Positions 1-64,000 of a stretch of DNA of 64,000 nt are shown here, in pieces (the first letter of the stretch is position 1; each line of letters opens with the position of its first letter). The notes below the pieces were generated by a model that searched no databases, was not told the DNA's origin, and saw only the letters and a list, made by a program, of their open reading frames with translations. The DNA comes from Roseofilum capinflatum BLCC-M114. GTDB lineage: Bacteria; Cyanobacteriota; Cyanobacteriia; Cyanobacteriales; Desertifilaceae. A program made the translations under genes and the position numbers. The stretch covers positions 92,808 to 156,807 of the forward strand of contig NZ_JAQOSO010000092.1 in NCBI RefSeq assembly GCF_030068505.1. Reading direction: 5' to 3'.

Positions 1-80
1 CTGGGGAGTCAGGAGTCGGGGGTTGGAATTGGCAGTCATATCATGTCCGGGTAATCTATTGAGCATCAATTTAAAGGAGT

Positions 81-126
81 GCGAGCATCTTGCTCGCTAG
101 AGGAAGGCAGCGAGCAAGATGCTCGC
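81..126. repeat. Palindromic interspersed repeat, copy 1
   Basis: Two 18-base arms (81-98 and 109-126) are perfect reverse complements around a 10-base loop. Each arm is itself nearly palindromic. The same arms with a different loop occur at 20974-21021, also downstream of a gene. It lies 54 bases beyond the stop codon of the minus-strand gene that follows and may form a transcript hairpin. Confidence 0.85.
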
Positions 127-180
127 ATTACTTGTTTAGACATGCTACCCTACGCACTCCTAAAACCTAAAACACTAAAA

Positions 181-2679
181 TTACTCCTTAATCAAACCGA
201 AACTTTTCTTCAGTTTTACCCACTTCATCCGCAAGCGCCAAGCTTTATTGGCTTTAATGGCTGCTAATTCCATGTTACGGTGATGCAGTTGACTATTTAA
301 GTCCTGGAGTTGGGCATTGAGTTGAGCTTGAATGTCGGCTGAGAGCTGATGAGTCTGTTCGAGTTCAGCATTTGTATTAATCAATTGCTGGTTGATTTGT
401 ACAGCTTCTGTGTGGGATTGATTCAGTTCTTTTTGGGTTTGTTCCAGGTGATAATTGGCTTGTTCGAGTTGCGATCGCAGTTGATTGGCCATATGTTTGT
501 AGCGTTCGGCTTCTTCCTGACTCTGAGCTAAGAGCGCTTTATTCTGCTGCATCTTCTTCTGAATCAGGGATTTGTGGTATTCTGACTCTTCATACTGCGA
601 TCGCATCCGTTGCAACTCTTGAGCTTGTCGATCGAGTTCCTTCTGTTTCAATTTCAGCAGTTTCTGATATTTTGAGGCACTTCCCACTTCCTGCCAACTA
701 CTAAAGGCCCAATCTTGGGGACTTAACGATTGAATTTTCTCCAATTCTGCCTCAAGATCGAGGTCAGCAGGCATGACGGAGGTTGAGCTTCCCCAAGAAC
801 CCGCTAAAATTTCCAACTCTTTATAGAGGGTAATCGCTTCTGGGAAAAAGGCCTGAATCAACGCCGGTTTATGGGTTTGGGAAACATCCCGTCGCAGCAA
901 TTCCGGTTCAATTACCGACGTATCTGGCGCTCCCAAAGAGATCTGCCATTTTTCCTCCATGGCTTGTATCCAGGCTGTCGGATCGTGGACAATAGCATCT
1001 AGATTAGCCAAGAAGCAGCGCTCTGGATAAGTGCGAGCAAATTCGAGCATATGGCGGTTGTAGTGTATCCACAGTTTTACCGCCTTTTCTGGATAAGCGG
1101 CCACTACTTCATCGGAACCGCGACGATAGAGGGAGTCTACCACTTCCCAGGGAGAGCGATAGACCAAGATAAAATAAGCTGAGGGCACTAACTCAGCCCA
1201 AAAGTTGAGAAATAGGGTTGTGCGAGGATCTTTCCATCCCCAGAGGGAGCGCTGGGTTTTCTCTTTAAGCAGCAGTTTGGCGCTTTGATGGTAGCGCGAG
1301 GCGACCATAATTTCTGATTCTAGGGTAAGTCCGTCGATTTCTAGACCTTGGGAGCGCAGGATATTTTGGTGGAATTCTACGAAGTCTAGATCTTCAAAAT
1401 GACCGCGATCGTTTCCTATTGTAGTCGCGACCAGGCGATCGCCCAAATGAACCCCCAAATTATTCAGCAACGACGCAGTAAGAGACGTTCCAGAGCGATG
1501 CATCCCCCCCAGAATAAAAATACCGTCCGCCAACCCTTTACCCGATGAGTGTCCCGACTCTAAACTGGCCAATTTTTCCAGAGTTTGGCAAACCAGCATC
1601 CGTTCTAGAGTTCCCGTTTCCCCTATCGCTTTAATCATCACCACATCGGAGCGCTGCACCTGACTATGGTTGAGATGACACACCCAAGAGCCTTCTCCAC
1701 GGGGAACACCCCGATGAATGATCCGATCATTCACCCACAATTCAATCGATTTCGCGGCGTTTCCTGGATTAAGACTCCAGACTTTCCCCTTAAATTCCCA
1801 ATCTCCAGAAGAAGTCAGTTCCGTACTCTCCAGAGAGCCTTGGGGAGGATAGGTAAACGTAAAACTTGACCAGTCCGGGCTACTATTTTTACTAATAATA
1901 TACAGATCTTGATGGTCGGCGAGTCCCTTGGGAATGCGGTGATAGGTGGCACTCGGCCCTAAAATTTGATTGAGGGCATGTTGAATAAATTCTTCACTGA
2001 CATAGGTTGTACCATACACCGAGGGGTCTAGGGTACGACTTTCGCTTTGGGGGATAAAGTGAATTCCGGAAGCTGAGAGGGTGAAGGGGTTCGGCGCTAA
2101 GGTAATGTCATGGGTGCTAAAAATCAGTAATCCTCCCTCATTCAGATGCTGGTAGAGGGTTTTGAGCCAAGGGGTAAAGGTACTTTCGGGGATATGACTG
2201 AAGAAGGAACTGGCAAGAATACAGTCAAAGGTTTGGTTAATTTTATAGTCCGTGGGGGTGAGGGTGGAGGGAGTCCCCTGAACTTGGAATTGTTCGATCT
2301 GAAATTGTACGGCTTCTGGATAGATGTCCGAGATCCAAATTTGTTCGGGAGCGAGAACTTGAGTCAGGAAGCGGGTAAAGCGTCCATATCCTCCGGCAAA
2401 GTCGAGGAAGGTGGAGAGGTTATCCCAACTGCCGAAGTGATGGCTGATAATTTGTTGGATAGCTTGGAAGATGCGGAGTCCATTACCATGATAGCGGATA
2501 GCGGCTTGAGTCGGGTCGCCGTCTGTGTTCTCTAGAGCCATGAGAAACATCTCGTCATTGTCGGAGATGGTGCTGTTGAACGAGTCGCAGGAGGGAAGCA
2601 TGGCTCCGAGAAACGATGTTAAGATGCGATCGCTCACTCCACCTTCAAGCTGTTGATTTTCTATCCTACTCACACTCAT
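181..2679 (-). CDS. SAM methyltransferase / sulfotransferase / coiled-coil fusion protein
   Basis: This 832-residue protein has three parts. Residues about 60-260 form a class I SAM methyltransferase, with the glycine-rich LDFAGGYGR at 92-100. Residues about 385-640 form a sulfotransferase-type P-loop domain, with the PAPS-loop motif GMHRSGTS at 392-399. Residues about 680-810 form a long Gln/Glu/Leu-rich coiled coil. The ATG at 2679 has a GAGGAG ribosome site just upstream. Such fusions are known from polysaccharide or glycolipid loci, and Wzt/Wzm exporter genes lie 4-6 kb away on the same strand. The likely role is methylation and sulfation of a surface glycan. The acceptor is unknown, and the domain calls rest on motifs only. 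Confidence 0.8.
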   Translation of the reverse strand: MSVSRIENQQLEGGVSDRILTSFLGAMLPSCDSFNSTISDNDEMFLMALENTDGDPTQAAIRYHGNGLRIFQAIQQIISHHFGSWDNLSTFLDFAGGYGRFTRFLTQVLAPEQIWISDIYPEAVQFQIEQFQVQGTPSTLTPTDYKINQTFDCILASSFFSHIPESTFTPWLKTLYQHLNEGGLLIFSTHDITLAPNPFTLSASGIHFIPQSESRTLDPSVYGTTYVSEEFIQHALNQILGPSATYHRIPKGLADHQDLYIISKNSSPDWSSFTFTYPPQGSLESTELTSSGDWEFKGKVWSLNPGNAAKSIELWVNDRIIHRGVPRGEGSWVCHLNHSQVQRSDVVMIKAIGETGTLERMLVCQTLEKLASLESGHSSGKGLADGIFILGGMHRSGTSLTASLLNNLGVHLGDRLVATTIGNDRGHFEDLDFVEFHQNILRSQGLEIDGLTLESEIMVASRYHQSAKLLLKEKTQRSLWGWKDPRTTLFLNFWAELVPSAYFILVYRSPWEVVDSLYRRGSDEVVAAYPEKAVKLWIHYNRHMLEFARTYPERCFLANLDAIVHDPTAWIQAMEEKWQISLGAPDTSVIEPELLRRDVSQTHKPALIQAFFPEAITLYKELEILAGSWGSSTSVMPADLDLEAELEKIQSLSPQDWAFSSWQEVGSASKYQKLLKLKQKELDRQAQELQRMRSQYEESEYHKSLIQKKMQQNKALLAQSQEEAERYKHMANQLRSQLEQANYHLEQTQKELNQSHTEAVQINQQLINTNAELEQTHQLSADIQAQLNAQLQDLNSQLHHRNMELAAIKANKAWRLRMKWVKLKKSFGLIKE

Positions 2680-2961
2680 TCACACTCCTCTGGACTTCTA
2701 TAGCACTAACCGTTATTGTATAACGCGATGCGCTGGTCATGGGAATGAGGAATTGGACATCTTCTCGATCTCTGAAAAATTCTAGCGATCACCCCGAAGT
2801 TGTTATCCAAATCTGGAGGCTCTATGTCAGGCTGTTATCCAGCAACTGTGAGATATCAACAATACTGGAGTTATACCGCAAGTGTTGGACAATACTCAGT
2901 TGAGATCGGTTATAATGGATTCGAGTTCTAACCCCATTTGTACCAAATTGAGGAGAGCATC
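2680..2961. other. Intergenic region between divergent genes
   Basis: This 282-base spacer separates the divergent fusion gene and the small secreted-protein gene. I see no gene, tandem repeat or clear promoter pair in it. Confidence 0.5.
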
Positions 2962-3507
2962 ATGCAGTCCATTACAAAAAACTCCCAGCTTATCAAAACT
3001 TTTTGTGTATCTTTATTGATCGCACTTGGACTCAATTCAGTACACACTGCTACAAAAGTATCCGCAAATGCTGAGACAGATGCAAGAGAAGTTATTGGAG
3101 TTGAACAATTTAACAACAAGTCTATTGGCCTGGCCAAGCATCAGAAACATCTGCAACTCATGCACGCACACCTCAAGCAAGAGTCTTCTGAAGAACCTTG
3201 CACGAAACCCTGTGCCAATCTCACAACTGATAAAACAACTTATACTCGCTTAGAGCCTATTGTGGTAAGCTTTTCTTACGAAAATATACCTTACGCTGAA
3301 AGATATAGAATTGCTTTAGTAGTGGCATCACGCAACACAAATTGCAGCAACGTCTGGCACACTGAGTGTTCTAATGCAAGTGAAGATGGAACAGTGACAT
3401 TTAAGCCTCAAGAGCCCAGAGATTACGAGATTCGTGCCTATGTCTATCCAGGAAACGAATGGGTAATGATTGAAAAAATTAAAATTAAAGTAACGCCTGA
3501 TTTGTAA
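2962..3507 (+). CDS. Small secreted protein of unknown function
   Basis: I do not recognise this 181-residue protein. The N-terminus has lysines, then a hydrophobic stretch (about residues 12-27) and an ANA-type signal peptidase site, so it is probably exported. The mature part has a Cys pair (CTKPC) and further cysteines near the middle. It ends in a beta-rich region (residues about 85-181) starting LTTDKTTYT, which looks like an Ig-like beta-sandwich. The ATG at 2962 is preferred over an in-frame TTG at 2938 because AGGAG lies at 2951-2955. A second small secreted-protein gene follows on the same strand. Confidence 0.65.
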   Translation: MQSITKNSQLIKTFCVSLLIALGLNSVHTATKVSANAETDAREVIGVEQFNNKSIGLAKHQKHLQLMHAHLKQESSEEPCTKPCANLTTDKTTYTRLEPIVVSFSYENIPYAERYRIALVVASRNTNCSNVWHTECSNASEDGTVTFKPQEPRDYEIRAYVYPGNEWVMIEKIKIKVTPDL

Positions 3508-3629
3508 TTGGCGATCTACTTTGCACAATTAATATAAAGTGACTCAATCGCTTTTTTCTGAAGCAATATCGTTCCAGAAAAACTTTACTTAACTGTTGTG
3601 TTTGTACTCAATTAAGGTATAGCTCCTCA

Positions 3630-3670
3630 ATTGCAATAACTCAAAACATTTGGTTCTGAGTTATTGCAAT
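3630..3670 (+). terminator. Strong hairpin between two secreted-protein genes
   Basis: Two 14-base arms (3630-3643 and 3657-3670) are perfect reverse complements with a 13-base loop. There is no T-run directly after, so it may be a Rho-independent-like terminator, an RNA stabiliser or a protein-binding palindrome. Confidence 0.5.
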
Positions 3671-3765
3671 CAAGCAACAATAACCCTTTTCCTTTCTCAT
3701 TCAAGGATTTGAAATCAGAAGGAAACTATCACACAAATAGCGGACGATAATCGACTGAGTTTATA

Positions 3766-4308
3766 ATGACTATTAAACACAAAATCTGGGTTATTTCTAG
3801 TTTCTTGTCTCTCACCTTTGCTTCATCACCCATTGCTGTTTCTAGAGACCTAACCTCCATACAACCCATCAATACATTTGCACTGACCAAAGAGAACACT
3901 CAATGTTCTAACACTTTGGCTTCCGTTGAGCAGAAAATTAGTCAGAATCAAAATATTCCTATTACTTTTGATTGGGAAGATATGCCCGATCAAGTTTGGG
4001 GTGATGCTACACCTGCTGGCGCAGAGCAAATGCTGCACGTCACCATGGGTAGACCTATTCAGAGTAATACAGTGCCACAACATCATCCACGAACACTGGA
4101 TGTAATGAATTCTTCAAAGTTCAGAAATGATTTAGCCACTGAAATTATTGATTCATGTCCTGGTGTTGGTTTGGTTATTTTTGGTCTTATGGCCACTGAC
4201 TATAGTCGCTCTCATGGTGTAGTCAATAGTAAAGTTCAAGAATTTCAATGTTTTGAAACTAGCTCGCGAAGAGATCCTATCCCGTGGGGATTTGAAAGAT
4301 GTTTGTAA
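3766..4308 (+). CDS. Small secreted protein of unknown function
   Basis: This 180-residue protein is not recognised. Its first 25 residues (MTIKHKIWVISSFLSLTFA) have a basic start and a hydrophobic core typical of a signal peptide. The mature protein contains three cysteines and no transmembrane segment. It follows another small exported-protein gene by 258 bases, with a strong hairpin between them, so they may be separately expressed. Base composition is lower in GC than the surrounding core genes, which fits an accessory origin. Confidence 0.6.
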   Translation: MTIKHKIWVISSFLSLTFASSPIAVSRDLTSIQPINTFALTKENTQCSNTLASVEQKISQNQNIPITFDWEDMPDQVWGDATPAGAEQMLHVTMGRPIQSNTVPQHHPRTLDVMNSSKFRNDLATEIIDSCPGVGLVIFGLMATDYSRSHGVVNSKVQEFQCFETSSRRDPIPWGFERCL

Positions 4309-4814
4309 ACGCCGAATGTTTCCCTAGCTCTGTGCTGAACGAAACAACTTGGAGATCGCTTTGGCTCTCCCAAAAAATTAGGACTCGCCACTGACCTTTT
4401 CAGAGTGTGAGGTATTTACCTGGTGCGATCGCAGACATTTTGTTTGGGTATTGCTTACTATACTTCCATGAAAGACAGAAGCGCAATCGCACGGTATAAC
4501 ACTTACAGCACTTTTCGATGTTATGAGGTACACTAATCCTCTTCTGTCACTCTTGGAAATTCGTTAGAATTTCCGTTGTTACAGCCCGCGATCGCTAACG
4601 AAAGAATCAGGGTTTGAAGCCTCTTTTTTAGAAAGTTACAGAAGAGGGCTAATCAGAATTTTCCTTGAGAGTGCTTTCCCCTGAAAAGCCTGAAAAATGG
4701 GCACTATAACGTCAAAAATGGTTTTCCCATTACCCATTACCCATTACCGCGTGAAGCGCTGTAAGTCCAGTAGGGTGTGTTATTAACATACCCTACGCTA
4801 CCCCCATATCTATC
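4309..4814. other. Gene-free spacer with short repeats
   Basis: This is 506 bases between convergent genes. Positions 4726-4748 hold three tandem copies of the heptamer CCCATTA. Positions 4769-4795 hold an inverted repeat with a GTAGGGT arm, of a type common in cyanobacterial spacers. I see no open frame with coding character. Confidence 0.6.
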
Positions 4815-5879
4815 CTACTGACTGATTAATTTCTTAGGATGATACCAAGCAGTGATACCATAGCGGTCATAGAGTGTTAGCAGCACGTAGGATACTCCGA
4901 CGATAAGGGGAATACCAAGGAAGACTAAGCTGGCAGTAATGATATGAACATTTTCCACTAGAAAGAGCGATCGCATCATTTTCTCTAGAGCAAACCAAAT
5001 CGGACGGTGAAAGAGGAACATCCCATAGGCGCAATAGGCAATGGTATGAAAGCATCGGTTCAATTGAGAATTTTGACAAACCACATCAGAAAGGCGATAA
5101 ATCAATAGCACGAAGGAGAACATCAACAGATTCAGCAAAATATAGTGGTGTTCAATTCCCAGGTTGTATTTCTTTTCCCACACCCAGCACAGGGGCAAGA
5201 TCGCGCAAAAAACACCCATATTTAGGGATAAGGCTTTTCGCCAAACCGGACACTCAAACCAATTCTGTTTAGCCGCCCAAACTCCGAACAAGAAGGGTAA
5301 ACTATAGCAAATTAGGCGCATATCGGTCAGGTTCAGATAGGTGGTACTCAAGAACAGGGTTAGGGCAAAGCTTCCTAAAATGACTGCTTTGTAGATGGCT
5401 GATATTTTATCAATGTTGAGCAGTGAAAATAAACTATAATAGACTGGGATCAATCCCACATACCATAAAGTGGGTAAGGGTGGATACCCGTCAGACGAAA
5501 AGATGAGTTGTAACCCCAAAACATGGATTAGGATTTTTCCCCAATCAAACATGCTATAGAGATAACAAAATAGGGCAAGAGACAGGTAATAGAGGGGGAA
5601 GAGTTTCAACAGCTTTTTGCATAAAAATTTCCCGGCTGTCTGAAGATCAGGAAAGGTTAATTGATGTCGGTTAATTAAGGTTCCGGAAAGAAAGACTAAT
5701 AAGCCTAAGCTACATTGAAGGCTGATATGGTGTAACGCCGATAAATCAAGGGTTGTGCCGCAAATCTGGAAGTGATAGGATTGAAAGCAATAATCGGGTA
5801 GATTGTAGAGTAAGATCATGGAAATTCCTACGGATCTCATGAAATCTAACCGGGATGAGTGATCGACTATTCTGTGCAT
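4815..5879 (-). CDS. Acyltransferase 3 family membrane protein (OafA/NodX type)
   Basis: This 354-residue protein has about ten hydrophobic segments along its whole length. Its N-terminus (SSRLDFMRSVGISMILLYN) resembles the start of acyltransferase 3 proteins, where an Arg-x-Asp and a His lie at the first membrane helix; here Asn-Leu-Pro follows instead of the usual VxxxH. A later FHRP motif near residue 295 lies in another helix. Proteins of this family transfer acetyl or succinyl groups to surface polysaccharides. It lies downstream of the Wzt/Wzm exporter genes on the same strand, which fits glycan modification. The family call is fairly sure and the substrate is unknown. Confidence 0.7.
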   Translation of the reverse strand: MHRIVDHSSRLDFMRSVGISMILLYNLPDYCFQSYHFQICGTTLDLSALHHISLQCSLGLLVFLSGTLINRHQLTFPDLQTAGKFLCKKLLKLFPLYYLSLALFCYLYSMFDWGKILIHVLGLQLIFSSDGYPPLPTLWYVGLIPVYYSLFSLLNIDKISAIYKAVILGSFALTLFLSTTYLNLTDMRLICYSLPFLFGVWAAKQNWFECPVWRKALSLNMGVFCAILPLCWVWEKKYNLGIEHHYILLNLLMFSFVLLIYRLSDVVCQNSQLNRCFHTIAYCAYGMFLFHRPIWFALEKMMRSLFLVENVHIITASLVFLGIPLIVGVSYVLLTLYDRYGITAWYHPKKLISQ

Positions 5880-5944
5880 AGTTCTGGAGTTGATGAGAGT
5901 GAACTATCGTCATTTCAATTAAAGTAAAGTGATAACTGGCTACA

Positions 5945-6160
5945 AGATTTTGCCCTCTCCCTATATCCCTCTCCCACGGGAGAGGGACTTTTGCTCCCCT
6001 TCTCCCTTCGACTTCGCTCCCTTCGGCTACGCTCCCTTCGACTTCGCTCAGGGCAAGCAGGGCAAGCAGGACAGCGCCCTTCGACTTCGCTCCCTTCGGC
6101 TACGCTCAGGGCAAGCAGGACAGCGCCTGCGGGAGAAGGGGTTGGGGGATGAGGGTAACC
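5945..6160. repeat. Composite interspersed repeat block
   Basis: A CCCTCTCCC...GGGAGAGGG hairpin unit is followed by several copies of a CTTCGACTTCGCT / CTTCGGCTACGCT unit and GGGCAAGCAG units. These lie inside a TTCTCC...GGGAGAAGG hairpin. Related units occur at 59960-60060 and, in reverse orientation, inside pheT at 43869-43896. The block fills the spacer upstream of the acyltransferase gene. Confidence 0.75.
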
Positions 6161-6183
6161 ATTTTTGTAGGGATTTTTAAAAA

Positions 6184-7596
6184 TCAGCTCTTATCATCTA
6201 GAACTTCGAGTTTATAAGCTGGATTGTCTGTGTATTGGCTTTCAAAGGTTAGTTTAGGATCGATCTTGAAATCGACTGTGCCATTGCCACAAACGGCTTC
6301 ATCGGGATTAACCCGAAACATGGCGGCATCGATACAACGGGCGAGATATATAAATTCTTCATCTACCATTCCGGAAACTCCGGCATTGAGGAAATAAACT
6401 CCGGGATGAAGGAAGCATTCAAAGGAAAATTGAACGGTAATCACTTGATTGGGTTCAAAGTGAGAGATTTTATGGAATGAGGGGCTGACAGAGGCTCCAC
6501 CTAATTCTAACCCACTAATGGTTTTAATTAACATGCCAAAGCGCACGTTTTGAGCTATTTGGGAAAAGCGGACTTGGAAGGTGTAAATGTAGGGTTGTCG
6601 GCGAATCAGATGATTGACGAGTCTACCGGAGAGGGTTTCGATGTGAGGGTCGATAATTTCTGCGCCTCTTGTGGTATAGGAAAGGGTATGTTCGGGATTG
6701 AGATGGGGGTCATAGTAGTCTCCTAATGTGGGTATGGATGGGGAATTCTTGGACTCTTCAGGGGGGGAAGATTGGCCGTTGGTTTCTGCTTTTTGTGGAG
6801 TTTGAGGGGTTTGCTGTTGATGGACTTTTTTCAGTTGTTCGCGCAGGATGTGGCTTTTGTCTGAGGGAGCGTAGATGAGTTCTTGGTATTTGGAGACGAC
6901 GAATTTTGGTTTATTGCTGAGGATAATTTCGCCTTTGTCCATGAGAATTGCCCGATCGCACAATTCGACAACAGAAGAAGCAGCATGAGATACAAATAAC
7001 ACTGTACCTCCGCGATCGCGAATATCCTGAATTCGAGCAAAACATTTGCGCTGAAAGGCTTCATCTCCCACGGATAGGGCTTCATCCACCACTAAAATAT
7101 CCGGCTCCACACTCGTTGCCACCGCAAACGCCAAGCGCACGAACATGCCACTAGAATAAGTTTTAACCGGCTGTTCAATGAATTCACCGATATCAGCAAA
7201 GGCGACAATCGAATCAAATTTGGTTTTAATTTCGTCCTTCGTTAACCCCAACAACTGACCATTAAAAAAGACATTCTGTCGCCCGGTAAATTCAGGATTA
7301 AAGCCACTGCCCAATTCTAACAGCGCTGATAATCGTCCATTTACCTGCACCTCCCCAGTGGTTGGAGTCAGGGTAGAGGCAATAATTTGCAACAAGGTAC
7401 TTTTTCCCGAACCATTGCGCCCGACAATGCCCAGGGTTTGCCCTTGGGGAATCTCCAAATCAATATCATGCAGCGCCCAAAACTCTTGACCGCGAATCTT
7501 TCCCGGTAACAATAGCTCCTTGAGGCGATCGCCCGGATGGGCATATCGCTTAAACGACTTAGAAACTCCTTTTAGTGAAATCGTTATTTCACCCAT
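6184..7596 (-). CDS. ABC transporter ATP-binding protein, Wzt/O-antigen exporter type
   Basis: This 470-residue ATPase energises export of a surface polysaccharide. The nucleotide-binding domain covers residues 1-245, with Walker A GRNGSGKST at 59-67, signature YSSGM at 147-151 and Walker B ILVVDE at 167-172. A variable linker (about 250-295) leads to a C-terminal beta-rich domain (about 305-465) of the Wzt-C type. In characterised systems that domain recognises the modified end of the glycan chain. The permease gene lies 54 bases upstream on the same strand. The presence of the C-terminal domain, together with a nearby methyl/sulfotransferase, suggests a capped-chain export mechanism (inference). 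Confidence 0.9.
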   Translation of the reverse strand: MGEITISLKGVSKSFKRYAHPGDRLKELLLPGKIRGQEFWALHDIDLEIPQGQTLGIVGRNGSGKSTLLQIIASTLTPTTGEVQVNGRLSALLELGSGFNPEFTGRQNVFFNGQLLGLTKDEIKTKFDSIVAFADIGEFIEQPVKTYSSGMFVRLAFAVATSVEPDILVVDEALSVGDEAFQRKCFARIQDIRDRGGTVLFVSHAASSVVELCDRAILMDKGEIILSNKPKFVVSKYQELIYAPSDKSHILREQLKKVHQQQTPQTPQKAETNGQSSPPEESKNSPSIPTLGDYYDPHLNPEHTLSYTTRGAEIIDPHIETLSGRLVNHLIRRQPYIYTFQVRFSQIAQNVRFGMLIKTISGLELGGASVSPSFHKISHFEPNQVITVQFSFECFLHPGVYFLNAGVSGMVDEEFIYLARCIDAAMFRVNPDEAVCGNGTVDFKIDPKLTFESQYTDNPAYKLEVLDDKS

Positions 7597-7650
7597 GAAA
7601 ATACAATATCTTTAGCTTAGTGCGATCGTCAACCAACCCAACCCTCTCCC

Positions 7651-8478
7651 CTAGATTACATCAGCAAACGCAGGGCGCAGCCGTCGATAGACCCACAAAC
7701 CCCCTGACAACAGTACCAGAGAAATGCCCAAAGCACTCATCCATTCTCCCCAATGTTGCATCTGCCCCACCAAAATCAAATCTCGGTAGGTTTCCGAAAT
7801 GGCCGCCAAAGGATTGAGCCAAAATACCAACTGTCTCCACGGTTCCGGAATAATACTCACCGGATAGACAATCGGGGTCATGTAAAACCACAAATTGGTA
7901 ATCACCGCTAAACTTTGGGGAATATCGCGCAAAAACACCGTTAACGCCGAGACCAAATAGCCCAAACCAGCCGTGAGCAACAATTGTGGCAACCAAGCCA
8001 AGGGCAATAATAACAGGGTCGGGTGCAGCGTCTGCGTGATAAAGCCGGTCAAGACAATCAGAGCAATTAACCCCATGGAACTTTCAATAAAGGCGCTCAA
8101 AACCGGCACAAGGGGCAACAACCCCAGGGGAAACACCACTTTCTTGACTAAATTCGGTTGACTAATGACCGCATTCGAGGACTGAAGCAACCCCGTCATA
8201 AACGCCGTCCAGGGCAGCAGTCCCGCAAATAACCATAACCCAAACGTGAGATTATTGGCCGCCATGCCCTGGAGATTGAGCTTCACCTTCAGCACAATCG
8301 AAAACACATAGGTGTAGATCAGCAACTGAGAGAGTTGATTGAGTAACGGCCACAAATTCCCTAAGACTGAACCCTGATAACGGGCTGCTAAATCCCGGTG
8401 AACTAAACTTTTGAGCAAGTTAGCCTGAAGCAACCATTGACGGTTTCCCAGAGATTTGGCGATCGCCTCTACTCCCAT
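7651..8478 (-). CDS. ABC-2 type permease, Wzm/polysaccharide exporter
   Basis: This 275-residue integral membrane protein has about six transmembrane segments. It is the channel partner of the Wzt-type ATPase encoded immediately downstream. Sequence features such as SLVHRDLAARYQGSVLGNLW near residues 20-40 are typical of the O-antigen/teichoic acid ABC-2 permease family. I chose the ATG at 8478, preceded by GGGAG. An in-frame TTG at 8502 is possible and would add eight residues. The two genes should form one transcript. Confidence 0.9.
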   Translation of the reverse strand: MGVEAIAKSLGNRQWLLQANLLKSLVHRDLAARYQGSVLGNLWPLLNQLSQLLIYTYVFSIVLKVKLNLQGMAANNLTFGLWLFAGLLPWTAFMTGLLQSSNAVISQPNLVKKVVFPLGLLPLVPVLSAFIESSMGLIALIVLTGFITQTLHPTLLLLPLAWLPQLLLTAGLGYLVSALTVFLRDIPQSLAVITNLWFYMTPIVYPVSIIPEPWRQLVFWLNPLAAISETYRDLILVGQMQHWGEWMSALGISLVLLSGGLWVYRRLRPAFADVI

Positions 8479-8708
8479 TTCTCCCTTATTGGCCCTCAAC
8501 AAAATTCACGTCCTCTCTCACCACTAAAAATATGACTCAACTCAATACTCCACAGAGCATACCCCTCAAATTTTGACATTCTCCCCCATCAAGTGCAACT
8601 GTAGCTTTACTCAAAGTTTTGTAAAATCGTAGTCTTAGTTACAGCAATTTAGTCTATCTCTTCCCTATATCATAGAGTGTTCATCCCACTCGCATTTGAT
8701 CCATTAGT
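8479..8708. promoter_or_regulatory. Divergent spacer, presumed promoters
   Basis: This 230-base spacer separates the divergently transcribed exporter operon and the ATP-grasp gene. It must hold start signals for both, but I could not assign a convincing -35/-10 pair on either side. TTGACA occurs at 8574-8579 with no good -10 at the right distance. Confidence 0.4.
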
Positions 8709-10142
8709 GTGAACTTTGATTCTTATAATCCAGGGGACTTCTACGACGAACTCTTCGGGGCCGATGGTCATCCTCGCCCCGAATGTAAACCCCTAATTGA
8801 CCTCTTTAACCATCTCTCCCGCGAACACCTACACCAACGCCAACAAGCCGCCCAGATTGGACTCTTCAAGCTGGGAGTAACCTTTAATGTCTATGGCGCA
8901 GAACAAGGAACTGAGCGGATTTTGCCCTTCGATCTCATTCCTCGTGTGGTCTTGTCTCAGGAGTGGAAAACCCTAGAGCAGGGACTCAAGCAACGAATTA
9001 AAGCCCTGAATTTATTTATTGCGGACATTTATGACCAGCAAAAGATTATCAAAGATAAGGTCATTCCCGAAGAATTAATTCACTCAGCCACCGGCTTTCT
9101 CAAACCCTGTATGGGCCTCAAACCCCCCAAAGGCATTTGGTGTCATATTACTGGAACCGACTTAGTACGCGATAAAGACGGCAAATGGTACGTTTTAGAA
9201 GACAATTTGCGCTGTCCTTCCGGTGTTTCCTATGTGCTAGAAAATCGCCGAGTGATGAAAAGCACTTTCCCTCAAGTATTCAGCTTCATGGATATTGAAC
9301 CCGTCGATCGCTATCCCAGCCGTTTACTCGATAGCTTACTCAACCTAGCCCCTAGCCATGTCCCCGATCCAACCGTAGTCGTTTTAACGCCCGGAATCTA
9401 TAATTCCGCTTATTTTGAACATTCATTTTTAGCCCAACAAATGGGCGTTGAGTTAGTCGAAGGCCGGGATTTAGTGATTACCGATGGCTACCTGCAAATG
9501 CGAACCACGAAAGGACTGCAACGGGTGGATGTGGTCTATCGTCGCATTGATGATAGCTTTATCGATCCCACCGTCTTTAATCCCGATTCTTTGTTGGGGA
9601 TTCCCGGTTTAATGGAAGTCTATCAGTCTGGGCGAGTGGCTTTAGCCAATGCTCTAGGGACTGGGGTCGCTGATGATAAGGTAATTTATGCTTATGTGCC
9701 CCAGATGATTCGCTATTATTTGGGCGAAGAGCCAATTTTAGCCAATGTCCCGACCTATTTGTGTTGGGAACCTAAACAACAAGACTATGTATTAAACCAT
9801 TTACCCGAATTAGTGGTTAAAGCAGCCGATGAGTCAGGAGGCTATGGTATGTTGGTTGGCCCGAATTCTACCTCTGCCCAACAGGAAGAGTTTGCCCAAC
9901 GAATTAAGGCTAATCCTCGTAAATATATTGCCCAACCGACCCTGTGTTTGTCTAGGGTTCCCACCCTATTAGACGGTAATATTGAAGGCTGTCATGTGGA
10001 TTTGCGCCCCTATATCCTCTACGGTGAAGACATTTCGGTAATGCCCGGAGGACTCACCAGGGTTGCTCTGAAGCGAGGGTCTCTAGTCGTCAATTCTTCC
10101 CAAGGGGGCGGGAGTAAAGATACCTGGGTTTTACGAGATTAG
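8709..10142 (+). CDS. Circularly permuted ATP-grasp protein
   Basis: This 477-residue protein belongs to the circularly permuted ATP-grasp family (old DUF404/DUF407). The N-terminal [14 protein letters not shown], the central [18 protein letters not shown] and the C-terminal [17 protein letters not shown] are characteristic. The GTG start at 8709 agrees with the conserved N-terminus. Homologues usually sit beside an alpha-E protein and a transglutaminase-like protein and are thought to make a peptide-like product. Here no alpha-E gene is adjacent, so the gene stands alone. The biochemical reaction is not established. Confidence 0.9.
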
Positions 10143-10275
10143 GCGCGTCGGCTAGGTGAGATGTCATTAACCTAACAATAAATTAATTTTCGTTAATTAT
10201 TGCTAACCATCAGTTGCTGAAACTTGAAGAGATCTCCTATCCTGACAGTAACGAGTTTTTCATAACACAAAACCT

Positions 10276-10860
10276 ATGATGGAATCACTTGCATTTACTT
10301 ATGCTTCGCTCGCGTATGAAGATACAAATCCTGCTCCACAATTACGGTCTTTTGAAGTCATCAATTTCTCTTTGGCGAAAACTACCGTAGGAGTTTTGGC
10401 GTTAGGTGTGGCTCTCTCCATTGTCAGTGCGGCAGAAAATGCGATGGCCTACCTGAGTTACGGTTCTAGAGGCACTGATGTGGTTTATCTGCAAGATTTG
10501 CTCAAAAGTGCTGGTTATTTCCCTTCTAATGTGGCCTCAACCGGTTACTATGGCGACATTACCTATAGCGCAGTCGTAGATTATCAGTATGATATGGGTC
10601 TAGCTGTAGATGGACTGGCTGGATCTCAAACCTTTGCGTCTCTAGAAGCCGGTGGTGGTGACCCCAACATGGGTGGGGGTAGCCACATGGTGGTTGCTGG
10701 AAGTGGCTTAAATGTTCGTTCGGGAATGGGGACTTCCTTTCCGGTTGTTGGCGGACTCGGCTATGGACAACGGGTTTTTGTGGAATACTTTGACCATAGT
10801 GGTTGGGCAAAACTCGCCGGGGGTGGGTATGTGTCCGGTGACTATCTGGCCGCACTCTAA
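10276..10860 (+). CDS. Peptidoglycan-binding and SH3-domain secreted protein
   Basis: This 194-residue protein has a hydrophobic export segment at about residues 36-55, longer than a usual signal peptide from the first ATG. A PG_binding_1 repeat follows at about 58-115, containing LSYGSRGTDVVYLQDLL. A glycine-rich linker leads to a bacterial SH3 domain at about 130-194, with the LNVRSGMG signature. It probably binds cell-wall peptidoglycan or stem peptides outside the cytoplasmic membrane. It has no catalytic domain. A strong terminator follows. Confidence 0.85.
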   Translation: MMESLAFTYASLAYEDTNPAPQLRSFEVINFSLAKTTVGVLALGVALSIVSAAENAMAYLSYGSRGTDVVYLQDLLKSAGYFPSNVASTGYYGDITYSAVVDYQYDMGLAVDGLAGSQTFASLEAGGGDPNMGGGSHMVVAGSGLNVRSGMGTSFPVVGGLGYGQRVFVEYFDHSGWAKLAGGGYVSGDYLAAL

Positions 10861-10891
10861 TCTATAAATTGCTAAAATTCAGAATTTGACG

Positions 10892-10937
10892 AAACTAGCG
10901 ATCCGGTTGCAAAGTGATGGGATCGCTAGTTTTTTTG
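10892..10937 (+). terminator. Rho-independent terminator
   Basis: A perfect 10-base stem (10894-10903 with 10921-10930) has a 17-base loop and is followed by a run of seven T. It ends the transcript of the plus-strand SH3 protein gene and lies between convergent genes. Confidence 0.85.
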
Positions 10938-10979
10938 CGATTGTATCAAGTCTCAAGTAACCATTACCAGGGCGTAGCG

Positions 10980-12188
10980 CTATAAACACTCCCAGGTTTG
11001 AGAGGCGATCGCCCAATCTTCTTCCGTATGAATCACATAAACACGCACGGCAGCATCTGCTGTGGCGATATCGGTATCCATAACAGAAGCTGCGTTCTTC
11101 TCTAGATCTAACGTTAAGCCCAAAAACTCAAAGCCTTCACAGGCTCTTTGGCGCACCGCCACTGAATTTTCGCCCACCCCGGCAGTAAATACCAGCACAT
11201 CTAAACCGCCTAAACTAGCCAACATTTCACCCATGGCACTCCGCAGACGATGAATAAAGAGATCGAAGGCTAATTTTGCCCGTTCATTCTTCTCATCTAT
11301 GGCGTGCAGAATTGTCCGCAGATCCGCCGACAGTCCAGAAACGCCTTTAAATCCCGATTCTTTGTTCAGCATCCGGTCGAGGCTATTGACATCAAAGCCA
11401 TGATCGCGCATCAAATAGAAAATAATCGCCGGATCGATAGAACCACTGCGGGTTCCCATCATTAATCCTTCTAAAGGGGTAAATCCCATGGTGGTATTGA
11501 TGCTAATGCCATCTTTGACCGCAGCTAAGGAGCAGCCATTGCCCAAATGACAGGTAATCATTTTCAATGACTCTAAAGGTTTTCCCATTAACTCAGCCGT
11601 GCGTAGGGCGCAATAGCGGTGACTGGTTCCATGGAAGCCATAGCGCCGTACCCCTTGCTCAAACCACTGATAGGGAATGGGGTATACCGCCGCTTCTTGG
11701 GGCATCTGGCTGTGAAAGGCGGTGTCAAATACCCCCACCTGGGGCACATGGGGTAAGACCTTTTCCACCGCTTCTATCCCCTGTAAATTGGCTGGATTGT
11801 GGGACGGTGCAAGGGGGATAAGTTGGGCAATGGTAGTTTTGACTTCTGGGGTGATGCGGGTGGCTTGGGAATATTCAGTTCCCCCATGCACCACCCGATG
11901 ACCAACGGCATTAATCTCAGAGAGGCTCCCTAAAACTTGGGTTTCGCCACTGACTAGGGTTTGCAGGAGTTGAGAGATCGCTGCTTCTTTGGCATCGCTG
12001 GCTAAGTGGGTTTCCTGTTTCATCCCATTGGCTTTGACTTTCATTACCCCATAGTCGGCGGCTACAGTCCAGTCGATGGTGGCTTCCCAGAGGGGGTGGG
12101 GGGGATGGGCCGGCAAAGTCTCTCCGGCAATCTCGTATAAACAGCTTTTTTGGGAACTCGAACCCGCGTTTAAGACCAGGATTTTCAT
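10980..12188 (-). CDS. ackA: Acetate kinase
   Basis: Acetate kinase makes acetate and ATP from acetyl phosphate and ADP. The 402-residue product begins MKILVLNAGSSSQK, the family's N-terminal phosphate motif. It contains HRVVHGG, the catalytic FHGTSHRY region, GNGCS and the FTAGVGENS motif near the C-terminus. Upstream in-frame extension is possible on paper, but the ATG at 12188 matches the family start. It also forms a 4-base ATGA overlap with the stop of pta, so the two genes are translationally coupled. Confidence 0.97.
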   Translation of the reverse strand: MKILVLNAGSSSQKSCLYEIAGETLPAHPPHPLWEATIDWTVAADYGVMKVKANGMKQETHLASDAKEAAISQLLQTLVSGETQVLGSLSEINAVGHRVVHGGTEYSQATRITPEVKTTIAQLIPLAPSHNPANLQGIEAVEKVLPHVPQVGVFDTAFHSQMPQEAAVYPIPYQWFEQGVRRYGFHGTSHRYCALRTAELMGKPLESLKMITCHLGNGCSLAAVKDGISINTTMGFTPLEGLMMGTRSGSIDPAIIFYLMRDHGFDVNSLDRMLNKESGFKGVSGLSADLRTILHAIDEKNERAKLAFDLFIHRLRSAMGEMLASLGGLDVLVFTAGVGENSVAVRQRACEGFEFLGLTLDLEKNAASVMDTDIATADAAVRVYVIHTEEDWAIASQTWECL

Positions 12189-14311
12189 TGGCTTGGGTTT
12201 GGATGATTCAGGGGACAAATGGTTTGGGTTTGGATGGCGGTAATGGTGACTGTATTGATGATATCGGTAACCGTGCATCCGCGACTGAGGTCATTAACGG
12301 GTTTCCGCAAGCCTTGCAAAATGGGGCCAATGGCGATCGCTCCGGTTTCCCGTTGTACGGCTTTATAGGTGTTGTTTCCCGTATTTAAGTCGGGGAATAC
12401 TAACACGCTTGCTTGTCCGGCTACTTCAGAATTGGGCATTTTCTGAGCGCCCACATCTGGATCGACGGCTGCATCATACTGGATGGGCCCTTCAATTTTC
12501 AAGTCCGGTCGTTTTTCTTGGGCTAAATGGGTGGCTTTTCTCACTTTTTCTACCTCTTCTCCTTTGCCCGATTCTCCAGAAGAATAGGAGAGGAGTGCCA
12601 CTCTGGGTTCAATGCCAAATCGTTTGGCTGTGTCGGCAGAAGAGAGGGCAATTTCTGCCAATTGTTCGGCTGTGGGATTGGGATTGACGGCGCAATCTCC
12701 ATAGACCAATACCCGGTCTTCTAAACACATTAAGAATACAGAAGAGACAATGGAACAGTCGGGTTGGGTTTTGATAATTTGCAGGGCTGGGCGGATGGTA
12801 TGTTGGGTGGTGTGGACGGCTCCAGAGACCATGCCATCGGCATCTCCACTGTAGACCATGAGTGTGCCAAAGTAGGACACATCCATGATTAAGTCTTTGG
12901 CCATGTCGAAGCTGAGATTTTTATGCTTGCGGCATTCATAGAGGGTTTCGGCGTAGCGATCGAAGTTGGTGCTAATAGCGGGGTTGATAATTTGGACTTG
13001 GCTTAAATCTAGGCGGATATTATGTTTTTTCAGGGTTTGTTCAATGCTCGATAGGCTACCGAGAAGGGTGATATTGACTAAACCTTGGGATAAGAGGGCG
13101 GCAGTGGCATTTAAGATGCGGGGATCGTTACCTTCAGGAAGCACAATATGGCGTTTTTGGGCTTTGGCCTGTTGTACCAAGTTGTAGGTAAACATTTTGG
13201 GGGTCATGCCCTTGGTTTGTACGCCTTGGATGCGTTCTTCGAGTTCTTGTAAGTTGACGTAGCGATCGAAGGTTTCAATACCGAGATTAATCTTTTTGCG
13301 ATCGCCGCAGGTGAGGGGAACATGCAAGTCATGAATGGCGGAAGCCGTGGTATAGGTATCGGTTTCTACCGAAAGAATGGGCGGTGCATCGGGTAAACCA
13401 TCGAGCAGCTTGGCGATCGCTCGGTGGGGTTTGATGCCACAGGAGAGGACTAAACCGGCTAAATTGGGATAATTCACCGATTGATCGGCTTGGACTACCC
13501 CTAAGATCACATCCGCGCGATCGCCTGGAGTCACGGCTAAATTTCCTTCCTTGAACCGCTCGATCGCATGTTGCACTTGCATGGCAGCCACCACGTAGTT
13601 GGTGGCCAGGTTGTTCAGCCGTTTGTGTCCGTATAAGACTTGGGCATCGAGTTGTTCCACTACATCTCGCATTCGGGGACTACTGAGCCGGTGATCGTAG
13701 GGAATCACAGAAACTAAGCTCTCTGGCAAATCCAACTCTTTGACTAACATGGCTTTGAGGTTATCCACCTGATCTAGTTGGGCTAAATTCAGAATCACCC
13801 CCACCACATCACATTCCTTTTCTCGATACACATCTAGGGGCAGTTGTACGGAATTGATCGCTTCTTCCGGGGTGCGATCGCTCGCCTTACCCACAATTAA
13901 CACCGGACAGCCCAAATTCTTGACAATTTCTACATTCAGATCGAACTCAAATGCCGCTTCTTGTCCCTTAAAATCCGACCCTTCACAGACCACAAAATCT
14001 ACTTTTTTCTCTAATTCTTTGTAGCGCTCGATAATCCGATCCAGGAGATCATCTAAATGGTGATGACTGAGCAGTTCAGTTGCTTCATGCAGATACAAAC
14101 CAAACGAATCCTCTGGGGATTGTTTCAGATTAAAATGGGTGAGAATCAGTTGAATATCATCATCGATCGCCCCAGAGTCAGGCTTGCGGATTATCGGGCG
14201 GAAAAACCCAATATTACTGGTTTTCCGGGATAAGCATTCAATTACCCCTAATGAAACTAGGGCTTTTCCACTGGCGACTTCTGTGGTGCTAATATATAAA
14301 GAATTGGCCAT
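12185..14311 (-). CDS. pta: Phosphate acetyltransferase
   Basis: Pta interconverts acetyl-CoA and acetyl phosphate. The 708-residue protein is the long form: an N-terminal AAA-like/BioD-related domain (residues about 1-220), a DRTGG domain (about 225-340) and the C-terminal PTA catalytic domain (about 370-700). The catalytic domain contains VLPEGNDPRIL and SYSSGESGKG. Its stop overlaps the ackA start by four bases. The start ATG at 14311 faces the phosphoketolase gene across a 504-base spacer. Confidence 0.97.
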   Translation of the reverse strand: MANSLYISTTEVASGKALVSLGVIECLSRKTSNIGFFRPIIRKPDSGAIDDDIQLILTHFNLKQSPEDSFGLYLHEATELLSHHHLDDLLDRIIERYKELEKKVDFVVCEGSDFKGQEAAFEFDLNVEIVKNLGCPVLIVGKASDRTPEEAINSVQLPLDVYREKECDVVGVILNLAQLDQVDNLKAMLVKELDLPESLVSVIPYDHRLSSPRMRDVVEQLDAQVLYGHKRLNNLATNYVVAAMQVQHAIERFKEGNLAVTPGDRADVILGVVQADQSVNYPNLAGLVLSCGIKPHRAIAKLLDGLPDAPPILSVETDTYTTASAIHDLHVPLTCGDRKKINLGIETFDRYVNLQELEERIQGVQTKGMTPKMFTYNLVQQAKAQKRHIVLPEGNDPRILNATAALLSQGLVNITLLGSLSSIEQTLKKHNIRLDLSQVQIINPAISTNFDRYAETLYECRKHKNLSFDMAKDLIMDVSYFGTLMVYSGDADGMVSGAVHTTQHTIRPALQIIKTQPDCSIVSSVFLMCLEDRVLVYGDCAVNPNPTAEQLAEIALSSADTAKRFGIEPRVALLSYSSGESGKGEEVEKVRKATHLAQEKRPDLKIEGPIQYDAAVDPDVGAQKMPNSEVAGQASVLVFPDLNTGNNTYKAVQRETGAIAIGPILQGLRKPVNDLSRGCTVTDIINTVTITAIQTQTICPLNHPNPSQ

Positions 14312-14815
14312 GATTTTTGAACCTTAACCATTAATTAACATTGAGGATTAGTTGGAGTTCACTTCCAGGAATTGACAATCCAAAGATTCTTCGATCCATC
14401 TCCAAACCCCTAACTCAGCCAGTTGAACCCAAAGGCTTATTGTGTCGATCTTTTTTCCTCTGATAACCATCGGTGCGTCTTCCCCCTAAATTAGCCTTCC
14501 TGTTTTCCATCACTGAGGAAATATCCAATCTCACTCATCATCGAGGTTCAGAATTGACCCAGTGATTGGTCATACCTCTGTTTAACTTTAGCAAACTCTT
14601 CTAGGATTTAATATTAATATGACATTAAATTCCTTTTAAGATTTTCATCCGGGCAATCAATCAAAAGAAAAGCTTAAGAAATCTTCCCTTTGCTGTTTTG
14701 ACAATCCCGCCCTTGGGCGAGTTTAATAGGCTAGGAGTGAGAGAGAATGTCCTCCCACTCAACCCAGAACAGTCAAACTGGTCAATCTCTTTGTTGTTTT
14801 ATATAGGGAGCATAT
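14312..14815. promoter_or_regulatory. Divergent regulatory spacer between pta and xfp
   Basis: This 504-base gene-free spacer must hold the promoters of both the pta-ackA operon and xfp. On the xfp side, TTGACA at 14698-14703 and TTTAAT at 14722-14727 (18-base gap) make a plausible sigma-70 promoter. I found no clear operator. The region 14580-14640 is AT-rich. Confidence 0.55.
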
Positions 14816-17224
14816 ATGGTAACCGTACCCGAAAAACTCAATATCAACGAAACTCCCCTATCCCCCGATGAACTCGACAAAATTCATGCCTACTGGCGGG
14901 CCTGTAACTATCTGGCTGTGGGGATGATTTATCTGCGAGAGAACCCCTTACTGAAAGAATCTCTAAGATCTGAACAGATAAAATATCGTCTCCTCGGTCA
15001 CTGGGGAGCCTCTCCAGCTCTGAGTTTCAGTTATATTCACCTTAACCGACTGATTAACAAATACGATCTTAACGCCATTTACCTAGCCGGCCCCGGCCAT
15101 GGCGCTCCCGGAGTCCTCGGCCCCGTTTACCTAGAAGGAACCTACTCCGAAGTCTATCCCGACAAAAGCGAAGACGAAGAAGGGATGCAAAAATTCTTCA
15201 AGCAATTCTCCTTCCCCGGTCACATTGGTAGCCACTGCACCCCAGAAACCCCCGGCTCCATCCATGAAGGGGGAGAACTCGGTTATAGTCTTGCCCATGC
15301 CTACGGAACCGTTTACGACAACCCCGATCTAATCTCTGCCGTGGTGGTTGGAGATGGAGAAGCGGAAACCGGCCCCTTGGCCACCGCTTGGCACTCCAAC
15401 AAATTCCTCAACCCCGTCCGGGATGGGGCGGTACTGCCCATTCTGAACCTAAACGGATATAAAATTGCCAACCCCACGGTGCTATCTCGCATTAGTGCAG
15501 AGGAACTCGAAAGCCTGTTTATCGGTTATGGCTATACCCCCTATGTGGTGGAAGGGGAAGATCCTGCCATCATGCACCAAAAGATGGCGGGAACGATGGA
15601 AGCTTGTATTAACCAAATTCGGGCAATCCAAGAAGAAGCGCGTCGCACGGGAGAAGCCAAACGCCCCCGGTGGCCGATGATTATTCTGCGGACTCCCAAG
15701 GGCTGGACGGGGCCAAAAATGGTGGATGGTCACAAAGTGGAAGGCTTTTGGCGAGCGCACCAAGTGCCCATGGGGGGAATGCACAGTAACCCGGAGCATG
15801 TGCGCTTGTTGGAAGAGTGGATGAAGAGTTATAAACCGGAAGAACTCTTTGACGAAAAGGGTAAACTGATTCCGGAATTAAAAGAACTGGCTCCCAAAGG
15901 CGATCGCCGCATGAGCGCTAACCCCAACGCCAACGGGGGTATCCTCCGGAAAGACCTGAAAATGCCCGACTTCCGCAACTTTGCTGTCGAAATTCCCAAA
16001 CCTGGCACGGTGGAAGTCGAAAACACCAAATATTTAGGTTACCTCCTGCGGGAAGTCATGCGCGAAAACCCCACCCGTTTTCGTCTCTTCGGCCCCGATG
16101 AAACTGCTTCTAACCGGCTCCATCCCGTCTATGAAGTCAGTAAAAAAGCCTGGATGGCCGACTTCCTGGAAGAAGACCTCGATGGTAGCCAACTCTCCCC
16201 CGACGGTCGGGTGATGGAAATCCTCAGCGAGCATACCCTACAAGGCTGGCTAGAAGGCTATCTTTTAACCGGTCGTCATGGGCTTTTCCATACCTATGAA
16301 GCCTTCGCCCATGTGGTAGACTCCATGTTTAACCAACATGCTAAATGGTTAGACATCTGTAAAAATGAAGTCCCCTGGCGGGCCCCCGTATCTTCGTTAA
16401 ATATCCTGCTGTCTTCTCTAGTTTGGCGGCAAGACCACAATGGTTTTAGCCACCAAGATCCCGGCTTTGTAGACTTGGTGACCAATAAGAGTCCGGATGT
16501 GGTTCGCGTCTACTTCCCGCCTGATGCTAACTGCTTGCTTTCGGTGGGTGACCACTGTTTACGCAGCACCGACTATGTAAACGTGATCATCTCCGACAAA
16601 CAGATGCACCTGCAATATTTAAACATGGAGGATGCGATTAAACATTGCACCAAAGGGATTGGTATTTGGGAATGGGCCAGTAATGACGACTGTGGCAAAG
16701 ACCCAGATATGCCGGATGTAATTATGGCTTGCTGTGGTGATATTCCTACGATGGAATCCTTGGCGGCAACTGCGATTTTGCGCGATGAATTCCCCGAACT
16801 CAAAGTACGGTTTGTTAATGTGGTCGATTTGTTTAAGCTGATGTCTGAGGGAGAGCATCCCCATGGTTTGAGCGATCGCGATTTTAACAGCCTGTTCACG
16901 GTCGATAAACCCATCATGTTTAACTTCCATGGCTATCCCTGGTTAATCCATAAACTGGTTTATCGCCGCGCCAACCAAGAGCGCATTCACGTTCGTGGCT
17001 ACAAGGAAAAAGGCAACATTAACACCCCTCTGGAATTAGCGATTAACAACCAAGTGGATCGGTTTAATTTGGTGATTGATGTGATTGACCGCGTGCCTAA
17101 ACTTGGCTCTGCGGCTGCCTACGTCAAAGAGCGGATGAAAAACGCCATTATCGAACATCTCCAATATGCCCGCGAACAAGGCATCGATAAGGAGGAGATC
17201 GTCAACTGGAAATGGCCCTATTAA
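14816..17224 (+). CDS. xfp: Phosphoketolase (xylulose-5-P/fructose-6-P)
   Basis: This 802-residue thiamine-diphosphate enzyme cleaves xylulose-5-phosphate or fructose-6-phosphate with phosphate to acetyl phosphate plus an aldose phosphate. Family motifs are visible: [10 protein letters not shown], the GPGHGAPG loop, the TPP motif GDGEAETGP and SHQDPGF in the pyrimidine domain. Length is normal. AGGGAG lies shortly before the ATG. The divergent neighbours pta and ackA use the acetyl phosphate it makes, so the three genes form a complete route from sugar phosphates to acetate with ATP yield, or to acetyl-CoA without CO2 loss. Confidence 0.97.
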
Positions 17225-17239
17225 TGGCCTAACCCAGTA

Positions 17240-17294
17240 GGGGCAGGTTCACCCAAATTTAGGGGAACAAGAATCGATTCCCAAAACCTGCCCC
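17240..17294. terminator. Inverted repeat downstream of phosphoketolase
   Basis: Ten-base arms GGGGCAGGTT (17240-17249) and AACCTGCCCC (17285-17294) are perfect reverse complements with a 35-base loop. There is no T-run, so its terminator function is uncertain; it resembles other GGGCAG-type spacer repeats. Confidence 0.45.
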
Positions 17295-17347
17295 CACCGC
17301 GATTATATTCTCCTCCATGATGACCCATTACCTAGCCTAAAGCGCTA

Positions 17348-17470
17348 TAGTGCCGTGACAACCCTAAAATGGTGGGTTACGGCGGATTGATAGATTGCTG
17401 TCAGAGTCTAGGTTTTAGCCGCCTAACCCACCCTACGCTAATGCACATTTTTAGCTGTGTCACGGCCATA
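17348..17470 (+). mobile_element. 123-bp TA-flanked MITE-like element, copy A
   Basis: The element starts TAGTGCCGTGACA and ends TGTCACGGCCATA, so it has terminal inverted repeats flanked by TA dinucleotides. An inner pair of arms (GTGGGTTACGGCGG and CCGCCTAACCCAC) makes it nearly palindromic. A second copy of exactly the same length and about 94% identity lies in reverse orientation at 45076-45198. It has no coding capacity. It ends only five bases before the ATG of the following methyltransferase gene. Confidence 0.85.
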
Positions 17471-17475
17471 GGTTT

Positions 17476-18237
17476 ATGACTCAAACTTGGAATAGCGAAC
17501 TGTACGAGAGTAAACATCACTATGTTTCTCAACTGGCAGCCGACTTAGTAACCCAACTTGCGCCCAAACCGGGAGAATCAATCCTCGATTTGGGGTGTGG
17601 AACCGGTCATTTAACTGCTAAAATTGCTGAATCTGGAGCTACGGTGATTGGCTGCGATCGTTCCGAGTCCATGATTGCCCAAGCTCAGGCCAACTATCCC
17701 CAGATTCAGTTTCAACTCAAAAATGGGGAAGAGTTATCGGAAATTAACTGTTTTGATGCCATTTTTTCTAATGCGGCGCTCCATTGGATGACCGATGCCC
17801 AAGCCGTCGTTCAAGGCATAGCAAACGCCCTTAAACCGGGCGGACGTTTGGTTGCTGAATTGGGCGGGAAAGGTAATGTGAAAACGATAGTTACTGCTGT
17901 TGAAGAAATTCTGGTGGCTAGAGGGTATGATGTCCCCAAAACCGTTTGGTATTTTCCGAGTATTGCTGAATATGCCTCTTTGTTAGAAAATCATGGCTTA
18001 GAAGTCAGATTTGCCCAACTGTGCGATCGCCCAACCGCATTGGAGGGAGAAGAGGGGTTACGCCATTGGATCGAAATGTTTGCCTCTCACTTCCTGTCCC
18101 CAGTCCCCCTGGAGGAACGAGACTCAATTTTGCGCCAGATTGAAAGGAGTTTGCGTCCCCATCTTTATCACGACTCTACCTGGTTTGCTGACTATCGCCG
18201 CCTGCGAGTAGAATCAAGGAAGATGAGACGGCATTAA
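17476..18237 (+). CDS. Class I SAM-dependent methyltransferase
   Basis: This 253-residue soluble methyltransferase carries motif I LDLGCGTGHL (residues about 37-46), the acidic residue of motif II in GCDRSESM, and the FSNAALHWM segment that resembles trans-aconitate methyltransferases. The substrate is unknown. Because the MITE-like element ends just upstream of the ATG, the native promoter has been displaced or is supplied by the element. The next gene, an AAA ATPase, starts 16 bases after the stop, so the two are probably cotranscribed. Confidence 0.85.
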   Translation: MTQTWNSELYESKHHYVSQLAADLVTQLAPKPGESILDLGCGTGHLTAKIAESGATVIGCDRSESMIAQAQANYPQIQFQLKNGEELSEINCFDAIFSNAALHWMTDAQAVVQGIANALKPGGRLVAELGGKGNVKTIVTAVEEILVARGYDVPKTVWYFPSIAEYASLLENHGLEVRFAQLCDRPTALEGEEGLRHWIEMFASHFLSPVPLEERDSILRQIERSLRPHLYHDSTWFADYRRLRVESRKMRRH

Positions 18238-18253
18238 ACCTTATCCCTAATTG

Positions 18254-20074
18254 ATGATGAACGATTTATTTAAAGGATTTGAAGAGTTATTAGAACTGGC
18301 TAAACGGATAGAAGAAAAAGCGGAAAAAGGGGAAGTAAAAACCGATATCCAATTTCGCTCCTTGAGCAATATTCCCCAGGGTGGCAGTATTCCCAAAGGT
18401 CGCCCTAGTCAAGCATCCCCAGAGGTGATTGTTACGCCACCACCATCGGCAGGTGAGGGGGATTCAACGCCTTCTAATTCTGGCAACTTATCTTTAAACC
18501 AAATTGGCGGTTTAGAAGAGGTGAAACAGGAATTGCGAGAGCTGGTGGAACTGCCCCTAAAACGTCCTGAATTACTGGCGCAATTGGGTCTAGAACCGAC
18601 GCGAGGCGTGCTGTTAGTGGGGCCCCCTGGTACGGGGAAAACTCTCACTGCTCGCTGTCTGGCTGCCGAATTAGGGGTGAATTATATCGCCATTACGGGG
18701 CCGGAAATTATGGGTAAATATTATGGGGAATCGGAAGGGAAATTAAGAGCTTTATTTGAGAAGGCGGCTCGGAATGCGCCTTGTTTAATTTTTATTGATG
18801 AAATTGATAGTTTAGCGCCCGATCGCTCCCAAGTGGAAGGAGAAGTGGAAAAGCGCGTGGTCGGTCAACTCTTGGGGTTGATGGATGGTTTTGCGGTGAG
18901 TGATTCGGTGGTCGTTTTAGCGGCAACCAATTTGCCTAACCGCCTCGATCCGGCCTTGCGACGACCGGGACGGTTCGATCGCGAAATTGTCTTTCGAGTC
19001 CCCCGAAGTGAGGAGCGGGTCAAGATTCTCCAGATTCTTAGCCAAGGGATGCCCTTAGAATCTAGCGTAGATTTAGAGGCGATCGCCGCCCGCTCTGTCG
19101 GCTTTGTCGGTGCAGACTTAAAAGCCCTCTGTCAAAAAGCAGCCCATCAAGCTCTACGTCGCCAAGTGCCCACCCCAGACACCCAACCCACCGCCCCCTT
19201 AACCATTAATAGCGATGATTTTGACCAAGCCTTAAGCGCCATTAAACCCGCCGTATTGCGCTCTGTAGAAGTGGAGTCTCCCCAAGTCGCTTGGCAGGAT
19301 ATTGGCGGCTTAGACGAGATTAAACAGCTCTTGCAAGAGTCTGTTGAAGGGCAACTGCTCTATCCGGAACTGTATCAAAAAACGCAAGCCAAAGCGCCCA
19401 AAGGCATCTTACTGATGGGAGAACCCGGAACCGGTAAAACCCTGCTGGCTAAGGCGATCGCCTCCCAAGCCCAAGCCAACTTTATCGCCATTTCCGGGCC
19501 AGAGCTACTCAGTCGCTGGGTGGGAGCCTCAGAACAGGCCGTGCGCGAACTGTTTGCCAAAGCCAGACAAGCAGCTCCCTGCGTCATTTTCATCGATGAA
19601 ATTGATACCCTAGCGCCCGCCAGAGGTCAGTATAGCGGCGATTCTGGAGTCGGCGATCGCGTTGTGGGGCAACTGCTGACGGAAATTGACGGCTTATCGG
19701 CCACCAAAAACCTGATTCTAATTGCGGCTACAAACCGTCCAGAGGCGATCGATCCCGCGCTCCTGCGTTCCGGCCGTCTCGACCTGCAACTGAAAATCGA
19801 CCTCCCCGACACCCCCAGTCGTCTCGCCATCCTCCAAGTCCACAACCAAGACCGGCCCCTGTCCAGTGTTGACCTCTCCCACTACGCCCAACTGACCCAA
19901 GAATGGAGCGGCGCAGATCTGGCCCTTCTAAGTAACCAAGCAGCCTTGCAAGCCATCCGCCGTTTCCGCACCCTCAACCAACCCGTAAGCGAACTCTATA
20001 TTACCCGCGACGACTTCCAGCAAGCCTACACTGAACTGAAAACGCTGCGGGGATTTGCGCTACCCCAGTCATGA
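18254..20074 (+). CDS. Two-domain AAA ATPase, CDC48-like
   Basis: This 606-residue protein has two AAA modules after a short coiled N-terminus. The first has Walker A GPPGTGKT (about 123-130) and Walker B LIFIDEID. The second has GEPGTGKT (about 395) and VIFIDEID. Arginine-finger segments such as RRPGRFDRE and RSGRLDLQ are present. It lacks the CDC48 N-domain, so it is a bacterial CDC48-like or proteasome-ATPase-like protein that probably remodels proteins. ATG codons at 18254 and 18257 are both possible starts; a TTG precedes them. Confidence 0.9.
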   Translation: MMNDLFKGFEELLELAKRIEEKAEKGEVKTDIQFRSLSNIPQGGSIPKGRPSQASPEVIVTPPPSAGEGDSTPSNSGNLSLNQIGGLEEVKQELRELVELPLKRPELLAQLGLEPTRGVLLVGPPGTGKTLTARCLAAELGVNYIAITGPEIMGKYYGESEGKLRALFEKAARNAPCLIFIDEIDSLAPDRSQVEGEVEKRVVGQLLGLMDGFAVSDSVVVLAATNLPNRLDPALRRPGRFDREIVFRVPRSEERVKILQILSQGMPLESSVDLEAIAARSVGFVGADLKALCQKAAHQALRRQVPTPDTQPTAPLTINSDDFDQALSAIKPAVLRSVEVESPQVAWQDIGGLDEIKQLLQESVEGQLLYPELYQKTQAKAPKGILLMGEPGTGKTLLAKAIASQAQANFIAISGPELLSRWVGASEQAVRELFAKARQAAPCVIFIDEIDTLAPARGQYSGDSGVGDRVVGQLLTEIDGLSATKNLILIAATNRPEAIDPALLRSGRLDLQLKIDLPDTPSRLAILQVHNQDRPLSSVDLSHYAQLTQEWSGADLALLSNQAALQAIRRFRTLNQPVSELYITRDDFQQAYTELKTLRGFALPQS

Positions 20075-20108
20075 GTCATATCATGTCCGCTAAATCAGCT
20101 ATAACAAG

Positions 20109-20192
20109 TCATTGCGAATGGAACGGAGTGAAATGAAGCAATCTCGATCATCTTGCAAATTGTAGTGATTGCTTCCCTGTGGTCGCAATGAC
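20109..20192. repeat. GTCATTGCGA palindromic interspersed repeat, copy 1
   Basis: The block starts GTCATTGCGA and ends TCGCAATGAC, with internal GAAGCAATC and GATTGCTTC arms that also pair. A related copy lies at 33838-33918. This repeat type is widespread in bacterial genomes and forms a cruciform or RNA hairpin. It lies between two convergent genes. Confidence 0.8.
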
Positions 20193-20233
20193 ATCTATTT
20201 AACTCGACATGATATCATGAATTCTTTGGAGGC

Positions 20234-20929
20234 TCAAACCCTCTCTATCTCATCCAACTTGCGCTTAACTTCTTGAATATCCTGCCACATCAACCACTTC
20301 GGTTTTCCCGGTTCGCGGGAGGGATTTCGTAGTAAATAAGCGGGGTGAAAAATGGGCATACAAAACCGTTCTTGCCAGTCAAACCACTGACCGCGAATTT
20401 TGCTAATTCCTCGTTTCTCTCCGAGGATACCCTGAACGGCGGTTGCACCAGTTAATAAAATGATTTTGGGATTGACTAGGCGGATTTGTTCTAGTAAATA
20501 AGGCTTACAAGCGTCCATTTCTGGTGCGGTGGGTTTACGATTTCCTGGAGGACGACATTTATTCACATTGCAAATATAAATATCGCGTTGACTATCTAAG
20601 TTTACTGAAGCCAAAATTTTGTCTAATAACTGACCCGATTTCCCCACAAAGGGTAAACCTTGCTCATCTTCATTTTGGCCCGGAGCTTCTCCGACAATCA
20701 TTAAAGGTGCTTGAGGATTTCCCCTGTGAATAACAGCATGGGTGCGGTTTTGTCCTAATTCGCAACGCTGACACTGTTGGCAATGCTGTGTGAGTGCATC
20801 TAGGGTTGGATAGGTTCCTGGGGGAATGGGAATTTTGGCATCTTTGGGAATCTGTTCTGAGGAGGAAAACTCAGAACTACTGGCAATACTTGAGTTATCA
20901 AATAAATTCAATTGTTCTGGATTAGACAT
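20234..20929 (-). CDS. Uracil-DNA glycosylase, family 4 (Fe-S)
   Basis: This enzyme removes uracil from DNA. The product is about 231 residues from the ATG at 20929 (an ATG at 20941 is also in frame). Motifs are VGEAPGQNEDEQGLPFVG, which holds the catalytic loop, and FHPAYLLR near the C-terminus. Iron-sulfur ligands come from CQRC in the N-terminal half and from CNVNKC. These fit family 4 (or the close family 5) rather than UNG. A Ser/Glu-rich N-terminal extension of about 45 residues has no assigned role. Confidence 0.9.
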   Translation of the reverse strand: MSNPEQLNLFDNSSIASSSEFSSSEQIPKDAKIPIPPGTYPTLDALTQHCQQCQRCELGQNRTHAVIHRGNPQAPLMIVGEAPGQNEDEQGLPFVGKSGQLLDKILASVNLDSQRDIYICNVNKCRPPGNRKPTAPEMDACKPYLLEQIRLVNPKIILLTGATAVQGILGEKRGISKIRGQWFDWQERFCMPIFHPAYLLRNPSREPGKPKWLMWQDIQEVKRKLDEIERV

Positions 20930-20973
20930 TTCAATTAACAATTAACAATACTAAAATGAGGCAATAAAGGAGT

Positions 20974-21021
20974 GCGAGCATCTTGCTCGCTGTTGTGTGC
21001 CCTAGCGAGCAAGATGCTCGC
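20974..21021. repeat. Palindromic interspersed repeat, copy 2
   Basis: The same two 18-base arms as at 81-126, with a different 12-base loop (20974-20991 and 21004-21021). It lies between the uracil-DNA glycosylase and ornithine carbamoyltransferase genes, just beyond the end of the latter. Confidence 0.85.
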
Positions 21022-21090
21022 ATTCCTAAAGCACCAAATTAGCACGGTCACGGCACTACTGGACTGTTTCAGGATGAGGGCAAGATTCGG

Positions 21091-22017
21091 CTATTCATCG
21101 TTACCTAGGATGCTGGCTAGGAGGGCTTTTTGGGCGTGCATACGATTTTCGGCTTGATCCCATAATCGAGATTGGGAACATTCCATTACTTCATCGGTAA
21201 TTTCTTCACCGCGATGGGCGGGTAAACAGTGGAGTACAATGGCTTCGGGATCGGCTAGTTTTAAGAGTTCTGAATTAACCTGATAGGGTTTGAAGAGGGG
21301 AATGCGTTCTCTGGCTTCTTTTTCTTGTCCCATACTTGCCCAAACGTCGGTATATAAAGCATGGCATCCTTGGGCGGCTTCTTGGGCATTGTGGGTAATG
21401 ATGACTTCGGTTTTGTCACCGGCAAATTCTTTGGCTTGGGCGACAATTTTTGGGTTGGGTTCATATTCGGCATTGGGGACAGCAATGCGGATATTCATGC
21501 CCATCATGGCGCAACCGAGTAAGAGGGAGTTGGCGACATTATTGCCATCACCAAAATAGGATAGGGTTTTGCCTTCGCAACTGCCAAAACATTCTTGAAT
21601 GGTGAGTAAGTCGGCGAAGATTTGGCAGGGGTGTTCTAAGTCGGTGAGGGCATTAATGATGGGAATTCCCGCATCTTTGGCATAGTCTTCTAGTTCTTTT
21701 TGTTCAAAGGTGCGAATGGCGAGAATATCTAAATACCGGCCCAAAACTCTGGCGGTATCGGCGACGGGTTCGCCGCGACTGACTTGGGTGACGCTGGGAT
21801 TCATGTCAATGACTTGACCGCCGAGTTGATACATGGCGACGCTAAAGCTGACGCGGGTACGGGTTGAGGCTTTGCTAAATAAGAGTCCGAGAATTTTACG
21901 ACAAGTCCAATTGAGTTCTCCGGATTTGAGTTTTGCGGCAAAGGTTAATAGCTCGTGTAGTTCGGCAACGGTTAAGTCAGCAACGCTTAATAGGTTTCTT
22001 TCTTTTAATGCTTCCAT
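21091..22017 (-). CDS. argF: Ornithine carbamoyltransferase
   Basis: ArgF makes citrulline from ornithine and carbamoyl phosphate in arginine synthesis. The 308-residue product contains the carbamoyl-phosphate motif STRTR, the HPCQ motif and the catalytic HCLPAHRG. The start is the ATG at 22017 with GGAG upstream. An open frame continues into the tandem-repeat spacer, but that part is repeat-derived. argB lies about 1.5 kb upstream on the same strand, with two unrelated genes between. Confidence 0.97.
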   Translation of the reverse strand: MEALKERNLLSVADLTVAELHELLTFAAKLKSGELNWTCRKILGLLFSKASTRTRVSFSVAMYQLGGQVIDMNPSVTQVSRGEPVADTARVLGRYLDILAIRTFEQKELEDYAKDAGIPIINALTDLEHPCQIFADLLTIQECFGSCEGKTLSYFGDGNNVANSLLLGCAMMGMNIRIAVPNAEYEPNPKIVAQAKEFAGDKTEVIITHNAQEAAQGCHALYTDVWASMGQEKEARERIPLFKPYQVNSELLKLADPEAIVLHCLPAHRGEEITDEVMECSQSRLWDQAENRMHAQKALLASILGNDE

Positions 22018-22046
22018 AGAGATCTCCAGAAAAAGATAAGTATACA

Positions 22047-22145
22047 GGGAATGGGGAATAGGGAATGGGGAATAGGGAATGGGGAATGGGGAATAGGGAA
22101 TAGACAAGAGGCTATCCTTTCTATCTCCCCATCTCCCCATCTCCC
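22047..22145. repeat. Short tandem repeats upstream of argF
   Basis: A run of alternating GGGAATA and GGGAATG heptamers (22047-22111) is followed by several CTCCCCAT octamers (22120-22145). Together they fill the space between the DUF3153 gene and argF and lie upstream of the argF start. Confidence 0.85.
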
Positions 22146-22147
22146 CA

Positions 22148-22876
22148 TTACCCCTTCTGAGGAAACCAATCTTTTAGGGTCATGCCGCCAAAAATGGCGG
22201 CTAGGATGATTAATGCTCCAATCCCGATGGGACTGGGAACCCAAAAAATGACTTCTAGGTGATTGATTTCTCCAGCTTCAAGTGTCCAAACTAATTGATG
22301 ATTTTCGGGGTCTGGGACGGGGGTGAGGCTGTTTTCTGCTTGGGTGATGGGTTGAGCGTCCCAGGGGGTGGTGAGGGCAAATTGGAGATTGAAGAGGGAG
22401 CCGGGACTGACGAGAACGTTGCCTTCTGAGGATAGAACGGCGAGCGATCGCAGGTCTACTTCCATTTCTAGGTGGTTGCGAATGGCGACCCAAAAGTTAT
22501 TTTGGGCAAGGTTGAGTTCGGAGGTGAGTTGGGGTAGGGTTTCGTCTTCTGGCGGGGTTTGAGGATTGGCGGGGTTAAAAAACTCGTTGAATTTTGAGGC
22601 TAGGTCTGCACCATTATAAAAGGGAATGGTGACGAGCAGTTCCCGCTCGGAAATGCGTTGGGTTTTGCCTCGCAATTTCCGGGTGCGCTCTTGCAAACTT
22701 TCTAACCATTGTTCGGCGACGACTTGGCTAAAATCGTGCAGGCGATCGGAGATTTGTACCCGTTGCACCATTTCTCCGTAGGTTTGGCTTTGAAAGTTTA
22801 CGCCTACATCATACTTGACGCATCCGGTTAGGGCGATCGCCACGATTAAATATAAGGGCCATAAAATCCGAGCCAT
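22148..22876 (-). CDS. DUF3153-type lipoprotein
   Basis: This is a 242-residue cyanobacterial lipoprotein. The N-terminal hydrophobic segment ends in the lipobox LTGC (about residues 15-18), so it should be lipid-anchored on the outer face of a membrane. Residues YDVGVNF and the region after it match the DUF3153 pattern, and a second membrane segment lies near the C-terminus before a basic tail. An earlier in-frame ATG at 22894 would add six residues. The function is unknown. It sits between the TPR protein gene and argF. Confidence 0.75.
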   Translation of the reverse strand: MARILWPLYLIVAIALTGCVKYDVGVNFQSQTYGEMVQRVQISDRLHDFSQVVAEQWLESLQERTRKLRGKTQRISERELLVTIPFYNGADLASKFNEFFNPANPQTPPEDETLPQLTSELNLAQNNFWVAIRNHLEMEVDLRSLAVLSSEGNVLVSPGSLFNLQFALTTPWDAQPITQAENSLTPVPDPENHQLVWTLEAGEINHLEVIFWVPSPIGIGALIILAAIFGGMTLKDWFPQKG

Positions 22877-22939
22877 CGATCGATATTTTCCCATGATTTG
22901 CTCTATCTTTCTTGTGTTGGCACTGTTCCCATTATCCCT

Positions 22940-23452
22940 CTATCCTAAGCTAATCCACCCGCCAATGATTAGGGCGATCGCCCCTAAAGCCACCCAAAGA
23001 AAGCGATTATCTTCTGTCTCTACGGAAGAGAGATCCACCGGTTCTGATTCCTCTTGGGATTTTGGAGGTTTAACCTGAGTGGTTCCGGTTCCGCGACGAT
23101 AAAGGCGATCGCTCTCATCCATGGTGGATAGATCGGGAATGGTGGTATTCCATTCTGAACGACGATTTAATTGGGGAGCTTTGAGAATCTCCAATAAGCG
23201 TCGCGCTTGTTTGCGGGTGTGCCAATCGGGATGATGTTCTAGGGTCTCACATAAGGATAAGGCTTCGGTGCTATTTCCGGCTGCTTCATAGGCGGTGACT
23301 AACCAAATCTGCACTTCCCCTCCTAGGGGGGAAGATTTGGCGACTTGGCTTTTGGCGGTTTCTAAAGCGGCGATCGCCTCCCGATATTCCCCGCGCTCGA
23401 AGGCTATCCGTCCCGTCTGATAGGCTTGTTGGGCATTCTCTAACGGTTCCAT
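22940..23452 (-). CDS. TPR-containing membrane protein
   Basis: This 170-residue protein starts with a TPR-like region: YQTGRIAFERGEYREAI is a clear first repeat, and a second follows to about residue 90. A disordered Ser/Thr/Glu linker leads to one C-terminal transmembrane helix (about 148-168). The TPR domain should face the cytoplasm. A strong GGAGGA ribosome site precedes the ATG. It follows argB by nine bases on the same strand, so it is probably in that operon. The role is unknown. Confidence 0.75.
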   Translation of the reverse strand: MEPLENAQQAYQTGRIAFERGEYREAIAALETAKSQVAKSSPLGGEVQIWLVTAYEAAGNSTEALSLCETLEHHPDWHTRKQARRLLEILKAPQLNRRSEWNTTIPDLSTMDESDRLYRRGTGTTQVKPPKSQEESEPVDLSSVETEDNRFLWVALGAIALIIGGWISLG

Positions 23453-23461
23453 TGTTCCTCC

Positions 23462-24337
23462 CTAAGCCACAATCATCGAACCAATTCCAGTGTCTGTTAG
23501 CACTTCTAACAGCAGGGAGTGGGGCACTCGGCCATCGATAATATGGGTGGCTTTCACTCCTTGAGCCAAACTGCGGACACAGCATTGGACTTTGGGAATC
23601 ATGCCTCCGGCTACAATTCCAACTTCAATCAGGCGACGAGCTTCTTGGATATCGAGGCGATCGATCAGGGTGGAGGGATCTTTATAGTCTCTCAAAATTC
23701 CTGATGTATCGGTTAACAAGATCAGTTTTTCTGCGGATAAGGAGGCGGCTAACTCTCCTGCTACGGTATCGGCATTAATGTTATAAGCTTGCCCTTGGGA
23801 ATCAGAGGCTACACTAGAGATTACGGGAATATAACCATTTTCCAGTAAGGGCTGTAATACTTTGGTGTTGATGCTGCTTACTTCTCCTACAAATCCGATT
23901 CCTTCTTGGCCTTGGGGACGAGCCGTAATTAAGTTACCATCTTTACCACAGAGGCCGATCGCCTGACCTCCAGCTTGGCTAATTAAGGAGACAATTTCCT
24001 TGTTTACCCGACCGACTAAGACCATTTCGACCACATCCATGGTTGGTGCATCGGTCACCCGCAGGCCATTTTTAAATTGGGCTTCGATGCCTAATTTGCC
24101 TAACCAGGTATTGATTTCTGGCCCTCCTCCATGAACTAGCACCGGACGCACTCCAACACAGGAGAGAAAGACGATATCGCGCATGACTTGATCTTTGAGG
24201 GTGCTATCTTTCATGGCTGCTCCCCCGTATTTGATGACGACTGTGCGGCCGGCAAATTTCTGGATATAGGGAAGAGCTTCACTTAAGACGCGAACGCGGG
24301 TATTTTCGTCGAGATGGTCAGTTGCTGCTGTAGACAT
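23462..24337 (-). CDS. argB: N-acetylglutamate kinase
   Basis: ArgB phosphorylates N-acetylglutamate in arginine synthesis. The protein of 291 residues shows the ATP-site VIKYGGAAM near the N-terminus, [11 protein letters not shown], and VAGGMIPKV near the C-terminus. Length fits the family when started at the ATG at 24337; the frame opens 19 codons earlier but that extension is atypical. In cyanobacteria this enzyme is controlled by arginine and PII. aroK lies upstream on the same strand. Confidence 0.97.
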
Positions 24338-24397
24338 GAATGGATTCCTTGATCTAACAAAGGTCTGATTGTGGATGAGAGCCGAGTGGCTCAACTG

Positions 24398-24946
24398 TTA
24401 ATTGTGAACAGAATTGGCTTTTAAGATCCGAGGGAGTTCCGCGAACACCCTATTGGTGACTTGTTCGGGGGACTCAGCTCCGGTTAGGCTTAGATGTAAG
24501 TCAGCTTGGGCATAGAGATCTTGACGGCGATCGCACAAGGTTTGTAAGGTTTCTAGGGGATTGGCTGTTTTTAAGAGGGGGCGAGTTTGATCGGTTTTTA
24601 GGCGATCGTAGAGAACTTCTGGGGGAACATCAAGCCACAGGACTATCCCATGGCGCAGATAGCCCCAATTTTCGGGTTTCAGCACCATACCGCCCCCCGT
24701 AGAAATTACGGAGCGCAATTGAGCGGATAATTGGGCGAGTACCTGGGTTTCTAGTTGCCGAAAGCCTTCTTCTCCCTGAGTGGCAAATAGTTGGGGGATA
24801 TCTGTACCGGCAACTCGCTCAATCAACGTATCGGTGTCAAAAAAACGATAATTGAGCTGTTTGGCTAACTCCTGACCGACTGTGGTTTTACCTGCCCCCA
24901 TCATACCAACGAGGAAAAGGCTACAGTTTTTCAGGGCGTTGTTCAT
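24398..24946 (-). CDS. aroK: Shikimate kinase
   Basis: AroK phosphorylates shikimate in the aromatic amino acid pathway. The protein of 182 residues has Walker A GMMGAGKTT (about 14-22), the shikimate-binding DTDTLIER segment, the GGGM motif and the lid segment RPLL. It is first in a same-strand series aroK, argB, TPR protein, DUF3153, argF. The gaps are mostly short, but repeats separate argF. Confidence 0.95.
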   Translation of the reverse strand: MNNALKNCSLFLVGMMGAGKTTVGQELAKQLNYRFFDTDTLIERVAGTDIPQLFATQGEEGFRQLETQVLAQLSAQLRSVISTGGGMVLKPENWGYLRHGIVLWLDVPPEVLYDRLKTDQTRPLLKTANPLETLQTLCDRRQDLYAQADLHLSLTGAESPEQVTNRVFAELPRILKANSVHN

Positions 24947-25123
24947 GGGTCAAGGGTAGAAGAATGTACAGGGGGAGTTCCCCCAATCTAGGATACCGGT
25001 AATTGAGTTATAAATTAAAAATTTTGAGGGTGGGTCTGATGCGATCGCTCCCTATTTTCTCTAAAATATTTTTGGATACCATTTCCATTATCGCCTACAC
25101 CCTTTCTTTTGTCAAGGGCTATA

Positions 25124-25975
25124 TCAGGATTTATCTGTAAATTGGCGTTCAAATTCAGCTAAGATGGGCTGCTGTTTGTTTGAGGAAAGAACAGAGAATA
25201 CTACCATTTTGAAGCGCCCCCAAAAGGGGCGATCGGGTAGGAGGAAATCAGCAAATGTTTGGGCAACAACGGTGGGATCGTTTCTAAACACACCACATCC
25301 CCAAGCGCCTAAGACTAAAGCATCACACTGGTGATGGGCAGCTAGACTGAGGACTTTACGGGTGCGATCGCCTAAAACTTGAGGAATGTCTTTGAGTTGT
25401 TCGGGATTATTGCGGGCGATCGCCCCAGCATTGGGCGCTGGACTGGTGATAAAATTGACCCGATAGGGAGTCTCTAGCAATGTGCCGTCATCTTGGCGAA
25501 AAACGGGACAATGGGGTGAATAAATCATCCGATGGGAGTACAACAGATCGCGATGAGCGCGATGATAGTCGTAGTATTCTCGGCACTGAGTTAAACTCTC
25601 ATACAATGCTGAACTGCGAGCTAAACTTTCTTCCTGAGCTTGGGAACCGTTGAGGAATCCACCTCCAGGATTCTTCGCGGAGGCAAAATTAAGGACACCA
25701 ATTCTATCAAACTGCTGCGATCGCGCCAGGCGTTCTGCCCCGACTAAAGTCGTCTCATTCTTAACAATAAACTCCGTCTGCTCAAAGGGAGGCGCAAGGG
25801 AAAGAACCTGATTTTCAAGAGTCACTAGGGTTTCAGGTTCGTAGTATGTGGTTCTGGCTAAACAGGTTTTAATGTCCTGTTGGATATTCACCAGTTGCCC
25901 TTGCTCCCCATGATAAGAGCCAACATTGAGAATATTTAGCGTATCTTGGGCGATCGCCCGCCGTTTCATCTTCAT
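25124..25975 (-). CDS. Bacterial PARG-like / TIGR02452 family protein
   Basis: This 283-residue protein belongs to the TIGR02452 (DUF2263) family. NPGGGFLNGS followed by QAQEES gives the GGG-x-QEE signature of bacterial-type poly(ADP-ribose) glycohydrolases, which use a macrodomain fold to remove ADP-ribose. LGAWGCGVFRNDP near the C-terminus is also typical. ATG codons at 25975 and 25969 are likely starts. No ADP-ribosyltransferase gene is visible nearby. A piece of a Uma2 gene begins on the base next to the ATG at 25975, so the promoter region has been rebuilt by a rearrangement. Confidence 0.85.
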   Translation of the reverse strand: MKMKRRAIAQDTLNILNVGSYHGEQGQLVNIQQDIKTCLARTTYYEPETLVTLENQVLSLAPPFEQTEFIVKNETTLVGAERLARSQQFDRIGVLNFASAKNPGGGFLNGSQAQEESLARSSALYESLTQCREYYDYHRAHRDLLYSHRMIYSPHCPVFRQDDGTLLETPYRVNFITSPAPNAGAIARNNPEQLKDIPQVLGDRTRKVLSLAAHHQCDALVLGAWGCGVFRNDPTVVAQTFADFLLPDRPFWGRFKMVVFSVLSSNKQQPILAEFERQFTDKS

Positions 25976-26050
25976 AGCGCTGTTTTGACCCAATTGCGAA
26001 ACCTCTTGATTAATTCTAAATAATCCATCGTTTCGGCTTGTTGGAGAAAT
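25976..26050 (-). pseudogene. 3' fragment of a Uma2 gene
   Basis: These 75 bases match 30008-30082, the 3' end of the intact Uma2 gene, with one mismatch and in the same orientation. No other part of Uma2 is present here. The two copies bracket the TetR-Rieske-RidA-DUF4336-transglutaminase block. Confidence 0.85.
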
Positions 26051-26128
26051 AATGTTTCAGTCCAACTAGGCTCTATCATAGCTGTCCAGAACGATGAACG
26101 AAAAATTTAGTCCGTAATTGACTATTGC

Positions 26129-26782
26129 TCATACTTGTCCTGAAGTCGTCAATCCAGCAAGAATAAATTCAACCGCAGTTTCGGTTTGCTCTTTCACCAT
26201 CTCAGCACTGAGGAGAGCTTTCTCAGTATTGAGATACTTCAAGTTTTCATAGGCATCAAAGTAAAACGAACAAACCCCTAAAATATTAATGGCTGTCAGG
26301 AATGGATCGACCGGGCGAAATTTCCCTTCAGCAATGCCTCGCTCCAAGATCTCAACAATGGCTTGAAACCCAGCTTCCCAACCTGTCTGTTCCCCATAGC
26401 GTCCTTGATTCTGAATCGCTTCTTGAAACCAGAGCATTCCATGCCAGCGATGACTCACTTCAAACCCGATATAGTTTCGCACAACAGTTTCTAATGCCTG
26501 CTCCGGAGATAATTTCTCCAAATCAATGGATTGAAAGGCATTATTAATTTCATCAACAAGTTGCTGTAAGACGGATTTATACAGGGTTTCTTTGTTTTTA
26601 AAGTAGTAGCAGAGCATCGCCTTGGTCACTCCGCTACGAGTAGCGATCGCTTCTGTCCTTGCGCCAGATAAACCATACTGTGCAAATTCTTCAATTGCAG
26701 CGGCCAGAATATTAGCTTTTGTGACTTCCGGATTACGACTTTGTTTTTCCTTCTTGGCAGCAGGGTCAAATGGCTTGGGCAT
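26129..26782 (-). CDS. TetR/AcrR family transcriptional regulator
   Basis: This is a 217-residue repressor-type protein. The N-terminal helix-turn-helix covers about residues 18-65, with FAQYGLSGARTEAIATRSG and YYFKNKETLY as the conserved parts. The C-terminal half is the ligand-binding and dimer domain. It is divergent from the Rieske gene, and the spacer holds two operator-like palindromes at 26967-27000. By the usual TetR logic it should repress the Rieske gene, and possibly its own, until a small ligand binds. Confidence 0.9.
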   Translation of the reverse strand: MPKPFDPAAKKEKQSRNPEVTKANILAAAIEEFAQYGLSGARTEAIATRSGVTKAMLCYYFKNKETLYKSVLQQLVDEINNAFQSIDLEKLSPEQALETVVRNYIGFEVSHRWHGMLWFQEAIQNQGRYGEQTGWEAGFQAIVEILERGIAEGKFRPVDPFLTAINILGVCSFYFDAYENLKYLNTEKALLSAEMVKEQTETAVEFILAGLTTSGQV

Positions 26783-26828
26783 GATCTAGAGCATTTTAGC
26801 AAACAGACTACTCTATCCAGCCTAAACC

Positions 26829-26937
26829 TTATAGCGCTTTGCGCTAGGCAAGAGGCAAAAGGCAAAAGGCAAAAGTCTTAGTGTACAAAGGTTTGAGCAT
26901 TTGCCAATGTACTTATAGCAGCGCGAAGTGCTGTATT
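26829..26937. repeat. Interspersed repeat with AGCGC ends, copy 1
   Basis: A block of about 110 bases begins near an AGCGCTTTGCGCT palindrome, runs through GGCAAAA tandem units and AAAGTCTT, and ends GAAGTGCTGTA. A related block of similar length lies at 60072-60178. It occupies the space between the TetR gene and its operators. Confidence 0.7.
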
Positions 26938-26953
26938 TTCCCTTCAAAAGGGC

Positions 26954-26982
26954 TTGACAAGTCAACTAAACATCTGTTTAAT
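26954..26982 (+). promoter_or_regulatory. Promoter of the Rieske gene
   Basis: TTGACA at 26954-26959 and TTTAAT at 26977-26982 are separated by 17 bases, a near-ideal sigma-70 spacing. The -10 box lies inside the first of two operator palindromes, so bound repressor would block polymerase. Confidence 0.7.
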
Positions 26983-27000
26983 TAGCTAAACAGATGTTTA
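26967..27000. promoter_or_regulatory. Tandem TetR-type operators
   Basis: TAAACATCTGTTTA (26967-26980) and TAAACAGATGTTTA (26987-27000) are exact reverse complements, and each is itself a palindrome apart from the two central bases. Their starts are 20 bases apart, about two helical turns. They overlap the -10 region and end 13 bases before the Rieske ATG. Confidence 0.75.
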
Positions 27001-27013
27001 ATTAGAATTCGTT

Positions 27014-27985
27014 ATGCAACCCATTCTTCCTGGTGCGCCTTGGCTGATCGCGCACAAGTCCATGCTGGGTATCAATAGCCCCTATAAAGTCACATTGAAT
27101 GCCCAAGATTACGTCCTTTGGCAGAATGCCTCTGGAGAGGTTTTCGCTCTCAATAACATTTGTCCGCATATGCAAGCCCCTTTATCCAATGGCTGGATTT
27201 GTGAGCAGCGCAATACGATCGCCTGTCCATTTCATGCTGTAGAATTCAACGGATCGGGTCATTTGTGGCGAGAAGGTCAGTTAAGTCGAGCGCCATTGGC
27301 TGACCCGTTAGACTTAATTATTGATGGGGACTTGATCTGGACTTACGGCGGATTTGAGCCTCGACTCCCGATTCCTGAGTTGCACCGCAAGGTTGCCTCT
27401 GAGTACGAATTTCTAGGCGTAACCGCCCAGAGAAGTATTCAAAGTGATTTTTTGAGTAGTCTGATGATTAACTACGATCATGATCATCAAAATGGCACTC
27501 ATCGAGAATTTTTTAAAGTGAAATCTTGTCAGTCGAAATTCGTGACGAAAGAGGGCATCTATGCCAAGGTTTCGCAAGCCGTGGAGAAAGCTGACTACAC
27601 ACCAGAGGAAATTACCGCCAGTCCTTTCCTAGGAGCCATTCCAGAAGTGATGCAGAATTTTCTAGAATATGTGTTTCCCTCAACACAGTTCTTTTGCTTA
27701 GTTTCACCTGATGTTCAAACCTATCAAGGTCATATTCTTTATCCAGAAACAGAGACGACAACCCAAACATTTATTTTGCTCTATGCAAAATTCAGCGATC
27801 CCGCACTGAAATCAGTGATGCAAGAGTCTTTACTCAATATGGCTTCAATTGTTGTACAACAAGACGTTCAATGTCTTGAAAGTTTATATCCACGGCAAAA
27901 ACCAAAACTTTATCTGCCTAACGAAGAAATTATGTTCTACGCAGAAGACCTTTATCAACATTGGAACTTGATGCCTGCACTCTAG
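27014..27985 (+). CDS. Rieske-type oxygenase
   Basis: This 323-residue protein has an N-terminal Rieske [2Fe-2S] domain. CPH (about residues 51-53) and CPFH about 19 residues later supply the two Cys and two His ligands. The C-terminal catalytic domain contains INYDHDHQNGTH, matching the Asp-x2-His-x4-His mononuclear iron site of Rieske non-heme oxygenases. It should hydroxylate or demethylate an organic substrate and needs an external reductase, none of which is nearby. It sits behind tandem operators of the adjacent TetR regulator. The substrate is unknown. Confidence 0.88.
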   Translation: MQPILPGAPWLIAHKSMLGINSPYKVTLNAQDYVLWQNASGEVFALNNICPHMQAPLSNGWICEQRNTIACPFHAVEFNGSGHLWREGQLSRAPLADPLDLIIDGDLIWTYGGFEPRLPIPELHRKVASEYEFLGVTAQRSIQSDFLSSLMINYDHDHQNGTHREFFKVKSCQSKFVTKEGIYAKVSQAVEKADYTPEEITASPFLGAIPEVMQNFLEYVFPSTQFFCLVSPDVQTYQGHILYPETETTTQTFILLYAKFSDPALKSVMQESLLNMASIVVQQDVQCLESLYPRQKPKLYLPNEEIMFYAEDLYQHWNLMPAL

Positions 27986-28140
27986 TAGAGCGCCACAGCA
28001 ATCAGCCATCTGTTCAAAATTCACAAGATACCTGTTGTACAAACCAATTTGACTGACAGAGTTAGAATTTTGTCAATCAACTCGCTAATCACTATAGTAG
28101 TTTTAATGAGTTATACCATGCCTGTTACCAAGCCTGCATC

Positions 28141-28168
28141 GGCGATCGCCCGTCGTTTCATATTCATA
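28141..28168 (-). pseudogene. 5' fragment of the PARG-like gene
   Basis: Twenty-six of these 28 bases match 25949-25976, the first codons of the PARG-like gene, in the same orientation. Only the start-codon region is present; the flanks do not match. It lies in the leader of the RidA gene. Confidence 0.55.
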
Positions 28169-28190
28169 TAATTGCATCAGGAGTCTTAGA

Positions 28191-28583
28191 ATGAACGAAA
28201 TCGAGACAGAAGCAGGACTAGCAAAAACCTCCAACTACTATTATGCTAAACAAATTGGAAATCAACTGTATGTAGCTGGCCAAGTTCCCCATGATGCAAG
28301 CGCTCAATTGGTTGGCAAGGACGATCCTTTTGCACAAGCAACCCAATGCTTGCAGAATCTTCAGACTCTACTGGGTGCTTATGATTTTACTCAAGCTGAT
28401 ATTCAGCAGCTCACTGTATATGTTGTGGGTGAGCAGGCGAATCTTGTTGCTGCATGGAGTGCGATCGAAACATGGTTCGAGGATCGAGTCCCTCCCGCAA
28501 CTCTATTGGGGGTTTGGCGGCTGGGTTATCCAGAGCAGCTTGTTGAAATTGATGTAACCATCATACGAGAGGCTCAAGTTTGA
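28191..28583 (+). CDS. RidA family protein
   Basis: This is a 130-residue RidA/YER057c-type protein. Such trimers hydrolyse reactive imines and enamines or act as small deaminases. The C-terminal VEIDVTI and the central GQVPHDA fit the family, and the Arg that binds carboxylates in RidA is not clearly at its usual place, so it may belong to a non-RidA subgroup. AGGAG precedes the ATG. It lies between the Rieske gene and a DUF4336 gene on the same strand, and may handle an imine by-product of the oxygenase (inference). Confidence 0.85.
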   Translation: MNEIETEAGLAKTSNYYYAKQIGNQLYVAGQVPHDASAQLVGKDDPFAQATQCLQNLQTLLGAYDFTQADIQQLTVYVVGEQANLVAAWSAIETWFEDRVPPATLLGVWRLGYPEQLVEIDVTIIREAQV

Positions 28584-28646
28584 GGCGCAGACTGCCAACA
28601 CAGCAATGAGAGACTATAATCTTAACTCATCCTGTGGAGTTTCCTA

Positions 28647-29354
28647 ATGCTCAAAGAACTTGACACAGATATTTGGGTTGCCCAACAACCCCTCCGATAT
28701 CTTGGACTCAGCGTCGGAACGAGAATGACCATGATTCGATTGGAAAATCGAGAATTAGTCGTGATTTCTCCTATTCAAGCCAGCGATACACTCGTCAGTC
28801 AGCTTGGCGAACTTGGAGTTGTTAAACATATGATTGCGCCCAACCTGTATCACCATTTATTTGCATCTAACTTCAAATCTCTTTATCCCGAAGCGACATT
28901 TTGGGCTGTACCCGGCTTAGGGATCAAAAAACCAGAATTGCCCATCGATCGCACTATCGAGAGAGATAGGGGTGAGTTATTCGCTGGGTTAGAGTTCGTC
29001 TTTTTCAAGGGCTTTAGGGTTTTGGGTTTAAACGGAGTTGATGAATTCAATGAATGTGTCTTTTTTCATGCATCTAGCCGGACTCTAATTTTAACAGATA
29101 CAGCCTTTCACTTTGACGAAAGCTTTCCACTGCTCACGCAATTTGCAGCTAGAATTCTTGGTGGATATAAACAATTGAGTCCATCTCTACTAGAGCGCAT
29201 TGCCACAACTGACATAGAAGGAGTTAGAGCATTAGTAAAACAAATTTTACAATGGGACTTTGATCGAGTTATTATGGCTCATGGCAGTGTTGTTGAGCGA
29301 GATGGCAAAGAGAAATTTAAGCAAGGCTATGAGAAGTTTTTAAGGGGGTTATAA
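28647..29354 (+). CDS. DUF4336 protein
   Basis: This is a 235-residue soluble protein. The N-terminus (ELDTDIWVAQQPLRYLGL) and the blocks VVISPIQ and HMIAPNLYHHLF are typical of DUF4336. The fold is related to metallo-beta-lactamases, but the full HxHxDH metal motif is absent, so hydrolase activity is doubtful. GGAG lies upstream of the ATG. It follows RidA by 63 bases and is followed closely by a transglutaminase-like gene. The function is unknown. Confidence 0.8.
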   Translation: MLKELDTDIWVAQQPLRYLGLSVGTRMTMIRLENRELVVISPIQASDTLVSQLGELGVVKHMIAPNLYHHLFASNFKSLYPEATFWAVPGLGIKKPELPIDRTIERDRGELFAGLEFVFFKGFRVLGLNGVDEFNECVFFHASSRTLILTDTAFHFDESFPLLTQFAARILGGYKQLSPSLLERIATTDIEGVRALVKQILQWDFDRVIMAHGSVVERDGKEKFKQGYEKFLRGL

Positions 29355-29401
29355 AATAGGATGAGTTGTCTAACGGCGATCGCAGATTAAGGAAAAACTA
29401 C

Positions 29402-30007
29402 ATGGAAGAATTCTTGCAAGCGACTGACGCGATCGACTGGCAAAATCCAGAAATTATGGACTGTGCCACAAAAATCACGTTAGAATGTACAACCGTATTA
29501 GAAAAAGCTAAGGCTTGTTTCGAGTGGGTGCGAGATGAAATTTATCACAGTTTTGATTATCAAATGAATCCTGTAACTTGTCGTGCGTCTGATGTTCTTA
29601 GGCACAAAACAGGGTATTGCTACGCTAAAAGTCATTTACTAGCCGCACTCCTTCGAGCTAATCAGATCCCCGCAGGCTTTTGCTATCAACGATTGAGTAT
29701 TGATGATAAGGGCGCACCCTACAGCTTACATGGTTTCAATGCTATTTACTTACCGGAAATTGGTTGGTATCGGGTAGATTCCAGAGGGAACAAAGACGGA
29801 GTTAATGCTCAATTTGCTCCTCCCCAGGAATGTTTATCATTTAAAATTCAGTTGCCTGAAGAAGCAGATTTTAACGTCATTCTTGCCGAACCCCTTCCTA
29901 TTGTGGTAGAAGCTCTAAAATCCCACAATACTTGGGATTCTATGCTTGATAACCTTCCCGATATTTCGATAGATTGTGCGGATTATTATGGTCTGAAACA
30001 AACTTAA
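29402..30007 (+). CDS. Transglutaminase-like protein
   Basis: This protein of about 201 residues has the transglutaminase/protease-like catalytic triad: Cys in TGYCYAKSHLL, His in LHGFNAIYL and Asp in YRVDSRGN. Small bacterial members of this family act as cysteine peptidases or peptide-modifying enzymes, and it has no signal peptide. I prefer the ATG at 29402, preceded by AAGGAAA; a TTG at 29366 is possible. It starts 47 bases after DUF4336 and ends next to the convergent Uma2 gene (stop codons overlap by four bases). Confidence 0.85.
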   Translation: MEEFLQATDAIDWQNPEIMDCATKITLECTTVLEKAKACFEWVRDEIYHSFDYQMNPVTCRASDVLRHKTGYCYAKSHLLAALLRANQIPAGFCYQRLSIDDKGAPYSLHGFNAIYLPEIGWYRVDSRGNKDGVNAQFAPPQECLSFKIQLPEEADFNVILAEPLPIVVEALKSHNTWDSMLDNLPDISIDCADYYGLKQT

Positions 30008-30630
30008 AGCGCTGTTCTGACCCAATTGCGAAACCTCTTGATTAATTCTAAATAATCCATCGTTTCGGCTTGTTGGAGAAATCTGGAAATGTCTGGGATG
30101 GGAATATTGGGGAAAAATTGACTGTTCGTAGAGGCAATATACTCTTCATTTTGTAACTGTTGGATAGTTAGAGCGTTGCCATCATAAATCCAAACTTCAG
30201 GGACTCCCAAAGAAGCATACACCTGCAAGCGATCGCTGGAACTGCTGGTGATATCAATTTCAATCACCAGATCGGGGGGCGGATCTTCCGGTTTCAATCT
30301 TCGCCGGCCGCGAATAGCCGCAATATTGCGGATATAAAAACATTCATCAGGTTCTGCTCCGCTTAACTCTGGATGCTTGTATGTAGTCGATCCCAGGGGA
30401 TAAATGTTAATCTCTAATTCTTCTGCCAGAGTCTCGACAAAGCGCCCCATGACCGTTTTATGCAGTTCGTGTTCGGGTGAAGGAGCCAATATTTCTAATT
30501 TTCCGCAATAGTAGGTTAAGCGCAAACGCCGGTCTTGCAGTTCTTCCAGAAGATGTTCGTAGGTTTTCCAACTAATACCCGAAAGATGGATCATTTCAGG
30601 GGGGGTTGCTGTGGGTAACGTGGCTGTCAT
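30004..30630 (-). CDS. Uma2 family endonuclease-fold protein
   Basis: This is a 208-residue protein of the Uma2/DUF820 family, which expanded in cyanobacteria and has a PD-(D/E)XK nuclease-like fold. Visible residues include the Asp of PDLVIEID, the Glu-Ile-Asp of that strand, and Ser-rich SSSSDRLQVYASLGVPEVWIYD. The biological role of the family is not established. Its last 75 bases are repeated at 25976-26050, marking a rearrangement junction. Confidence 0.9.
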   Translation of the reverse strand: MTATLPTATPPEMIHLSGISWKTYEHLLEELQDRRLRLTYYCGKLEILAPSPEHELHKTVMGRFVETLAEELEINIYPLGSTTYKHPELSGAEPDECFYIRNIAAIRGRRRLKPEDPPPDLVIEIDITSSSSDRLQVYASLGVPEVWIYDGNALTIQQLQNEEYIASTNSQFFPNIPIPDISRFLQQAETMDYLELIKRFRNWVRTAL

Positions 30631-30799
30631 CGCTCTTCCTCAGAACGCTCTGGGTTAGATTATAGGCGATCGATCATTCATATCAAGTCCGGATACTGAA
30701 CTCAAGGATCTGGGTAAGGTGGGCAGGGTATGCTTGTAGGATTCCAATAATGTCGCTTATCCCCTTCCCACCCTACGATCTGGCTAGATGCAGTTATCC
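30631..30799. other. Spacer with GTGGGCAG repeat
   Basis: This 169-base spacer lies between two minus-strand genes. It has a TCATATCA(A)GTCCG remnant (30679-30693) and an inverted GGTGGGCAGGGTA / CCCACCCTACG pair at about 30718-30778. I see no gene in it. Confidence 0.5.
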
Positions 30800-31453
30800 T
30801 CAAGAGTGAAATGAGGGACTGTGGCGAATCAAGCTCATAAACTCTTGGCGGGTTTTGGCATCTTCAGCAAAGACTCCCTGCATAGAACTGGTCACCGTCC
30901 AAGAACCTGGCTTTTGTACCCCCCGCATCACCATGCACATATGGGTGGCTTCTACAACGACAGCGACACCTTGGGGTTGTAGCAAACCCTGTAGAGCATT
31001 GGCAATTTGTTGAGTGAGCCGTTCCTGAACTTGTAGGCGACGGGCATACATTTCGCAAATGCGGGCAATTTTGGAAAGACCAATGACTTTACCGTTGGGA
31101 ATATAAGCGATGTGGGCACGTCCTAGGATTGGTAAAATGTGGTGTTCGCAGGAGCTAAAGAGATCGATATCCCTTACCAAGACCATTTCATCGGTATCTT
31201 CGTGAAATACAGCGCCGTTGAGCAATTCATCCAGGGATTGGTGATAACCAGAAGTGAGAAATTGGAGAGCTTTGACGACTCGTTTCGGAGTATCCTGCAA
31301 TCCTTCGCGATCGGGGTCTTCTCCCAATCCTAGTAACAAGGTTCGCACGGCTTGTTCCATCTCGGCTTGGGAAACCGGTGGCTGAGGTGGAGCAGAAATG
31401 GCAGCAATGGTTTGATCGACAGATAGGTTACGAGCAGGCATTTGGGCAGTCAT
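30800..31453 (-). CDS. folE: GTP cyclohydrolase I
   Basis: FolE opens GTP to dihydroneopterin triphosphate, the first step to folate and pterins. The 217-residue protein is the zinc-dependent IA type. Its metal ligands are Cys102 and His105 in SSCEHH and Cys173 in HMCMVMRG, matching the Cys-His-Cys pattern of the family. [12 protein letters not shown] is the N-terminal signature. An N-terminal extension of about 30 residues is variable. It lies 87 bases downstream of a COG0523 GTPase gene with a Zur-like box, so zinc limitation probably controls it or its metal supply. Confidence 0.96.
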
Positions 31454-31540
31454 AAAATTTAAGGGGGGTATAAGGACAGTTCAGAATTGAGTTGTGTGGA
31501 GGTTGCCCTCCTACGATGGAGAAAATGAATGAACCAGGAA

Positions 31541-32605
31541 CTAGGGCGCTTGACAGAGGGCGAGTTGCTGACAAATTTCTTCTCTGTTGATATGCCGCCC
31601 AATGACCACGAGTTGGTTACTGGGGGTGGCATTATCCCAGTCTTCAGCGCTTAGAGTGAAGCGCTTGCCACAGAGCTGAAAGATGTGTTTCTGGGGACTT
31701 TGGGTAAACCAGAGCAAACCCTTAGCCCGAAATACGTTGGAGGGTAAAGTATCGAGAAATTTTTGAAACTTCTGTAGAGAGAAGGGGCGATCGCTGCGAT
31801 AGGATACAGACACAAACCCATCGTTATCCAAATGATCGGAGTGATGGTGATGATGTTCGTGATCGTGATGGTCATGACTGTGATCGTGATGGTGGGGATC
31901 GTGGCGATCGAGCTGGGTTTTTTCAATCTCTTCCTGGACGAGATCGGCGTAGGATTCTTGGTTGTTATATCCCACATCCAAAATGACCGGCAGAGGCACT
32001 TTCCCATTTTGGCAGCGCATCATGCGAGGCTTTTCTTTGATCGCCTGAATGTGACCTTCCAATTCCTCGACTTTTTCAACAGCAACTAAGTCGGTTTTAT
32101 TGAGCAGAATAATGTCCCCATAGGCAATTTGTTTCAGGGCTGCTTGGCTATCAAAATGTTCTGGGGTAAATTCAGACGCATCCACTAGGGTAATTACAGA
32201 GTCAAGATGGGTTAGATCTCGTAACTCAGTACCCAGAAAGGTGAGCATGATGGGCAGGGGATCGGCGATGCCTGTGGTTTCAATCACCAGATAGTCAATG
32301 CGATCGCTATTTTCTAAGACGTTGTAAACGGCCTCAACCAAGTCATCATTAATGGTGCAGCAAATGCAGCCATTACTCAGTTGCACCATCTCTTCATCGA
32401 TAGACACCAGCAGTTGACTATCGATATCAATGTCGCCAAATTCATTCACCAATACCGCTACTTTCAAATCCTGACGATTGCTGAGAATCTGATTGACTAG
32501 GGTAGTTTTGCCACTGCCCAAGAAACCGGTGATGATGGTCACTGGCATCCCTCGCTTGGGAATCTCAAGTGAGGATGGAGTGATGTCGCTGGATGTAAGG
32601 GTCAT
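31541..32605 (-). CDS. COG0523/CobW-family zinc GTPase
   Basis: This 354-residue metallochaperone-type GTPase has Walker A GFLGSGKTT (27-35), the metal-binding GCICC (79-83), the SIMIBI Asp in the ETTGIADP region, NKTD for guanine recognition and a histidine-rich stretch at about 235-258. The C-terminal CobW_C domain ends the protein. A perfect Zur-type box lies 16 bases upstream of the ATG. Zur-controlled COG0523 proteins in bacteria are linked to zinc delivery under shortage, and folE lies immediately downstream. Confidence 0.93.
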   Translation of the reverse strand: MTLTSSDITPSSLEIPKRGMPVTIITGFLGSGKTTLVNQILSNRQDLKVAVLVNEFGDIDIDSQLLVSIDEEMVQLSNGCICCTINDDLVEAVYNVLENSDRIDYLVIETTGIADPLPIMLTFLGTELRDLTHLDSVITLVDASEFTPEHFDSQAALKQIAYGDIILLNKTDLVAVEKVEELEGHIQAIKEKPRMMRCQNGKVPLPVILDVGYNNQESYADLVQEEIEKTQLDRHDPHHHDHSHDHHDHEHHHHHSDHLDNDGFVSVSYRSDRPFSLQKFQKFLDTLPSNVFRAKGLLWFTQSPQKHIFQLCGKRFTLSAEDWDNATPSNQLVVIGRHINREEICQQLALCQAP

Positions 32606-32620
32606 AGACTAAACATAAAA

Positions 32621-32635
32621 TGATAATCATTCTCA
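32621..32635 (-). promoter_or_regulatory. Zur box upstream of the COG0523 gene
   Basis: TGATAATCATTCTCA is a 7-1-7 imperfect palindrome with a single departure from symmetry and matches the Zur-box pattern known in cyanobacteria. It sits 16-30 bases upstream of the start codon and would bind Zur to repress the gene when zinc is sufficient. A Fur-type reading is less likely given the neighbour's identity. Confidence 0.75.
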
Positions 32636-32664
32636 CAAAATAAGATGATACCACAAAAATCAAG

Positions 32665-33035
32665 TCAAGGATCGCTGGCAAATTACAGATGACCCCCTAG
32701 AGTTGGATTGGGAAGAAGTTACGGTTAAAATCGATCTAGCCGCAGAACGACTGATTGCTGCGGAACGGGAAAACGAAAAAATTGCGGTGGAGATTAAGAG
32801 TTTTATTAGTCCTTCAGCGATTAGTGATTTTCATACAGCATTGGGGCAATTTTAAAATTACCGAATTATGCTGGATGTGAATGAACCTGAGCGATCGCTT
32901 TATCTTGCAGTTCCAGTTGAGGCCTACGAAAGTTTTTTCCAGAGTCGTCTAGCGCAGGTTGCTGTTCGGCAAAATCAAGTTAAGTTGTTAGTTTACGATC
33001 CCGTTTTTGAGGAGGTTGTGCAATGGATAAGATAG
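32665..33035 (+). pseudogene. xisH fragment, copy 1
   Basis: The sequence matches the second xisH copy (offset 7,424 bases) from codon 16 onward; the first 15 codons and the start are missing. An in-frame TAA at 32853-32855 interrupts the frame at the same place as in the other copy. The remaining C-terminal part reads through to a TAG that overlaps the start of xisI. It lies directly beside the Zur box of the COG0523 gene, which marks the junction. Confidence 0.9.
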
Positions 33036-33382
33036 GGCACTATCGAGACTGTATTCAAAAACTCCTAACGGAACATAGTCATTACAGTCAGGATACGGCC
33101 GAGGTGGAGAGTTTACTGTGTTTCGATGTAGAGCGCGATCGCTATCAACTGATGCGGGTGGGGTGGAAACATTTGAAGCGAATCTATTATACAGTGTTAC
33201 ATTTCGATATTCGAGACGGGCAAATCTGGTTACAGCAGAACGCGACGGATAGTGATGTGGGAGAAGAGTTGGTGGCCATGGGAGTGCCGAGGGAGGATAT
33301 TGTTTTAGGGTTACAACCACCCTATAAGCGACCTTATACGGGGTATGGGGTAGGGCGCGATCGCGCCCTCCACTGTAGCTAA
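33023..33382 (+). CDS. xisI: XisI family protein, copy 1
   Basis: This 119-residue protein is the XisI type first described as a controlling factor for excision of the fdxN element in heterocystous cyanobacteria. The N-terminus MDKIGHYRDCIQKLL is characteristic, and GYGV near the end is also typical. It starts inside the end of xisH (the ATG overlaps the xisH frame), the usual gene pair. It is intact and almost identical to the copy at 40447. No excision recombinase or nif gene is in the window, so its role here is open. Confidence 0.9.
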   Translation: MDKIGHYRDCIQKLLTEHSHYSQDTAEVESLLCFDVERDRYQLMRVGWKHLKRIYYTVLHFDIRDGQIWLQQNATDSDVGEELVAMGVPREDIVLGLQPPYKRPYTGYGVGRDRALHCS

Positions 33383-33590
33383 TCCAGTTGAACCCTTCTT
33401 TTAGGGATCATGGAGATGAACTGCTTGTTTAATCACCGCAGAAACACTATAGCGCTTGTCTTTCCGTTCAATTAAGGAGCGATCGCACGACATTGCTCTT
33501 GTAAGATCCAGATACAGGCAATGAGAGAAAAAAGTTTCAGCTTATACCATACAGGTAGGCAATAAGCTGAAACTCATCTTCAACTTGTGG
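33383..33590. other. Spacer downstream of xisI copy 1
   Basis: No gene is seen. It marks the right end of the first xisHI copy, where identity with the second copy fades over the last bases of xisI. Confidence 0.4.
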
Positions 33591-33770
33591 TTACTTTAAC
33601 CGTGGATAATTTGTTTCTACCACTTGAATAGAGGGGGTGGGGAACAGGGTAATTTTATCGGCTAAGGTAACCCAAGCGGCGACAACTTGGGGAATTTCAA
33701 TCAGCAAAATAATGCCAACGGTAATACAAAACTTGCGCTTGCATTCTTTTTTGGGGTTAGAGATGCTCAT
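33591..33770 (-). CDS. Small single-pass membrane protein
   Basis: The 59-residue product begins MSISNPKKECKRKFC, followed by one hydrophobic helix (about residues 16-40) and a short tail. I chose the ATG at 33770 because GGAGGA lies at the right distance upstream; the frame extends to 33842 but lacks a ribosome site there. I do not recognise the family. It is followed by other small membrane-protein genes on the same strand. Confidence 0.55.
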   Translation of the reverse strand: MSISNPKKECKRKFCITVGIILLIEIPQVVAAWVTLADKITLFPTPSIQVVETNYPRLK

Positions 33771-33837
33771 CAGCTTGTCCTCCAGTATTTTTATACAATC
33801 GTTTGCGCTGTATCGGGGTACAAAATTGTTAGAAGAA

Positions 33838-33918
33838 GTCATTGCGAATAGAACGCAAATGAAGCAATCCCGACAATTTCGTTAACCTTGGCGATTGCTT
33901 CCCTGCGGTCGCAATGAC
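33838..33918. repeat. GTCATTGCGA palindromic interspersed repeat, copy 2
   Basis: Same type as 20109-20192: starts GTCATTGCGA, ends TCGCAATGAC, and carries GAAGCAATC / GATTGCTTC inner arms. It lies upstream of the small membrane-protein gene. Confidence 0.8.
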
Positions 33919-34008
33919 AAGTCTTTAATGGGATTTGATCTGACTTCTGCATGATTAACAAATTTAGAGAGTAGAAATTATGCTTTTCTACTCTCTAGGG
34001 ATGGCTAT

Positions 34009-34392
34009 CTAGCCTTGATAGATGTATTGTTGAATGAAATCAAACGTGCGTTGGGGAAGTTTTTGTTGTTGCCATGCACCATAAGCAGCAGTGAAGGCCA
34101 GAGGCCATAAAACAAACATGCTGACTGCGCCGACAACGGCTTTATCCGCCCATTTTCCGGCCCCAATTTCTACGGTGAGTGTGTTATCTTGGTGACGGAG
34201 AACGATGTTCAGAGCAGAGGAGAGTCCGAGCATATTGCGCCATCCTCCTTGACGCGCTTGAATTACTTTGTCGCCATTGCTTAATTGGAGGTCTTGGACT
34301 TGATAGTTTTGGAATTCAAACCATTCTTTAACCGCATGGGTAAGACCGTTGAGGTTAAGGTTGGAGGCGTTAAAGTTGCGAGTATCTGTCAT
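34009..34392 (-). CDS. Conserved small membrane-associated protein, unknown function
   Basis: This is a 127-residue protein. An N-terminal soluble domain of about 80 residues (LTHAVKEWFEFQNYQVQDL and GAGKWADKA) is followed by one hydrophobic helix (residues about 85-106) and a short basic tail. I cannot name the family. Its leader (34417-34460) is nearly identical to that of the next small gene upstream (34681-34723), which suggests shared control. Confidence 0.6.
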   Translation of the reverse strand: MTDTRNFNASNLNLNGLTHAVKEWFEFQNYQVQDLQLSNGDKVIQARQGGWRNMLGLSSALNIVLRHQDNTLTVEIGAGKWADKAVVGAVSMFVLWPLAFTAAYGAWQQQKLPQRTFDFIQQYIYQG

Positions 34393-34416
34393 TGGATTTG
34401 TCCTTCATGAATGTTG

Positions 34417-34460
34417 TTCTATTGATGTAACGTTTGCGGAGGTGGCCTTTTATGCAAAAG
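34417..34460 (-). promoter_or_regulatory. Shared leader box, copy 1
   Basis: On the plus strand this reads TTCTATTGATGTAACGTTTG, then GGAGG and TTATGCAAA. The same elements in the same order and spacing, within one base, occur at 34681-34723. Each copy lies 25 bases upstream of a minus-strand small-protein ATG. It probably holds the promoter and an operator. Confidence 0.55.
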
Positions 34461-34499
34461 GGAGGGGGAGTTGCTAGAACGTAGACTCCCCAGGAAAGG

Positions 34500-34658
34500 C
34501 TAAACCGGTGGCAAAACGAGAACGACAAATAGAGCGATAAAACCGCCGAGAATGCCTAAAACAAACCACAATGTGGTATCCCGGTTTTTCTTCTCTGCAA
34601 CCATTCCGGTAGCAGCTCCCATGAGAAACCAGACGACGAGGATGAAAATGTTTTCCAT
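34500..34658 (-). CDS. 52-residue two-helix membrane protein
   Basis: This short gene encodes 52 residues. The first hydrophobic helix covers residues 4-20 (IFILVVWFLMGAATGMV), a charged turn EKKNRD follows, and the second helix covers about 30-50. GGAAG lies upstream of the ATG. The frame is consistent with a real small membrane protein rather than the overlapping 66-codon frame, which lacks membrane character. It shares its leader box with the downstream 127-residue gene. Confidence 0.65.
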   Translation of the reverse strand: MENIFILVVWFLMGAATGMVAEKKNRDTTLWFVLGILGGFIALFVVLVLPPV

Positions 34659-34680
34659 GTTGGGTTACTTCCATTTGTGT

Positions 34681-34723
34681 TTCTATAGAAGTAACGTTGT
34701 GGAGGCTCTGAAATTATGCAAAT
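34681..34723 (-). promoter_or_regulatory. Shared leader box, copy 2
   Basis: Counterpart of 34417-34460: TTCTATAGAAGTAACGTT, GGAGG and TTATGCAAA in the same order. It precedes the 52-residue membrane-protein gene. Confidence 0.55.
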
Positions 34724-34772
34724 GTGGTAGATAAGTTTGGGATAAGTGATAGCGATTTATGCTGGTCTTCCT

Positions 34773-37040
34773 TTATTTCAGTTTTTGCCAAACTTTAATT
34801 TCACTTTTGTCTGCACAAGAACTGACTATAACTTTTCCATCACAAGCAAAAACTATAGAATAAATACCCCTCAAATAACAACCATCAGTTTCAGGAGTAT
34901 CTAACATTTGAATAAGTGTTCCATCTATAGGATTCCAGAGCTTAATGGTGCTGTCCGAACACCCACTAGCTAAAATCTGATTATCTGGACTAAAAGTGAG
35001 ACAAGATACATTGTTACATTCAGCCGATAGAGAATGAAGTAACTGACCTGCTTTCCAGTTCCATATATTAAGTCTTCCTTCATAAGTTCCACTAGCTAGA
35101 AGATTACCATCATGACTAAATGCTAATGATCGTATAATTGCATCATACCCAAACAGAGTCCGTTTGATTTTGCCAGTGTGCAAATCCCAAATATCAATTT
35201 TATTGTCACACATACTAGCAACTGTTCTACCATCAGTGTTGATGGCCAAAAGAGCATTGTCATGACTACTAGAAAGCGTATGGATAATTTGTCCGGTCTG
35301 TACTTCCCAAACTTTAATTGTTTTGTCTATACTACCACTTATGATAAATTCTCCATTCGGACTAAATTTCACACACATCACATCGTCAGAATGTCCTGCT
35401 ACATTTGTTCTACTAGCTTGCTTGTAAACAAAGTCTGTTGATATAGGTAAGAAATTAGATGCAATATTAAGAATATCATCAGTAGTTTCTCCTAAAATTG
35501 CAAATCTTCGATTTCCTAAAGCATTTAGCAATTCACCTGTTTGTAAACTCCAAATCTTGACCTGTGTACCCAAATCACAACTAGCTATTTGCCTACCATT
35601 TGGATTGATTGAAATATCATAACATTTACCGAGATCAACAGATAGGCTCTTCTGAAAAATTAGCTGATAATGACTGTCTTTATCTTCTTCTATTTTCCAC
35701 ATTTTCAGTATTGACCCAAAGGTGGTGACAATTATCCTATCATTGACGGGATTAACGGCAACACATCGACACAGATCATAAGCTTCATAACTCCTCAAAT
35801 TTGATTCAACAATATCAACACATTGCCATTTATTATATTTATCAGAATTTTTAGCTTGATCGGCCTTTTTAGAAACTTTAAGAAACTCTCTCCACAACAA
35901 AGGTCGAGTGTCAGGATGCTGCTGAAAAATCACTGGATTCCAACTCATACCTGGATAACTATCATCATAATTATCTTTGAGTTTTTTCCTTGTTTCGCGT
36001 AAAGCATCATGTAAACTTCTGTCACCCTCTCCACCAGCAAAAGCTTTGAGGAAATCCTGTAAAAAGTCTTGTGCTACTGTATCCGGAACTTTATTCCGCA
36101 TGACAATAACTTGAGGCAAAGATAACTCTTGTAACTGATTGGCAATACCCAACCCATCACAGGAATTAAATATTGCCAATTGCAAACCATTAGCGATGGC
36201 TTCTACTAAAGATTCCTTTAAATTGCTAATAGAGATCGTTTCTTCACTTCCATTTTGATTCCGCTTTAGCAATAAATATCCTTTATTAGTATCTCTTTCA
36301 CTCCCACTATGTCCAGAATGAAAAATAATTTGCCAGTGTTTTTCCCACAATTTATCAACTAAAATTTGGCGAGTTGGCTGCGCTAAAAACTCGATGTCTG
36401 CATCTAATTTACTAATTGCATCCAGATCTGATTGATAATCAATTTTTGAAATTGTCTCTTTTTCTAACGGCTCACCCAGAATAACTAAAATTTTAACTTG
36501 AAATAGTTTTCTGGAGTCCAAGTTTAGCCCCACGGCTGTCTGCTGTGATGGACTAAAGACAAACTCAGTTTTGGATAATTTATCAGAATCGCTAAATAAC
36601 TCCCAAACTTGCCAAGGAAGTTGCTTTAGCGAATCATTATCTGTCTGAATAATAACTCTAACTCTATCCTGTCTATTAAGTTCCAATGATAAAGCGCTAA
36701 TAATTTTCTGCCAATCTTTATGCTGATGTTTTAACCATTCTTGAACTTTCTTTTCTAGCTCTTCTGTTTGTCGAGGAAAGCTAATTCCTACTTGATTAAC
36801 CTGAGCAGCAGGAAGTTTAATTGATCGACTGGCAAAATATTGAATCCATTCTTCAAAATTCTGTTTCCATTGTCCAAGACTAGACTCTGTTAAACCTTTA
36901 GGAGCAGGTGGCAACCATCCATTGGGAATACGGTTACTTCCTTCAATTCCATCAGTTCCAATACGCACCGTGACTGGAAAGCCCGTTTCAAAGCTTCCTT
37001 CTCCAAACTCAAAGATGACCCATTTTCTGGTAACTGCCAT
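34773..37040 (-). CDS. CHAT-domain peptidase with WD40 propeller
   Basis: This 755-residue protein has two parts. An N-terminal region (1-180) typical of cyanobacterial CHAT proteins (FEFGEGSFETGFPV) leads into a CHAT caspase-like domain (about 180-390). Its catalytic dyad is visible as His in IIFHSGHSG (His241 or His244) and Cys294 in IFNSCDG. Residues about 415-755 hold seven WD40 repeats, with clear blades ending in KVWEVQTG, NIWNWKAG and KLWNPIDG, consistent with a closed seven-bladed propeller. I chose the ATG at 37040; a TTG at 37097 would abut the upstream gene. It is last in a tandem with a DUF1822 gene and a sigma factor gene, and is a candidate sensor-protease of that set. Confidence 0.9.
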   Translation of the reverse strand: MAVTRKWVIFEFGEGSFETGFPVTVRIGTDGIEGSNRIPNGWLPPAPKGLTESSLGQWKQNFEEWIQYFASRSIKLPAAQVNQVGISFPRQTEELEKKVQEWLKHQHKDWQKIISALSLELNRQDRVRVIIQTDNDSLKQLPWQVWELFSDSDKLSKTEFVFSPSQQTAVGLNLDSRKLFQVKILVILGEPLEKETISKIDYQSDLDAISKLDADIEFLAQPTRQILVDKLWEKHWQIIFHSGHSGSERDTNKGYLLLKRNQNGSEETISISNLKESLVEAIANGLQLAIFNSCDGLGIANQLQELSLPQVIVMRNKVPDTVAQDFLQDFLKAFAGGEGDRSLHDALRETRKKLKDNYDDSYPGMSWNPVIFQQHPDTRPLLWREFLKVSKKADQAKNSDKYNKWQCVDIVESNLRSYEAYDLCRCVAVNPVNDRIIVTTFGSILKMWKIEEDKDSHYQLIFQKSLSVDLGKCYDISINPNGRQIASCDLGTQVKIWSLQTGELLNALGNRRFAILGETTDDILNIASNFLPISTDFVYKQASRTNVAGHSDDVMCVKFSPNGEFIISGSIDKTIKVWEVQTGQIIHTLSSSHDNALLAINTDGRTVASMCDNKIDIWDLHTGKIKRTLFGYDAIIRSLAFSHDGNLLASGTYEGRLNIWNWKAGQLLHSLSAECNNVSCLTFSPDNQILASGCSDSTIKLWNPIDGTLIQMLDTPETDGCYLRGIYSIVFACDGKVIVSSCADKSEIKVWQKLK

Positions 37041-37097
37041 ACCCTTTGAATTTCCACACAAGACAATTGGTTGTAGATGATCAGCAGTATAGCACAA

Positions 37098-38066
37098 TTA
37101 TAACAAAAAATGTTCTGTAACACTACTTTCCTCTAGACTTACGCGAATACTAAATTGATCCTTGGGTTCACCTGTAAATTCTAACTTTAGCCAATTCGCT
37201 GCTCTCGCTTGTACTTGCAATTTAGGGATAGGAGTACCCGTTTCATCCAATACTGTCAATTGAACTCCATCAGGTAAATACATTGCATCCGCAGCAGGAT
37301 ACAACCGCACATTAATCTGAATTTCTGCTTCACTCAATTGTTTTTGCCGAATAATCAGTATCACAGTTTCTTGATGCATTTGCACTCCTAAACGGATCAC
37401 TTTTGCACCATTGACTTCGGGTTGTTCAATCCCTTGATGATTGGGCTTAATACTACGAGTTGGATTTAAAGCTAAGGTGAGCGCAACTTCTTCGGGCTGC
37501 CATCCATTCTCAAAAATTTGTTGAAACCATTCACATAATTTAACTAATGGATGATCTGCTTCTACCTCTTTGACTTGATATAGATGATCGATCGCCTCCT
37601 CAAGAGATTGGATTTGATGTAGTGGAAGATACTCCGTACTTACTTGCTTCACAAACCCCAACAAATTCGCTTCCCACTCTTGGGCATCAATTTCCGTGAC
37701 AAAATAGCCAATTCGATCTTGCCATACTTCTTGAGGAATATAACAAACCTCCGCATTCGGTAACACAGCACGGCATTCTATTTTACCAAACCCTTTCAAA
37801 TTTAAATCCGCGATATCCATAAAGTAATGGGTAAAATCATCATTACTCTGGTTCTGTGCAATTCTATCGGCTAAATCACTCTCTATTGCCAGATATTGAA
37901 AGTAAGCACTAACCGCACACCGAGCCAAAGTGTTCAGATAAATTTGCTCCTGTTTTTGAGGATGTTCATATTTTTGTTTCCAACGGTTAGCCAGATCAAA
38001 ATCCCGTTTCCTCAAAGGAATGGTAATCATCGAATCTCTATTCATAGTTGGTAATTCTGCGCTCAT
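37098..38066 (-). CDS. DUF1822 family protein
   Basis: This is a 322-residue soluble protein of the cyanobacterial DUF1822 family. Typical parts are the IPQEVWQDRIGYFV region, LLGFVKQV with LPLHQIQSLEEAI, and the C-terminal block VRLYPAADAMYLPDGVQLTVLDE with TGEPKDQFSIRV. The biochemical function is unknown. It starts 33 bases after the sigma gene, with GGGAG before its ATG, and is followed by the CHAT gene, so all three should be on one transcript. By position it could be the partner or substrate linking the protease to the sigma factor (inference). Confidence 0.85.
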   Translation of the reverse strand: MSAELPTMNRDSMITIPLRKRDFDLANRWKQKYEHPQKQEQIYLNTLARCAVSAYFQYLAIESDLADRIAQNQSNDDFTHYFMDIADLNLKGFGKIECRAVLPNAEVCYIPQEVWQDRIGYFVTEIDAQEWEANLLGFVKQVSTEYLPLHQIQSLEEAIDHLYQVKEVEADHPLVKLCEWFQQIFENGWQPEEVALTLALNPTRSIKPNHQGIEQPEVNGAKVIRLGVQMHQETVILIIRQKQLSEAEIQINVRLYPAADAMYLPDGVQLTVLDETGTPIPKLQVQARAANWLKLEFTGEPKDQFSIRVSLEESSVTEHFLL

Positions 38067-38099
38067 CGTTTTTCTCCCTGATTCCTCATTTCATACAAT

Positions 38100-38813
38100 T
38101 TACAAATAGTCTTCGCGAATCTCTTCCCAGCCATCCAAATAGCGACTGATATATTCAATGAAATCCTTTTTTTTCTGCGGGTGTTCATCTAGATAATTAA
38201 TCCAACGATAAGCCGTTTGCTCTGGGTTTTTAGCCTGCACACCAAAGTATATGGCAATTTCCCGTGCTGATTTCCCTTCAAGTCTCAAGAGTAAAACTTG
38301 TTGAAGAGTCACCGGATACTTCTTGGCTATATTATACTGGAGTTTCTTCTCTAGATCGGTGGCAATGATCTCTCTGAGTTTCTGACCATTAGACATTGGC
38401 TTCTTGTCTTCATCAGATATCTCTTTACCATACAAATTCATGTCAGTTAAAGATATATTGTTCTGTTGATCTCGCTGCTTCCGGCGCAGTTTATCAAGGG
38501 TTCGATTTCTAATAATCCTCATAAACCAAGCCATAAATGCAGATTCTTCGCGAATCTCATAGTTGTTAATGGCCTGATTAAGAGATGCATAAGATTCATC
38601 TAGACTATCCTGAACCAAATCCTTATCTTCCTTAAATCTCTGTTTTAAGGCTCTCAAACTATTTCTCAAATCATCTGATTGACTGATTAACCTGATGAGT
38701 TTCGTCAAAATATGATTGCGCTTGACTAGGTACTTTGGATCTTCAGCACCTAATTTCAGGGCTTGAGCTTGACGCACCAACTCTTTGAGCTTTCGGTCTA
38801 AATCATAGTTCAT
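38100..38813 (-). CDS. Sigma-70 family RNA polymerase sigma factor (ECF-like)
   Basis: This protein of 237 residues has a region-2-like helix set (MAWFMRIIRNRTLDKLRRKQ, about 100-125) and a region-4-like helix-turn-helix (VTLQQVLLLRLEGKSAREIAIYFGV, about 175-200). It lacks region 3 and a full region 1. It therefore resembles small alternative sigma factors and may direct polymerase to specific promoters. I chose the ATG at 38813; the frame remains open to 38972 but the extra part looks like spacer. First gene of the sigma-DUF1822-CHAT set. No separate anti-sigma gene is recognisable. Confidence 0.8.
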   Translation of the reverse strand: MNYDLDRKLKELVRQAQALKLGAEDPKYLVKRNHILTKLIRLISQSDDLRNSLRALKQRFKEDKDLVQDSLDESYASLNQAINNYEIREESAFMAWFMRIIRNRTLDKLRRKQRDQQNNISLTDMNLYGKEISDEDKKPMSNGQKLREIIATDLEKKLQYNIAKKYPVTLQQVLLLRLEGKSAREIAIYFGVQAKNPEQTAYRWINYLDEHPQKKKDFIEYISRYLDGWEEIREDYL

Positions 38814-39142
38814 AAACTCTGGGGTGACAGAAAGGCAATAAATATAGTATAGACTCAAACAGGCATTATCGGATACACTAGGATGGAGAACAAAACAGGC
38901 GATCGCCCCATTCTCGACTCCTCTGCCTTTCCTTCGTCTATAGCACAATACAGGTGGATTCGACATCATCAAAACCTAAGATTTCATCCTTGCTAAACAC
39001 TCAACGCTGCAAGGCCGCCCCATTTATGCAACAAAAATGTAAATTTTTGTAATATCATATCCGCTAAATCAGCTATAGCTTGCACCAACAGATGAAGCAC
39101 CTGCTGTTCAAGGGCGGATACAGGTATCAAGGAGATATTGCA
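38814..39142. other. Spacer upstream of the sigma gene
   Basis: This 329-base spacer must hold the promoter of the sigma-DUF1822-CHAT set; I see no reliable -35/-10. Positions 39051-39079 hold an ATATC-N-TATCCGCTAAATCAGCTATA-type repeat also present at 20080-20103. No gene is seen. Confidence 0.5.
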
Positions 39143-39385
39143 TTAAAATAGCTCCGGTTTGTGAGGGGGAATGAGTTCATCCCGATAGGACTCGGAAGCA
39201 GGAAAATCAGGGACTCCTTGATAAGATAAGATCGCTTCTGGCCATTGGTAAGCTGAAATGGGTGGCGCTTGCATTGTGTGGCGTAATACTTGCAGAATCA
39301 ATGTGGATAGGGAAATATTGGATTGCTCCGCTTGACGGATGAGGTCTTGTTGGAGGTCTGGCGGTAAGTTGATGGTAATTTGCAT
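39143..39385 (-). CDS. Ribbon-helix-helix-like small protein, possible antitoxin
   Basis: This 80-residue protein begins MQITINLPPDLQQDLIRQAE, the pattern of a ribbon-helix-helix DNA-binding N-terminus (beta strand, then two helices), with a short acidic-aromatic tail. Such small proteins are often antitoxins; no toxin is paired with it. Its first 18 codons and leader recur at 40939-41013, where the gene is truncated. Confidence 0.6.
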   Translation of the reverse strand: MQITINLPPDLQQDLIRQAEQSNISLSTLILQVLRHTMQAPPISAYQWPEAILSYQGVPDFPASESYRDELIPPHKPELF

Positions 39386-39496
39386 CGATGAATTTTCCTC
39401 AGTTTATCCCTGTTGGGGTGATATTTTATTATCACATCCTATTGCCCAGAAATTGGGTTATGCTCACAACAAAATGCTCAGTAGCATTAAATCACG

Positions 39497-39568
39497 GCTC
39501 AAGCAGAAGACTTAGACTTGGGGTATTGACTTTGGCAGATTTTACCGCCGTGCCTCTATCTCATCCAT
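39497..39568. pseudogene. Remnants of HTH, PIN and toxin genes at a deletion scar
   Basis: Positions 39497-39529 match the last codons of the HTH antitoxin gene at 41173 (AQAEDLDLGY), 39532-39549 match the start of its PIN-toxin partner, and 39553-39568 match the first codons of the YoeB-type toxin at 41974 in reverse. The bodies of the three genes are gone. A short ACGGCT repeat marks the first junction. Confidence 0.8.
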
Positions 39569-39821
39569 TTAAAATGTCCCTAATTGTTGATTCGTCAACA
39601 CCATCTTTTACGGGCGTTTGTCCACCCTCTTTAATGGATTGAGACATTCCAGGTATAGATTGTAAATACAGAGTTTCTTGAATTGCATTCCAATCTGTTT
39701 CACTAATCACAATAGCATTACCGGCAGAACCTTGTAATAAAATCGGCCGATCATTTTCAAGCGCTCGATCGACTAATTCATTAATTAGATCGGCGTATTC
39801 ATTTTTTGAAGTGGCTTCCAT
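39561..39821 (-). CDS. Phd/YefM-type antitoxin, orphan copy
   Basis: The 86-residue product is a Phd/YefM antitoxin: a short DNA-binding N-terminus (MEATSKNEYADLINEL) and a C-terminal part that neutralises a toxin. It is almost identical to the antitoxin at 41967. GGAG precedes the ATG at 39821. Only about 16 bases of the cognate toxin gene remain after it, so this is an orphan antitoxin, able in principle to inhibit the toxin of the second copy. Confidence 0.85.
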   Translation of the reverse strand: MEATSKNEYADLINELVDRALENDRPILLQGSAGNAIVISETDWNAIQETLYLQSIPGMSQSIKEGGQTPVKDGVDESTIRDILNG

Positions 39822-40042
39822 TAAATCTCCTTTTTTTGCGATCGACGCTAAACTAATGGTCATCAGGCAATTTATCTATTTTACTATGATTTTATAATCA
39901 ATACCGATGAACCCATTCGCATCTTGAGCCAATCATAGGCGATCGCCATGCCAACTCCCTCATGATGGCGTATCTGCTATATATTGGCTCATGTGAGCAA
40001 AAACTTGTGATTGACACCAGCGTTAATCAGTAACAACGATTT

Positions 40043-40459
40043 ATGTCTGCCAGAGATATTTTCCATGAAGCGGTCAAACGAGCGTTGCTCAAGGATCGCT
40101 GGCAAATTACAGATGACCCCCTAGAGTTGGATTGGGAAGAAGTTACGGTTAAAATCGATCTAGCCGCAGAACGACTGATTGCTGCGGAACGGGAAAACGA
40201 AAAAATTGCGGTGGAGATTAAGAGTTTTATTAGTCCTTCAGCGATTAGTGATTTTCATACAGCATTGGGGCAATTTTAAAATTACCGAATTATGCTGGAT
40301 GTGAATGAACCTGAGCGATCGCTTTATCTTGCAGTTCCAGTTGAGGCCTACGAAAGTTTTTTCCAGAGTCGTCTAGCGCAGGTTGCTGTTCGGCAAAATC
40401 AAGTTAAGTTGTTAGTTTACGATCCCGTTTTTGAGGAGGTTGTGCAATGGATAAGATAG
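40043..40459 (+). pseudogene. xisH: XisH family protein, interrupted, copy 2
   Basis: This is a XisH-type protein (MSARDIFHEAVKRALLKDRW, then VEIKSF, which marks the nuclease-like core). An in-frame TAA at 40277-40279 ends the first part at 78 residues, where an intact XisH would continue with leucine. The remaining part, from an ATG at 40292 to the TAG at 40459, reads on as the normal C-terminus (55 codons) and overlaps the xisI start. It is broken or split; the same stop occurs in the other copy. Confidence 0.88.
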
Positions 40460-40809
40460 GGCACTATCGAGACTGTATTCAAAAACTCCTAACGGAACAT
40501 AGTCATTACAGTCAGGATACGGCCGAGGTGGAGAGTTTACTGTGTTTCGATGTAGAGCGCGATCGCTATCAACTGATGCGGGTGGGGTGGAAACATTTGA
40601 AGCGAATCTATTATACAGTGTTACATTTCGATATTCGAGACGGGCAAATCTGGTTACAGCAGAACGCGACGGATAGTGATGTGGGAGAAGAGTTGGTGGC
40701 CATGGGAGTGCCGAGGGAGGATATTGTTTTAGGGTTACAGCCGCCCTATAAGCGACCTTATACGGGGTATGGGGTGGGGGGCGATCTCGCCCTCCATTGT
40801 AATGAATAG
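40447..40809 (+). CDS. xisI: XisI family protein, copy 2
   Basis: This is a 120-residue XisI protein almost identical to the one at 33023, differing by a few bases near the 3' end. It begins within the last codons of the interrupted xisH. The intactness of both xisI copies beside two broken xisH copies suggests XisI alone is kept. The family's function outside fdxN-element excision is not known. Confidence 0.9.
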   Translation: MDKIGHYRDCIQKLLTEHSHYSQDTAEVESLLCFDVERDRYQLMRVGWKHLKRIYYTVLHFDIRDGQIWLQQNATDSDVGEELVAMGVPREDIVLGLQPPYKRPYTGYGVGGDLALHCNE

Positions 40810-41172
40810 AGTTTAATTCCTAAAGGAAATCTTAAAAAGGCTGGAATCCTTATATATCAATGGTTTTAGCCTTGATAGGGAACAACTTAGTATTTTAGTG
40901 AACCTCTTGCTGTTAGGCACTTTCAACGACTTCGGGAATCAGCTCTTAGATCGCTCCGCTTTACAGATGAGGTCTTGTTGGAGGTCTGGCGGTAAGTTGA
41001 TTGTAATTTGCATCGATGAATTTTCCTCAGTTTATCCCTGTTGGGGTAACATTTTACTACATCCTACTGCCGAGAAATCAGGTTATACTGACAACAAAAT
41101 GCTCAGTAGCATTAAATCACGGCTGTAGGTAGACTAGAGGTAACAAGAGAGGGCTACTATGGGAGGCTTGCT
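40810..41172. other. Spacer with truncated RHH gene
   Basis: This 363-base spacer ends the second xisHI copy and starts the second copy of the toxin-antitoxin segment. It contains the truncated RHH gene listed separately and its leader; the rest shows no gene. Positions 41100-41130 match the leader that precedes 39497. Confidence 0.6.
40939..41013 (-). pseudogene. Truncated copy of the RHH-like gene
   Basis: The first 18 codons match the gene at 39143 (MQITINLPPDLQQDL), then the sequence diverges and a stop follows after 24 codons. The leader upstream is also duplicated. Confidence 0.8.
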
Positions 41173-41628
41173 ATGAGCATTAATCAATCAACCACGATTC
41201 CCACTGCTGAAGAAGCACGGATAGCAAGAGAGGCCAGCAGGACATTTGCGACTCTAATTCCCAATCAAAAGCCATTACAACTGACAGTAACCAGTGATGA
41301 TGACATTGAGAGAGAACTGACTCTTCCGCCAACAGCAGTTCGACTCCTTCTCGATATTCTCGAACAGATGGCCCTAGGTAAAGCAGTCACCATTATCCCC
41401 GTCAATGCTGAGTTAACGATCCAGCAAGCTGCTGACCTACTCAATGTTTCCCGTCCATTTCTCATAGATCTCATCAACAAAAATGAAATTCCTTACCGCA
41501 AATTGGGTCGGGGTCAACGAATTTTATTTGAAGAACTGATGAACTATAAGCAGAAAGTTGAACGGTCTCAAAAAGCAGCTCTCGAAGAACTTACGGCTCA
41601 AGCAGAAGAGTTAGACTTGGGGTATTGA
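41173..41628 (+). CDS. HTH DNA-binding protein of a PIN-type toxin-antitoxin pair
   Basis: This protein of 151 residues has an excisionase/MerR-type helix-turn-helix in its C-terminal half (TIQQAADLLNVSRPFLIDLI, then RKLGRGQR, about residues 80-120). An N-terminal region of about 70 residues resembles the antitoxin partners of PIN-domain toxins. A toxin remnant follows its stop by two bases, so the pair is broken. It may still bind DNA. Confidence 0.8.
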   Translation: MSINQSTTIPTAEEARIAREASRTFATLIPNQKPLQLTVTSDDDIERELTLPPTAVRLLLDILEQMALGKAVTIIPVNAELTIQQAADLLNVSRPFLIDLINKNEIPYRKLGRGQRILFEELMNYKQKVERSQKAALEELTAQAEELDLGY

Positions 41629-41630
41629 CC

Positions 41631-41699
41631 TTGGCCAATTTTACCGCCCTCTACGATGCTTGTGTCCTCTACCCAGCACCACCGAGTTTTCCAGATTAG
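41631..41699 (+). pseudogene. N-terminal remnant of a PIN-domain toxin
   Basis: A TTG-started frame of 22 codons reads ANFTALYDACVLYPAP, the usual N-terminus of PIN toxins of this pair (first catalytic Asp in YDAC), then stops. The remaining gene is missing. Confidence 0.8.
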
Positions 41700-41974
41700 G
41701 ATTCATAATGTGTCCACATTCGGATAACTTTTATGATTTTTTCTTCTAGTAATATTTGATAAACCAAACGATGCTGAATATTAATTCTTCTAGAATAGTA
41801 ACCCTGCAAATCTCCGCTTAGTTTTTCATAGGGAGGATAGGTAGCATAAGGATTTTCTTTGATTACATCCAGAATCTTGGTCACTTGCTTCCCTAGCCCA
41901 GCAGATGCTATTTTTCTAGAATCTTTTTCTGCTTGCTTAGTAAATAAGATCTCCCATTCCTCTATTTCATCCAT
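41696..41974 (-). CDS. YoeB/Txe-type toxin
   Basis: The 92-residue product is a Txe/YoeB ribosome-dependent mRNA interferase. The C-terminal pattern RRINIQHRLVYQ and IRMWTHYES is diagnostic, with the catalytic Arg and His and the terminal Tyr present. It overlaps the end of its antitoxin gene by eight bases. It should be active unless bound by the Phd-type antitoxin. Confidence 0.92.
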   Translation of the reverse strand: MDEIEEWEILFTKQAEKDSRKIASAGLGKQVTKILDVIKENPYATYPPYEKLSGDLQGYYSRRINIQHRLVYQILLEEKIIKVIRMWTHYES

Positions 41975-42227
41975 TTAAAATGTCCCTAATGGTTGATTCA
42001 TCAATACAATCTTCTACGGGCGTTTGTCCACCCTCTTTAATGGATTGAGACATTCCCGGTATAGATTGTAAATATAAAGTTTCTTGAATCGCATTCCAAT
42101 CTGTTTCACTAATGACAATAGCATTACCGGCAGAACCTTGTAATAAAATCGGCTGATTATTTTCAAGCGCTCGATCGACTAATTCATCAATTAGATCGGC
42201 GTATTCATTTTTTGAAATAGTTTCCAT
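41967..42227 (-). CDS. Phd/YefM-type antitoxin
   Basis: This 86-residue protein forms the antitoxin half of the YoeB-type pair. N-terminal METISKNEYADLIDEL makes the DNA-binding and dimer part, and the C-terminus masks the toxin. The toxin gene overlaps its 3' end by eight bases, the usual translational coupling. It differs from the orphan copy at 39561 in only a handful of residues. Confidence 0.92.
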   Translation of the reverse strand: METISKNEYADLIDELVDRALENNQPILLQGSAGNAIVISETDWNAIQETLYLQSIPGMSQSIKEGGQTPVEDCIDESTIRDILNG

Positions 42228-42420
42228 GTAATCTTCCTTTTTTACGATCGACGATAAACTAATAGTTCTTAGGCAATTTCCCTATTTTCCTGGTATTTTA
42301 TCATTAATGCCGATCAACCCATTCTCCTGTCCCGACGCGCCCATCTTGGCAAAGGGGCCGGTAGGAGCGCACAATAAACAAAGGATTGAGAGAGACTTTT
42401 AGAGAACAAACCCCCATCCC

Positions 42421-45042
42421 ATGCGTATCTCACTGAACTGGTTGCAAGAACTCGTCGATATTACCCTGTCTGCCGATGAACTCGCTCATACTTTGACCAT
42501 GGCAGGCTTTGAAGTGGAAGACATTGAAGACCGCCGCACTTGGGCGGACGGAGTGGTAATTGGGGAAATTGTGGAAGCTGCACCCCACCCCAATGCCAAT
42601 AAGCTTCAAGTCTGTCAAGTTAATGTTGGCGCGGATGAACCCCTGAATATTGTCTGTGGAGCGGCTAATGCTCGCCAGGGAATTCGTGTCCCGGTGGCAG
42701 TGGTGGGGACTTATCTGAGCCAAATTGACTTGAAGATTAAACCGGCGAAACTGCGGGGAGTGAAATCTCATGGCATGATTTGCTCTCTGTCGGAATTGGG
42801 ACTGGAAAAAGAATCGGACGGGATTCATATTTTTACCCAAGAGGACTTAACCCTGGGGGCTGATGTGCGTCCCCTGTTGGGTTTGGATGATGTGGTTCTG
42901 GATCTGACTTCGACGGCTAACCGCGCTGATGCTCTGAGTTTGGTGGGTATTGCCAGGGAAGTGGCGGCGCTCACAGGTGCGGCGCTGAAATTGCCGAAGC
43001 TGGAGCCGTTTAATCCCCCTGGGCAGAATGGGAAGGTGGTGGTGAAGCTGGATGAACAGGGCGGGAAGACGAAGAATGATAGCCCTTATCCTTGTCCAGT
43101 TTATATCGGTACGGTGATTGAAGGTCTGCAACTGATGCCTTCTCCGGCTTGGCTACAGCAGCGCTTGGTGGCTTCGGGGGTGCGCCCGATTAATAATGTG
43201 GTGGATATCACTAATTATGTGCTGTTGGAATGGGGGCAACCGCTCCATGCTTTCGATTACGATCGCCTCCTCACCCTCACCAACACAGAATCCCCTACCC
43301 TTGGAGTACGCTTTGCCCGCACTGGGGAAACCCTGGTGACGCTCGATGGGCAATCTCGCAATCTGGGGACTGGGGCGAAGTCGGATACTCTGGTGATTAC
43401 GGCAAATGACCAACCGGTAGCCCTCGCGGGGGTGATGGGGGGAGAAGCCACAGAAGTCCATGACCAAACTACCCGCATTTTACTCGAAGCTGCCCTCTTT
43501 ACGCCCATCGTCACTCGCCGTTCTGCTCGCTCTCAAGGACTGCGAACTGAGGCTTCTGCCCGCTATGAGCGTGGGGTAAATCCGGCGGAGTTGGAAGTGG
43601 CGGCAGCACGGGCGATTCAACTGTTGCAAGAGTTGGCTTCTGGGCAAGTGGTGGCTGGAGATATGGCGGATTTTCGAGGCGATCGCCAAACCTGGGATCG
43701 GCAAATTTCCCTGCGTTGCGATCGCGTCAAACAGGTGTTAGGTTCTCCGTTAGCCAATCCCGGAGATCCCGATGCTGAACCAGAGGAAGGGGAACTGCTA
43801 CCGGAAGATGTGGAACGGATTTTAACGGCTTTGGGCTGTACTCTGGAACGACAAGAGACTTCAGCCAGCTCCCTGAGCGGAGTCGAAGGGAGCGCCCCGA
43901 CTTGGTTGGTCACGATTCCCCCCTATCGCACCCGTGATTTAGAGCGGGAAATCGATCTGATTGAAGAAGTGGCTCGCTTGTATGGCTATGATAACTTCTG
44001 TGAAACCCTACCCGCCCAATCGGAACCGGGCTATCTACCGGCTGATGAGTGGATTGCGCGGCAGTTGCGGGAGGCTCTGCGAGGAGTTGGCTTGACGGAA
44101 GTGATGCATTATTCCTATGGTCTCAGTCATCTGCGCCAAGATAGTTTGCTTTCGGCAGATTCCACTCAGGTGGCGATCGCCAATCCCCTGTTTACGGAAT
44201 ACTCCACCCTCCGCACCGAGTTATTATCGAACCTGATCTTGGCATTTCAGTACAATTTAGAACAAGGAAATGGCCCCCTAAATGGCTTTGAAATGGGCAG
44301 AGTCTTCTGGCGTGATGAAGATGGACTCATGGAAGCGGACTCTGTAGCGGGTATCATTAGTGCTGCGAGTGTGGGCAATTGGGTGCGCGGGGGCAAACCG
44401 GCAACCCTAAGCTGGTATGAAGCTAAAGGGCTTTTAGAGGCAGTGTTTGAGCGGGTGGGATTATCGACTCCAGGGGGTATTCTACCCGGTTCAGGCATTG
44501 CCCAAACCCAGGTCGAGTATCAACCCCATCAACAGGATAAGCGCTTTCATCCAGGGCGCACCGCTTCCTTGTGGTTGCAAGGGGAACGGTTAGGAACCTT
44601 TGGCCAACTTCATCCCCAGTTGTGTCAGGAGTTGGATATTCCGGATGAAGTGTATGGGTTTGAGCTGGATTTAGAGGTAATTTTGGCGACACTGGAACAG
44701 GATGAGAAGCTGCAACCGATTTATCAAGGGTATTCCACGTATCCGGGGAGCGATCGCGATTTAGCCTTCTTTGCCGATCGCCAAATTTCCGTCGCTGACA
44801 TTGAGAAGGTGATGGCGAAAGCAGCAGCGAAAGGACAACCGAAAGGCTCATCCTTATTGGAATCTATCGAAGTCTTCGATCAGTATCAAGGGGAAAATGT
44901 ACCCGAAGGACAACGCTCTTTAGCCTTTCGTCTCGTGTATCGAGCAGGCGATCGCACCTTAGCCGATGCCGATGTAGAACCCATCCATCAACAGGTACGA
45001 GATGCCTTAGTCGAGAAATTTAGCGTCACCCTCAGAAGTTGA
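42421..45042 (+). CDS. pheT: Phenylalanine-tRNA ligase beta subunit
   Basis: PheT forms the alpha2-beta2 enzyme that charges tRNA-Phe. The 873-residue protein carries an EMAP-type tRNA-binding N-domain ([13 protein letters not shown]), the B3/B4 editing domain with [12 protein letters not shown], the B5 domain, and a C-terminal anticodon-binding domain ([11 protein letters not shown]). A stretch at about residues 483-492 ([10 protein letters not shown]) falls between domains and is encoded by a unit that matches the CCCTTCGACT-type intergenic repeat, in frame. pheS is not in the window. Confidence 0.96.
43869..43896 (-). repeat. Interspersed repeat unit inside pheT
   Basis: The reverse complement reads GCGCTCCCTTCGACT and CCGCTCAGGGAG, matching the units at 6000-6060. 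It sits in frame and adds about nine residues between two domains of PheT. Confidence 0.7.
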
Positions 45043-45052
45043 TGAAGGTTTT

Positions 45053-45076
45053 AGGGTGCGTTATTGAACGCACCCT
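45053..45076 (+). terminator. Hairpin after pheT
   Basis: AGGGTGCGTT and AACGCACCCT are perfect 10-base arms with a 4-base loop, 10 bases after the pheT stop. No T-run follows, but the tight hairpin probably ends or stabilises the transcript. Confidence 0.6.
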
Positions 45077-45198
45077 AGTGCCGTGACACAGCTAAAATAG
45101 TGCATTAGCACAGGGTGGGTTAGGCGGCTAAAATCTAGACTCTGACAGCAATCTATCAATCCGCCGTAACCCACCATTTTAGGGTTGTCACGGCACTA
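45076..45198 (-). mobile_element. 123-bp TA-flanked MITE-like element, copy B
   Basis: A perfect 13-base terminal inverted repeat: TAGTGCCGTGACA at the left and TGTCACGGCACTA at the right, each including a TA. Same length as copy A at 17348-17470 but in reverse orientation. It lies between convergent genes, next to the pheT hairpin. Confidence 0.85.
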
Positions 45199-45212
45199 GG
45201 GTTGCTTCCCCT

Positions 45213-46010
45213 TTACTCCGGCTGCTTTAAATGAGCAAGAGTCTCAGTCACCGTTTCTAGGGGTAAATCCAGTAATTCGGCGATCGCCTCCGCAGGAAGT
45301 CCATAACTGAACATACGAGGAATCGCTTGTAATTTAGCCTCTTGTTGCCCAATTTGTTCCCCTTCAGTAAACGCTTCTTGATACACTTTCGTTTGTTTGA
45401 TATCGCTCAGTCCTAGCATGGCTTCTATTTCCTCCCGGCTTTTTTGCGGCAATTTGTAAACAATAATCGTTTCAATTAAATCAATCAGGTTTTGCTGTAC
45501 CTGTTGTGCGCTCAATTGGCTTTTGGTTTGTTCAATCAGCCTTTTAGCCAATTGGGGCGCTGTCTGTTCTTTCTCTATTATTAGCTTAAGCACCCCCAAC
45601 CCTAGGGAGCTTTGGGGCAGTTCATTCAGGTAAATGCGTGTCACTTGGGGAAGCAGCAGTTGAGTGCTAAAGTGGAGGGCATTTTCCCGTTCGATGTTGC
45701 GGTTGGGGTAAATCACCACAACTTGCCAAGGGTGAGGAGGTTGGTATTGTTTGAGGTAGAGGAACAGTTCGCTAAACAGGCGATAGTAGAGAGTCTCATC
45801 CGGTTGAAATTGGACTTCCGTGAGGTAAAAGGGGAGTTCTGGGTTAGGAGTGCTGGGGAGAAAAAGTCCATCTAAGCGAAAAGCCAGTTGTTTGACTTCA
45901 ACGGAGCTGAAGGTATAGAGGTTAGCGGTACTGGAGGGCAGTCCGCATACTTCAAAGAAGAATTCAGGGAAATCTTGGAAGACTTTGTAGAACAGGGTGT
46001 CGGTTTTCAT
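45213..46010 (-). CDS. DUF2887 protein (Rpn/PD-(D/E)XK nuclease type)
   Basis: This is a 265-residue protein of the DUF2887 family, related to Rpn recombination-promoting nucleases and transposase-like PD-(D/E)XK proteins. Features: FYKVFQDFPEFFFEV at the N-terminus, RLDGLFLP and YLTEVQFQ (the Asp and Glu-x-Gln of the core), and a Gln-rich C-terminal tail. Multicopy in cyanobacteria. Whether it cuts DNA in the cell is not shown. Confidence 0.85.
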   Translation of the reverse strand: MKTDTLFYKVFQDFPEFFFEVCGLPSSTANLYTFSSVEVKQLAFRLDGLFLPSTPNPELPFYLTEVQFQPDETLYYRLFSELFLYLKQYQPPHPWQVVVIYPNRNIERENALHFSTQLLLPQVTRIYLNELPQSSLGLGVLKLIIEKEQTAPQLAKRLIEQTKSQLSAQQVQQNLIDLIETIIVYKLPQKSREEIEAMLGLSDIKQTKVYQEAFTEGEQIGQQEAKLQAIPRMFSYGLPAEAIAELLDLPLETVTETLAHLKQPE

Positions 46011-46038
46011 GGGCGGCTGACACTTGAGGATGATTTAA

Positions 46039-46968
46039 TTATAGATCGACATCTGGAAAATCGGTAATTAAACCATCAATACCCAAATTCATAAATGCGT
46101 ACATTTCTTGCTGCCAATCCCCAGAAAAATTGGGTAAAACGAACTGAGATTCACGGCGAAATGTCCAGACATTGACGGTTAAATTCAGATCGTGACATTG
46201 CTTCACTAAATCTTGTCTACCGTTTGACCACAATAGTTCTTTATGTAATCCCAGACCACTGGCATATTGGGCGATTTTAGTTAATTCGGGAATACTGAGC
46301 AACTGTTGATAGGTGACTGAATCCCCCTTCATCATGCGATCGTAGGGTTGATCCTCGGCTTGTGCCATCAGTTGAATAAGACGCAAACCGGTTAAAGAGC
46401 GCAAATACTGCAAGCTTTCGATTTCAAAGGATAGAATTAAAATTGGGTCTAGGGAAAATTTATAGCCTTTGTTGTTCAGTAATTCGATTAATCGATCTTC
46501 AATGGGTAACCCAATACTGCGAAAATAATGGGAATGTTTAATTTCGATATAGAGAGTGATGGGGCGCTGTAGTTTCTGTTGGCTGACTTCATGCCATTGC
46601 AAAACTTCCGACAGGGTTAAAATCGGATATTGGAAATCATAATCAGAGGAGCGAAAACTAAAGGGTTCTTTGGCGCGTAAAGTCTTGATTTCTGCTAGGG
46701 TTAAATCTTCCGTAAACCAACCCTCTAGGGTATGCCCATAGATGGTTTTAGTGGTTCGATAATGGGATAACTCCGGATGGCTGATGATATCGGTGCTGTC
46801 GCTTAATTCAGAATCATGACGCACCACTAGCTCGCCGTCTTTAGTGGGGACAATATCTAGTTCTATCGCCTCCGCACCTTGGGCGATCGCCAACTCATAA
46901 GCCGCTATGGTATGCTCCGGACGATATCCGCTCGCTCCCCGATGGGCAATAATCACCGGTTTTGACAT
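46039..46968 (-). CDS. Glycerophosphodiester phosphodiesterase
   Basis: This is a 309-residue GDPD. IAHRGASGYRPEHT holds the first catalytic His and Arg, and AIELDIV with VVRHD supplies the Glu-Asp and second His. It has no signal peptide and is of the cytoplasmic UgpQ type or a membrane-side form. It hydrolyses glycerophosphodiesters to glycerol-3-phosphate and an alcohol. The next gene upstream on the same strand is an alpha/beta hydrolase, 37 bases away with a heptamer repeat in the gap. Confidence 0.92.
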   Translation of the reverse strand: MSKPVIIAHRGASGYRPEHTIAAYELAIAQGAEAIELDIVPTKDGELVVRHDSELSDSTDIISHPELSHYRTTKTIYGHTLEGWFTEDLTLAEIKTLRAKEPFSFRSSDYDFQYPILTLSEVLQWHEVSQQKLQRPITLYIEIKHSHYFRSIGLPIEDRLIELLNNKGYKFSLDPILILSFEIESLQYLRSLTGLRLIQLMAQAEDQPYDRMMKGDSVTYQQLLSIPELTKIAQYASGLGLHKELLWSNGRQDLVKQCHDLNLTVNVWTFRRESQFVLPNFSGDWQQEMYAFMNLGIDGLITDFPDVDL

Positions 46969-46992
46969 CCTAACAACCCCCTACCCATGTTT

Positions 46993-47024
46993 AATTGTTC
47001 ATTGTTCATTGTTCATTGTTCATT
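46993..47024. repeat. ATTGTTC heptamer tandem repeat
   Basis: Four to five perfect copies of the heptamer in the 37-base gap between two minus-strand genes. Similar tandem repeats occur at 4726, 22047, 54594 and 60180. Confidence 0.85.
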
Positions 47025-47923
47025 GATCTAATCCACTCTACCAGCGCTTGATTCACCTCTTGCGGTTGTTCATCATAAACACAATGTCCGGCTGCTTCAA
47101 TTTCCACCAACTGAGCCAGGGGATTTTGGGCAGCCAATAAGCGCCCCTGCTCAATTGAAAAAATGGGGTCTTGCTTGCCCCAAACCAGCAAGATGGGCAT
47201 CTGTAGCCGGGGAAACACCCGCCCCACATGGGGGGTATACTCCCGATCATTTTTCGACAGGAACAGACGACAGAGAACATCCACCGCTCCCGGATCTTGC
47301 GGAGGGGTAGCAATACTGTTCACTAGCTCCTCATCCACCCGATCCTTATTCACATAAACCGAGCGCAACCCTTGACGCACAAAGGGAACCAACAAAGGGG
47401 GATAAAACAGGAGACGAAACAGAGGAACCAGTAGAAACTTAGGCGTGAGTAGCCCTTCGAGAGATGCAAGGTTAGCTTGCACTGGAGACTCAAACAACTC
47501 TTCGCGGGAAGGGGGAACTGTGAACAATACTAACCCTTGTACCATCTCTGGATAAGTATCGGCGATCGCCAGCGCCACCGAACCCCCCAAAGAATGTCCC
47601 GCCAAAATCACCGGGCGCTTAATCATCGTCCGCCAAAACTCATACACCTGAGCCATCCATAACGGCGAACCATAGCGCTCTGGAGCCTTTTGCGACATCC
47701 CAAACCCCAGTAAATCCAGAGCATAAACCGAATGAAACTCACTCAAGGGTTGCAGATTATAGCGCCATTGGGCAAAACTAGAGCCAAACCCATGCAAAAA
47801 CACAATCGGGATCGCCTCCAAGCGCGATAAACTGCGAATATAGGTATAGCGGATACGCCATCCTCGCCAGATCCAAGTCCGTTGTGCCCCCATCGATTGA
47901 TGAGTAGATTTAAGATTCATCAT
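47006..47923 (-). CDS. Alpha/beta hydrolase
   Basis: This product of about 305 residues has the alpha/beta hydrolase fold. FLHGFGSSFAQW is the oxyanion region, GHSLGGSVAL carries the nucleophile Ser, DPIF the Asp and GHCVYDEQP the His. It may be an esterase or haloperoxidase-like enzyme; the substrate is unknown. The start is uncertain: ATGs at 47923, 47920 and 47932 lie near GGGAGG. The next gene, on the opposite strand, starts 33 bases away. Codons 12-25 are duplicated in the spacer at 48973-49015. Confidence 0.85.
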   Translation of the reverse strand: MMNLKSTHQSMGAQRTWIWRGWRIRYTYIRSLSRLEAIPIVFLHGFGSSFAQWRYNLQPLSEFHSVYALDLLGFGMSQKAPERYGSPLWMAQVYEFWRTMIKRPVILAGHSLGGSVALAIADTYPEMVQGLVLFTVPPSREELFESPVQANLASLEGLLTPKFLLVPLFRLLFYPPLLVPFVRQGLRSVYVNKDRVDEELVNSIATPPQDPGAVDVLCRLFLSKNDREYTPHVGRVFPRLQMPILLVWGKQDPIFSIEQGRLLAAQNPLAQLVEIEAAGHCVYDEQPQEVNQALVEWIRSMNNEQ

Positions 47924-47956
47924 CTGGATCATCCTCCCTATTTTCTCCTGGCTCTC

Positions 47957-48898
47957 ATGATTGACCACGATCGATTATTTAAGGAACTCCTCTCGACTTT
48001 TTTTGTCGAATTCCTGCAATTATTCTTCCCTCAAGTCATCCACTATATCGACACACAATCTATAATTTTACTCGACAAAGAAGTATTTACTGATGTCACC
48101 GAAGGCGAGAGACATGAAAGCGATTTAATCGCCCAAGTCCAGTTTCGCGGCAAACCCTCTTATTTTCTCATTCATATAGAAGCCCAAGCCACTTCCCAAA
48201 AGGACTTTGAGCAACGAATGTTTGTCTATTTTGCTCGCTTACATGAAAAATTCGCCTTACCCGTTTATCCCATCGTCCTCTTCTCCTATGATACACCGCT
48301 CAAAGAAGCCAAAAATCAATATAAAGTCACCTTCCCTGATTTAAACGTTTTAGAATTTAACTATCAGGTCGTGCAACTCAATCGCCTCAATTGGCGCGAT
48401 TTTCTCAATCAGCCCAATCCCATCGCTTCTGCTTTAATGGCTAAAATGAAAATTGCCCCCCAAGATAGACCCAAAGTCAAGGCCCAATGTTTACGATTAT
48501 TAACCACATTGAAGCTAGATCCAGCCCGGATGCAGTTAATCTCAGGATTTGTGGATACCTATCTCAAGCTGAATCGCTCAGAAGAGCTAGAATTTGAACA
48601 GGAAATTAGCACATTTACCCCATCGGAACAGGAGTCAGGTATGGAAATTATCACCAGTTGGATGGAAAAAGGAATTGAGCGAGGTATTGAGCGAGGTATC
48701 GAGCGAGGCATTGAACAGGGCTTCATCCGAGAGAAGGAATTAATTCTCCGTCAGATTAAACGTAAGTTGGGAGACATTGATTCTGGACTGGAAACCGAAA
48801 TCAAAGCTCTAGATATTGAGCGAGTAGAAGATTTGGCAGAAGCCTTACTAGACTTTAATTCGGTTGAAGATTTAACCGATTGGTTAAATCAAATCTAG
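47957..48898 (+). CDS. DUF4351 / Rpn-type protein with tandem peptide repeat
   Basis: This protein of 313 residues has an N-terminal nuclease-like domain (MIDHDRLFKELLSTFF, then ESDLIAQVQF and IHIEAQ, whose Asp and Glu match the PD-(D/E)XK pattern). A linker with four near-perfect GIER repeats (bases 48671-48720) leads to a C-terminal DUF4351 domain (about 255-313). The ATG at 47957 is chosen over an upstream in-frame start in hydrolase coding sequence. It is bracketed by a 43-base duplication of the hydrolase gene's 5' end. Confidence 0.85.
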   Translation: MIDHDRLFKELLSTFFVEFLQLFFPQVIHYIDTQSIILLDKEVFTDVTEGERHESDLIAQVQFRGKPSYFLIHIEAQATSQKDFEQRMFVYFARLHEKFALPVYPIVLFSYDTPLKEAKNQYKVTFPDLNVLEFNYQVVQLNRLNWRDFLNQPNPIASALMAKMKIAPQDRPKVKAQCLRLLTTLKLDPARMQLISGFVDTYLKLNRSEELEFEQEISTFTPSEQESGMEIITSWMEKGIERGIERGIERGIEQGFIREKELILRQIKRKLGDIDSGLETEIKALDIERVEDLAEALLDFNSVEDLTDWLNQI

Positions 48899-49256
48899 GG
48901 TGAGGGCTAACGACATTCCTTAAAATGGCCCAATAAAATTCTCCATCCCGGTCGAGAAAATCGGGCACACCAAGCGGATACACCATCCTCGTCAGATCCA
49001 AGTCCGTTGTGCCCCCTCTCCTGTCAGAGAGGGAGTGATATTATTATAGTTTTCCATGATGTAAGCGATGATAAAAATATTCCAATCTAGAGAACCGAAG
49101 AAATACTGAATATTCAACAAAAACAAAAAAATACACAAAATATTAATAGGTTATATCATAAATGCTCGACGATAAAATAAGGATAAGCTATAATACCATA
49201 GGAACCATAGTAAGTATACTTGCTTGAATTTCCGATTCATTACACCTCATCAACTC
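48899..49256. other. AT-rich spacer with hydrolase fragment
   Basis: This 358-base spacer carries at 48973-49015 a 43-base copy (two mismatches) of the hydrolase gene's 5' region at 47848-47890. The rest is AT-rich with no gene that I can support. Confidence 0.7.
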
Positions 49257-50186
49257 ATGACTACACAAAACATTCCTGAAGATAAGCTAAAAACCATCAA
49301 ATTCCTAGCAGAGTTTGCTGTGCGCCCGATGTTTAGAACCCCAGTTCATAAAAAACCTGATGAATATGGGATTACAGATTACGAAGATATTTACTTTCCC
49401 TCTGATGATGGTGTCCCCCTTGAAGGGTGGTTGATTCGTGCTAAAGATTCTGACAAATTAATTATTGCCAATCATCCCATGCCCATGAGTCGTTCTGGAT
49501 TCACCGGCCACTGGGGTCAGCCTTGGAGTGATGTCGATGATCTTGAGGTTGATTTTGTTAAGGCTTACGCTCATTTAGTTAATGCTGGATACAATGTTTT
49601 AGCTTACGACTTACGCAATCATGGCAATAGTGGCACGGCTAATGGGGGCATTTGCGGGATTGGACGCTATGAATGGAGAGATTGTGTTGGAGTCAAAAAA
49701 TATGTTGATTCTCACCCTGAACTGCAAAACATGACGATTGGTTTACTCAGTCGTTGCACGGGGGGAAATGCCCAATATGAAGCTATTCATAGATTCCCAG
49801 AATTATTCAAAAATGTCAAGTGTATGATGAGTCCTTTGACTGTTTCTATGACGGCTTTGATGACCGCCTTTGCTACCCTCCAAGGGGTTGGAGAATATAT
49901 GGATGTGATTGACTTTGAGCAAGTGAAGCTCGGTGGGTTCAAAAATAGTGAAATGACTCCTCATCTCTTTGCACCTTCTGTGAAAATGCCTGTTTTTATC
50001 AGTCAGGTGCTTGATGATATGTGGACGGATAACCCAAAAGATGGTCAAACCACGTTCGATTTATTAGCATCTGAAGAGAAAGAGATTTTCTGGATTGAGG
50101 GAACTAAAAGACGTTTTGATGGTTATAACTATTTTAGTAACAATCCGGAAAAAATGATTGCTTGGTTTGACAAGTATATGAATTGA
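49257..50186 (+). CDS. Alpha/beta hydrolase
   Basis: This protein of 309 residues has an alpha/beta hydrolase fold but an unusual nucleophile site. GLLSRCTGG replaces the normal G-x-S-x-G, so a Cys or neighbouring residue may be the nucleophile, as in dienelactone hydrolases. DYEDIYFPSDDG and AYDLRNHGNSG are typical of the DLH/serine-aminopeptidase-like group. I prefer the ATG at 49257 to an in-frame TTG at 49224. IS605-type sequence begins within 10 bases of its stop, so its 3' end may be at an insertion boundary. Confidence 0.8.
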   Translation: MTTQNIPEDKLKTIKFLAEFAVRPMFRTPVHKKPDEYGITDYEDIYFPSDDGVPLEGWLIRAKDSDKLIIANHPMPMSRSGFTGHWGQPWSDVDDLEVDFVKAYAHLVNAGYNVLAYDLRNHGNSGTANGGICGIGRYEWRDCVGVKKYVDSHPELQNMTIGLLSRCTGGNAQYEAIHRFPELFKNVKCMMSPLTVSMTALMTAFATLQGVGEYMDVIDFEQVKLGGFKNSEMTPHLFAPSVKMPVFISQVLDDMWTDNPKDGQTTFDLLASEEKEIFWIEGTKRRFDGYNYFSNNPEKMIAWFDKYMN

Positions 50187-50222
50187 CACTCCCCGACCTA
50201 AAGGTACGGGGATTCTTGGTTC
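50187..50222. other. IS200/IS605-type end hairpin
   Basis: CCCCGACCTAAAGGTACGGGG forms a short stem-loop (50192-50213) next to the 3' end of the tnpB remnant. Such hairpins mark the end of IS200/IS605-family elements and the 3' part of the guide (omega) RNA. It abuts the stop codon of the hydrolase gene. Confidence 0.7.
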
Positions 50223-51300
50223 ACGGAGATTACTTGCTTAGACAGAATTACTTCTGAGAAAGTAGAGGTATTCTCTCCCCAAGCGTTTATTGGGTCTAGC
50301 CCAAAAGTTCCCGTATGCCCTACGGTACTTAGTCCTTTTTTCAAAATATTGATGGCTGCATTTTCGTCTCGATCCAATACACAACCACAAGTACATACAT
50401 GGGTTCTTGTTGATAGAGATTTTTTCACCATTTCACCGCATTTAGAACAGTTTTGAGAAGTGTAGTTGGGTGAGACAGCAATTGTTATCTTGCCGTATTT
50501 AATCCCAAAATACTCTATCCATTCTCTAAATTGATGCCATGCCGCATCATTTATACTTTTAGCTAGACAGTGATTCTTAACTAAGTTTTTAACTCTTAAA
50601 TCTTCATAAGCTATCACATCGTTAGAGTGAACTACGCACCTGGCTGACTTTACAGCAAAGTCTTTACGTTGCCTACTGATTTTAAGATGAGCTTTAGCTA
50701 ATCTTTGTCTAGCTTTTTGTCTATTTTTACTCCCCTTTGTCTTTTTGGATAAACGTCTTTGAAGCGTTTTTAGTCGTTTCTCAGACTTTCTCAAGAATTG
50801 AGGATTCTCTACCTTGTTCCCCTCACTATCCGTATAAAAAGAAGACAAACCCACATCTAAGCCAATTCACTTACCTGATGGTTTAACCTCTTCTTTGACT
50901 TCACAAGAAAGCACAAATTGACAATAATAACCGTCCGCTCGTCTAATCAGTCTGACTCGTTTAATATCAGACTTTTGAAAATAAGCTAAATCCCACGTTC
51001 CTACTAACTTAAGAACGCCTATATTATTCTTGTCGGTGAACTTAACAGTTTTAGGGTCAAGAAGTTTCTACCCAGATTGCTTATACTCAACAGAGCGACT
51101 AAACTTCTTAAACTGAGGATAGCCTTTTTTCCCTGGTATTTTGCGTTTACAGTTATTGTAAAACCGACTAATTGAACTCCAAGCACGTTCAGCAAACGTG
51201 CTTGGAGTTCAATTAGTATAGCGCACCAAAAGTTGACTTGACAACCTTGAAATTTCAAAAGCCGTCCTAAAAGGACGTTGCTCTAAACCCAAATTTTCGG
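50198..51300 (-). pseudogene. tnpB: Decayed IS605-type TnpB
   Basis: This is a TnpB-like RNA-guided nuclease gene. The C-terminal part from 50854 down to 50198 is open and carries AYEDLRVKNLV, the zinc-ribbon CSKCG and CTCGC, and the RuvC Asp in DRDENAAINIL. Upstream, in the same frame, are a TGA at 50867-50869 and a TAG at 51068-51070 in place of a conserved Trp (context YKQSG*KL). Near 51167-51217 a 23-base inverted duplication ends homology, and the N-terminal part is missing. Not functional as a full protein. Confidence 0.85.
51167..51217. repeat. Perfect 23-base inverted duplication inside tnpB
   Basis: Arms 51167-51189 and 51195-51217 are exact reverse complements separated by a 5-base loop. 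The left arm is normal tnpB coding sequence (ERAWSSIS); the right arm repeats the same bases on the opposite strand. Confidence 0.85.
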
Positions 51301-51569
51301 TAATATCAAATCCAAATAAGCAGTTACACTCCCAAACCTCTCTCGGAGTGGGAGGGGGTCTAAAGATGTATCTAATCTATTCGAGAACGGCTATATAGCA
51401 GTAAGGTGGGCAGGCTCTGCTTGTCGCTAACTGTTCCTCAACCCTACCGATTGGTTTAAATCGGATGAGTTGGAAAGTCAAGTACATTTTTAATGTTCAA
51501 TTCAGTGGGCTTGCTCTAAATTGCTCTAAACTAGACCAGAGATCGTCGTGGAGAGTTCTAGAGCAGCCT
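51301..51569. other. Spacer upstream of the copper ATPase
   Basis: No gene is seen. At 51401-51416 a GTAAGGTGGGCAGG unit matches similar spacer units at 30718 and 55882. In-frame codons run upstream of the ATPase start from 51465 but look unlike the family. Confidence 0.45.
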
Positions 51570-53918
51570 ATGCAAGTTGTTTCTGTTTCCCAAACCCCAG
51601 TCCCGGAAGATGCCCTATGCCTCGAAACCCTCACCTTAGATGTGACGGGAATGAAATGTGCTGGATGCGTGCAAGCGGTGGAACGGCAACTGATTCAACA
51701 GCCAGGGGTTCGGTCTGCTTGTGTGAATTTAGTTACGGCGGTGGCGGCGGTGGAATATGAGAGTGGAACTGTCAATGGCGCTCAATTAGCTGAAAAACTG
51801 ACGGAATCGGGATTTCCGAGCCAACTGCGATCGCCGGAAAACCTCGGTAATTCCTCACTTTCTCCCCAACAACGGTATCAACAGGAACTGAAAGCGCATC
51901 AAAAAGAACTGGCGATCGCCGCTACCCTATTGCTCCTCTCCTTTACCGGCCATGGCTTTCACCATTTACCCCTGCTCAGTTCCATGGTCTTTCACTGGGG
52001 TTTAGCCACCCTCGCCCTCTTGTTTCCTGGGCGAGCCATTATCCTGGAAGGAGCGCGGGGACTGTGGAACAATAGCCCCAATATGAATAGTTTAGTCGGC
52101 TTGGGGGCGATCGCCGCTTACACCACCAGCACCATAGCCCTCCTCTTTCCCCAAACCGGATGGGAATGCTTCTTTGATGAACCGGTGATGCTCCTCGGCT
52201 TTATTCTCCTCGGTCGTACCCTAGAAGCCAGAGCCAGAAGCCAAGCAGCCGCCGATCTCAGCGCCCTCTTAGCCCTGCAACCGAAGCGAGCGCACCTCAT
52301 TCCCGTGGGGTCAAGTACCGATGAAACGGCTGTGGATATTGCTGCCGAAACCGTCAAAGTGGGGGAATGGTTGCGCGTGCTACCGGGGGAACTCTTTCCC
52401 GTGGATGGGCGCATCGTGGGAGGAGAAACCACGGTGAATGAAAGTATGATTACTGGCGAAGCCATCCCCGTAGCCAAGCAAGGGGGAGATCTCGTCAGCG
52501 CGGGAACGGTGAATGAGTCAGGACTGGTGACTCTGGAAACCACCCGCGTCGGTTCAGACACTACCCTGGGGCAAATTATCCAATGGGTGGAAACGGCCCA
52601 AACCCGCAAAGCGCCCATTCAACAACTGGCGGATAGGGTGGCCGGTTACTTTGTGTATGGCATCATGACGATCGCCACCTTAACCTTTCTCTTCTGGCAA
52701 CTGGTGGGGGTGCAACTGTGGCCTCATGTTCTGGTAACCGGTGAAACTGCCTATTCTCCCGTCCTATTAAGCTTAAAATTGGCGATCGCCGTTTTAGTCA
52801 TCGCTTGTCCCTGCGCCCTAGGGTTAGCCACCCCCACCGCCATCTTAGTGGGCACGGGTATTGGGGCAAAACAAGGTATCCTCATCAAAGGAGGTCAAGC
52901 CCTACAACAACTCAACAGCATTAACCTCATCAGTTTTGACAAAACCGGAACCCTCACCCAAGGCACGCCCGTAGTCACCGATTGTATTCCCAATCCTGAC
53001 TTAGGTTGGACAGGAGATCGCCTCCTCAGCATTGCCGCAGCCGTCGAACAGGGAACCAACCATCCCCTCGCCCGTGCGATTTTAGACGCAGCCAAAGAGC
53101 GAGAATTACTCTTACCAACGGCGGAAGGCTTCCAAACTGTTGCCGGTTATGGCGTGCAAGCCTGGGTAGAGCAACAACGGGTACTCCTGGGAACCCCGGA
53201 ATGGTTAGTACAACAGGGCATTGTTTTACCCGCGAATACAGAGGAGATCGATCGCCTGGCGCAAGAAGGTAAAACCGTCGTGGCGATCGCCCTCAACGGA
53301 ACCTGGGCCGGATGGTTAGCCATCATCGATCCCCTGCGTCCCCAAGCCAAAGAAACCCTAGACACCTTGCGAAACATGGGCTTAAGAGTGATGATGTTAA
53401 CCGGCGATCGCCAAGAAACCGCCCAAGCCATAGGCAAAAAACTCGGACTTAAAAGCCACGAAATACAGGCAGAAATCAAACCCGAAGCCAAAGCAGAGGC
53501 GATCGCTAAGTTACAAACATCTGCCCGCGTTGCCATGGTCGGAGATGGCATCAACGACGGCCCTGCCTTGGCTCAAGCCGATGTCGGTATCGCCCTCCAG
53601 AGTGCCACCGAAGTAGCCATGGATACCGCACAACTGGTTTTAATCGGCGATCGGCTCACCGACCTTCCCCAAGCCATCACCCTCGGTCGAGACACCTTCA
53701 GCAAAATTCGCCAAAACCTCTTTTGGGCCTTTGCCTACAACATCCTCGCAATCCCCCTCGCTGCCGGTATTCTACTCCCCCAATTCGGCATACTCCTCTC
53801 TCCAGCCACTGCCGGCGCATTCATGGCCTTCAGTTCCATCAGTGTCGTCACCAACTCCCTCCTCTTGCGCCGTCATTACCCGACTTCACAATCTGGCTCC
53901 CATCCATTAGAATTGTGA
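51570..53918 (+). CDS. ctaA: Copper-type heavy-metal P-type ATPase, CtaA-like
   Basis: This 782-residue P1B-type ATPase pumps monovalent copper across a membrane. Its N-terminal metal-binding domain has MKCAGC. The transmembrane CPC site (CPCALGLATPT), the DKTGT phosphorylation loop, TGE in MITGEAIPV, the HP motif in NHPLARAI and GDGINDGPAL are all intact. The N-terminal sequence (LTLDVTGMKCAGCVQAVE) is like cyanobacterial CtaA, the plasma-membrane importer feeding thylakoid PacS. The start at 51570 fits the family; an upstream start at 51465 is possible. Confidence 0.93.
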   Translation: MQVVSVSQTPVPEDALCLETLTLDVTGMKCAGCVQAVERQLIQQPGVRSACVNLVTAVAAVEYESGTVNGAQLAEKLTESGFPSQLRSPENLGNSSLSPQQRYQQELKAHQKELAIAATLLLLSFTGHGFHHLPLLSSMVFHWGLATLALLFPGRAIILEGARGLWNNSPNMNSLVGLGAIAAYTTSTIALLFPQTGWECFFDEPVMLLGFILLGRTLEARARSQAAADLSALLALQPKRAHLIPVGSSTDETAVDIAAETVKVGEWLRVLPGELFPVDGRIVGGETTVNESMITGEAIPVAKQGGDLVSAGTVNESGLVTLETTRVGSDTTLGQIIQWVETAQTRKAPIQQLADRVAGYFVYGIMTIATLTFLFWQLVGVQLWPHVLVTGETAYSPVLLSLKLAIAVLVIACPCALGLATPTAILVGTGIGAKQGILIKGGQALQQLNSINLISFDKTGTLTQGTPVVTDCIPNPDLGWTGDRLLSIAAAVEQGTNHPLARAILDAAKERELLLPTAEGFQTVAGYGVQAWVEQQRVLLGTPEWLVQQGIVLPANTEEIDRLAQEGKTVVAIALNGTWAGWLAIIDPLRPQAKETLDTLRNMGLRVMMLTGDRQETAQAIGKKLGLKSHEIQAEIKPEAKAEAIAKLQTSARVAMVGDGINDGPALAQADVGIALQSATEVAMDTAQLVLIGDRLTDLPQAITLGRDTFSKIRQNLFWAFAYNILAIPLAAGILLPQFGILLSPATAGAFMAFSSISVVTNSLLLRRHYPTSQSGSHPLEL

Positions 53919-54147
53919 CTTTGTATTCCCACATCAGGGCCGCAATTACCCAGATAGTCTACTTATGTTTTCCCAAAAAAGACTCTCAAATCGGGCCACT
54001 ATCTTAATCCAGACCGTTTAAACTAGAAAAGGAATCCGGATATATACGGTTAATCAGGCTTTTTGTCCTTGACCCTATCCCGAAAATCGCCCAAATCAGG
54101 ACTCAACCCTAATTTATTGATGTTATTGAATAGGTATACGCTGAATA
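53919..54147. other. Spacer before the FHA gene
   Basis: This 229-base spacer holds no gene or clear repeat; it should carry the FHA gene promoter. Confidence 0.4.
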
Positions 54148-54585
54148 ATGACCGAAACCTCATCTGCCCAACCCAACCAAAATCATCTCCTCATCATTGA
54201 AGACGATAAGGGACGGCGAGAATTCACCCTCGAAGCTCCAGTTTACTCCCTAGGTCGCCATGAACAGAGCGATATTCGTCTGTACTCCCAGTTTGTCTCT
54301 CGTCGTCATGCCACCTTAGTCCGGTTACCCAAAGAAGATGGGAGTTACTATTACCGAATTGTTGATGGTAATCTCAAGGGTAAAGGTAGCGCCAATGGAA
54401 TTGTGGTCAATGGCAAGAAAGTCCCCACTCACGACCTCAAAAACGAAGATGAGATTGTCTTTGGCCCCCAAGTCCAAGCCCGTTATTATCTGTTAGTCCG
54501 GGAAAACGTCCCCACAACTCCAGCCTCCGATGAATTCGATATTACCTTAATTAGTCCAGGTATGATGGGTGAGGATGATATGTAG
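54148..54585 (+). CDS. FHA-domain protein
   Basis: This is a 145-residue protein, nearly all one forkhead-associated domain. YSLGRHEQSDIRL contains the Gly-Arg that begins the phosphothreonine site, SRRHATL the Ser-x-x-His, and NGIVVNG the conserved Asn-Gly. It should bind a phosphothreonine on a partner protein and so act in Ser/Thr kinase signalling. No kinase gene is in the window. Heptamer repeats (ATGGGTA) follow its stop. Confidence 0.92.
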   Translation: MTETSSAQPNQNHLLIIEDDKGRREFTLEAPVYSLGRHEQSDIRLYSQFVSRRHATLVRLPKEDGSYYYRIVDGNLKGKGSANGIVVNGKKVPTHDLKNEDEIVFGPQVQARYYLLVRENVPTTPASDEFDITLISPGMMGEDDM

Positions 54586-54593
54586 TGGCGATC

Positions 54594-54620
54594 ATGGGTA
54601 ATGGGTAATGGGTAATGGGT
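54594..54620. repeat. ATGGGTA heptamer tandem repeat
   Basis: About four tandem copies follow the FHA gene. Same class of short tandem repeat as at 46993 and 4726. Confidence 0.85.
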
Positions 54621-54751
54621 CAACCCTGGCTGTCTATTTTTGGGTAAAACCCGATTTCCCGATTCCCTTTTCCCTAGTCCCTTCAGCAAAGAACAAGAGC
54701 AGCTCAAGCAATGATTTTCTGATTACTCCTGACTCAGGAGTGACCATCCGC

Positions 54752-55099
54752 CTATCCAGGAACGGTATCAATCAACTTTAATTGACTGCTTCCTTCAATT
54801 TGCTCGCTAACCTGTTGGAACAGTTGATGGCAGTGATTGTCCATTTGTAAGGGCAGTTCTTCGTTTTTGGCCACTAAGGTCATTTTTATTTCCGTTTCAG
54901 TCGCGGTTGTGTTATCAATTAACACTTCCACGGTGACTAATTTGCCAAAGGCGACTTTGCCAGGCTTTTCGCGTCCCATGAGGTACTCGGCTGTATCGTA
55001 TTGAACCTCAATATTCAAAGATTTGAGAATCTCAATCAACGACTGCCGGAGATTGTTGTTGGGAAGCGCTACTGTAAATAAACAAGTGTACCGAGCCAT
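54752..55099 (-). CDS. Conserved cyanobacterial hypothetical protein
   Basis: This 115-residue soluble protein begins MARYTCLFTVALPNNNLRQS, with GGAG at the right distance before the ATG at 55099. The open frame runs on upstream to 55204, but without a ribosome site. I do not know the family. It looks like a compact alpha/beta protein with amphipathic C-terminal helices. It is divergent from tmk, with a 122-base shared upstream spacer. Confidence 0.65.
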   Translation of the reverse strand: MARYTCLFTVALPNNNLRQSLIEILKSLNIEVQYDTAEYLMGREKPGKVAFGKLVTVEVLIDNTTATETEIKMTLVAKNEELPLQMDNHCHQLFQQVSEQIEGSSQLKLIDTVPG

Positions 55100-55221
55100 A
55101 AAACACTCCGGACGTAAAACACAGATAATTTTCACTATATTATCGAAACTCATCTTACCAGTCATTCTCTCTCTTGTTGAGATGAGAGGATGAATGGGAT
55201 TCATACGATCGCAAAAAAACT

Positions 55222-55869
55222 ATGATTGTGGAACCATTACAGCGTTTTTCCTCTGGGTTGGGCAAGTTAATTGTGTTTGAGGGAATTGAGGGCGCAGGAA
55301 AAACGACTCAAATCCAGCAAACCTCTGATTGGCTTCGATCTTGGCTTTCTCAAGAGATTCTGATTACCAGGGAACCAGGGGGGACACCTTTAGGCGAACG
55401 ACTGCGAGAGGTTTTGTTAGCGGATGCTTGGGTTCATGATACCCCAGAGTTATTATTGTATGCCGCCGATCGCGCCCAACATATTCAGGAGTTGATCCAA
55501 CCGGCGCTGAAGGCGGGAAAAATTATTTTATGCGATCGCTTTACCGATTCTACCGTTGCCTATCAGGGTTATGGGCGCGGTTTAAGTCTAGAGTTAATCC
55601 ATCAACTCAATCCCATTGCCACACAAGGCATCGAGAGTGATATTACCCTGTGGTTAGATGTGGATGTGGAAACAGGACTCCAGCGAATGCGCCAAAGGGG
55701 TCAGGCCGATCGCATGGAAAAAGCCGATCTAGCCTTTCATCATCGCGTTAAACAGGGCTTTGAAACCCTCGCCCAAACCTATCCAGAGCGAATCATTCCT
55801 ATTGATGCCAATTTACCCCCAGACCAGGTACAGGCTCAGATTCGCACGGCTCTAACGTCCAGATTATAA
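55222..55869 (+). CDS. tmk: Thymidylate kinase
   Basis: Tmk phosphorylates dTMP to dTDP. The 215-residue protein shows Walker A GIEGAGKTT (about 21-29), the DR motif in ILCDRFTDST and a lid region RMRQRGQADR. Length is normal. The first 15 residues are an extension before the conserved LIVFEG; a later start is not needed. Confidence 0.95.
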   Translation: MIVEPLQRFSSGLGKLIVFEGIEGAGKTTQIQQTSDWLRSWLSQEILITREPGGTPLGERLREVLLADAWVHDTPELLLYAADRAQHIQELIQPALKAGKIILCDRFTDSTVAYQGYGRGLSLELIHQLNPIATQGIESDITLWLDVDVETGLQRMRQRGQADRMEKADLAFHHRVKQGFETLAQTYPERIIPIDANLPPDQVQAQIRTALTSRL

Positions 55870-55881
55870 TCCTTCGCAGAT

Positions 55882-55945
55882 CGTAGGGTGGGCAAGTTTT
55901 AAAGTAAAATCTTCAATTGTGTGATTAGACCTTGCCCACCTTACA
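55882..55945. repeat. GTAGGGTGGGCAAG inverted repeat
   Basis: Arms GTAGGGTGGGCAAG (55882-55895) and CTTGCCCACCTTAC (55932-55945) are nearly perfect reverse complements around a 36-base loop, starting 13 bases after tmk. Similar units lie at 30718 and 51401. Confidence 0.65.
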
Positions 55946-56019
55946 GCCAAGTCAAGGTTCAGGTGTGTTCAGTAAAGCAAACCGATCAGAAGCAGTCTGA
56001 TTTTGCTTTTTGTCAGAAA

Positions 56020-56232
56020 ATGATAGGACTGGCTCGATATGGCGTGAGTATATTTTTGAATGATATTAATCAGATGAGGCCAGGAAGATTGGAGGAAGTT
56101 CCAGAGTTAGCGGCTCATGATATTGAACAGTTTGTGTCTATGCTTAAACACAACTTTACTCTGTCCAGTATAGAGGTTAAGCATTACCCAGAACCAACAT
56201 CGCAACCCACAATGGTTCATGTAATTTTGTAA
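56020..56232 (+). CDS. Possible small protein of unknown function
   Basis: The open frame from the ATG at 56020 gives 70 residues (MIGLARYGVSIFLNDI onward). A GTG at 55921 would lengthen it, but that part lies in the inverted repeat. No strong ribosome site and no recognisable domain are present. It may be a gene fragment. Confidence 0.3.
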   Translation: MIGLARYGVSIFLNDINQMRPGRLEEVPELAAHDIEQFVSMLKHNFTLSSIEVKHYPEPTSQPTMVHVIL

Positions 56233-56254
56233 GATATAGGCTTGACCTGACCGA

Positions 56255-58279
56255 TCATTTGGATTTGATGTCGGCGATCGCACTTTTGGCGACTCCGGCG
56301 ATCGCCTGATCGGTGGCTTTGGGCAAGTGATAATAACTACCACGGGCAGTTTTCGCCAACTCTTTACCAAACCCGGTGGAAATAAACTTGCGCTCGGTGT
56401 CAATCACCAATAACTTAATCCCTAACGCACCAATGCGGCCGGCAATTTCTAGTAACTCATTCTTAATATCCGGTTTTTCCTCCCCTTCCATGGGTTCGCC
56501 CAAGGAACGAGCCAGGGGAATATTACCGCGACCATCCGTAATTGCCACTACAACCACTTGACCGATATCCCCCGATTGTTGGGCGTTCATGCCCACCCGC
56601 ACGGCGGTACTCAAGCCATGGGCTAGGGGAGAACCGCCGCCACAGGGCATCACTTCCAGTCTACGGCGGGCAGAGGCGATCGAACGGGTGGGGGGTAACA
56701 ACACCTCCGCTTGCTCCCCTCTGAAGGGAATCAGCGCCACCTGGTCGCGATTTTGATAGGCTTCCGTGAGCAGTTGCATCACCGCACCTTTGGCCGACTG
56801 CATCCGGTTGAGGGCCATGGAACCCGACGCATCTACGACAAAAATCACCAGCGCCCCTGACTTGCGGGCTAACCGTTTAGAGCGCACATCCCCTGATTCC
56901 ACAATCACCCGGCGGTGGGGGTTACGAGCGCGTCGAGCTTGCTGATAGGGGGCGGCTGCGCGGAGGGTGGCATCGACGGCAATACGGCGCACCTTACCTT
57001 TGGGTAACATGGGTTTAACATAGCGGCCGCGATCGTCCGTAAATACCAGGGTACGACTGCCCGATTTTCCTTGCCGTTTGGCCATTTGGGCAAAATAGAG
57101 AACATTGGGATCGAGAACCACCCCTTCCGGGTCGAAGACAAATTCTTCGGGGATACTTGGCTCCTCCGGTTCATTGGCTTCTGGGGGTTCTTCTTGGTCT
57201 TCCTCTTGATCTTGATCCTGATTTTGCTCCTCATCATTCTGATCATCTTGATCTTGGGAAGATTCCGGGGGAGGGGGAGGCGGTGGGGGTTCTTCCGGTG
57301 GAGGGGCTTGAATCACGGTGGCTCTGGGCACGATCACCAGTTGGACGGCGGTGCGTAAATCTTCGGCACTGACTTCCGTGCGTCCTTCTAAGGCTGCGGC
57401 TGCTTTGGCTACTTTGACGGCAAAGAGTTCAGCGCGATGACCTTGCACGGCTCCCCGGATGGCTTCCTCTACCAGGTAGGAGACTTGTTCCGGGCTAATG
57501 GTGACATCTTTGAGCCATTCCCGCGCCAGTAAAATTTGGGTTTTCAGGTTGTCAATTTCTTCGGTGTAGCTCTCTAGGAAGGCTTGGGGGGATTGGGTGT
57601 AGGATAGGGCTTGGTTTACCGCGTCTACCCGTTGGTCGAGGCCGAGAACCCCATCGGCCGAGAGGCTAATGGCAATTCGGTCGAGGAGATGTTCCCGGAG
57701 TCCGCCTTCTTCGGGGTTGTAGGTGGCGATGAGGATGGCTTGACAGGGGTGTTCAATACTGATGCCTTCCCGTTCGATGCGGTTGCGTCCTTCACTGAGA
57801 ACGGTGAGCAGTTGGTTACTGATTTGGTCATCGAGGAGGTTGATTTCATCCACGTAGAGAACGCCTCGATTGGCTTTGGCTAGAAGTCCCGGCTGGAAGA
57901 TGGTGGCTCCTTGTTTGACCGATTCTTCCACATCCACTGAGCCTAAGAGCCGGTCTTCGGTGATACCGAGGGGGATTTGCACAAAGGGGGCGGGGATAAT
58001 TTCAGTTTCTGGTGCGTCCGCTTCTGGATGTTCGGCATCCTGGGGGGGTTGGTTCCAGAAGGAGTCTTTGACAATTTCGATGGGGGGAAGCAGGTCATGG
58101 ATGGCTCTAGCCATGACGGATTTGGCTGTACCGCGACGGCCGGCGATCGCCACTCCCCCTAATCCCGGATCGACAGAAGCCAGCAGGAGCGCCAGTTTGA
58201 TGGCTTCTTGGCCAATGACGGCAGTGAGGGGGAAATTTCGGGAGGGGGCGATCGCGGATGGAGGCTCGGTAACAGGCAT
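56255..58279 (-). CDS. chlD: Magnesium-chelatase subunit D
   Basis: ChlD is the platform subunit of the complex that inserts magnesium into protoporphyrin IX for chlorophyll. The protein of 674 residues has an AAA module (GRRGTAKS, residues about 45-52, and LYVDEINLL), a Pro- then Asp/Glu/Gln-rich linker (about 315-375), and a C-terminal VWA domain with the MIDAS motif [10 protein letters not shown] chose the ATG at 58279, as the earlier in-frame ATG adds eight residues with no family support. Confidence 0.95.
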
Positions 58280-58370
58280 GGTATATCGATAAAAGCTAAC
58301 CATCCTCTAGGATACCGAAAAAGGGGATAGGGAAGATAGGAGGATGGAAAATCAAAGATATGTATGTTCT

Positions 58371-59906
58371 CTAGGAGAGTTGAGTCAGAAAGCGGAGGAA
58401 GCTCTTGGTTTTGGGAGTTAGGAGGGTCTTTTTGTAGGCATCGGCGGCTTTTTTGATGGCTTCGGCTTGGGTGGGATAGGGATGAATGGTGCTGGAGAGT
58501 TGACTTAAACCGATTTTAGCGGCGATCGCCGTCGTCACTTCACTAATCATATCCCCCGCATGACGAGCTACGATAGTCGCACCGACAATCTTATCCGAAC
58601 CTTTGCGATAATGGATTTTCACAAAGCCTTCGGTCTCCCCATCGGCGATCGCCCGGTCTACACTACTCATTAAGACCTTAATCGTCTCAATTTCTATGCC
58701 CCGCTCTTGTGCCTCCCGTTCATAAAGTCCCACATGGGCAATCTCTGGATCGGTATAAGTTGCCCAAGGCATAATCAGATCGCTTAACTTCGATTTTCCT
58801 AACCCAAAGGGAGAAAATAAAGCATTCTTAAGCACGATTCTCGCCGCCGCATCTGCTGCATGGGTAAACTTCCAATTCATACAAATATCGCCAGCCGCAT
58901 AAATTTTCGAGTTAGTCGTTTGCAAATAATCATTCACTTTCACCCCTTTGCGGTCATAGTCCACCCCAACCCCTTGTAAATTCAGTCCTTCCACATTAGG
59001 CGCACGACCTGCACCGGCTAAAATTTGATCGACTTCTAAGCTATAAGATTGACTGCTCCCTTGAGTTGAAAAATGAATTATTTTCCCCTCTGGACTGGCT
59101 TCGACTCTCCCAATTTCACTCCTTAAAACCAATTGAATCCCTTCTTGCTCAAATTGGTTTTGAATAATCTCGGCTGCATCGGGATCTTCTCGGTCTAACA
59201 AATGTTCTTTATTGTGAAATAACGTCACTTGAGCGCCCAATCGATGGAAGGATTGGGCTAACTCACAACCAATGGGGCCGCCCCCAATCACGGCTAATCG
59301 TTGGGGACATTCAGTGAGATTAAACACGGTTTCATTGGTTAAGAATCCCACTTCTTCTAAACCCTGAATTTGCGGACGCACTGCCCTTGCACCGGTGGCA
59401 ATCACTGCTTTTTTAAACGGTAGGGTTTGCCCCGCTACTTCAACCCGCGAACTCCCACTAAATTGCGCTTCTCCTAAAAAGACATCAATTCCTAAACTCT
59501 GGAATCGTTGTACAGAATCATGGTGACTAATGCCGGCGCGAATTTTTCGCATCCGTTCCATCACTTGGGCAAAATTAATGTTAAGTTCCTCGGAGGGATG
59601 AATGCCAAAATTAGGGGCATTGCGGATATCTTGCACGACGCGAGAGGAGCGAATCACGCATTTTGAGGGCACACAACCAAGGTTTAAGCAATCTCCTCCC
59701 ATTAAATTCTTTTCGACTAAAGCGACTTTTAAGCCTAAATCTAATCCGGCAGCTCCCGCAGCAACGACTAACCCGGCGGTTCCTGCACCAATGACGACTA
59801 AATCATAGCGATCGGCGGGGGTGGGATTGACCCAATCTGGGGGATGAACCTGATCAATTAACTGTTGGTTAAATTGATCCATGGGATGTAAATTTAGGGA
59901 TGACAT
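58371..59906 (-). CDS. Flavin disulfide reductase, mercuric-reductase-like
   Basis: This is a 511-residue pyridine-nucleotide disulfide oxidoreductase. VVIGAGTAGLVVA binds FAD, CLNLGCVPSK holds the redox-active Cys pair, and GGGPIGCELAQ binds NAD(P)H. The C-terminal dimer domain contains HPYPTQAEAIKKAAD with the base His. It lacks the N-terminal metal-binding domain and C-terminal Cys pair of true MerA, so mercury reduction is doubtful. A TVP38-type membrane gene lies upstream on the same strand, a pairing seen in cyanobacteria. Confidence 0.88.
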   Translation of the reverse strand: MSSLNLHPMDQFNQQLIDQVHPPDWVNPTPADRYDLVVIGAGTAGLVVAAGAAGLDLGLKVALVEKNLMGGDCLNLGCVPSKCVIRSSRVVQDIRNAPNFGIHPSEELNINFAQVMERMRKIRAGISHHDSVQRFQSLGIDVFLGEAQFSGSSRVEVAGQTLPFKKAVIATGARAVRPQIQGLEEVGFLTNETVFNLTECPQRLAVIGGGPIGCELAQSFHRLGAQVTLFHNKEHLLDREDPDAAEIIQNQFEQEGIQLVLRSEIGRVEASPEGKIIHFSTQGSSQSYSLEVDQILAGAGRAPNVEGLNLQGVGVDYDRKGVKVNDYLQTTNSKIYAAGDICMNWKFTHAADAAARIVLKNALFSPFGLGKSKLSDLIMPWATYTDPEIAHVGLYEREAQERGIEIETIKVLMSSVDRAIADGETEGFVKIHYRKGSDKIVGATIVARHAGDMISEVTTAIAAKIGLSQLSSTIHPYPTQAEAIKKAADAYKKTLLTPKTKSFLRFLTQLS

Positions 59907-59954
59907 TGTGTTAAGCAATAAAGGACAAATGAGAGTTTTCCCTCTCCCTTTCAT

Positions 59955-60060
59955 GTCCGCTTTGCGGAAAATCCCTCTCCCTTGGGAGAGGGACTTTCTC
60001 CCCTTCTCCTGTGGGAGAAGGCTTGCCCTGAGCGAAGCCGAAGGGGGCTGGGGGATGAGG
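59955..60060. repeat. Composite interspersed repeat block, second site
   Basis: CTCTCCCTTGGGAGAGGGA and TTCTCCTGTGGGAGAAGG hairpin units are followed by TTGCCCTGAGCGAAGCCGAA. These are the same units as at 5945-6160, in part in reverse order. Confidence 0.7.
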
Positions 60061-60071
60061 GAAAACAGATA

Positions 60072-60178
60072 CAGCGCTTCGCGCTAGGCAAAAGGCAAGA
60101 GGAAAAAGGAAAAAGTCTTGTGGCAAAAGGTTTTGAGCGTTCAACCCTGTATTCCATAACAGAGCAAAGTGCTGTAAA
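60072..60178. repeat. Interspersed repeat with AGCGC ends, copy 2
   Basis: The counterpart of 26829-26937: starts AGCGCTTCGCGCT, contains GGCAAAAGGCAAGAGG and AAAGTCTTGT, and ends AAAGTGCTGTA. Confidence 0.7.
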
Positions 60179-60190
60179 ATTGTTCATTAT

Positions 60191-60937
60191 TCATTGTTCA
60201 TTGTTTATTGCTCCATCCAATGCTTTTCGGGCAATTTTGGTGACATAAAGGGTAACGGCGACGGTGGCGATAAATCCAATAATCCGCAGTGTCCAAGTAA
60301 TGGTTGGGTTAGAGGGTTGATCGCCTGTGCCAATCGTGGCTAGATCTCCGGCGAGGGAACCAATATAAACATACATGATTGTGCCGGGAATCATGCCAAT
60401 GGAACCGATGAAGTAATCTTTGAGGGTGACTTGGGTTAAACCGTAGGCGTAGTTGAGCAGGTTAAAGGGGAAGACGGGAGAGAGTCGGGTGAGAAGGACG
60501 ATTTTTAAGCCTTCTTCACCAACGGCGCGATCGATCGCACTAAATTTGGTGTTCCCGGCGATTTTTTGGGCAATCCAATCCCGTGCTAAGTAGCGTCCGA
60601 TGAGAAAGGCGGCAGTTGCGCCGAAGGTTGCGCCGATAAAGACGTAGAGGGAACCGAAAACAACCCCAAAGACGACTCCTGCACCGAGGGTGACGATGGA
60701 GCCGGGGAGGAAGGCGACGGTGGCGATAATGTAGAGGAGGATAAAGGCGATCGCCCCGATGGGGCCGAGGTTTTGGATATTTTCTAGGGCAGAGCGGAGT
60801 AGTTCTTGGGGGTTAAATCCCGTGCTATTGGGGAGATCTTGGGCAAATACAGGGGTAGCGGTAACCAGAAGGGCGATCGCCCCTATGGACAACAGGAATA
60901 AGACTTTGCGAAGGGTTAGATGGCGATCGATCATCAA
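60191..60937 (-). CDS. TVP38/TMEM64 family membrane protein
   Basis: This is a 248-residue integral membrane protein with about six helices. FLPGSIVTLGAGVVFG and RLSPVFPFNLLNYAYGLTQV are the hallmark re-entrant loop segments of the DedA/VTT superfamily, whose members act as lipid scramblases or transporters. The ATG at 60937 is followed by a basic N-terminus and a first helix. The flavin reductase gene lies downstream on the same strand with repeats between. Confidence 0.9.
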   Translation of the reverse strand: MMIDRHLTLRKVLFLLSIGAIALLVTATPVFAQDLPNSTGFNPQELLRSALENIQNLGPIGAIAFILLYIIATVAFLPGSIVTLGAGVVFGVVFGSLYVFIGATFGATAAFLIGRYLARDWIAQKIAGNTKFSAIDRAVGEEGLKIVLLTRLSPVFPFNLLNYAYGLTQVTLKDYFIGSIGMIPGTIMYVYIGSLAGDLATIGTGDQPSNPTITWTLRIIGFIATVAVTLYVTKIARKALDGAINNEQ

Positions 60938-61061
60938 TTCAGAGGTTCAGTAGCACTATAAACCATCCTCTCACACTACTCTGAGGAACTCCTGAGAATA
61001 CGATAAAACCCGGTTATGACCGTTGTTCAAGGTTGAAAGGCATCCCTGCACCCTCTCTGTA

Positions 61062-62117
61062 CTAGCGAATGGGACAAGAGAGTTGATTGTTCATCCAGGC
61101 GATCGCCAAATGTTCATCAATGGGTTTAGAAAAGAAATAGCCTTGAAAATACTGACAGCCTAACTCTTTCAGCTTCTCAAAGTCTTCTATTGTTTCCACC
61201 CCTTCAGCAATCACCTCTAGACCCACATCTGAGGCAATCAACAAAATTGCTTTAATTAAATTCCATTGTTGCTCTTTCAGGAAAAATCGGTCTATTTTTA
61301 AGCCATTCACTGCTAAATTTTTCAGGCGACTCAAGGAAGAATATCCCGTACCAAAATCATCAATATCAAACTGAAATCCTAAATTCCTCAACTCTTGAAT
61401 AGTATTCGTTGCAACTTCCAAGTTTTCCATTAACATCGTTTCCGTAATTTCTAAACGGATTTCATGGGGGTTAATCTCTAACTCTTTCAGCAAGGATTGC
61501 AACTGGTCAACAAACTGGGGATGAAGTAGCTGGAGAGGGGACAAATTCAGATTCATCAGTAATGCATAATCTGAGGGTAGGTTATTCTTCCATCTCTTAA
61601 GCTGGTGACAGGATTGACGAATCACCCACTGACCAATATCGTGAATCAGCCCCGTTTCTTCGGCCACGGGGATAAATACATTGGGTGAAATCAGTCCCTT
61701 CGTCCCATGATGCCAACGAATGAGGGCTTCAAAGGCGATCACTTTTCTCGGAGATAAAGAGACAATCGGCTGATAAACTAAACTTAACTCTTGTTTCTCA
61801 ATCGCTTGCTTGAGATCCAATTCTAATTGAATTTTTTCTAAGTCTTCTTTCTTAAATAGCGTTAGAGGAAGGGTGGGTTGATGCTCAATGGTTTGGGCCA
61901 AGCGTTCTAAGCGGCCAATGTTCTTAATGGCCATGGACAACATATACTTGCCTTCGGCCGATTCTGGGTTAACGTGCCCACTTTGCATTAACCGAACCAC
62001 ACCTCGAATGGAGGTGAGGGGGGTGCGGAGTTCATGACTTAATAGCATAATCGCTTCGTCTAGGGAGAGTTCGGGGTCAAAATCCGGGGGATCGGATCTA
62101 AGAGTGTTCTTATCCAT
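61062..62117 (-). CDS. HisKA-EAL fusion protein
   Basis: This is a 351-residue protein with a histidine-kinase dimerisation domain (H-box LLSHELRTPLTSIRG, about residues 26-41) but no ATPase domain after it. It is joined directly to an EAL domain (about 105-345). EAL residues are intact: FEALIRW, NLNLSP, ITETML, DDFGTGYSS, GLKID, AEGVET and QGYFFSKP. So it should hydrolyse cyclic di-GMP, with the HisKA part providing dimerisation or phosphotransfer from another kinase. A response regulator gene lies upstream on the same strand, which may act with it. Confidence 0.9.
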   Translation of the reverse strand: MDKNTLRSDPPDFDPELSLDEAIMLLSHELRTPLTSIRGVVRLMQSGHVNPESAEGKYMLSMAIKNIGRLERLAQTIEHQPTLPLTLFKKEDLEKIQLELDLKQAIEKQELSLVYQPIVSLSPRKVIAFEALIRWHHGTKGLISPNVFIPVAEETGLIHDIGQWVIRQSCHQLKRWKNNLPSDYALLMNLNLSPLQLLHPQFVDQLQSLLKELEINPHEIRLEITETMLMENLEVATNTIQELRNLGFQFDIDDFGTGYSSLSRLKNLAVNGLKIDRFFLKEQQWNLIKAILLIASDVGLEVIAEGVETIEDFEKLKELGCQYFQGYFFSKPIDEHLAIAWMNNQLSCPIR

Positions 62118-62296
62118 GATCGCGATCGCCCCAATCAGTTGTTTGTTTAGTCATCATCACCTTTACCTTAGATAGGGAATGTGAAATTCTTGTGAAAGCA
62201 TCAGCGATCCCTTGATTCGCATCACTCCCTAATGTTGTTCATTATTATTTAAATGATACCAGATGATCGACTCCCGACTCTTGGCGATCTTCTAAA

Positions 62297-62680
62297 TTAT
62301 CTCTCTTGCTGGGACGCTAGAGCTTCCTCGATTTGATTGGGTAATTCTAAAGGATCGAAGGGCTTAATCAAGACTGCAATTACGCCTAATGCAGCAGATT
62401 TACGATGAGTATTTTGAACCTGTGCCGTTAACCAAATCACGGGAATATGCCGGGTGTTGGGATTGGATTTTAAGAGCTTTAGGGTCTCTTTACCGTCAAT
62501 ATCAGGCATCATTACGTCCAAGAGAATGACATCCGGCTGATGTTGTTCTGCTAACTCTACTCCTTCATATCCAGATTCTGTAGCGGTTACCTGCCACCCT
62601 CTCAACTTTTCTAGGCTAATCCGAGCAATTTCTCGGATGTCCATTTCATCATCGATCATCAAAATATGTTTAGTTGCCAT
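62297..62680 (-). CDS. CheY-like response regulator
   Basis: This protein of 127 residues is a stand-alone receiver domain. The acidic pair in IDDEMDI, the phosphorylated Asp in ILLDVMMPD, Thr in IWLTAQ and Lys in IKPFDP are present. It has no output domain. It lies upstream of the HisKA-EAL fusion gene on the same strand (179-base gap) and so probably works in the same signalling chain. Confidence 0.92.
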   Translation of the reverse strand: MATKHILMIDDEMDIREIARISLEKLRGWQVTATESGYEGVELAEQHQPDVILLDVMMPDIDGKETLKLLKSNPNTRHIPVIWLTAQVQNTHRKSAALGVIAVLIKPFDPLELPNQIEEALASQQER

Positions 62681-62826
62681 GTGAGGAAGCGTTCCCTGCT
62701 CAGAGCTAGTCTATGGAAAGTTTAGTAAGGTGAGATTTAATGACTATTTCTCACCCTACAACGGAAGTGAGAGTAAAGCAATAGCTGGCGATCCCTAGTT
62801 TCCTAGAGGTTGAAAGGGGTCAGGGC

Positions 62827-63681
62827 ATGGCCCTTGTGGTTGCCTTCACAAGGTACAATGGAACAGGTTCACCTTTGGGGAAAGCCATCTTCAGCTTTCC
62901 AGTGGGCCTTTTAATTCTCTATTTCTATCCCTCTCCCTGCCCAGGAGAGAGCCGTCCACCTTATTTCCTGAAAAGAACCTTGTCCAATAGTCAAGATAAG
63001 AGTAATATTAGTAACCTTATTTGTCCTCCAGAATCGGATATCCAATATCGGAGTACCGGTTTAATTTGGGGGCGCTATATCCCTCAACCGGATGATAAAG
63101 GATTCCAACTTAGAGGGTTAATTGTTACAGAGGATAATCAGTTCTTCCCTGCTTCTATCCGTTGGGGTTACTTTTTTAAGTGGCTGGAAAAGGATGATAA
63201 TTTGCAACAGTTCCATTGGTTTCGGTGTTGGACAAAACCCGATCGCGAAGCGGGCTATCATTTTATCCTCCGCAATGCCCTGAACCCTATCCCGGAGAAC
63301 CTCAGTGATGATGTGTTTTCAGTGCGCGGTCAGATTATTTTTAATTATGGTGGCAAAATAGCAGTTCGCATCAATCCCAATCGTAAAGACCCCAGTTCTA
63401 AACTAGAGAAGCCATTTAAAATCACGTTTCAGGGGATATTACCGAGCGAACCCAAAACGACTTTAGGGGAGTTTTGGGATTTTATTTTGGGTCGTGAGGG
63501 TAAGACGTTGGTGATACTCGAAGCGAGAAAGGTTAAAGACCGCTTAAAAGATCGCAAACCGAAAGGTAAGGGTAAACCCGGTGGGAAGCCCCATCTATCC
63601 AAACCCAAGCCGGTTTCTGAAGAGTCTGATTCTGAGCCTTCTGCATCCGAGTCTGCTAGAGAAGAATCCTCAGAATCATGA
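62827..63681 (+). CDS. Conserved cyanobacterial protein of unknown function
   Basis: This protein of up to 284 residues may begin later than the ATG at 62827: the first 70 residues look poorly ordered, and conserved-looking sequence starts near YRSTGLIWGRYIP (about 74). AAGGGG precedes the first ATG. The middle has WFRCWTKPDREAGYHF and VRGQIIFNYGG, and the C-terminus is a charged tail rich in Lys, Pro, Ser and Glu. No domain is recognised. Confidence 0.7.
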   Translation: MALVVAFTRYNGTGSPLGKAIFSFPVGLLILYFYPSPCPGESRPPYFLKRTLSNSQDKSNISNLICPPESDIQYRSTGLIWGRYIPQPDDKGFQLRGLIVTEDNQFFPASIRWGYFFKWLEKDDNLQQFHWFRCWTKPDREAGYHFILRNALNPIPENLSDDVFSVRGQIIFNYGGKIAVRINPNRKDPSSKLEKPFKITFQGILPSEPKTTLGEFWDFILGREGKTLVILEARKVKDRLKDRKPKGKGKPGGKPHLSKPKPVSEESDSEPSASESAREESSES

Positions 63682-63719
63682 CTAGGCCTTGGCTTCCCTG
63701 GGAATCCTGAATAGGGCGG

Positions 63720-64000
63720 TTAGTTTAGGTGATTGAGTAGAGTTTCGATCGCTGGACGCTCTAGATCTCGACCAATGAACACGAGCCGGGTTTGGCGCGG
63801 TTCGTTCAGTTTCCAGGGACGGTCATAGAAGGTATCAAAGCGGTTACCGACTCCTTGCAGGACTAAGCGCATGGGTTTATTGGGCACTTGGACGAAGCCT
63901 TTAATGCGGTAAACTTCGTGGTTTTGGACAAACTGCTGTAGGGTTTGGGTGAGTTGTTGGGGGTCGAAGGGGCGATCGCACACAATCTCCACTGAATTAA
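63720..64000 (-). CDS. CobW-family GTPase, C-terminal part (partial)
   Basis: The frame is open to the right window edge, so the gene is incomplete here. The visible 93 codons are a CobW_C domain (YRIKGFVQVPNKPMRL and WKLNEPRQTRLVFIGRDL), the C-terminal part of COG0523/CobW GTPases that handle metals or cobalamin. It is distinct from the COG0523 gene at 31541. Confidence 0.9.
   Translation of the reverse strand, partial: NSVEIVCDRPFDPQQLTQTLQQFVQNHEVYRIKGFVQVPNKPMRLVLQGVGNRFDTFYDRPWKLNEPRQTRLVFIGRDLERPAIETLLNHLN

Follow-up and report, generated by a model that had tools for sequence, protein, structure and literature searches.

A tandem of genes encoding an ECF-like sigma-70 factor, a DUF1822 protein and a CHAT (caspase-like) protease with WD40 repeats was confirmed in a 64,000-nucleotide stretch of the genome of Roseofilum capinflatum BLCC-M114, hereafter the window. 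In sampled cyanobacterial loci, DUF1822 genes were linked to sigma factor and CHAT genes far above chance. The recurring trio and the exchangeable protease in its third place suggest a switch in which the protease frees the sigma factor. This type of trio has been in print since 2021 (Kaur, Iyer, Burroughs and Aravind, eLife, PMC8195603), with its function uncharacterised.

Sigma factor, DUF1822 and CHAT-WD40 genes in the window

The preliminary description of the window had placed the three genes in tandem on the minus strand, and rechecking of the open reading frames gave the same arrangement, with gaps of 33 and 57 bases.

38100..38813, minus strand: ECF-like sigma-70 factor, 237 aa, from ATG (TIGR02937, Sigma70_r2)
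37098..38066, minus strand: DUF1822 protein, 322 aa (PF08852)
34773..37040, minus strand: CHAT (caspase-like) protease with C-terminal WD40 repeats, 755 aa, from ATG (PF12770)
36309..36311, minus strand: codon of catalytic His244 (HSGHSG), from the sequence and an invariant alignment column
36159..36161, minus strand: codon of catalytic Cys294 (NSCDG), from the sequence and an invariant alignment column

The CHAT-WD40 frame extends open to a TTG at 37097, abutting the DUF1822 gene. PADLOC gave nothing specific for any of the three proteins, and an Rfam search of positions 30000-43000 returned no RNA family.

The sigma factor scored 43.6 bits against TIGR02937 (NCBIfam, cut-off 42.9) and 30.5 bits against Sigma70_r2 (Pfam, cut-off 24). 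Its region 4 remained below the cut-off (Sigma70_r4_2, 16.9 bits against 25.7), and the score against the type III-E sigma factor NF041236 was 34.3 bits, far under the cut-off of 100. The nearest match elsewhere in 58 related genomes had only 30% identity. Judged by its sequence, the protein belongs to the short cyanobacterial sigma factors linked to DUF1822, among which it is divergent.

The CHAT domain (PF12770, 54.9 bits, cut-off 24, Pfam) spans residues 110-386 of the protease, and no TPR match was present among the Pfam families listed. The His/Cys dyad had been described as intact; consistent with this, His244 and Cys294 lie in motifs invariant in 30/30 aligned members. In the alignment, all 30 also carry a conserved region of approximately 110 residues before CHAT, which may correspond to the EACC2 alpha+beta domain. 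The seven WD40 blades proposed earlier are plausible, but Pfam supports only five stretches (E<=1). The C-terminal sensors of 28 CHAT proteins varied: CHASE2 was found in 15, WD40 in 3, Peripla_BP_6 in 3 and nSTAND1 in 2. No CHAT relative was confirmed in viral contigs.

The "EACC2-caspase" genes of Kaur et al. (PMC8195603) lie beside ECF sigma factor and DUF1822 genes and likewise encode a constant N-terminal region, a caspase-like domain and a highly variable C-terminus, with TRADD-N genes as the alternative partner. The window locus has the ECF sigma factor and DUF1822 neighbours that go with the absence of a TRADD-N gene, and its protease family combines an intact His/Cys caspase-like domain with a highly variable C-terminal sensor.

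Three genomes of the same genus lack the variable island in which the cassette lies. In that island, one relative instead carries one gene for an NB-ARC protein and one for a PIN-domain protein, and cassettes were also found on conjugative plasmids. In the window, the cassette is flanked by a 651-bp perfect direct repeat, which occurs at full length in only two places in the genome.

32665..33315, no strand assigned: left copy of the repeat (xisH fragment and xisI)
40089..40739, no strand assigned: right copy of the repeat

Recurrence of the trio in cyanobacteria

The survey of conserved synteny, which had been put forward as a check, found a sigma factor gene directly upstream in 107/122 sampled DUF1822 genes and an EACC2-type CHAT gene downstream in 65/122. 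At non-adjacent genes of the same loci, the sigma HMM matched 3/966 and the CHAT HMM 32/966; therefore, the linkage is far beyond chance. The gene order of the triads was always sigma>DUF1822>CHAT, with median gaps in the loci of 26 and 55.5 bases. Over 44 triads, the distances of the three proteins co-varied (r 0.54-0.76; reached in 0/2000 permutations).

Eight further loci had a different protease as the third gene: TPR-CHAT in L066, L203, L204 and L210, caspase C14-nSTAND in L060, L070 and L215, and trypsin in L098. Many DUF1822-sigma pairs had no protease neighbour; thus, the protease is not obligatory, or works in trans. Long sigma factors were also accompanied by DUF1822, without any protease. 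Ten DUF1822 genes had no sigma factor gene nearby, an observation that counts against the switch.

Structure and partners of the DUF1822 protein

PF08852 covers the full length of the window DUF1822 protein (Pfam, E 1e-50). Its AlphaFold2 model (pLDDT 89, pTM 0.66) predicted an N-terminal mixed alpha/beta domain, W-rich helices, a flexible loop and a C-terminal Ig-like beta-sandwich. The best VIA Z score of the C-terminal domain was 7.0, to Ig/FnIII-like folds. This predicted architecture differs from the description of DUF1822 as a TPR protein by Kaur et al. (PMC8195603). The interdomain loop is a candidate cleavage region in the model.

37416..37469, minus strand: low-confidence interdomain loop, residues about 200-217, including R204-S205 (block pLDDT 60 and 76)

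An F-R-[SNQ]-like motif recurs in this loop of DUF1822 relatives. Its conserved Arg was considered as a CHAT-specific cleavage mark and rejected, being kept also where no protease gene is adjacent. Protease-less DUF1822-sigma pairs that keep the Arg-containing loop count against a protease-gated switch.

The contact between the sigma factor and DUF1822 was modelled as an artificial read-through fusion from a read-through-row alignment, a modelling device that claims no natural read-through. The fusion model (pTM 0.57) is only suggestive of a contact. Foldseek returned nothing at E<=0.001 for either model. Csx30 and TPR folds were absent from the fold-search lists, an absence that excludes nothing, and the DUF1822 profile found none of note among PDB sequences, where the Csx30 entries may be fragments only. 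A scan of genome contigs with the window DUF1822 as a single protein confirmed no relative. That no sequence similarity of DUF1822 to Csx30 or other solved proteins was found is a further point against the switch.

In L043, L168, L170 and L182, the C-terminal DUF1822 module is grafted onto HTH and/or TRADD-N beside CHAT; L043 belongs to the same genome as the window.

Promoter-like element

The preliminary description had named twin leader boxes next to the cassette as candidate sigma targets.

34417..34435, minus strand: leader box 1, unsupported as a target
34681..34699, minus strand: leader box 2, unsupported as a target

These are the only two sites in the genome and neither lies upstream of any sigma factor gene, so we discarded them. 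No homologue of the 127-aa protein behind one box was found at the other loci. A bipartite promoter-like element, AGTTTTGTAA-N14-17-GYGTAAA, was identified upstream of many short-type DUF1822-linked sigma factor genes in other genomes, with held-out matches at the new modules L316-L318. The promoter PWM placed 9/49 non-training short-sigma upstreams above the 99% null. As evidence it ranks below the exact pattern, because long-sigma upstreams pass the null as well (7/99). The exact element is absent from the window and from its genome, which also counts against the switch.

Proposed switch and alternative explanations

We tentatively propose, at somewhat under an even chance, that the cassette is a stand-alone, non-CRISPR, protease-gated transcription switch, with DUF1822 as putative sigma-holding protein and protease substrate. 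The N-terminal domain of DUF1822 would hold the co-encoded sigma factor inactive, and its C-terminal W-helix/Ig-like module would dock with the cognate protease. The C-terminal sensor of the protease (WD40 here; CHASE2, periplasmic-binding-like or nSTAND in relatives) would detect a stimulus, and the activated CHAT domain would cut DUF1822, probably in the interdomain loop. Transcription of target genes by the freed sigma factor would follow; in many relatives, these targets probably include the sigma factor's own operon. We infer the sigma binding, the inhibition, the cleavage and its site, and the stimulus. The earlier idea of protease gating fits the data because conserved synteny, the intact dyad, variable sensors and replacement of CHAT by other proteases come together; its leader-box targets did not hold. 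The co-varying distances of the three proteins, the grafted C-terminal DUF1822 module, the promoter-like element in relatives and the established Csx29/Csx30 case also speak for the switch.

Alternatively, the caspase-like protein may activate itself on sensing, with DUF1822 as a scaffold to the sigma factor and not a cleaved inhibitor, or DUF1822 might stabilise the sigma factor or serve it as a positive cofactor. We consider this scaffold explanation rather unlikely, although it is near the published proposal for the same neighbourhood, which is activation by autopeptidase action and not cleavage of DUF1822 by the caspase (Kaur et al. 2021, PMC8195603). DUF1822 beside long sigma factors without a protease is what a general partner would give, and in one HTH-TRADD-N-DUF1822 protein the parts are covalently joined, so that an inhibitor role is less obvious there. 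However, the different protease families in third position suggest a common substrate over self-processing by one family.

Roles as conflict effectors are known or have been proposed for caspase-STAND and CHAT proteins. CHAT could accordingly be a toxic effector of an abortive response whose targets in the cell are unrelated, the sigma factor and DUF1822 only controlling expression of the operon or an immune regulon. The variable island, its NB-ARC and PIN-domain genes in a relative and the conjugative plasmids agree with this, but the C-terminal DUF1822 module stays constant beside the protease whatever the N-terminal partner, which points to a direct DUF1822-protease relation. We consider the effector explanation unlikely. 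That the genes are functionally uncoupled neighbours by chance or abundance is highly improbable: CHAT and sigma factor genes are numerous in these genomes, but the adjacency counts against background, fixed order, short gaps, distance correlation and plasmid-borne copies speak against it.

Relation to known systems

Regulated proteolysis of anti-sigma factors is known from RseA/DegS and RsiW. As in the proposed switch, a signal-activated protease there destroys a sigma inhibitor. In contrast, the operon of the cassette itself encodes the protease, which is of the caspase-like cysteine type, and no relation of DUF1822 to RseA/RsiW-type anti-sigma families was detected.

In type III-E CRISPR, cutting of the sigma inhibitor Csx30 by Csx29 is experimentally established (PMC10028731). 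Both systems comprise a CHAT protease, a two-part intermediate protein and an ECF-like sigma factor. Csx29 is a TPR-CHAT protein, matched by the protease in four sampled loci, whereas the protease of the window combines CHAT with WD40 repeats at its C-terminus. No sequence relation of Csx30 to DUF1822 was detected, and the type III-E sensor is an RNA-guided effector, not a C-terminal domain of the protease as in the cassette. The near-universal DUF1822-sigma pairing, the alternative third-place proteases and the promoter-like element are not discussed in the consulted portion of PMC8195603.

It is conceivable, albeit doubtful, that DUF1822 proteins form a general family of cyanobacterial holders from which transcription factors are released by proteases, with a sigma factor or HTH/TRADD-N on the N side and a constant C-terminal Ig-like module with exchangeable proteases (EACC2-CHAT, TPR-CHAT, caspase-STAND and trypsin). 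Csx29/Csx30/sigma would be a relative in logic, and the promoter-like element the autoregulated target of one branch, reaching in trans to an HtrA-like/COP23/trypsin operon. If so, the logic of sigma factor, inhibitor and protease found in rare type III-E CRISPR loci would commonly serve cyanobacteria to convert a wide range of stimuli into transcriptional responses. A large domain of unknown function, DUF1822, would be explained, and a defined promoter element would be available for finding response genes.

For SigJ, the master regulator of cyanobacterial hormogonia, post-transcriptional control by an as yet unidentified factor is presumed (PMC6495340). The proposed switch is a candidate mechanism for such control of sigma factors like SigJ, if they are DUF1822-linked. 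Long DUF1822-linked sigma factors share with SigJ the combination of region 2 and region 4; that SigJ may be one of them is a lead only.

The sigma factor, DUF1822 and CHAT-WD40 genes

The three proteins were assigned to families with Pfam and NCBIfam, as listed below.

38100-38813, minus strand: ECF-like sigma factor, 237 aa (Sigma70_r2 above the cut-off; TIGR02937, 43.6 bits)
37098-38066, minus strand: DUF1822 protein, 322 aa (Pfam E 1e-50, full length)
34773-37040 from the ATG, minus strand: CHAT-WD40 protein, 755 aa (CHAT, 54.9 bits; several WD40 repeats)

These assignments and coordinates confirmed the preliminary description of a minus-strand tandem with gaps of 33 and about 57 bases, the latter, between the DUF1822 and CHAT genes, being 57. 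The His/Cys dyad said to be kept in CHAT was indeed retained, as His244 and Cys294 were invariant across 30 aligned members. The C-terminus of CHAT was variable (CHASE2 in 15 of 28 members, WD40 in 3, periplasmic-binding-like in 3 and nSTAND1 in 2), and the WD40 end of the window protein is one of several sensor variants. The window sigma factor was unusually divergent, with a top identity of 30% outside its own genome among 58 related genomes. Five further DUF1822 loci were identified in the window's genome, one of which, L041, is a complete triad with a short sigma factor as in the window. In L039 of the same genome (6246-7418), an IS605-type transposase gene lies right behind the sigma-DUF1822 pair and CHAT is absent.

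The gene set is already known. According to Kaur et al. 2021 (PMC8195603), a constant EACC2 domain is followed by a caspase domain and a variable C-terminus, and the versions that lack a TRADD-N gene mostly neighbour an ECF sigma factor and DUF1822; the window locus is therefore a further member of a described kind. These authors propose that sensing activates the autopeptidase and leads to a sigma-dependent transcriptional step; cleavage of DUF1822 is not among their proposals. DUF1822 was scarcely mentioned in the literature searched.

Conservation of the gene order

DUF1822 (PF08852) was present in 240 of 386 sampled genomes of the cyanobacterial phylum, weak matches in picocyanobacteria included. 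Neighbours of DUF1822 genes in the fetched loci were classed with iterated profiles built from the window proteins. The synteny that the preliminary description had proposed to survey proved to be conserved: a sigma gene lay directly upstream on the same strand in 107 of 122 distinct DUF1822 genes and an EACC2-type CHAT gene downstream in 65, against 3/966 (sigma) and 32/966 (CHAT) among non-adjacent genes of the same loci, although these proportions are not phylum-wide rates because sampling favoured high-scoring DUF1822 genes. Short-type sigma factors made up 32 of these 107; the other 75 belonged to a longer type (approximately 390-630 aa), whose sigma-70 family membership was confirmed for sampled members. 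Among the other 15 DUF1822 genes, 5 had a sigma gene within 3.5 kb and 10 had none. The triad order was invariably sigma, DUF1822, CHAT, with median gaps of 26 and 55.5 bases. Pairwise distances of the three proteins correlated across 44 short-type triads (0.66, 0.54, and 0.76; 0 of 2000 permutations), which is partly owed to shared species history. A GTDB scan from the CHAT side returned 79 loci, all with cyanobacterial titles; many had DUF1822 upstream, and others lay in different, secretion-related contexts. The trio also occurred on annotated plasmids, some of them conjugative. In L081/L112, a single sigma gene lies between two divergent DUF1822-CHAT pairs.

Proteases in the third place

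When EACC2-CHAT was absent, the gene behind DUF1822 was often unrelated (GFO/IDH/MocA oxidoreductase, DUF4870, MarC, ion channel or transposase). At eight loci, this place was occupied by a protease of another architecture: TPR-CHAT, the layout of the type III-E CRISPR protease Csx29 (L066, L203, L204, and L210), caspase C14 with nSTAND (L060, L070, and L215), or a double trypsin-like protein (L098). Because other proteases repeatedly replace EACC2-CHAT there, this swap is the strongest argument for proteolysis as the purpose of the third gene.

Two loci, L157 (Nostoc group) and L136, carry a second CHAT gene between sigma and DUF1822 (TPR-CHAT in L157) and EACC2-CHAT after DUF1822, placing two proteases around one DUF1822.

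Architecture of DUF1822 and proposed mechanism

The AlphaFold2 model of DUF1822 (50 aligned sequences; pLDDT 89, pTM 0.66) consisted of an N-terminal mixed alpha/beta domain, W-rich helices, a low-confidence loop (approximately residues 200-217) and a C-terminal beta-sandwich predicted to be of the Ig/FnIII kind (best VIA Z 7.0, a generic match). The protein modelled in this way is not a TPR protein, which is what Kaur et al. 2021 (PMC8195603) call it. In relatives, an F-R-[SNQ]-like motif recurs within this loop (the window protein has TRS at residues 203-205). It is a candidate cut site, but DUF1822s with no protease neighbour have it too.

In some proteins that lack the DUF1822 N-domain, the C-terminal module (W-helices, loop and Ig) is instead fused to TRADD-N and HTH domains, again with CHAT as the neighbour. 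Such fusions were seen in L168, L170, and, within the window's genome, L043 (weak HTH, TRADD-N and DUF1822 C-part). In L182 (4082-8457), a GerE-TRADD-N-DUF1822 fusion, in which DUF1822 is complete, adjoins a CHAT-COP23-trypsin protein. The C-terminal module thus stays with the protease, the transcription-related part being exchangeable.

Sigma and DUF1822 were modelled as a single chain with the two intervening in-frame stop codons read through; the alignment comprised eight other loci with both genes in one frame, read through alike, and added unpaired rows. The fusion model (pLDDT 81.5) is no more than suggestive of a contact, as judged on pTM rather than PAE or coordinates, because its pTM was 0.57 against a roughly estimated 0.45 expected without confident cross-contact.

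In the likeliest reading, DUF1822 would hold the sigma factor and would be cut by the protease once the sensor had activated it, a scheme paralleled in type III-E CRISPR, in which the sigma inhibitor Csx30 is cleaved by Csx29 (PMC10028731). This likeness is one of logic and not of detected homology, since no sequence relation between DUF1822 and Csx30 was found and the window sigma factor scored under the type III-E sigma cut-off.

A promoter-like element

An element, AGTTTTGTAA-N14-17-GYGTAAA, was identified upstream of short-type sigma genes. A slightly looser form matched 9 times in the fetched loci (2.68 Mb in total), compared with 0.1 in shuffles, and 8 of the 9 matches stood immediately in front of a sigma gene; this enrichment is partly circular because the pattern was derived from those same sites. 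Across the 386 genomes, 35 matches were obtained against 1 for the reversed pattern; many belonged to an AT-rich picocyanobacterial version, probably a separate conserved site. Three matches outside the derivation of the pattern precede new sigma-DUF1822 modules: L316 with CHAT, L317, and L318 with a trypsin-like third gene.

The element also stands ahead of an operon in two genomes, G024 and G022, the latter being the one with module L098 and its trypsin (L309, 3620-6070; L312, 3148-5260). The operon encodes an HtrA-like protease, a COP23-like protein and a protein homologous to that trypsin. It is a possible trans target, although its first start codon lies 261-483 bases away.

In many genomes of picocyanobacteria (L294-L307), the AT-rich version is followed, approximately 100 bases on, by a 151-aa ORF. 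In three genomes of one genus (L308, L310, and L311), the element is conserved with no obvious gene downstream; these sites are perhaps a small RNA.

No exact copy was found in the window or its genome, where PWM scores were high for the paralogues L039 and L041 and low for the window sigma gene. The twin leader boxes (34417-34435 and 34681-34699, minus strand), put forward earlier as sigma targets, did not hold up: genome-wide they occurred only at their own two sites, neither before a sigma gene. Two small ORFs lie behind them (34500-34658, 52 aa, hydrophobic; 34009-34392, 127 aa), the longer with no match in six close genomes.

Genomic context of the cassette

The cassette lies in a variable island (32605-42421) between a cobW-like gene and pheT. 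This interval spans 9.8 kb in the window, compared with approximately 1.3 kb in G213, 1.7 kb in G386 and 3.6 kb in G387 (L255, L256, and L257); G387 has an NB-ARC ATPase and a PIN-domain gene in the cassette's stead. A 651-bp perfect direct repeat (xisH fragment and xisI) flanks the cassette at 32665-33315 and 40089-40739, 7424 bp apart, with no further full-length copies elsewhere in the genome; it might mark a recent insertion or permit excision. The variable interval and the flanking repeat fit an acquired accessory system. Near the cassette lie two duplicated antitoxin-like stretches (39548-39847 and 41954-42253, 92% identical) and a YoeB/ParE-like toxin (41696-41974).
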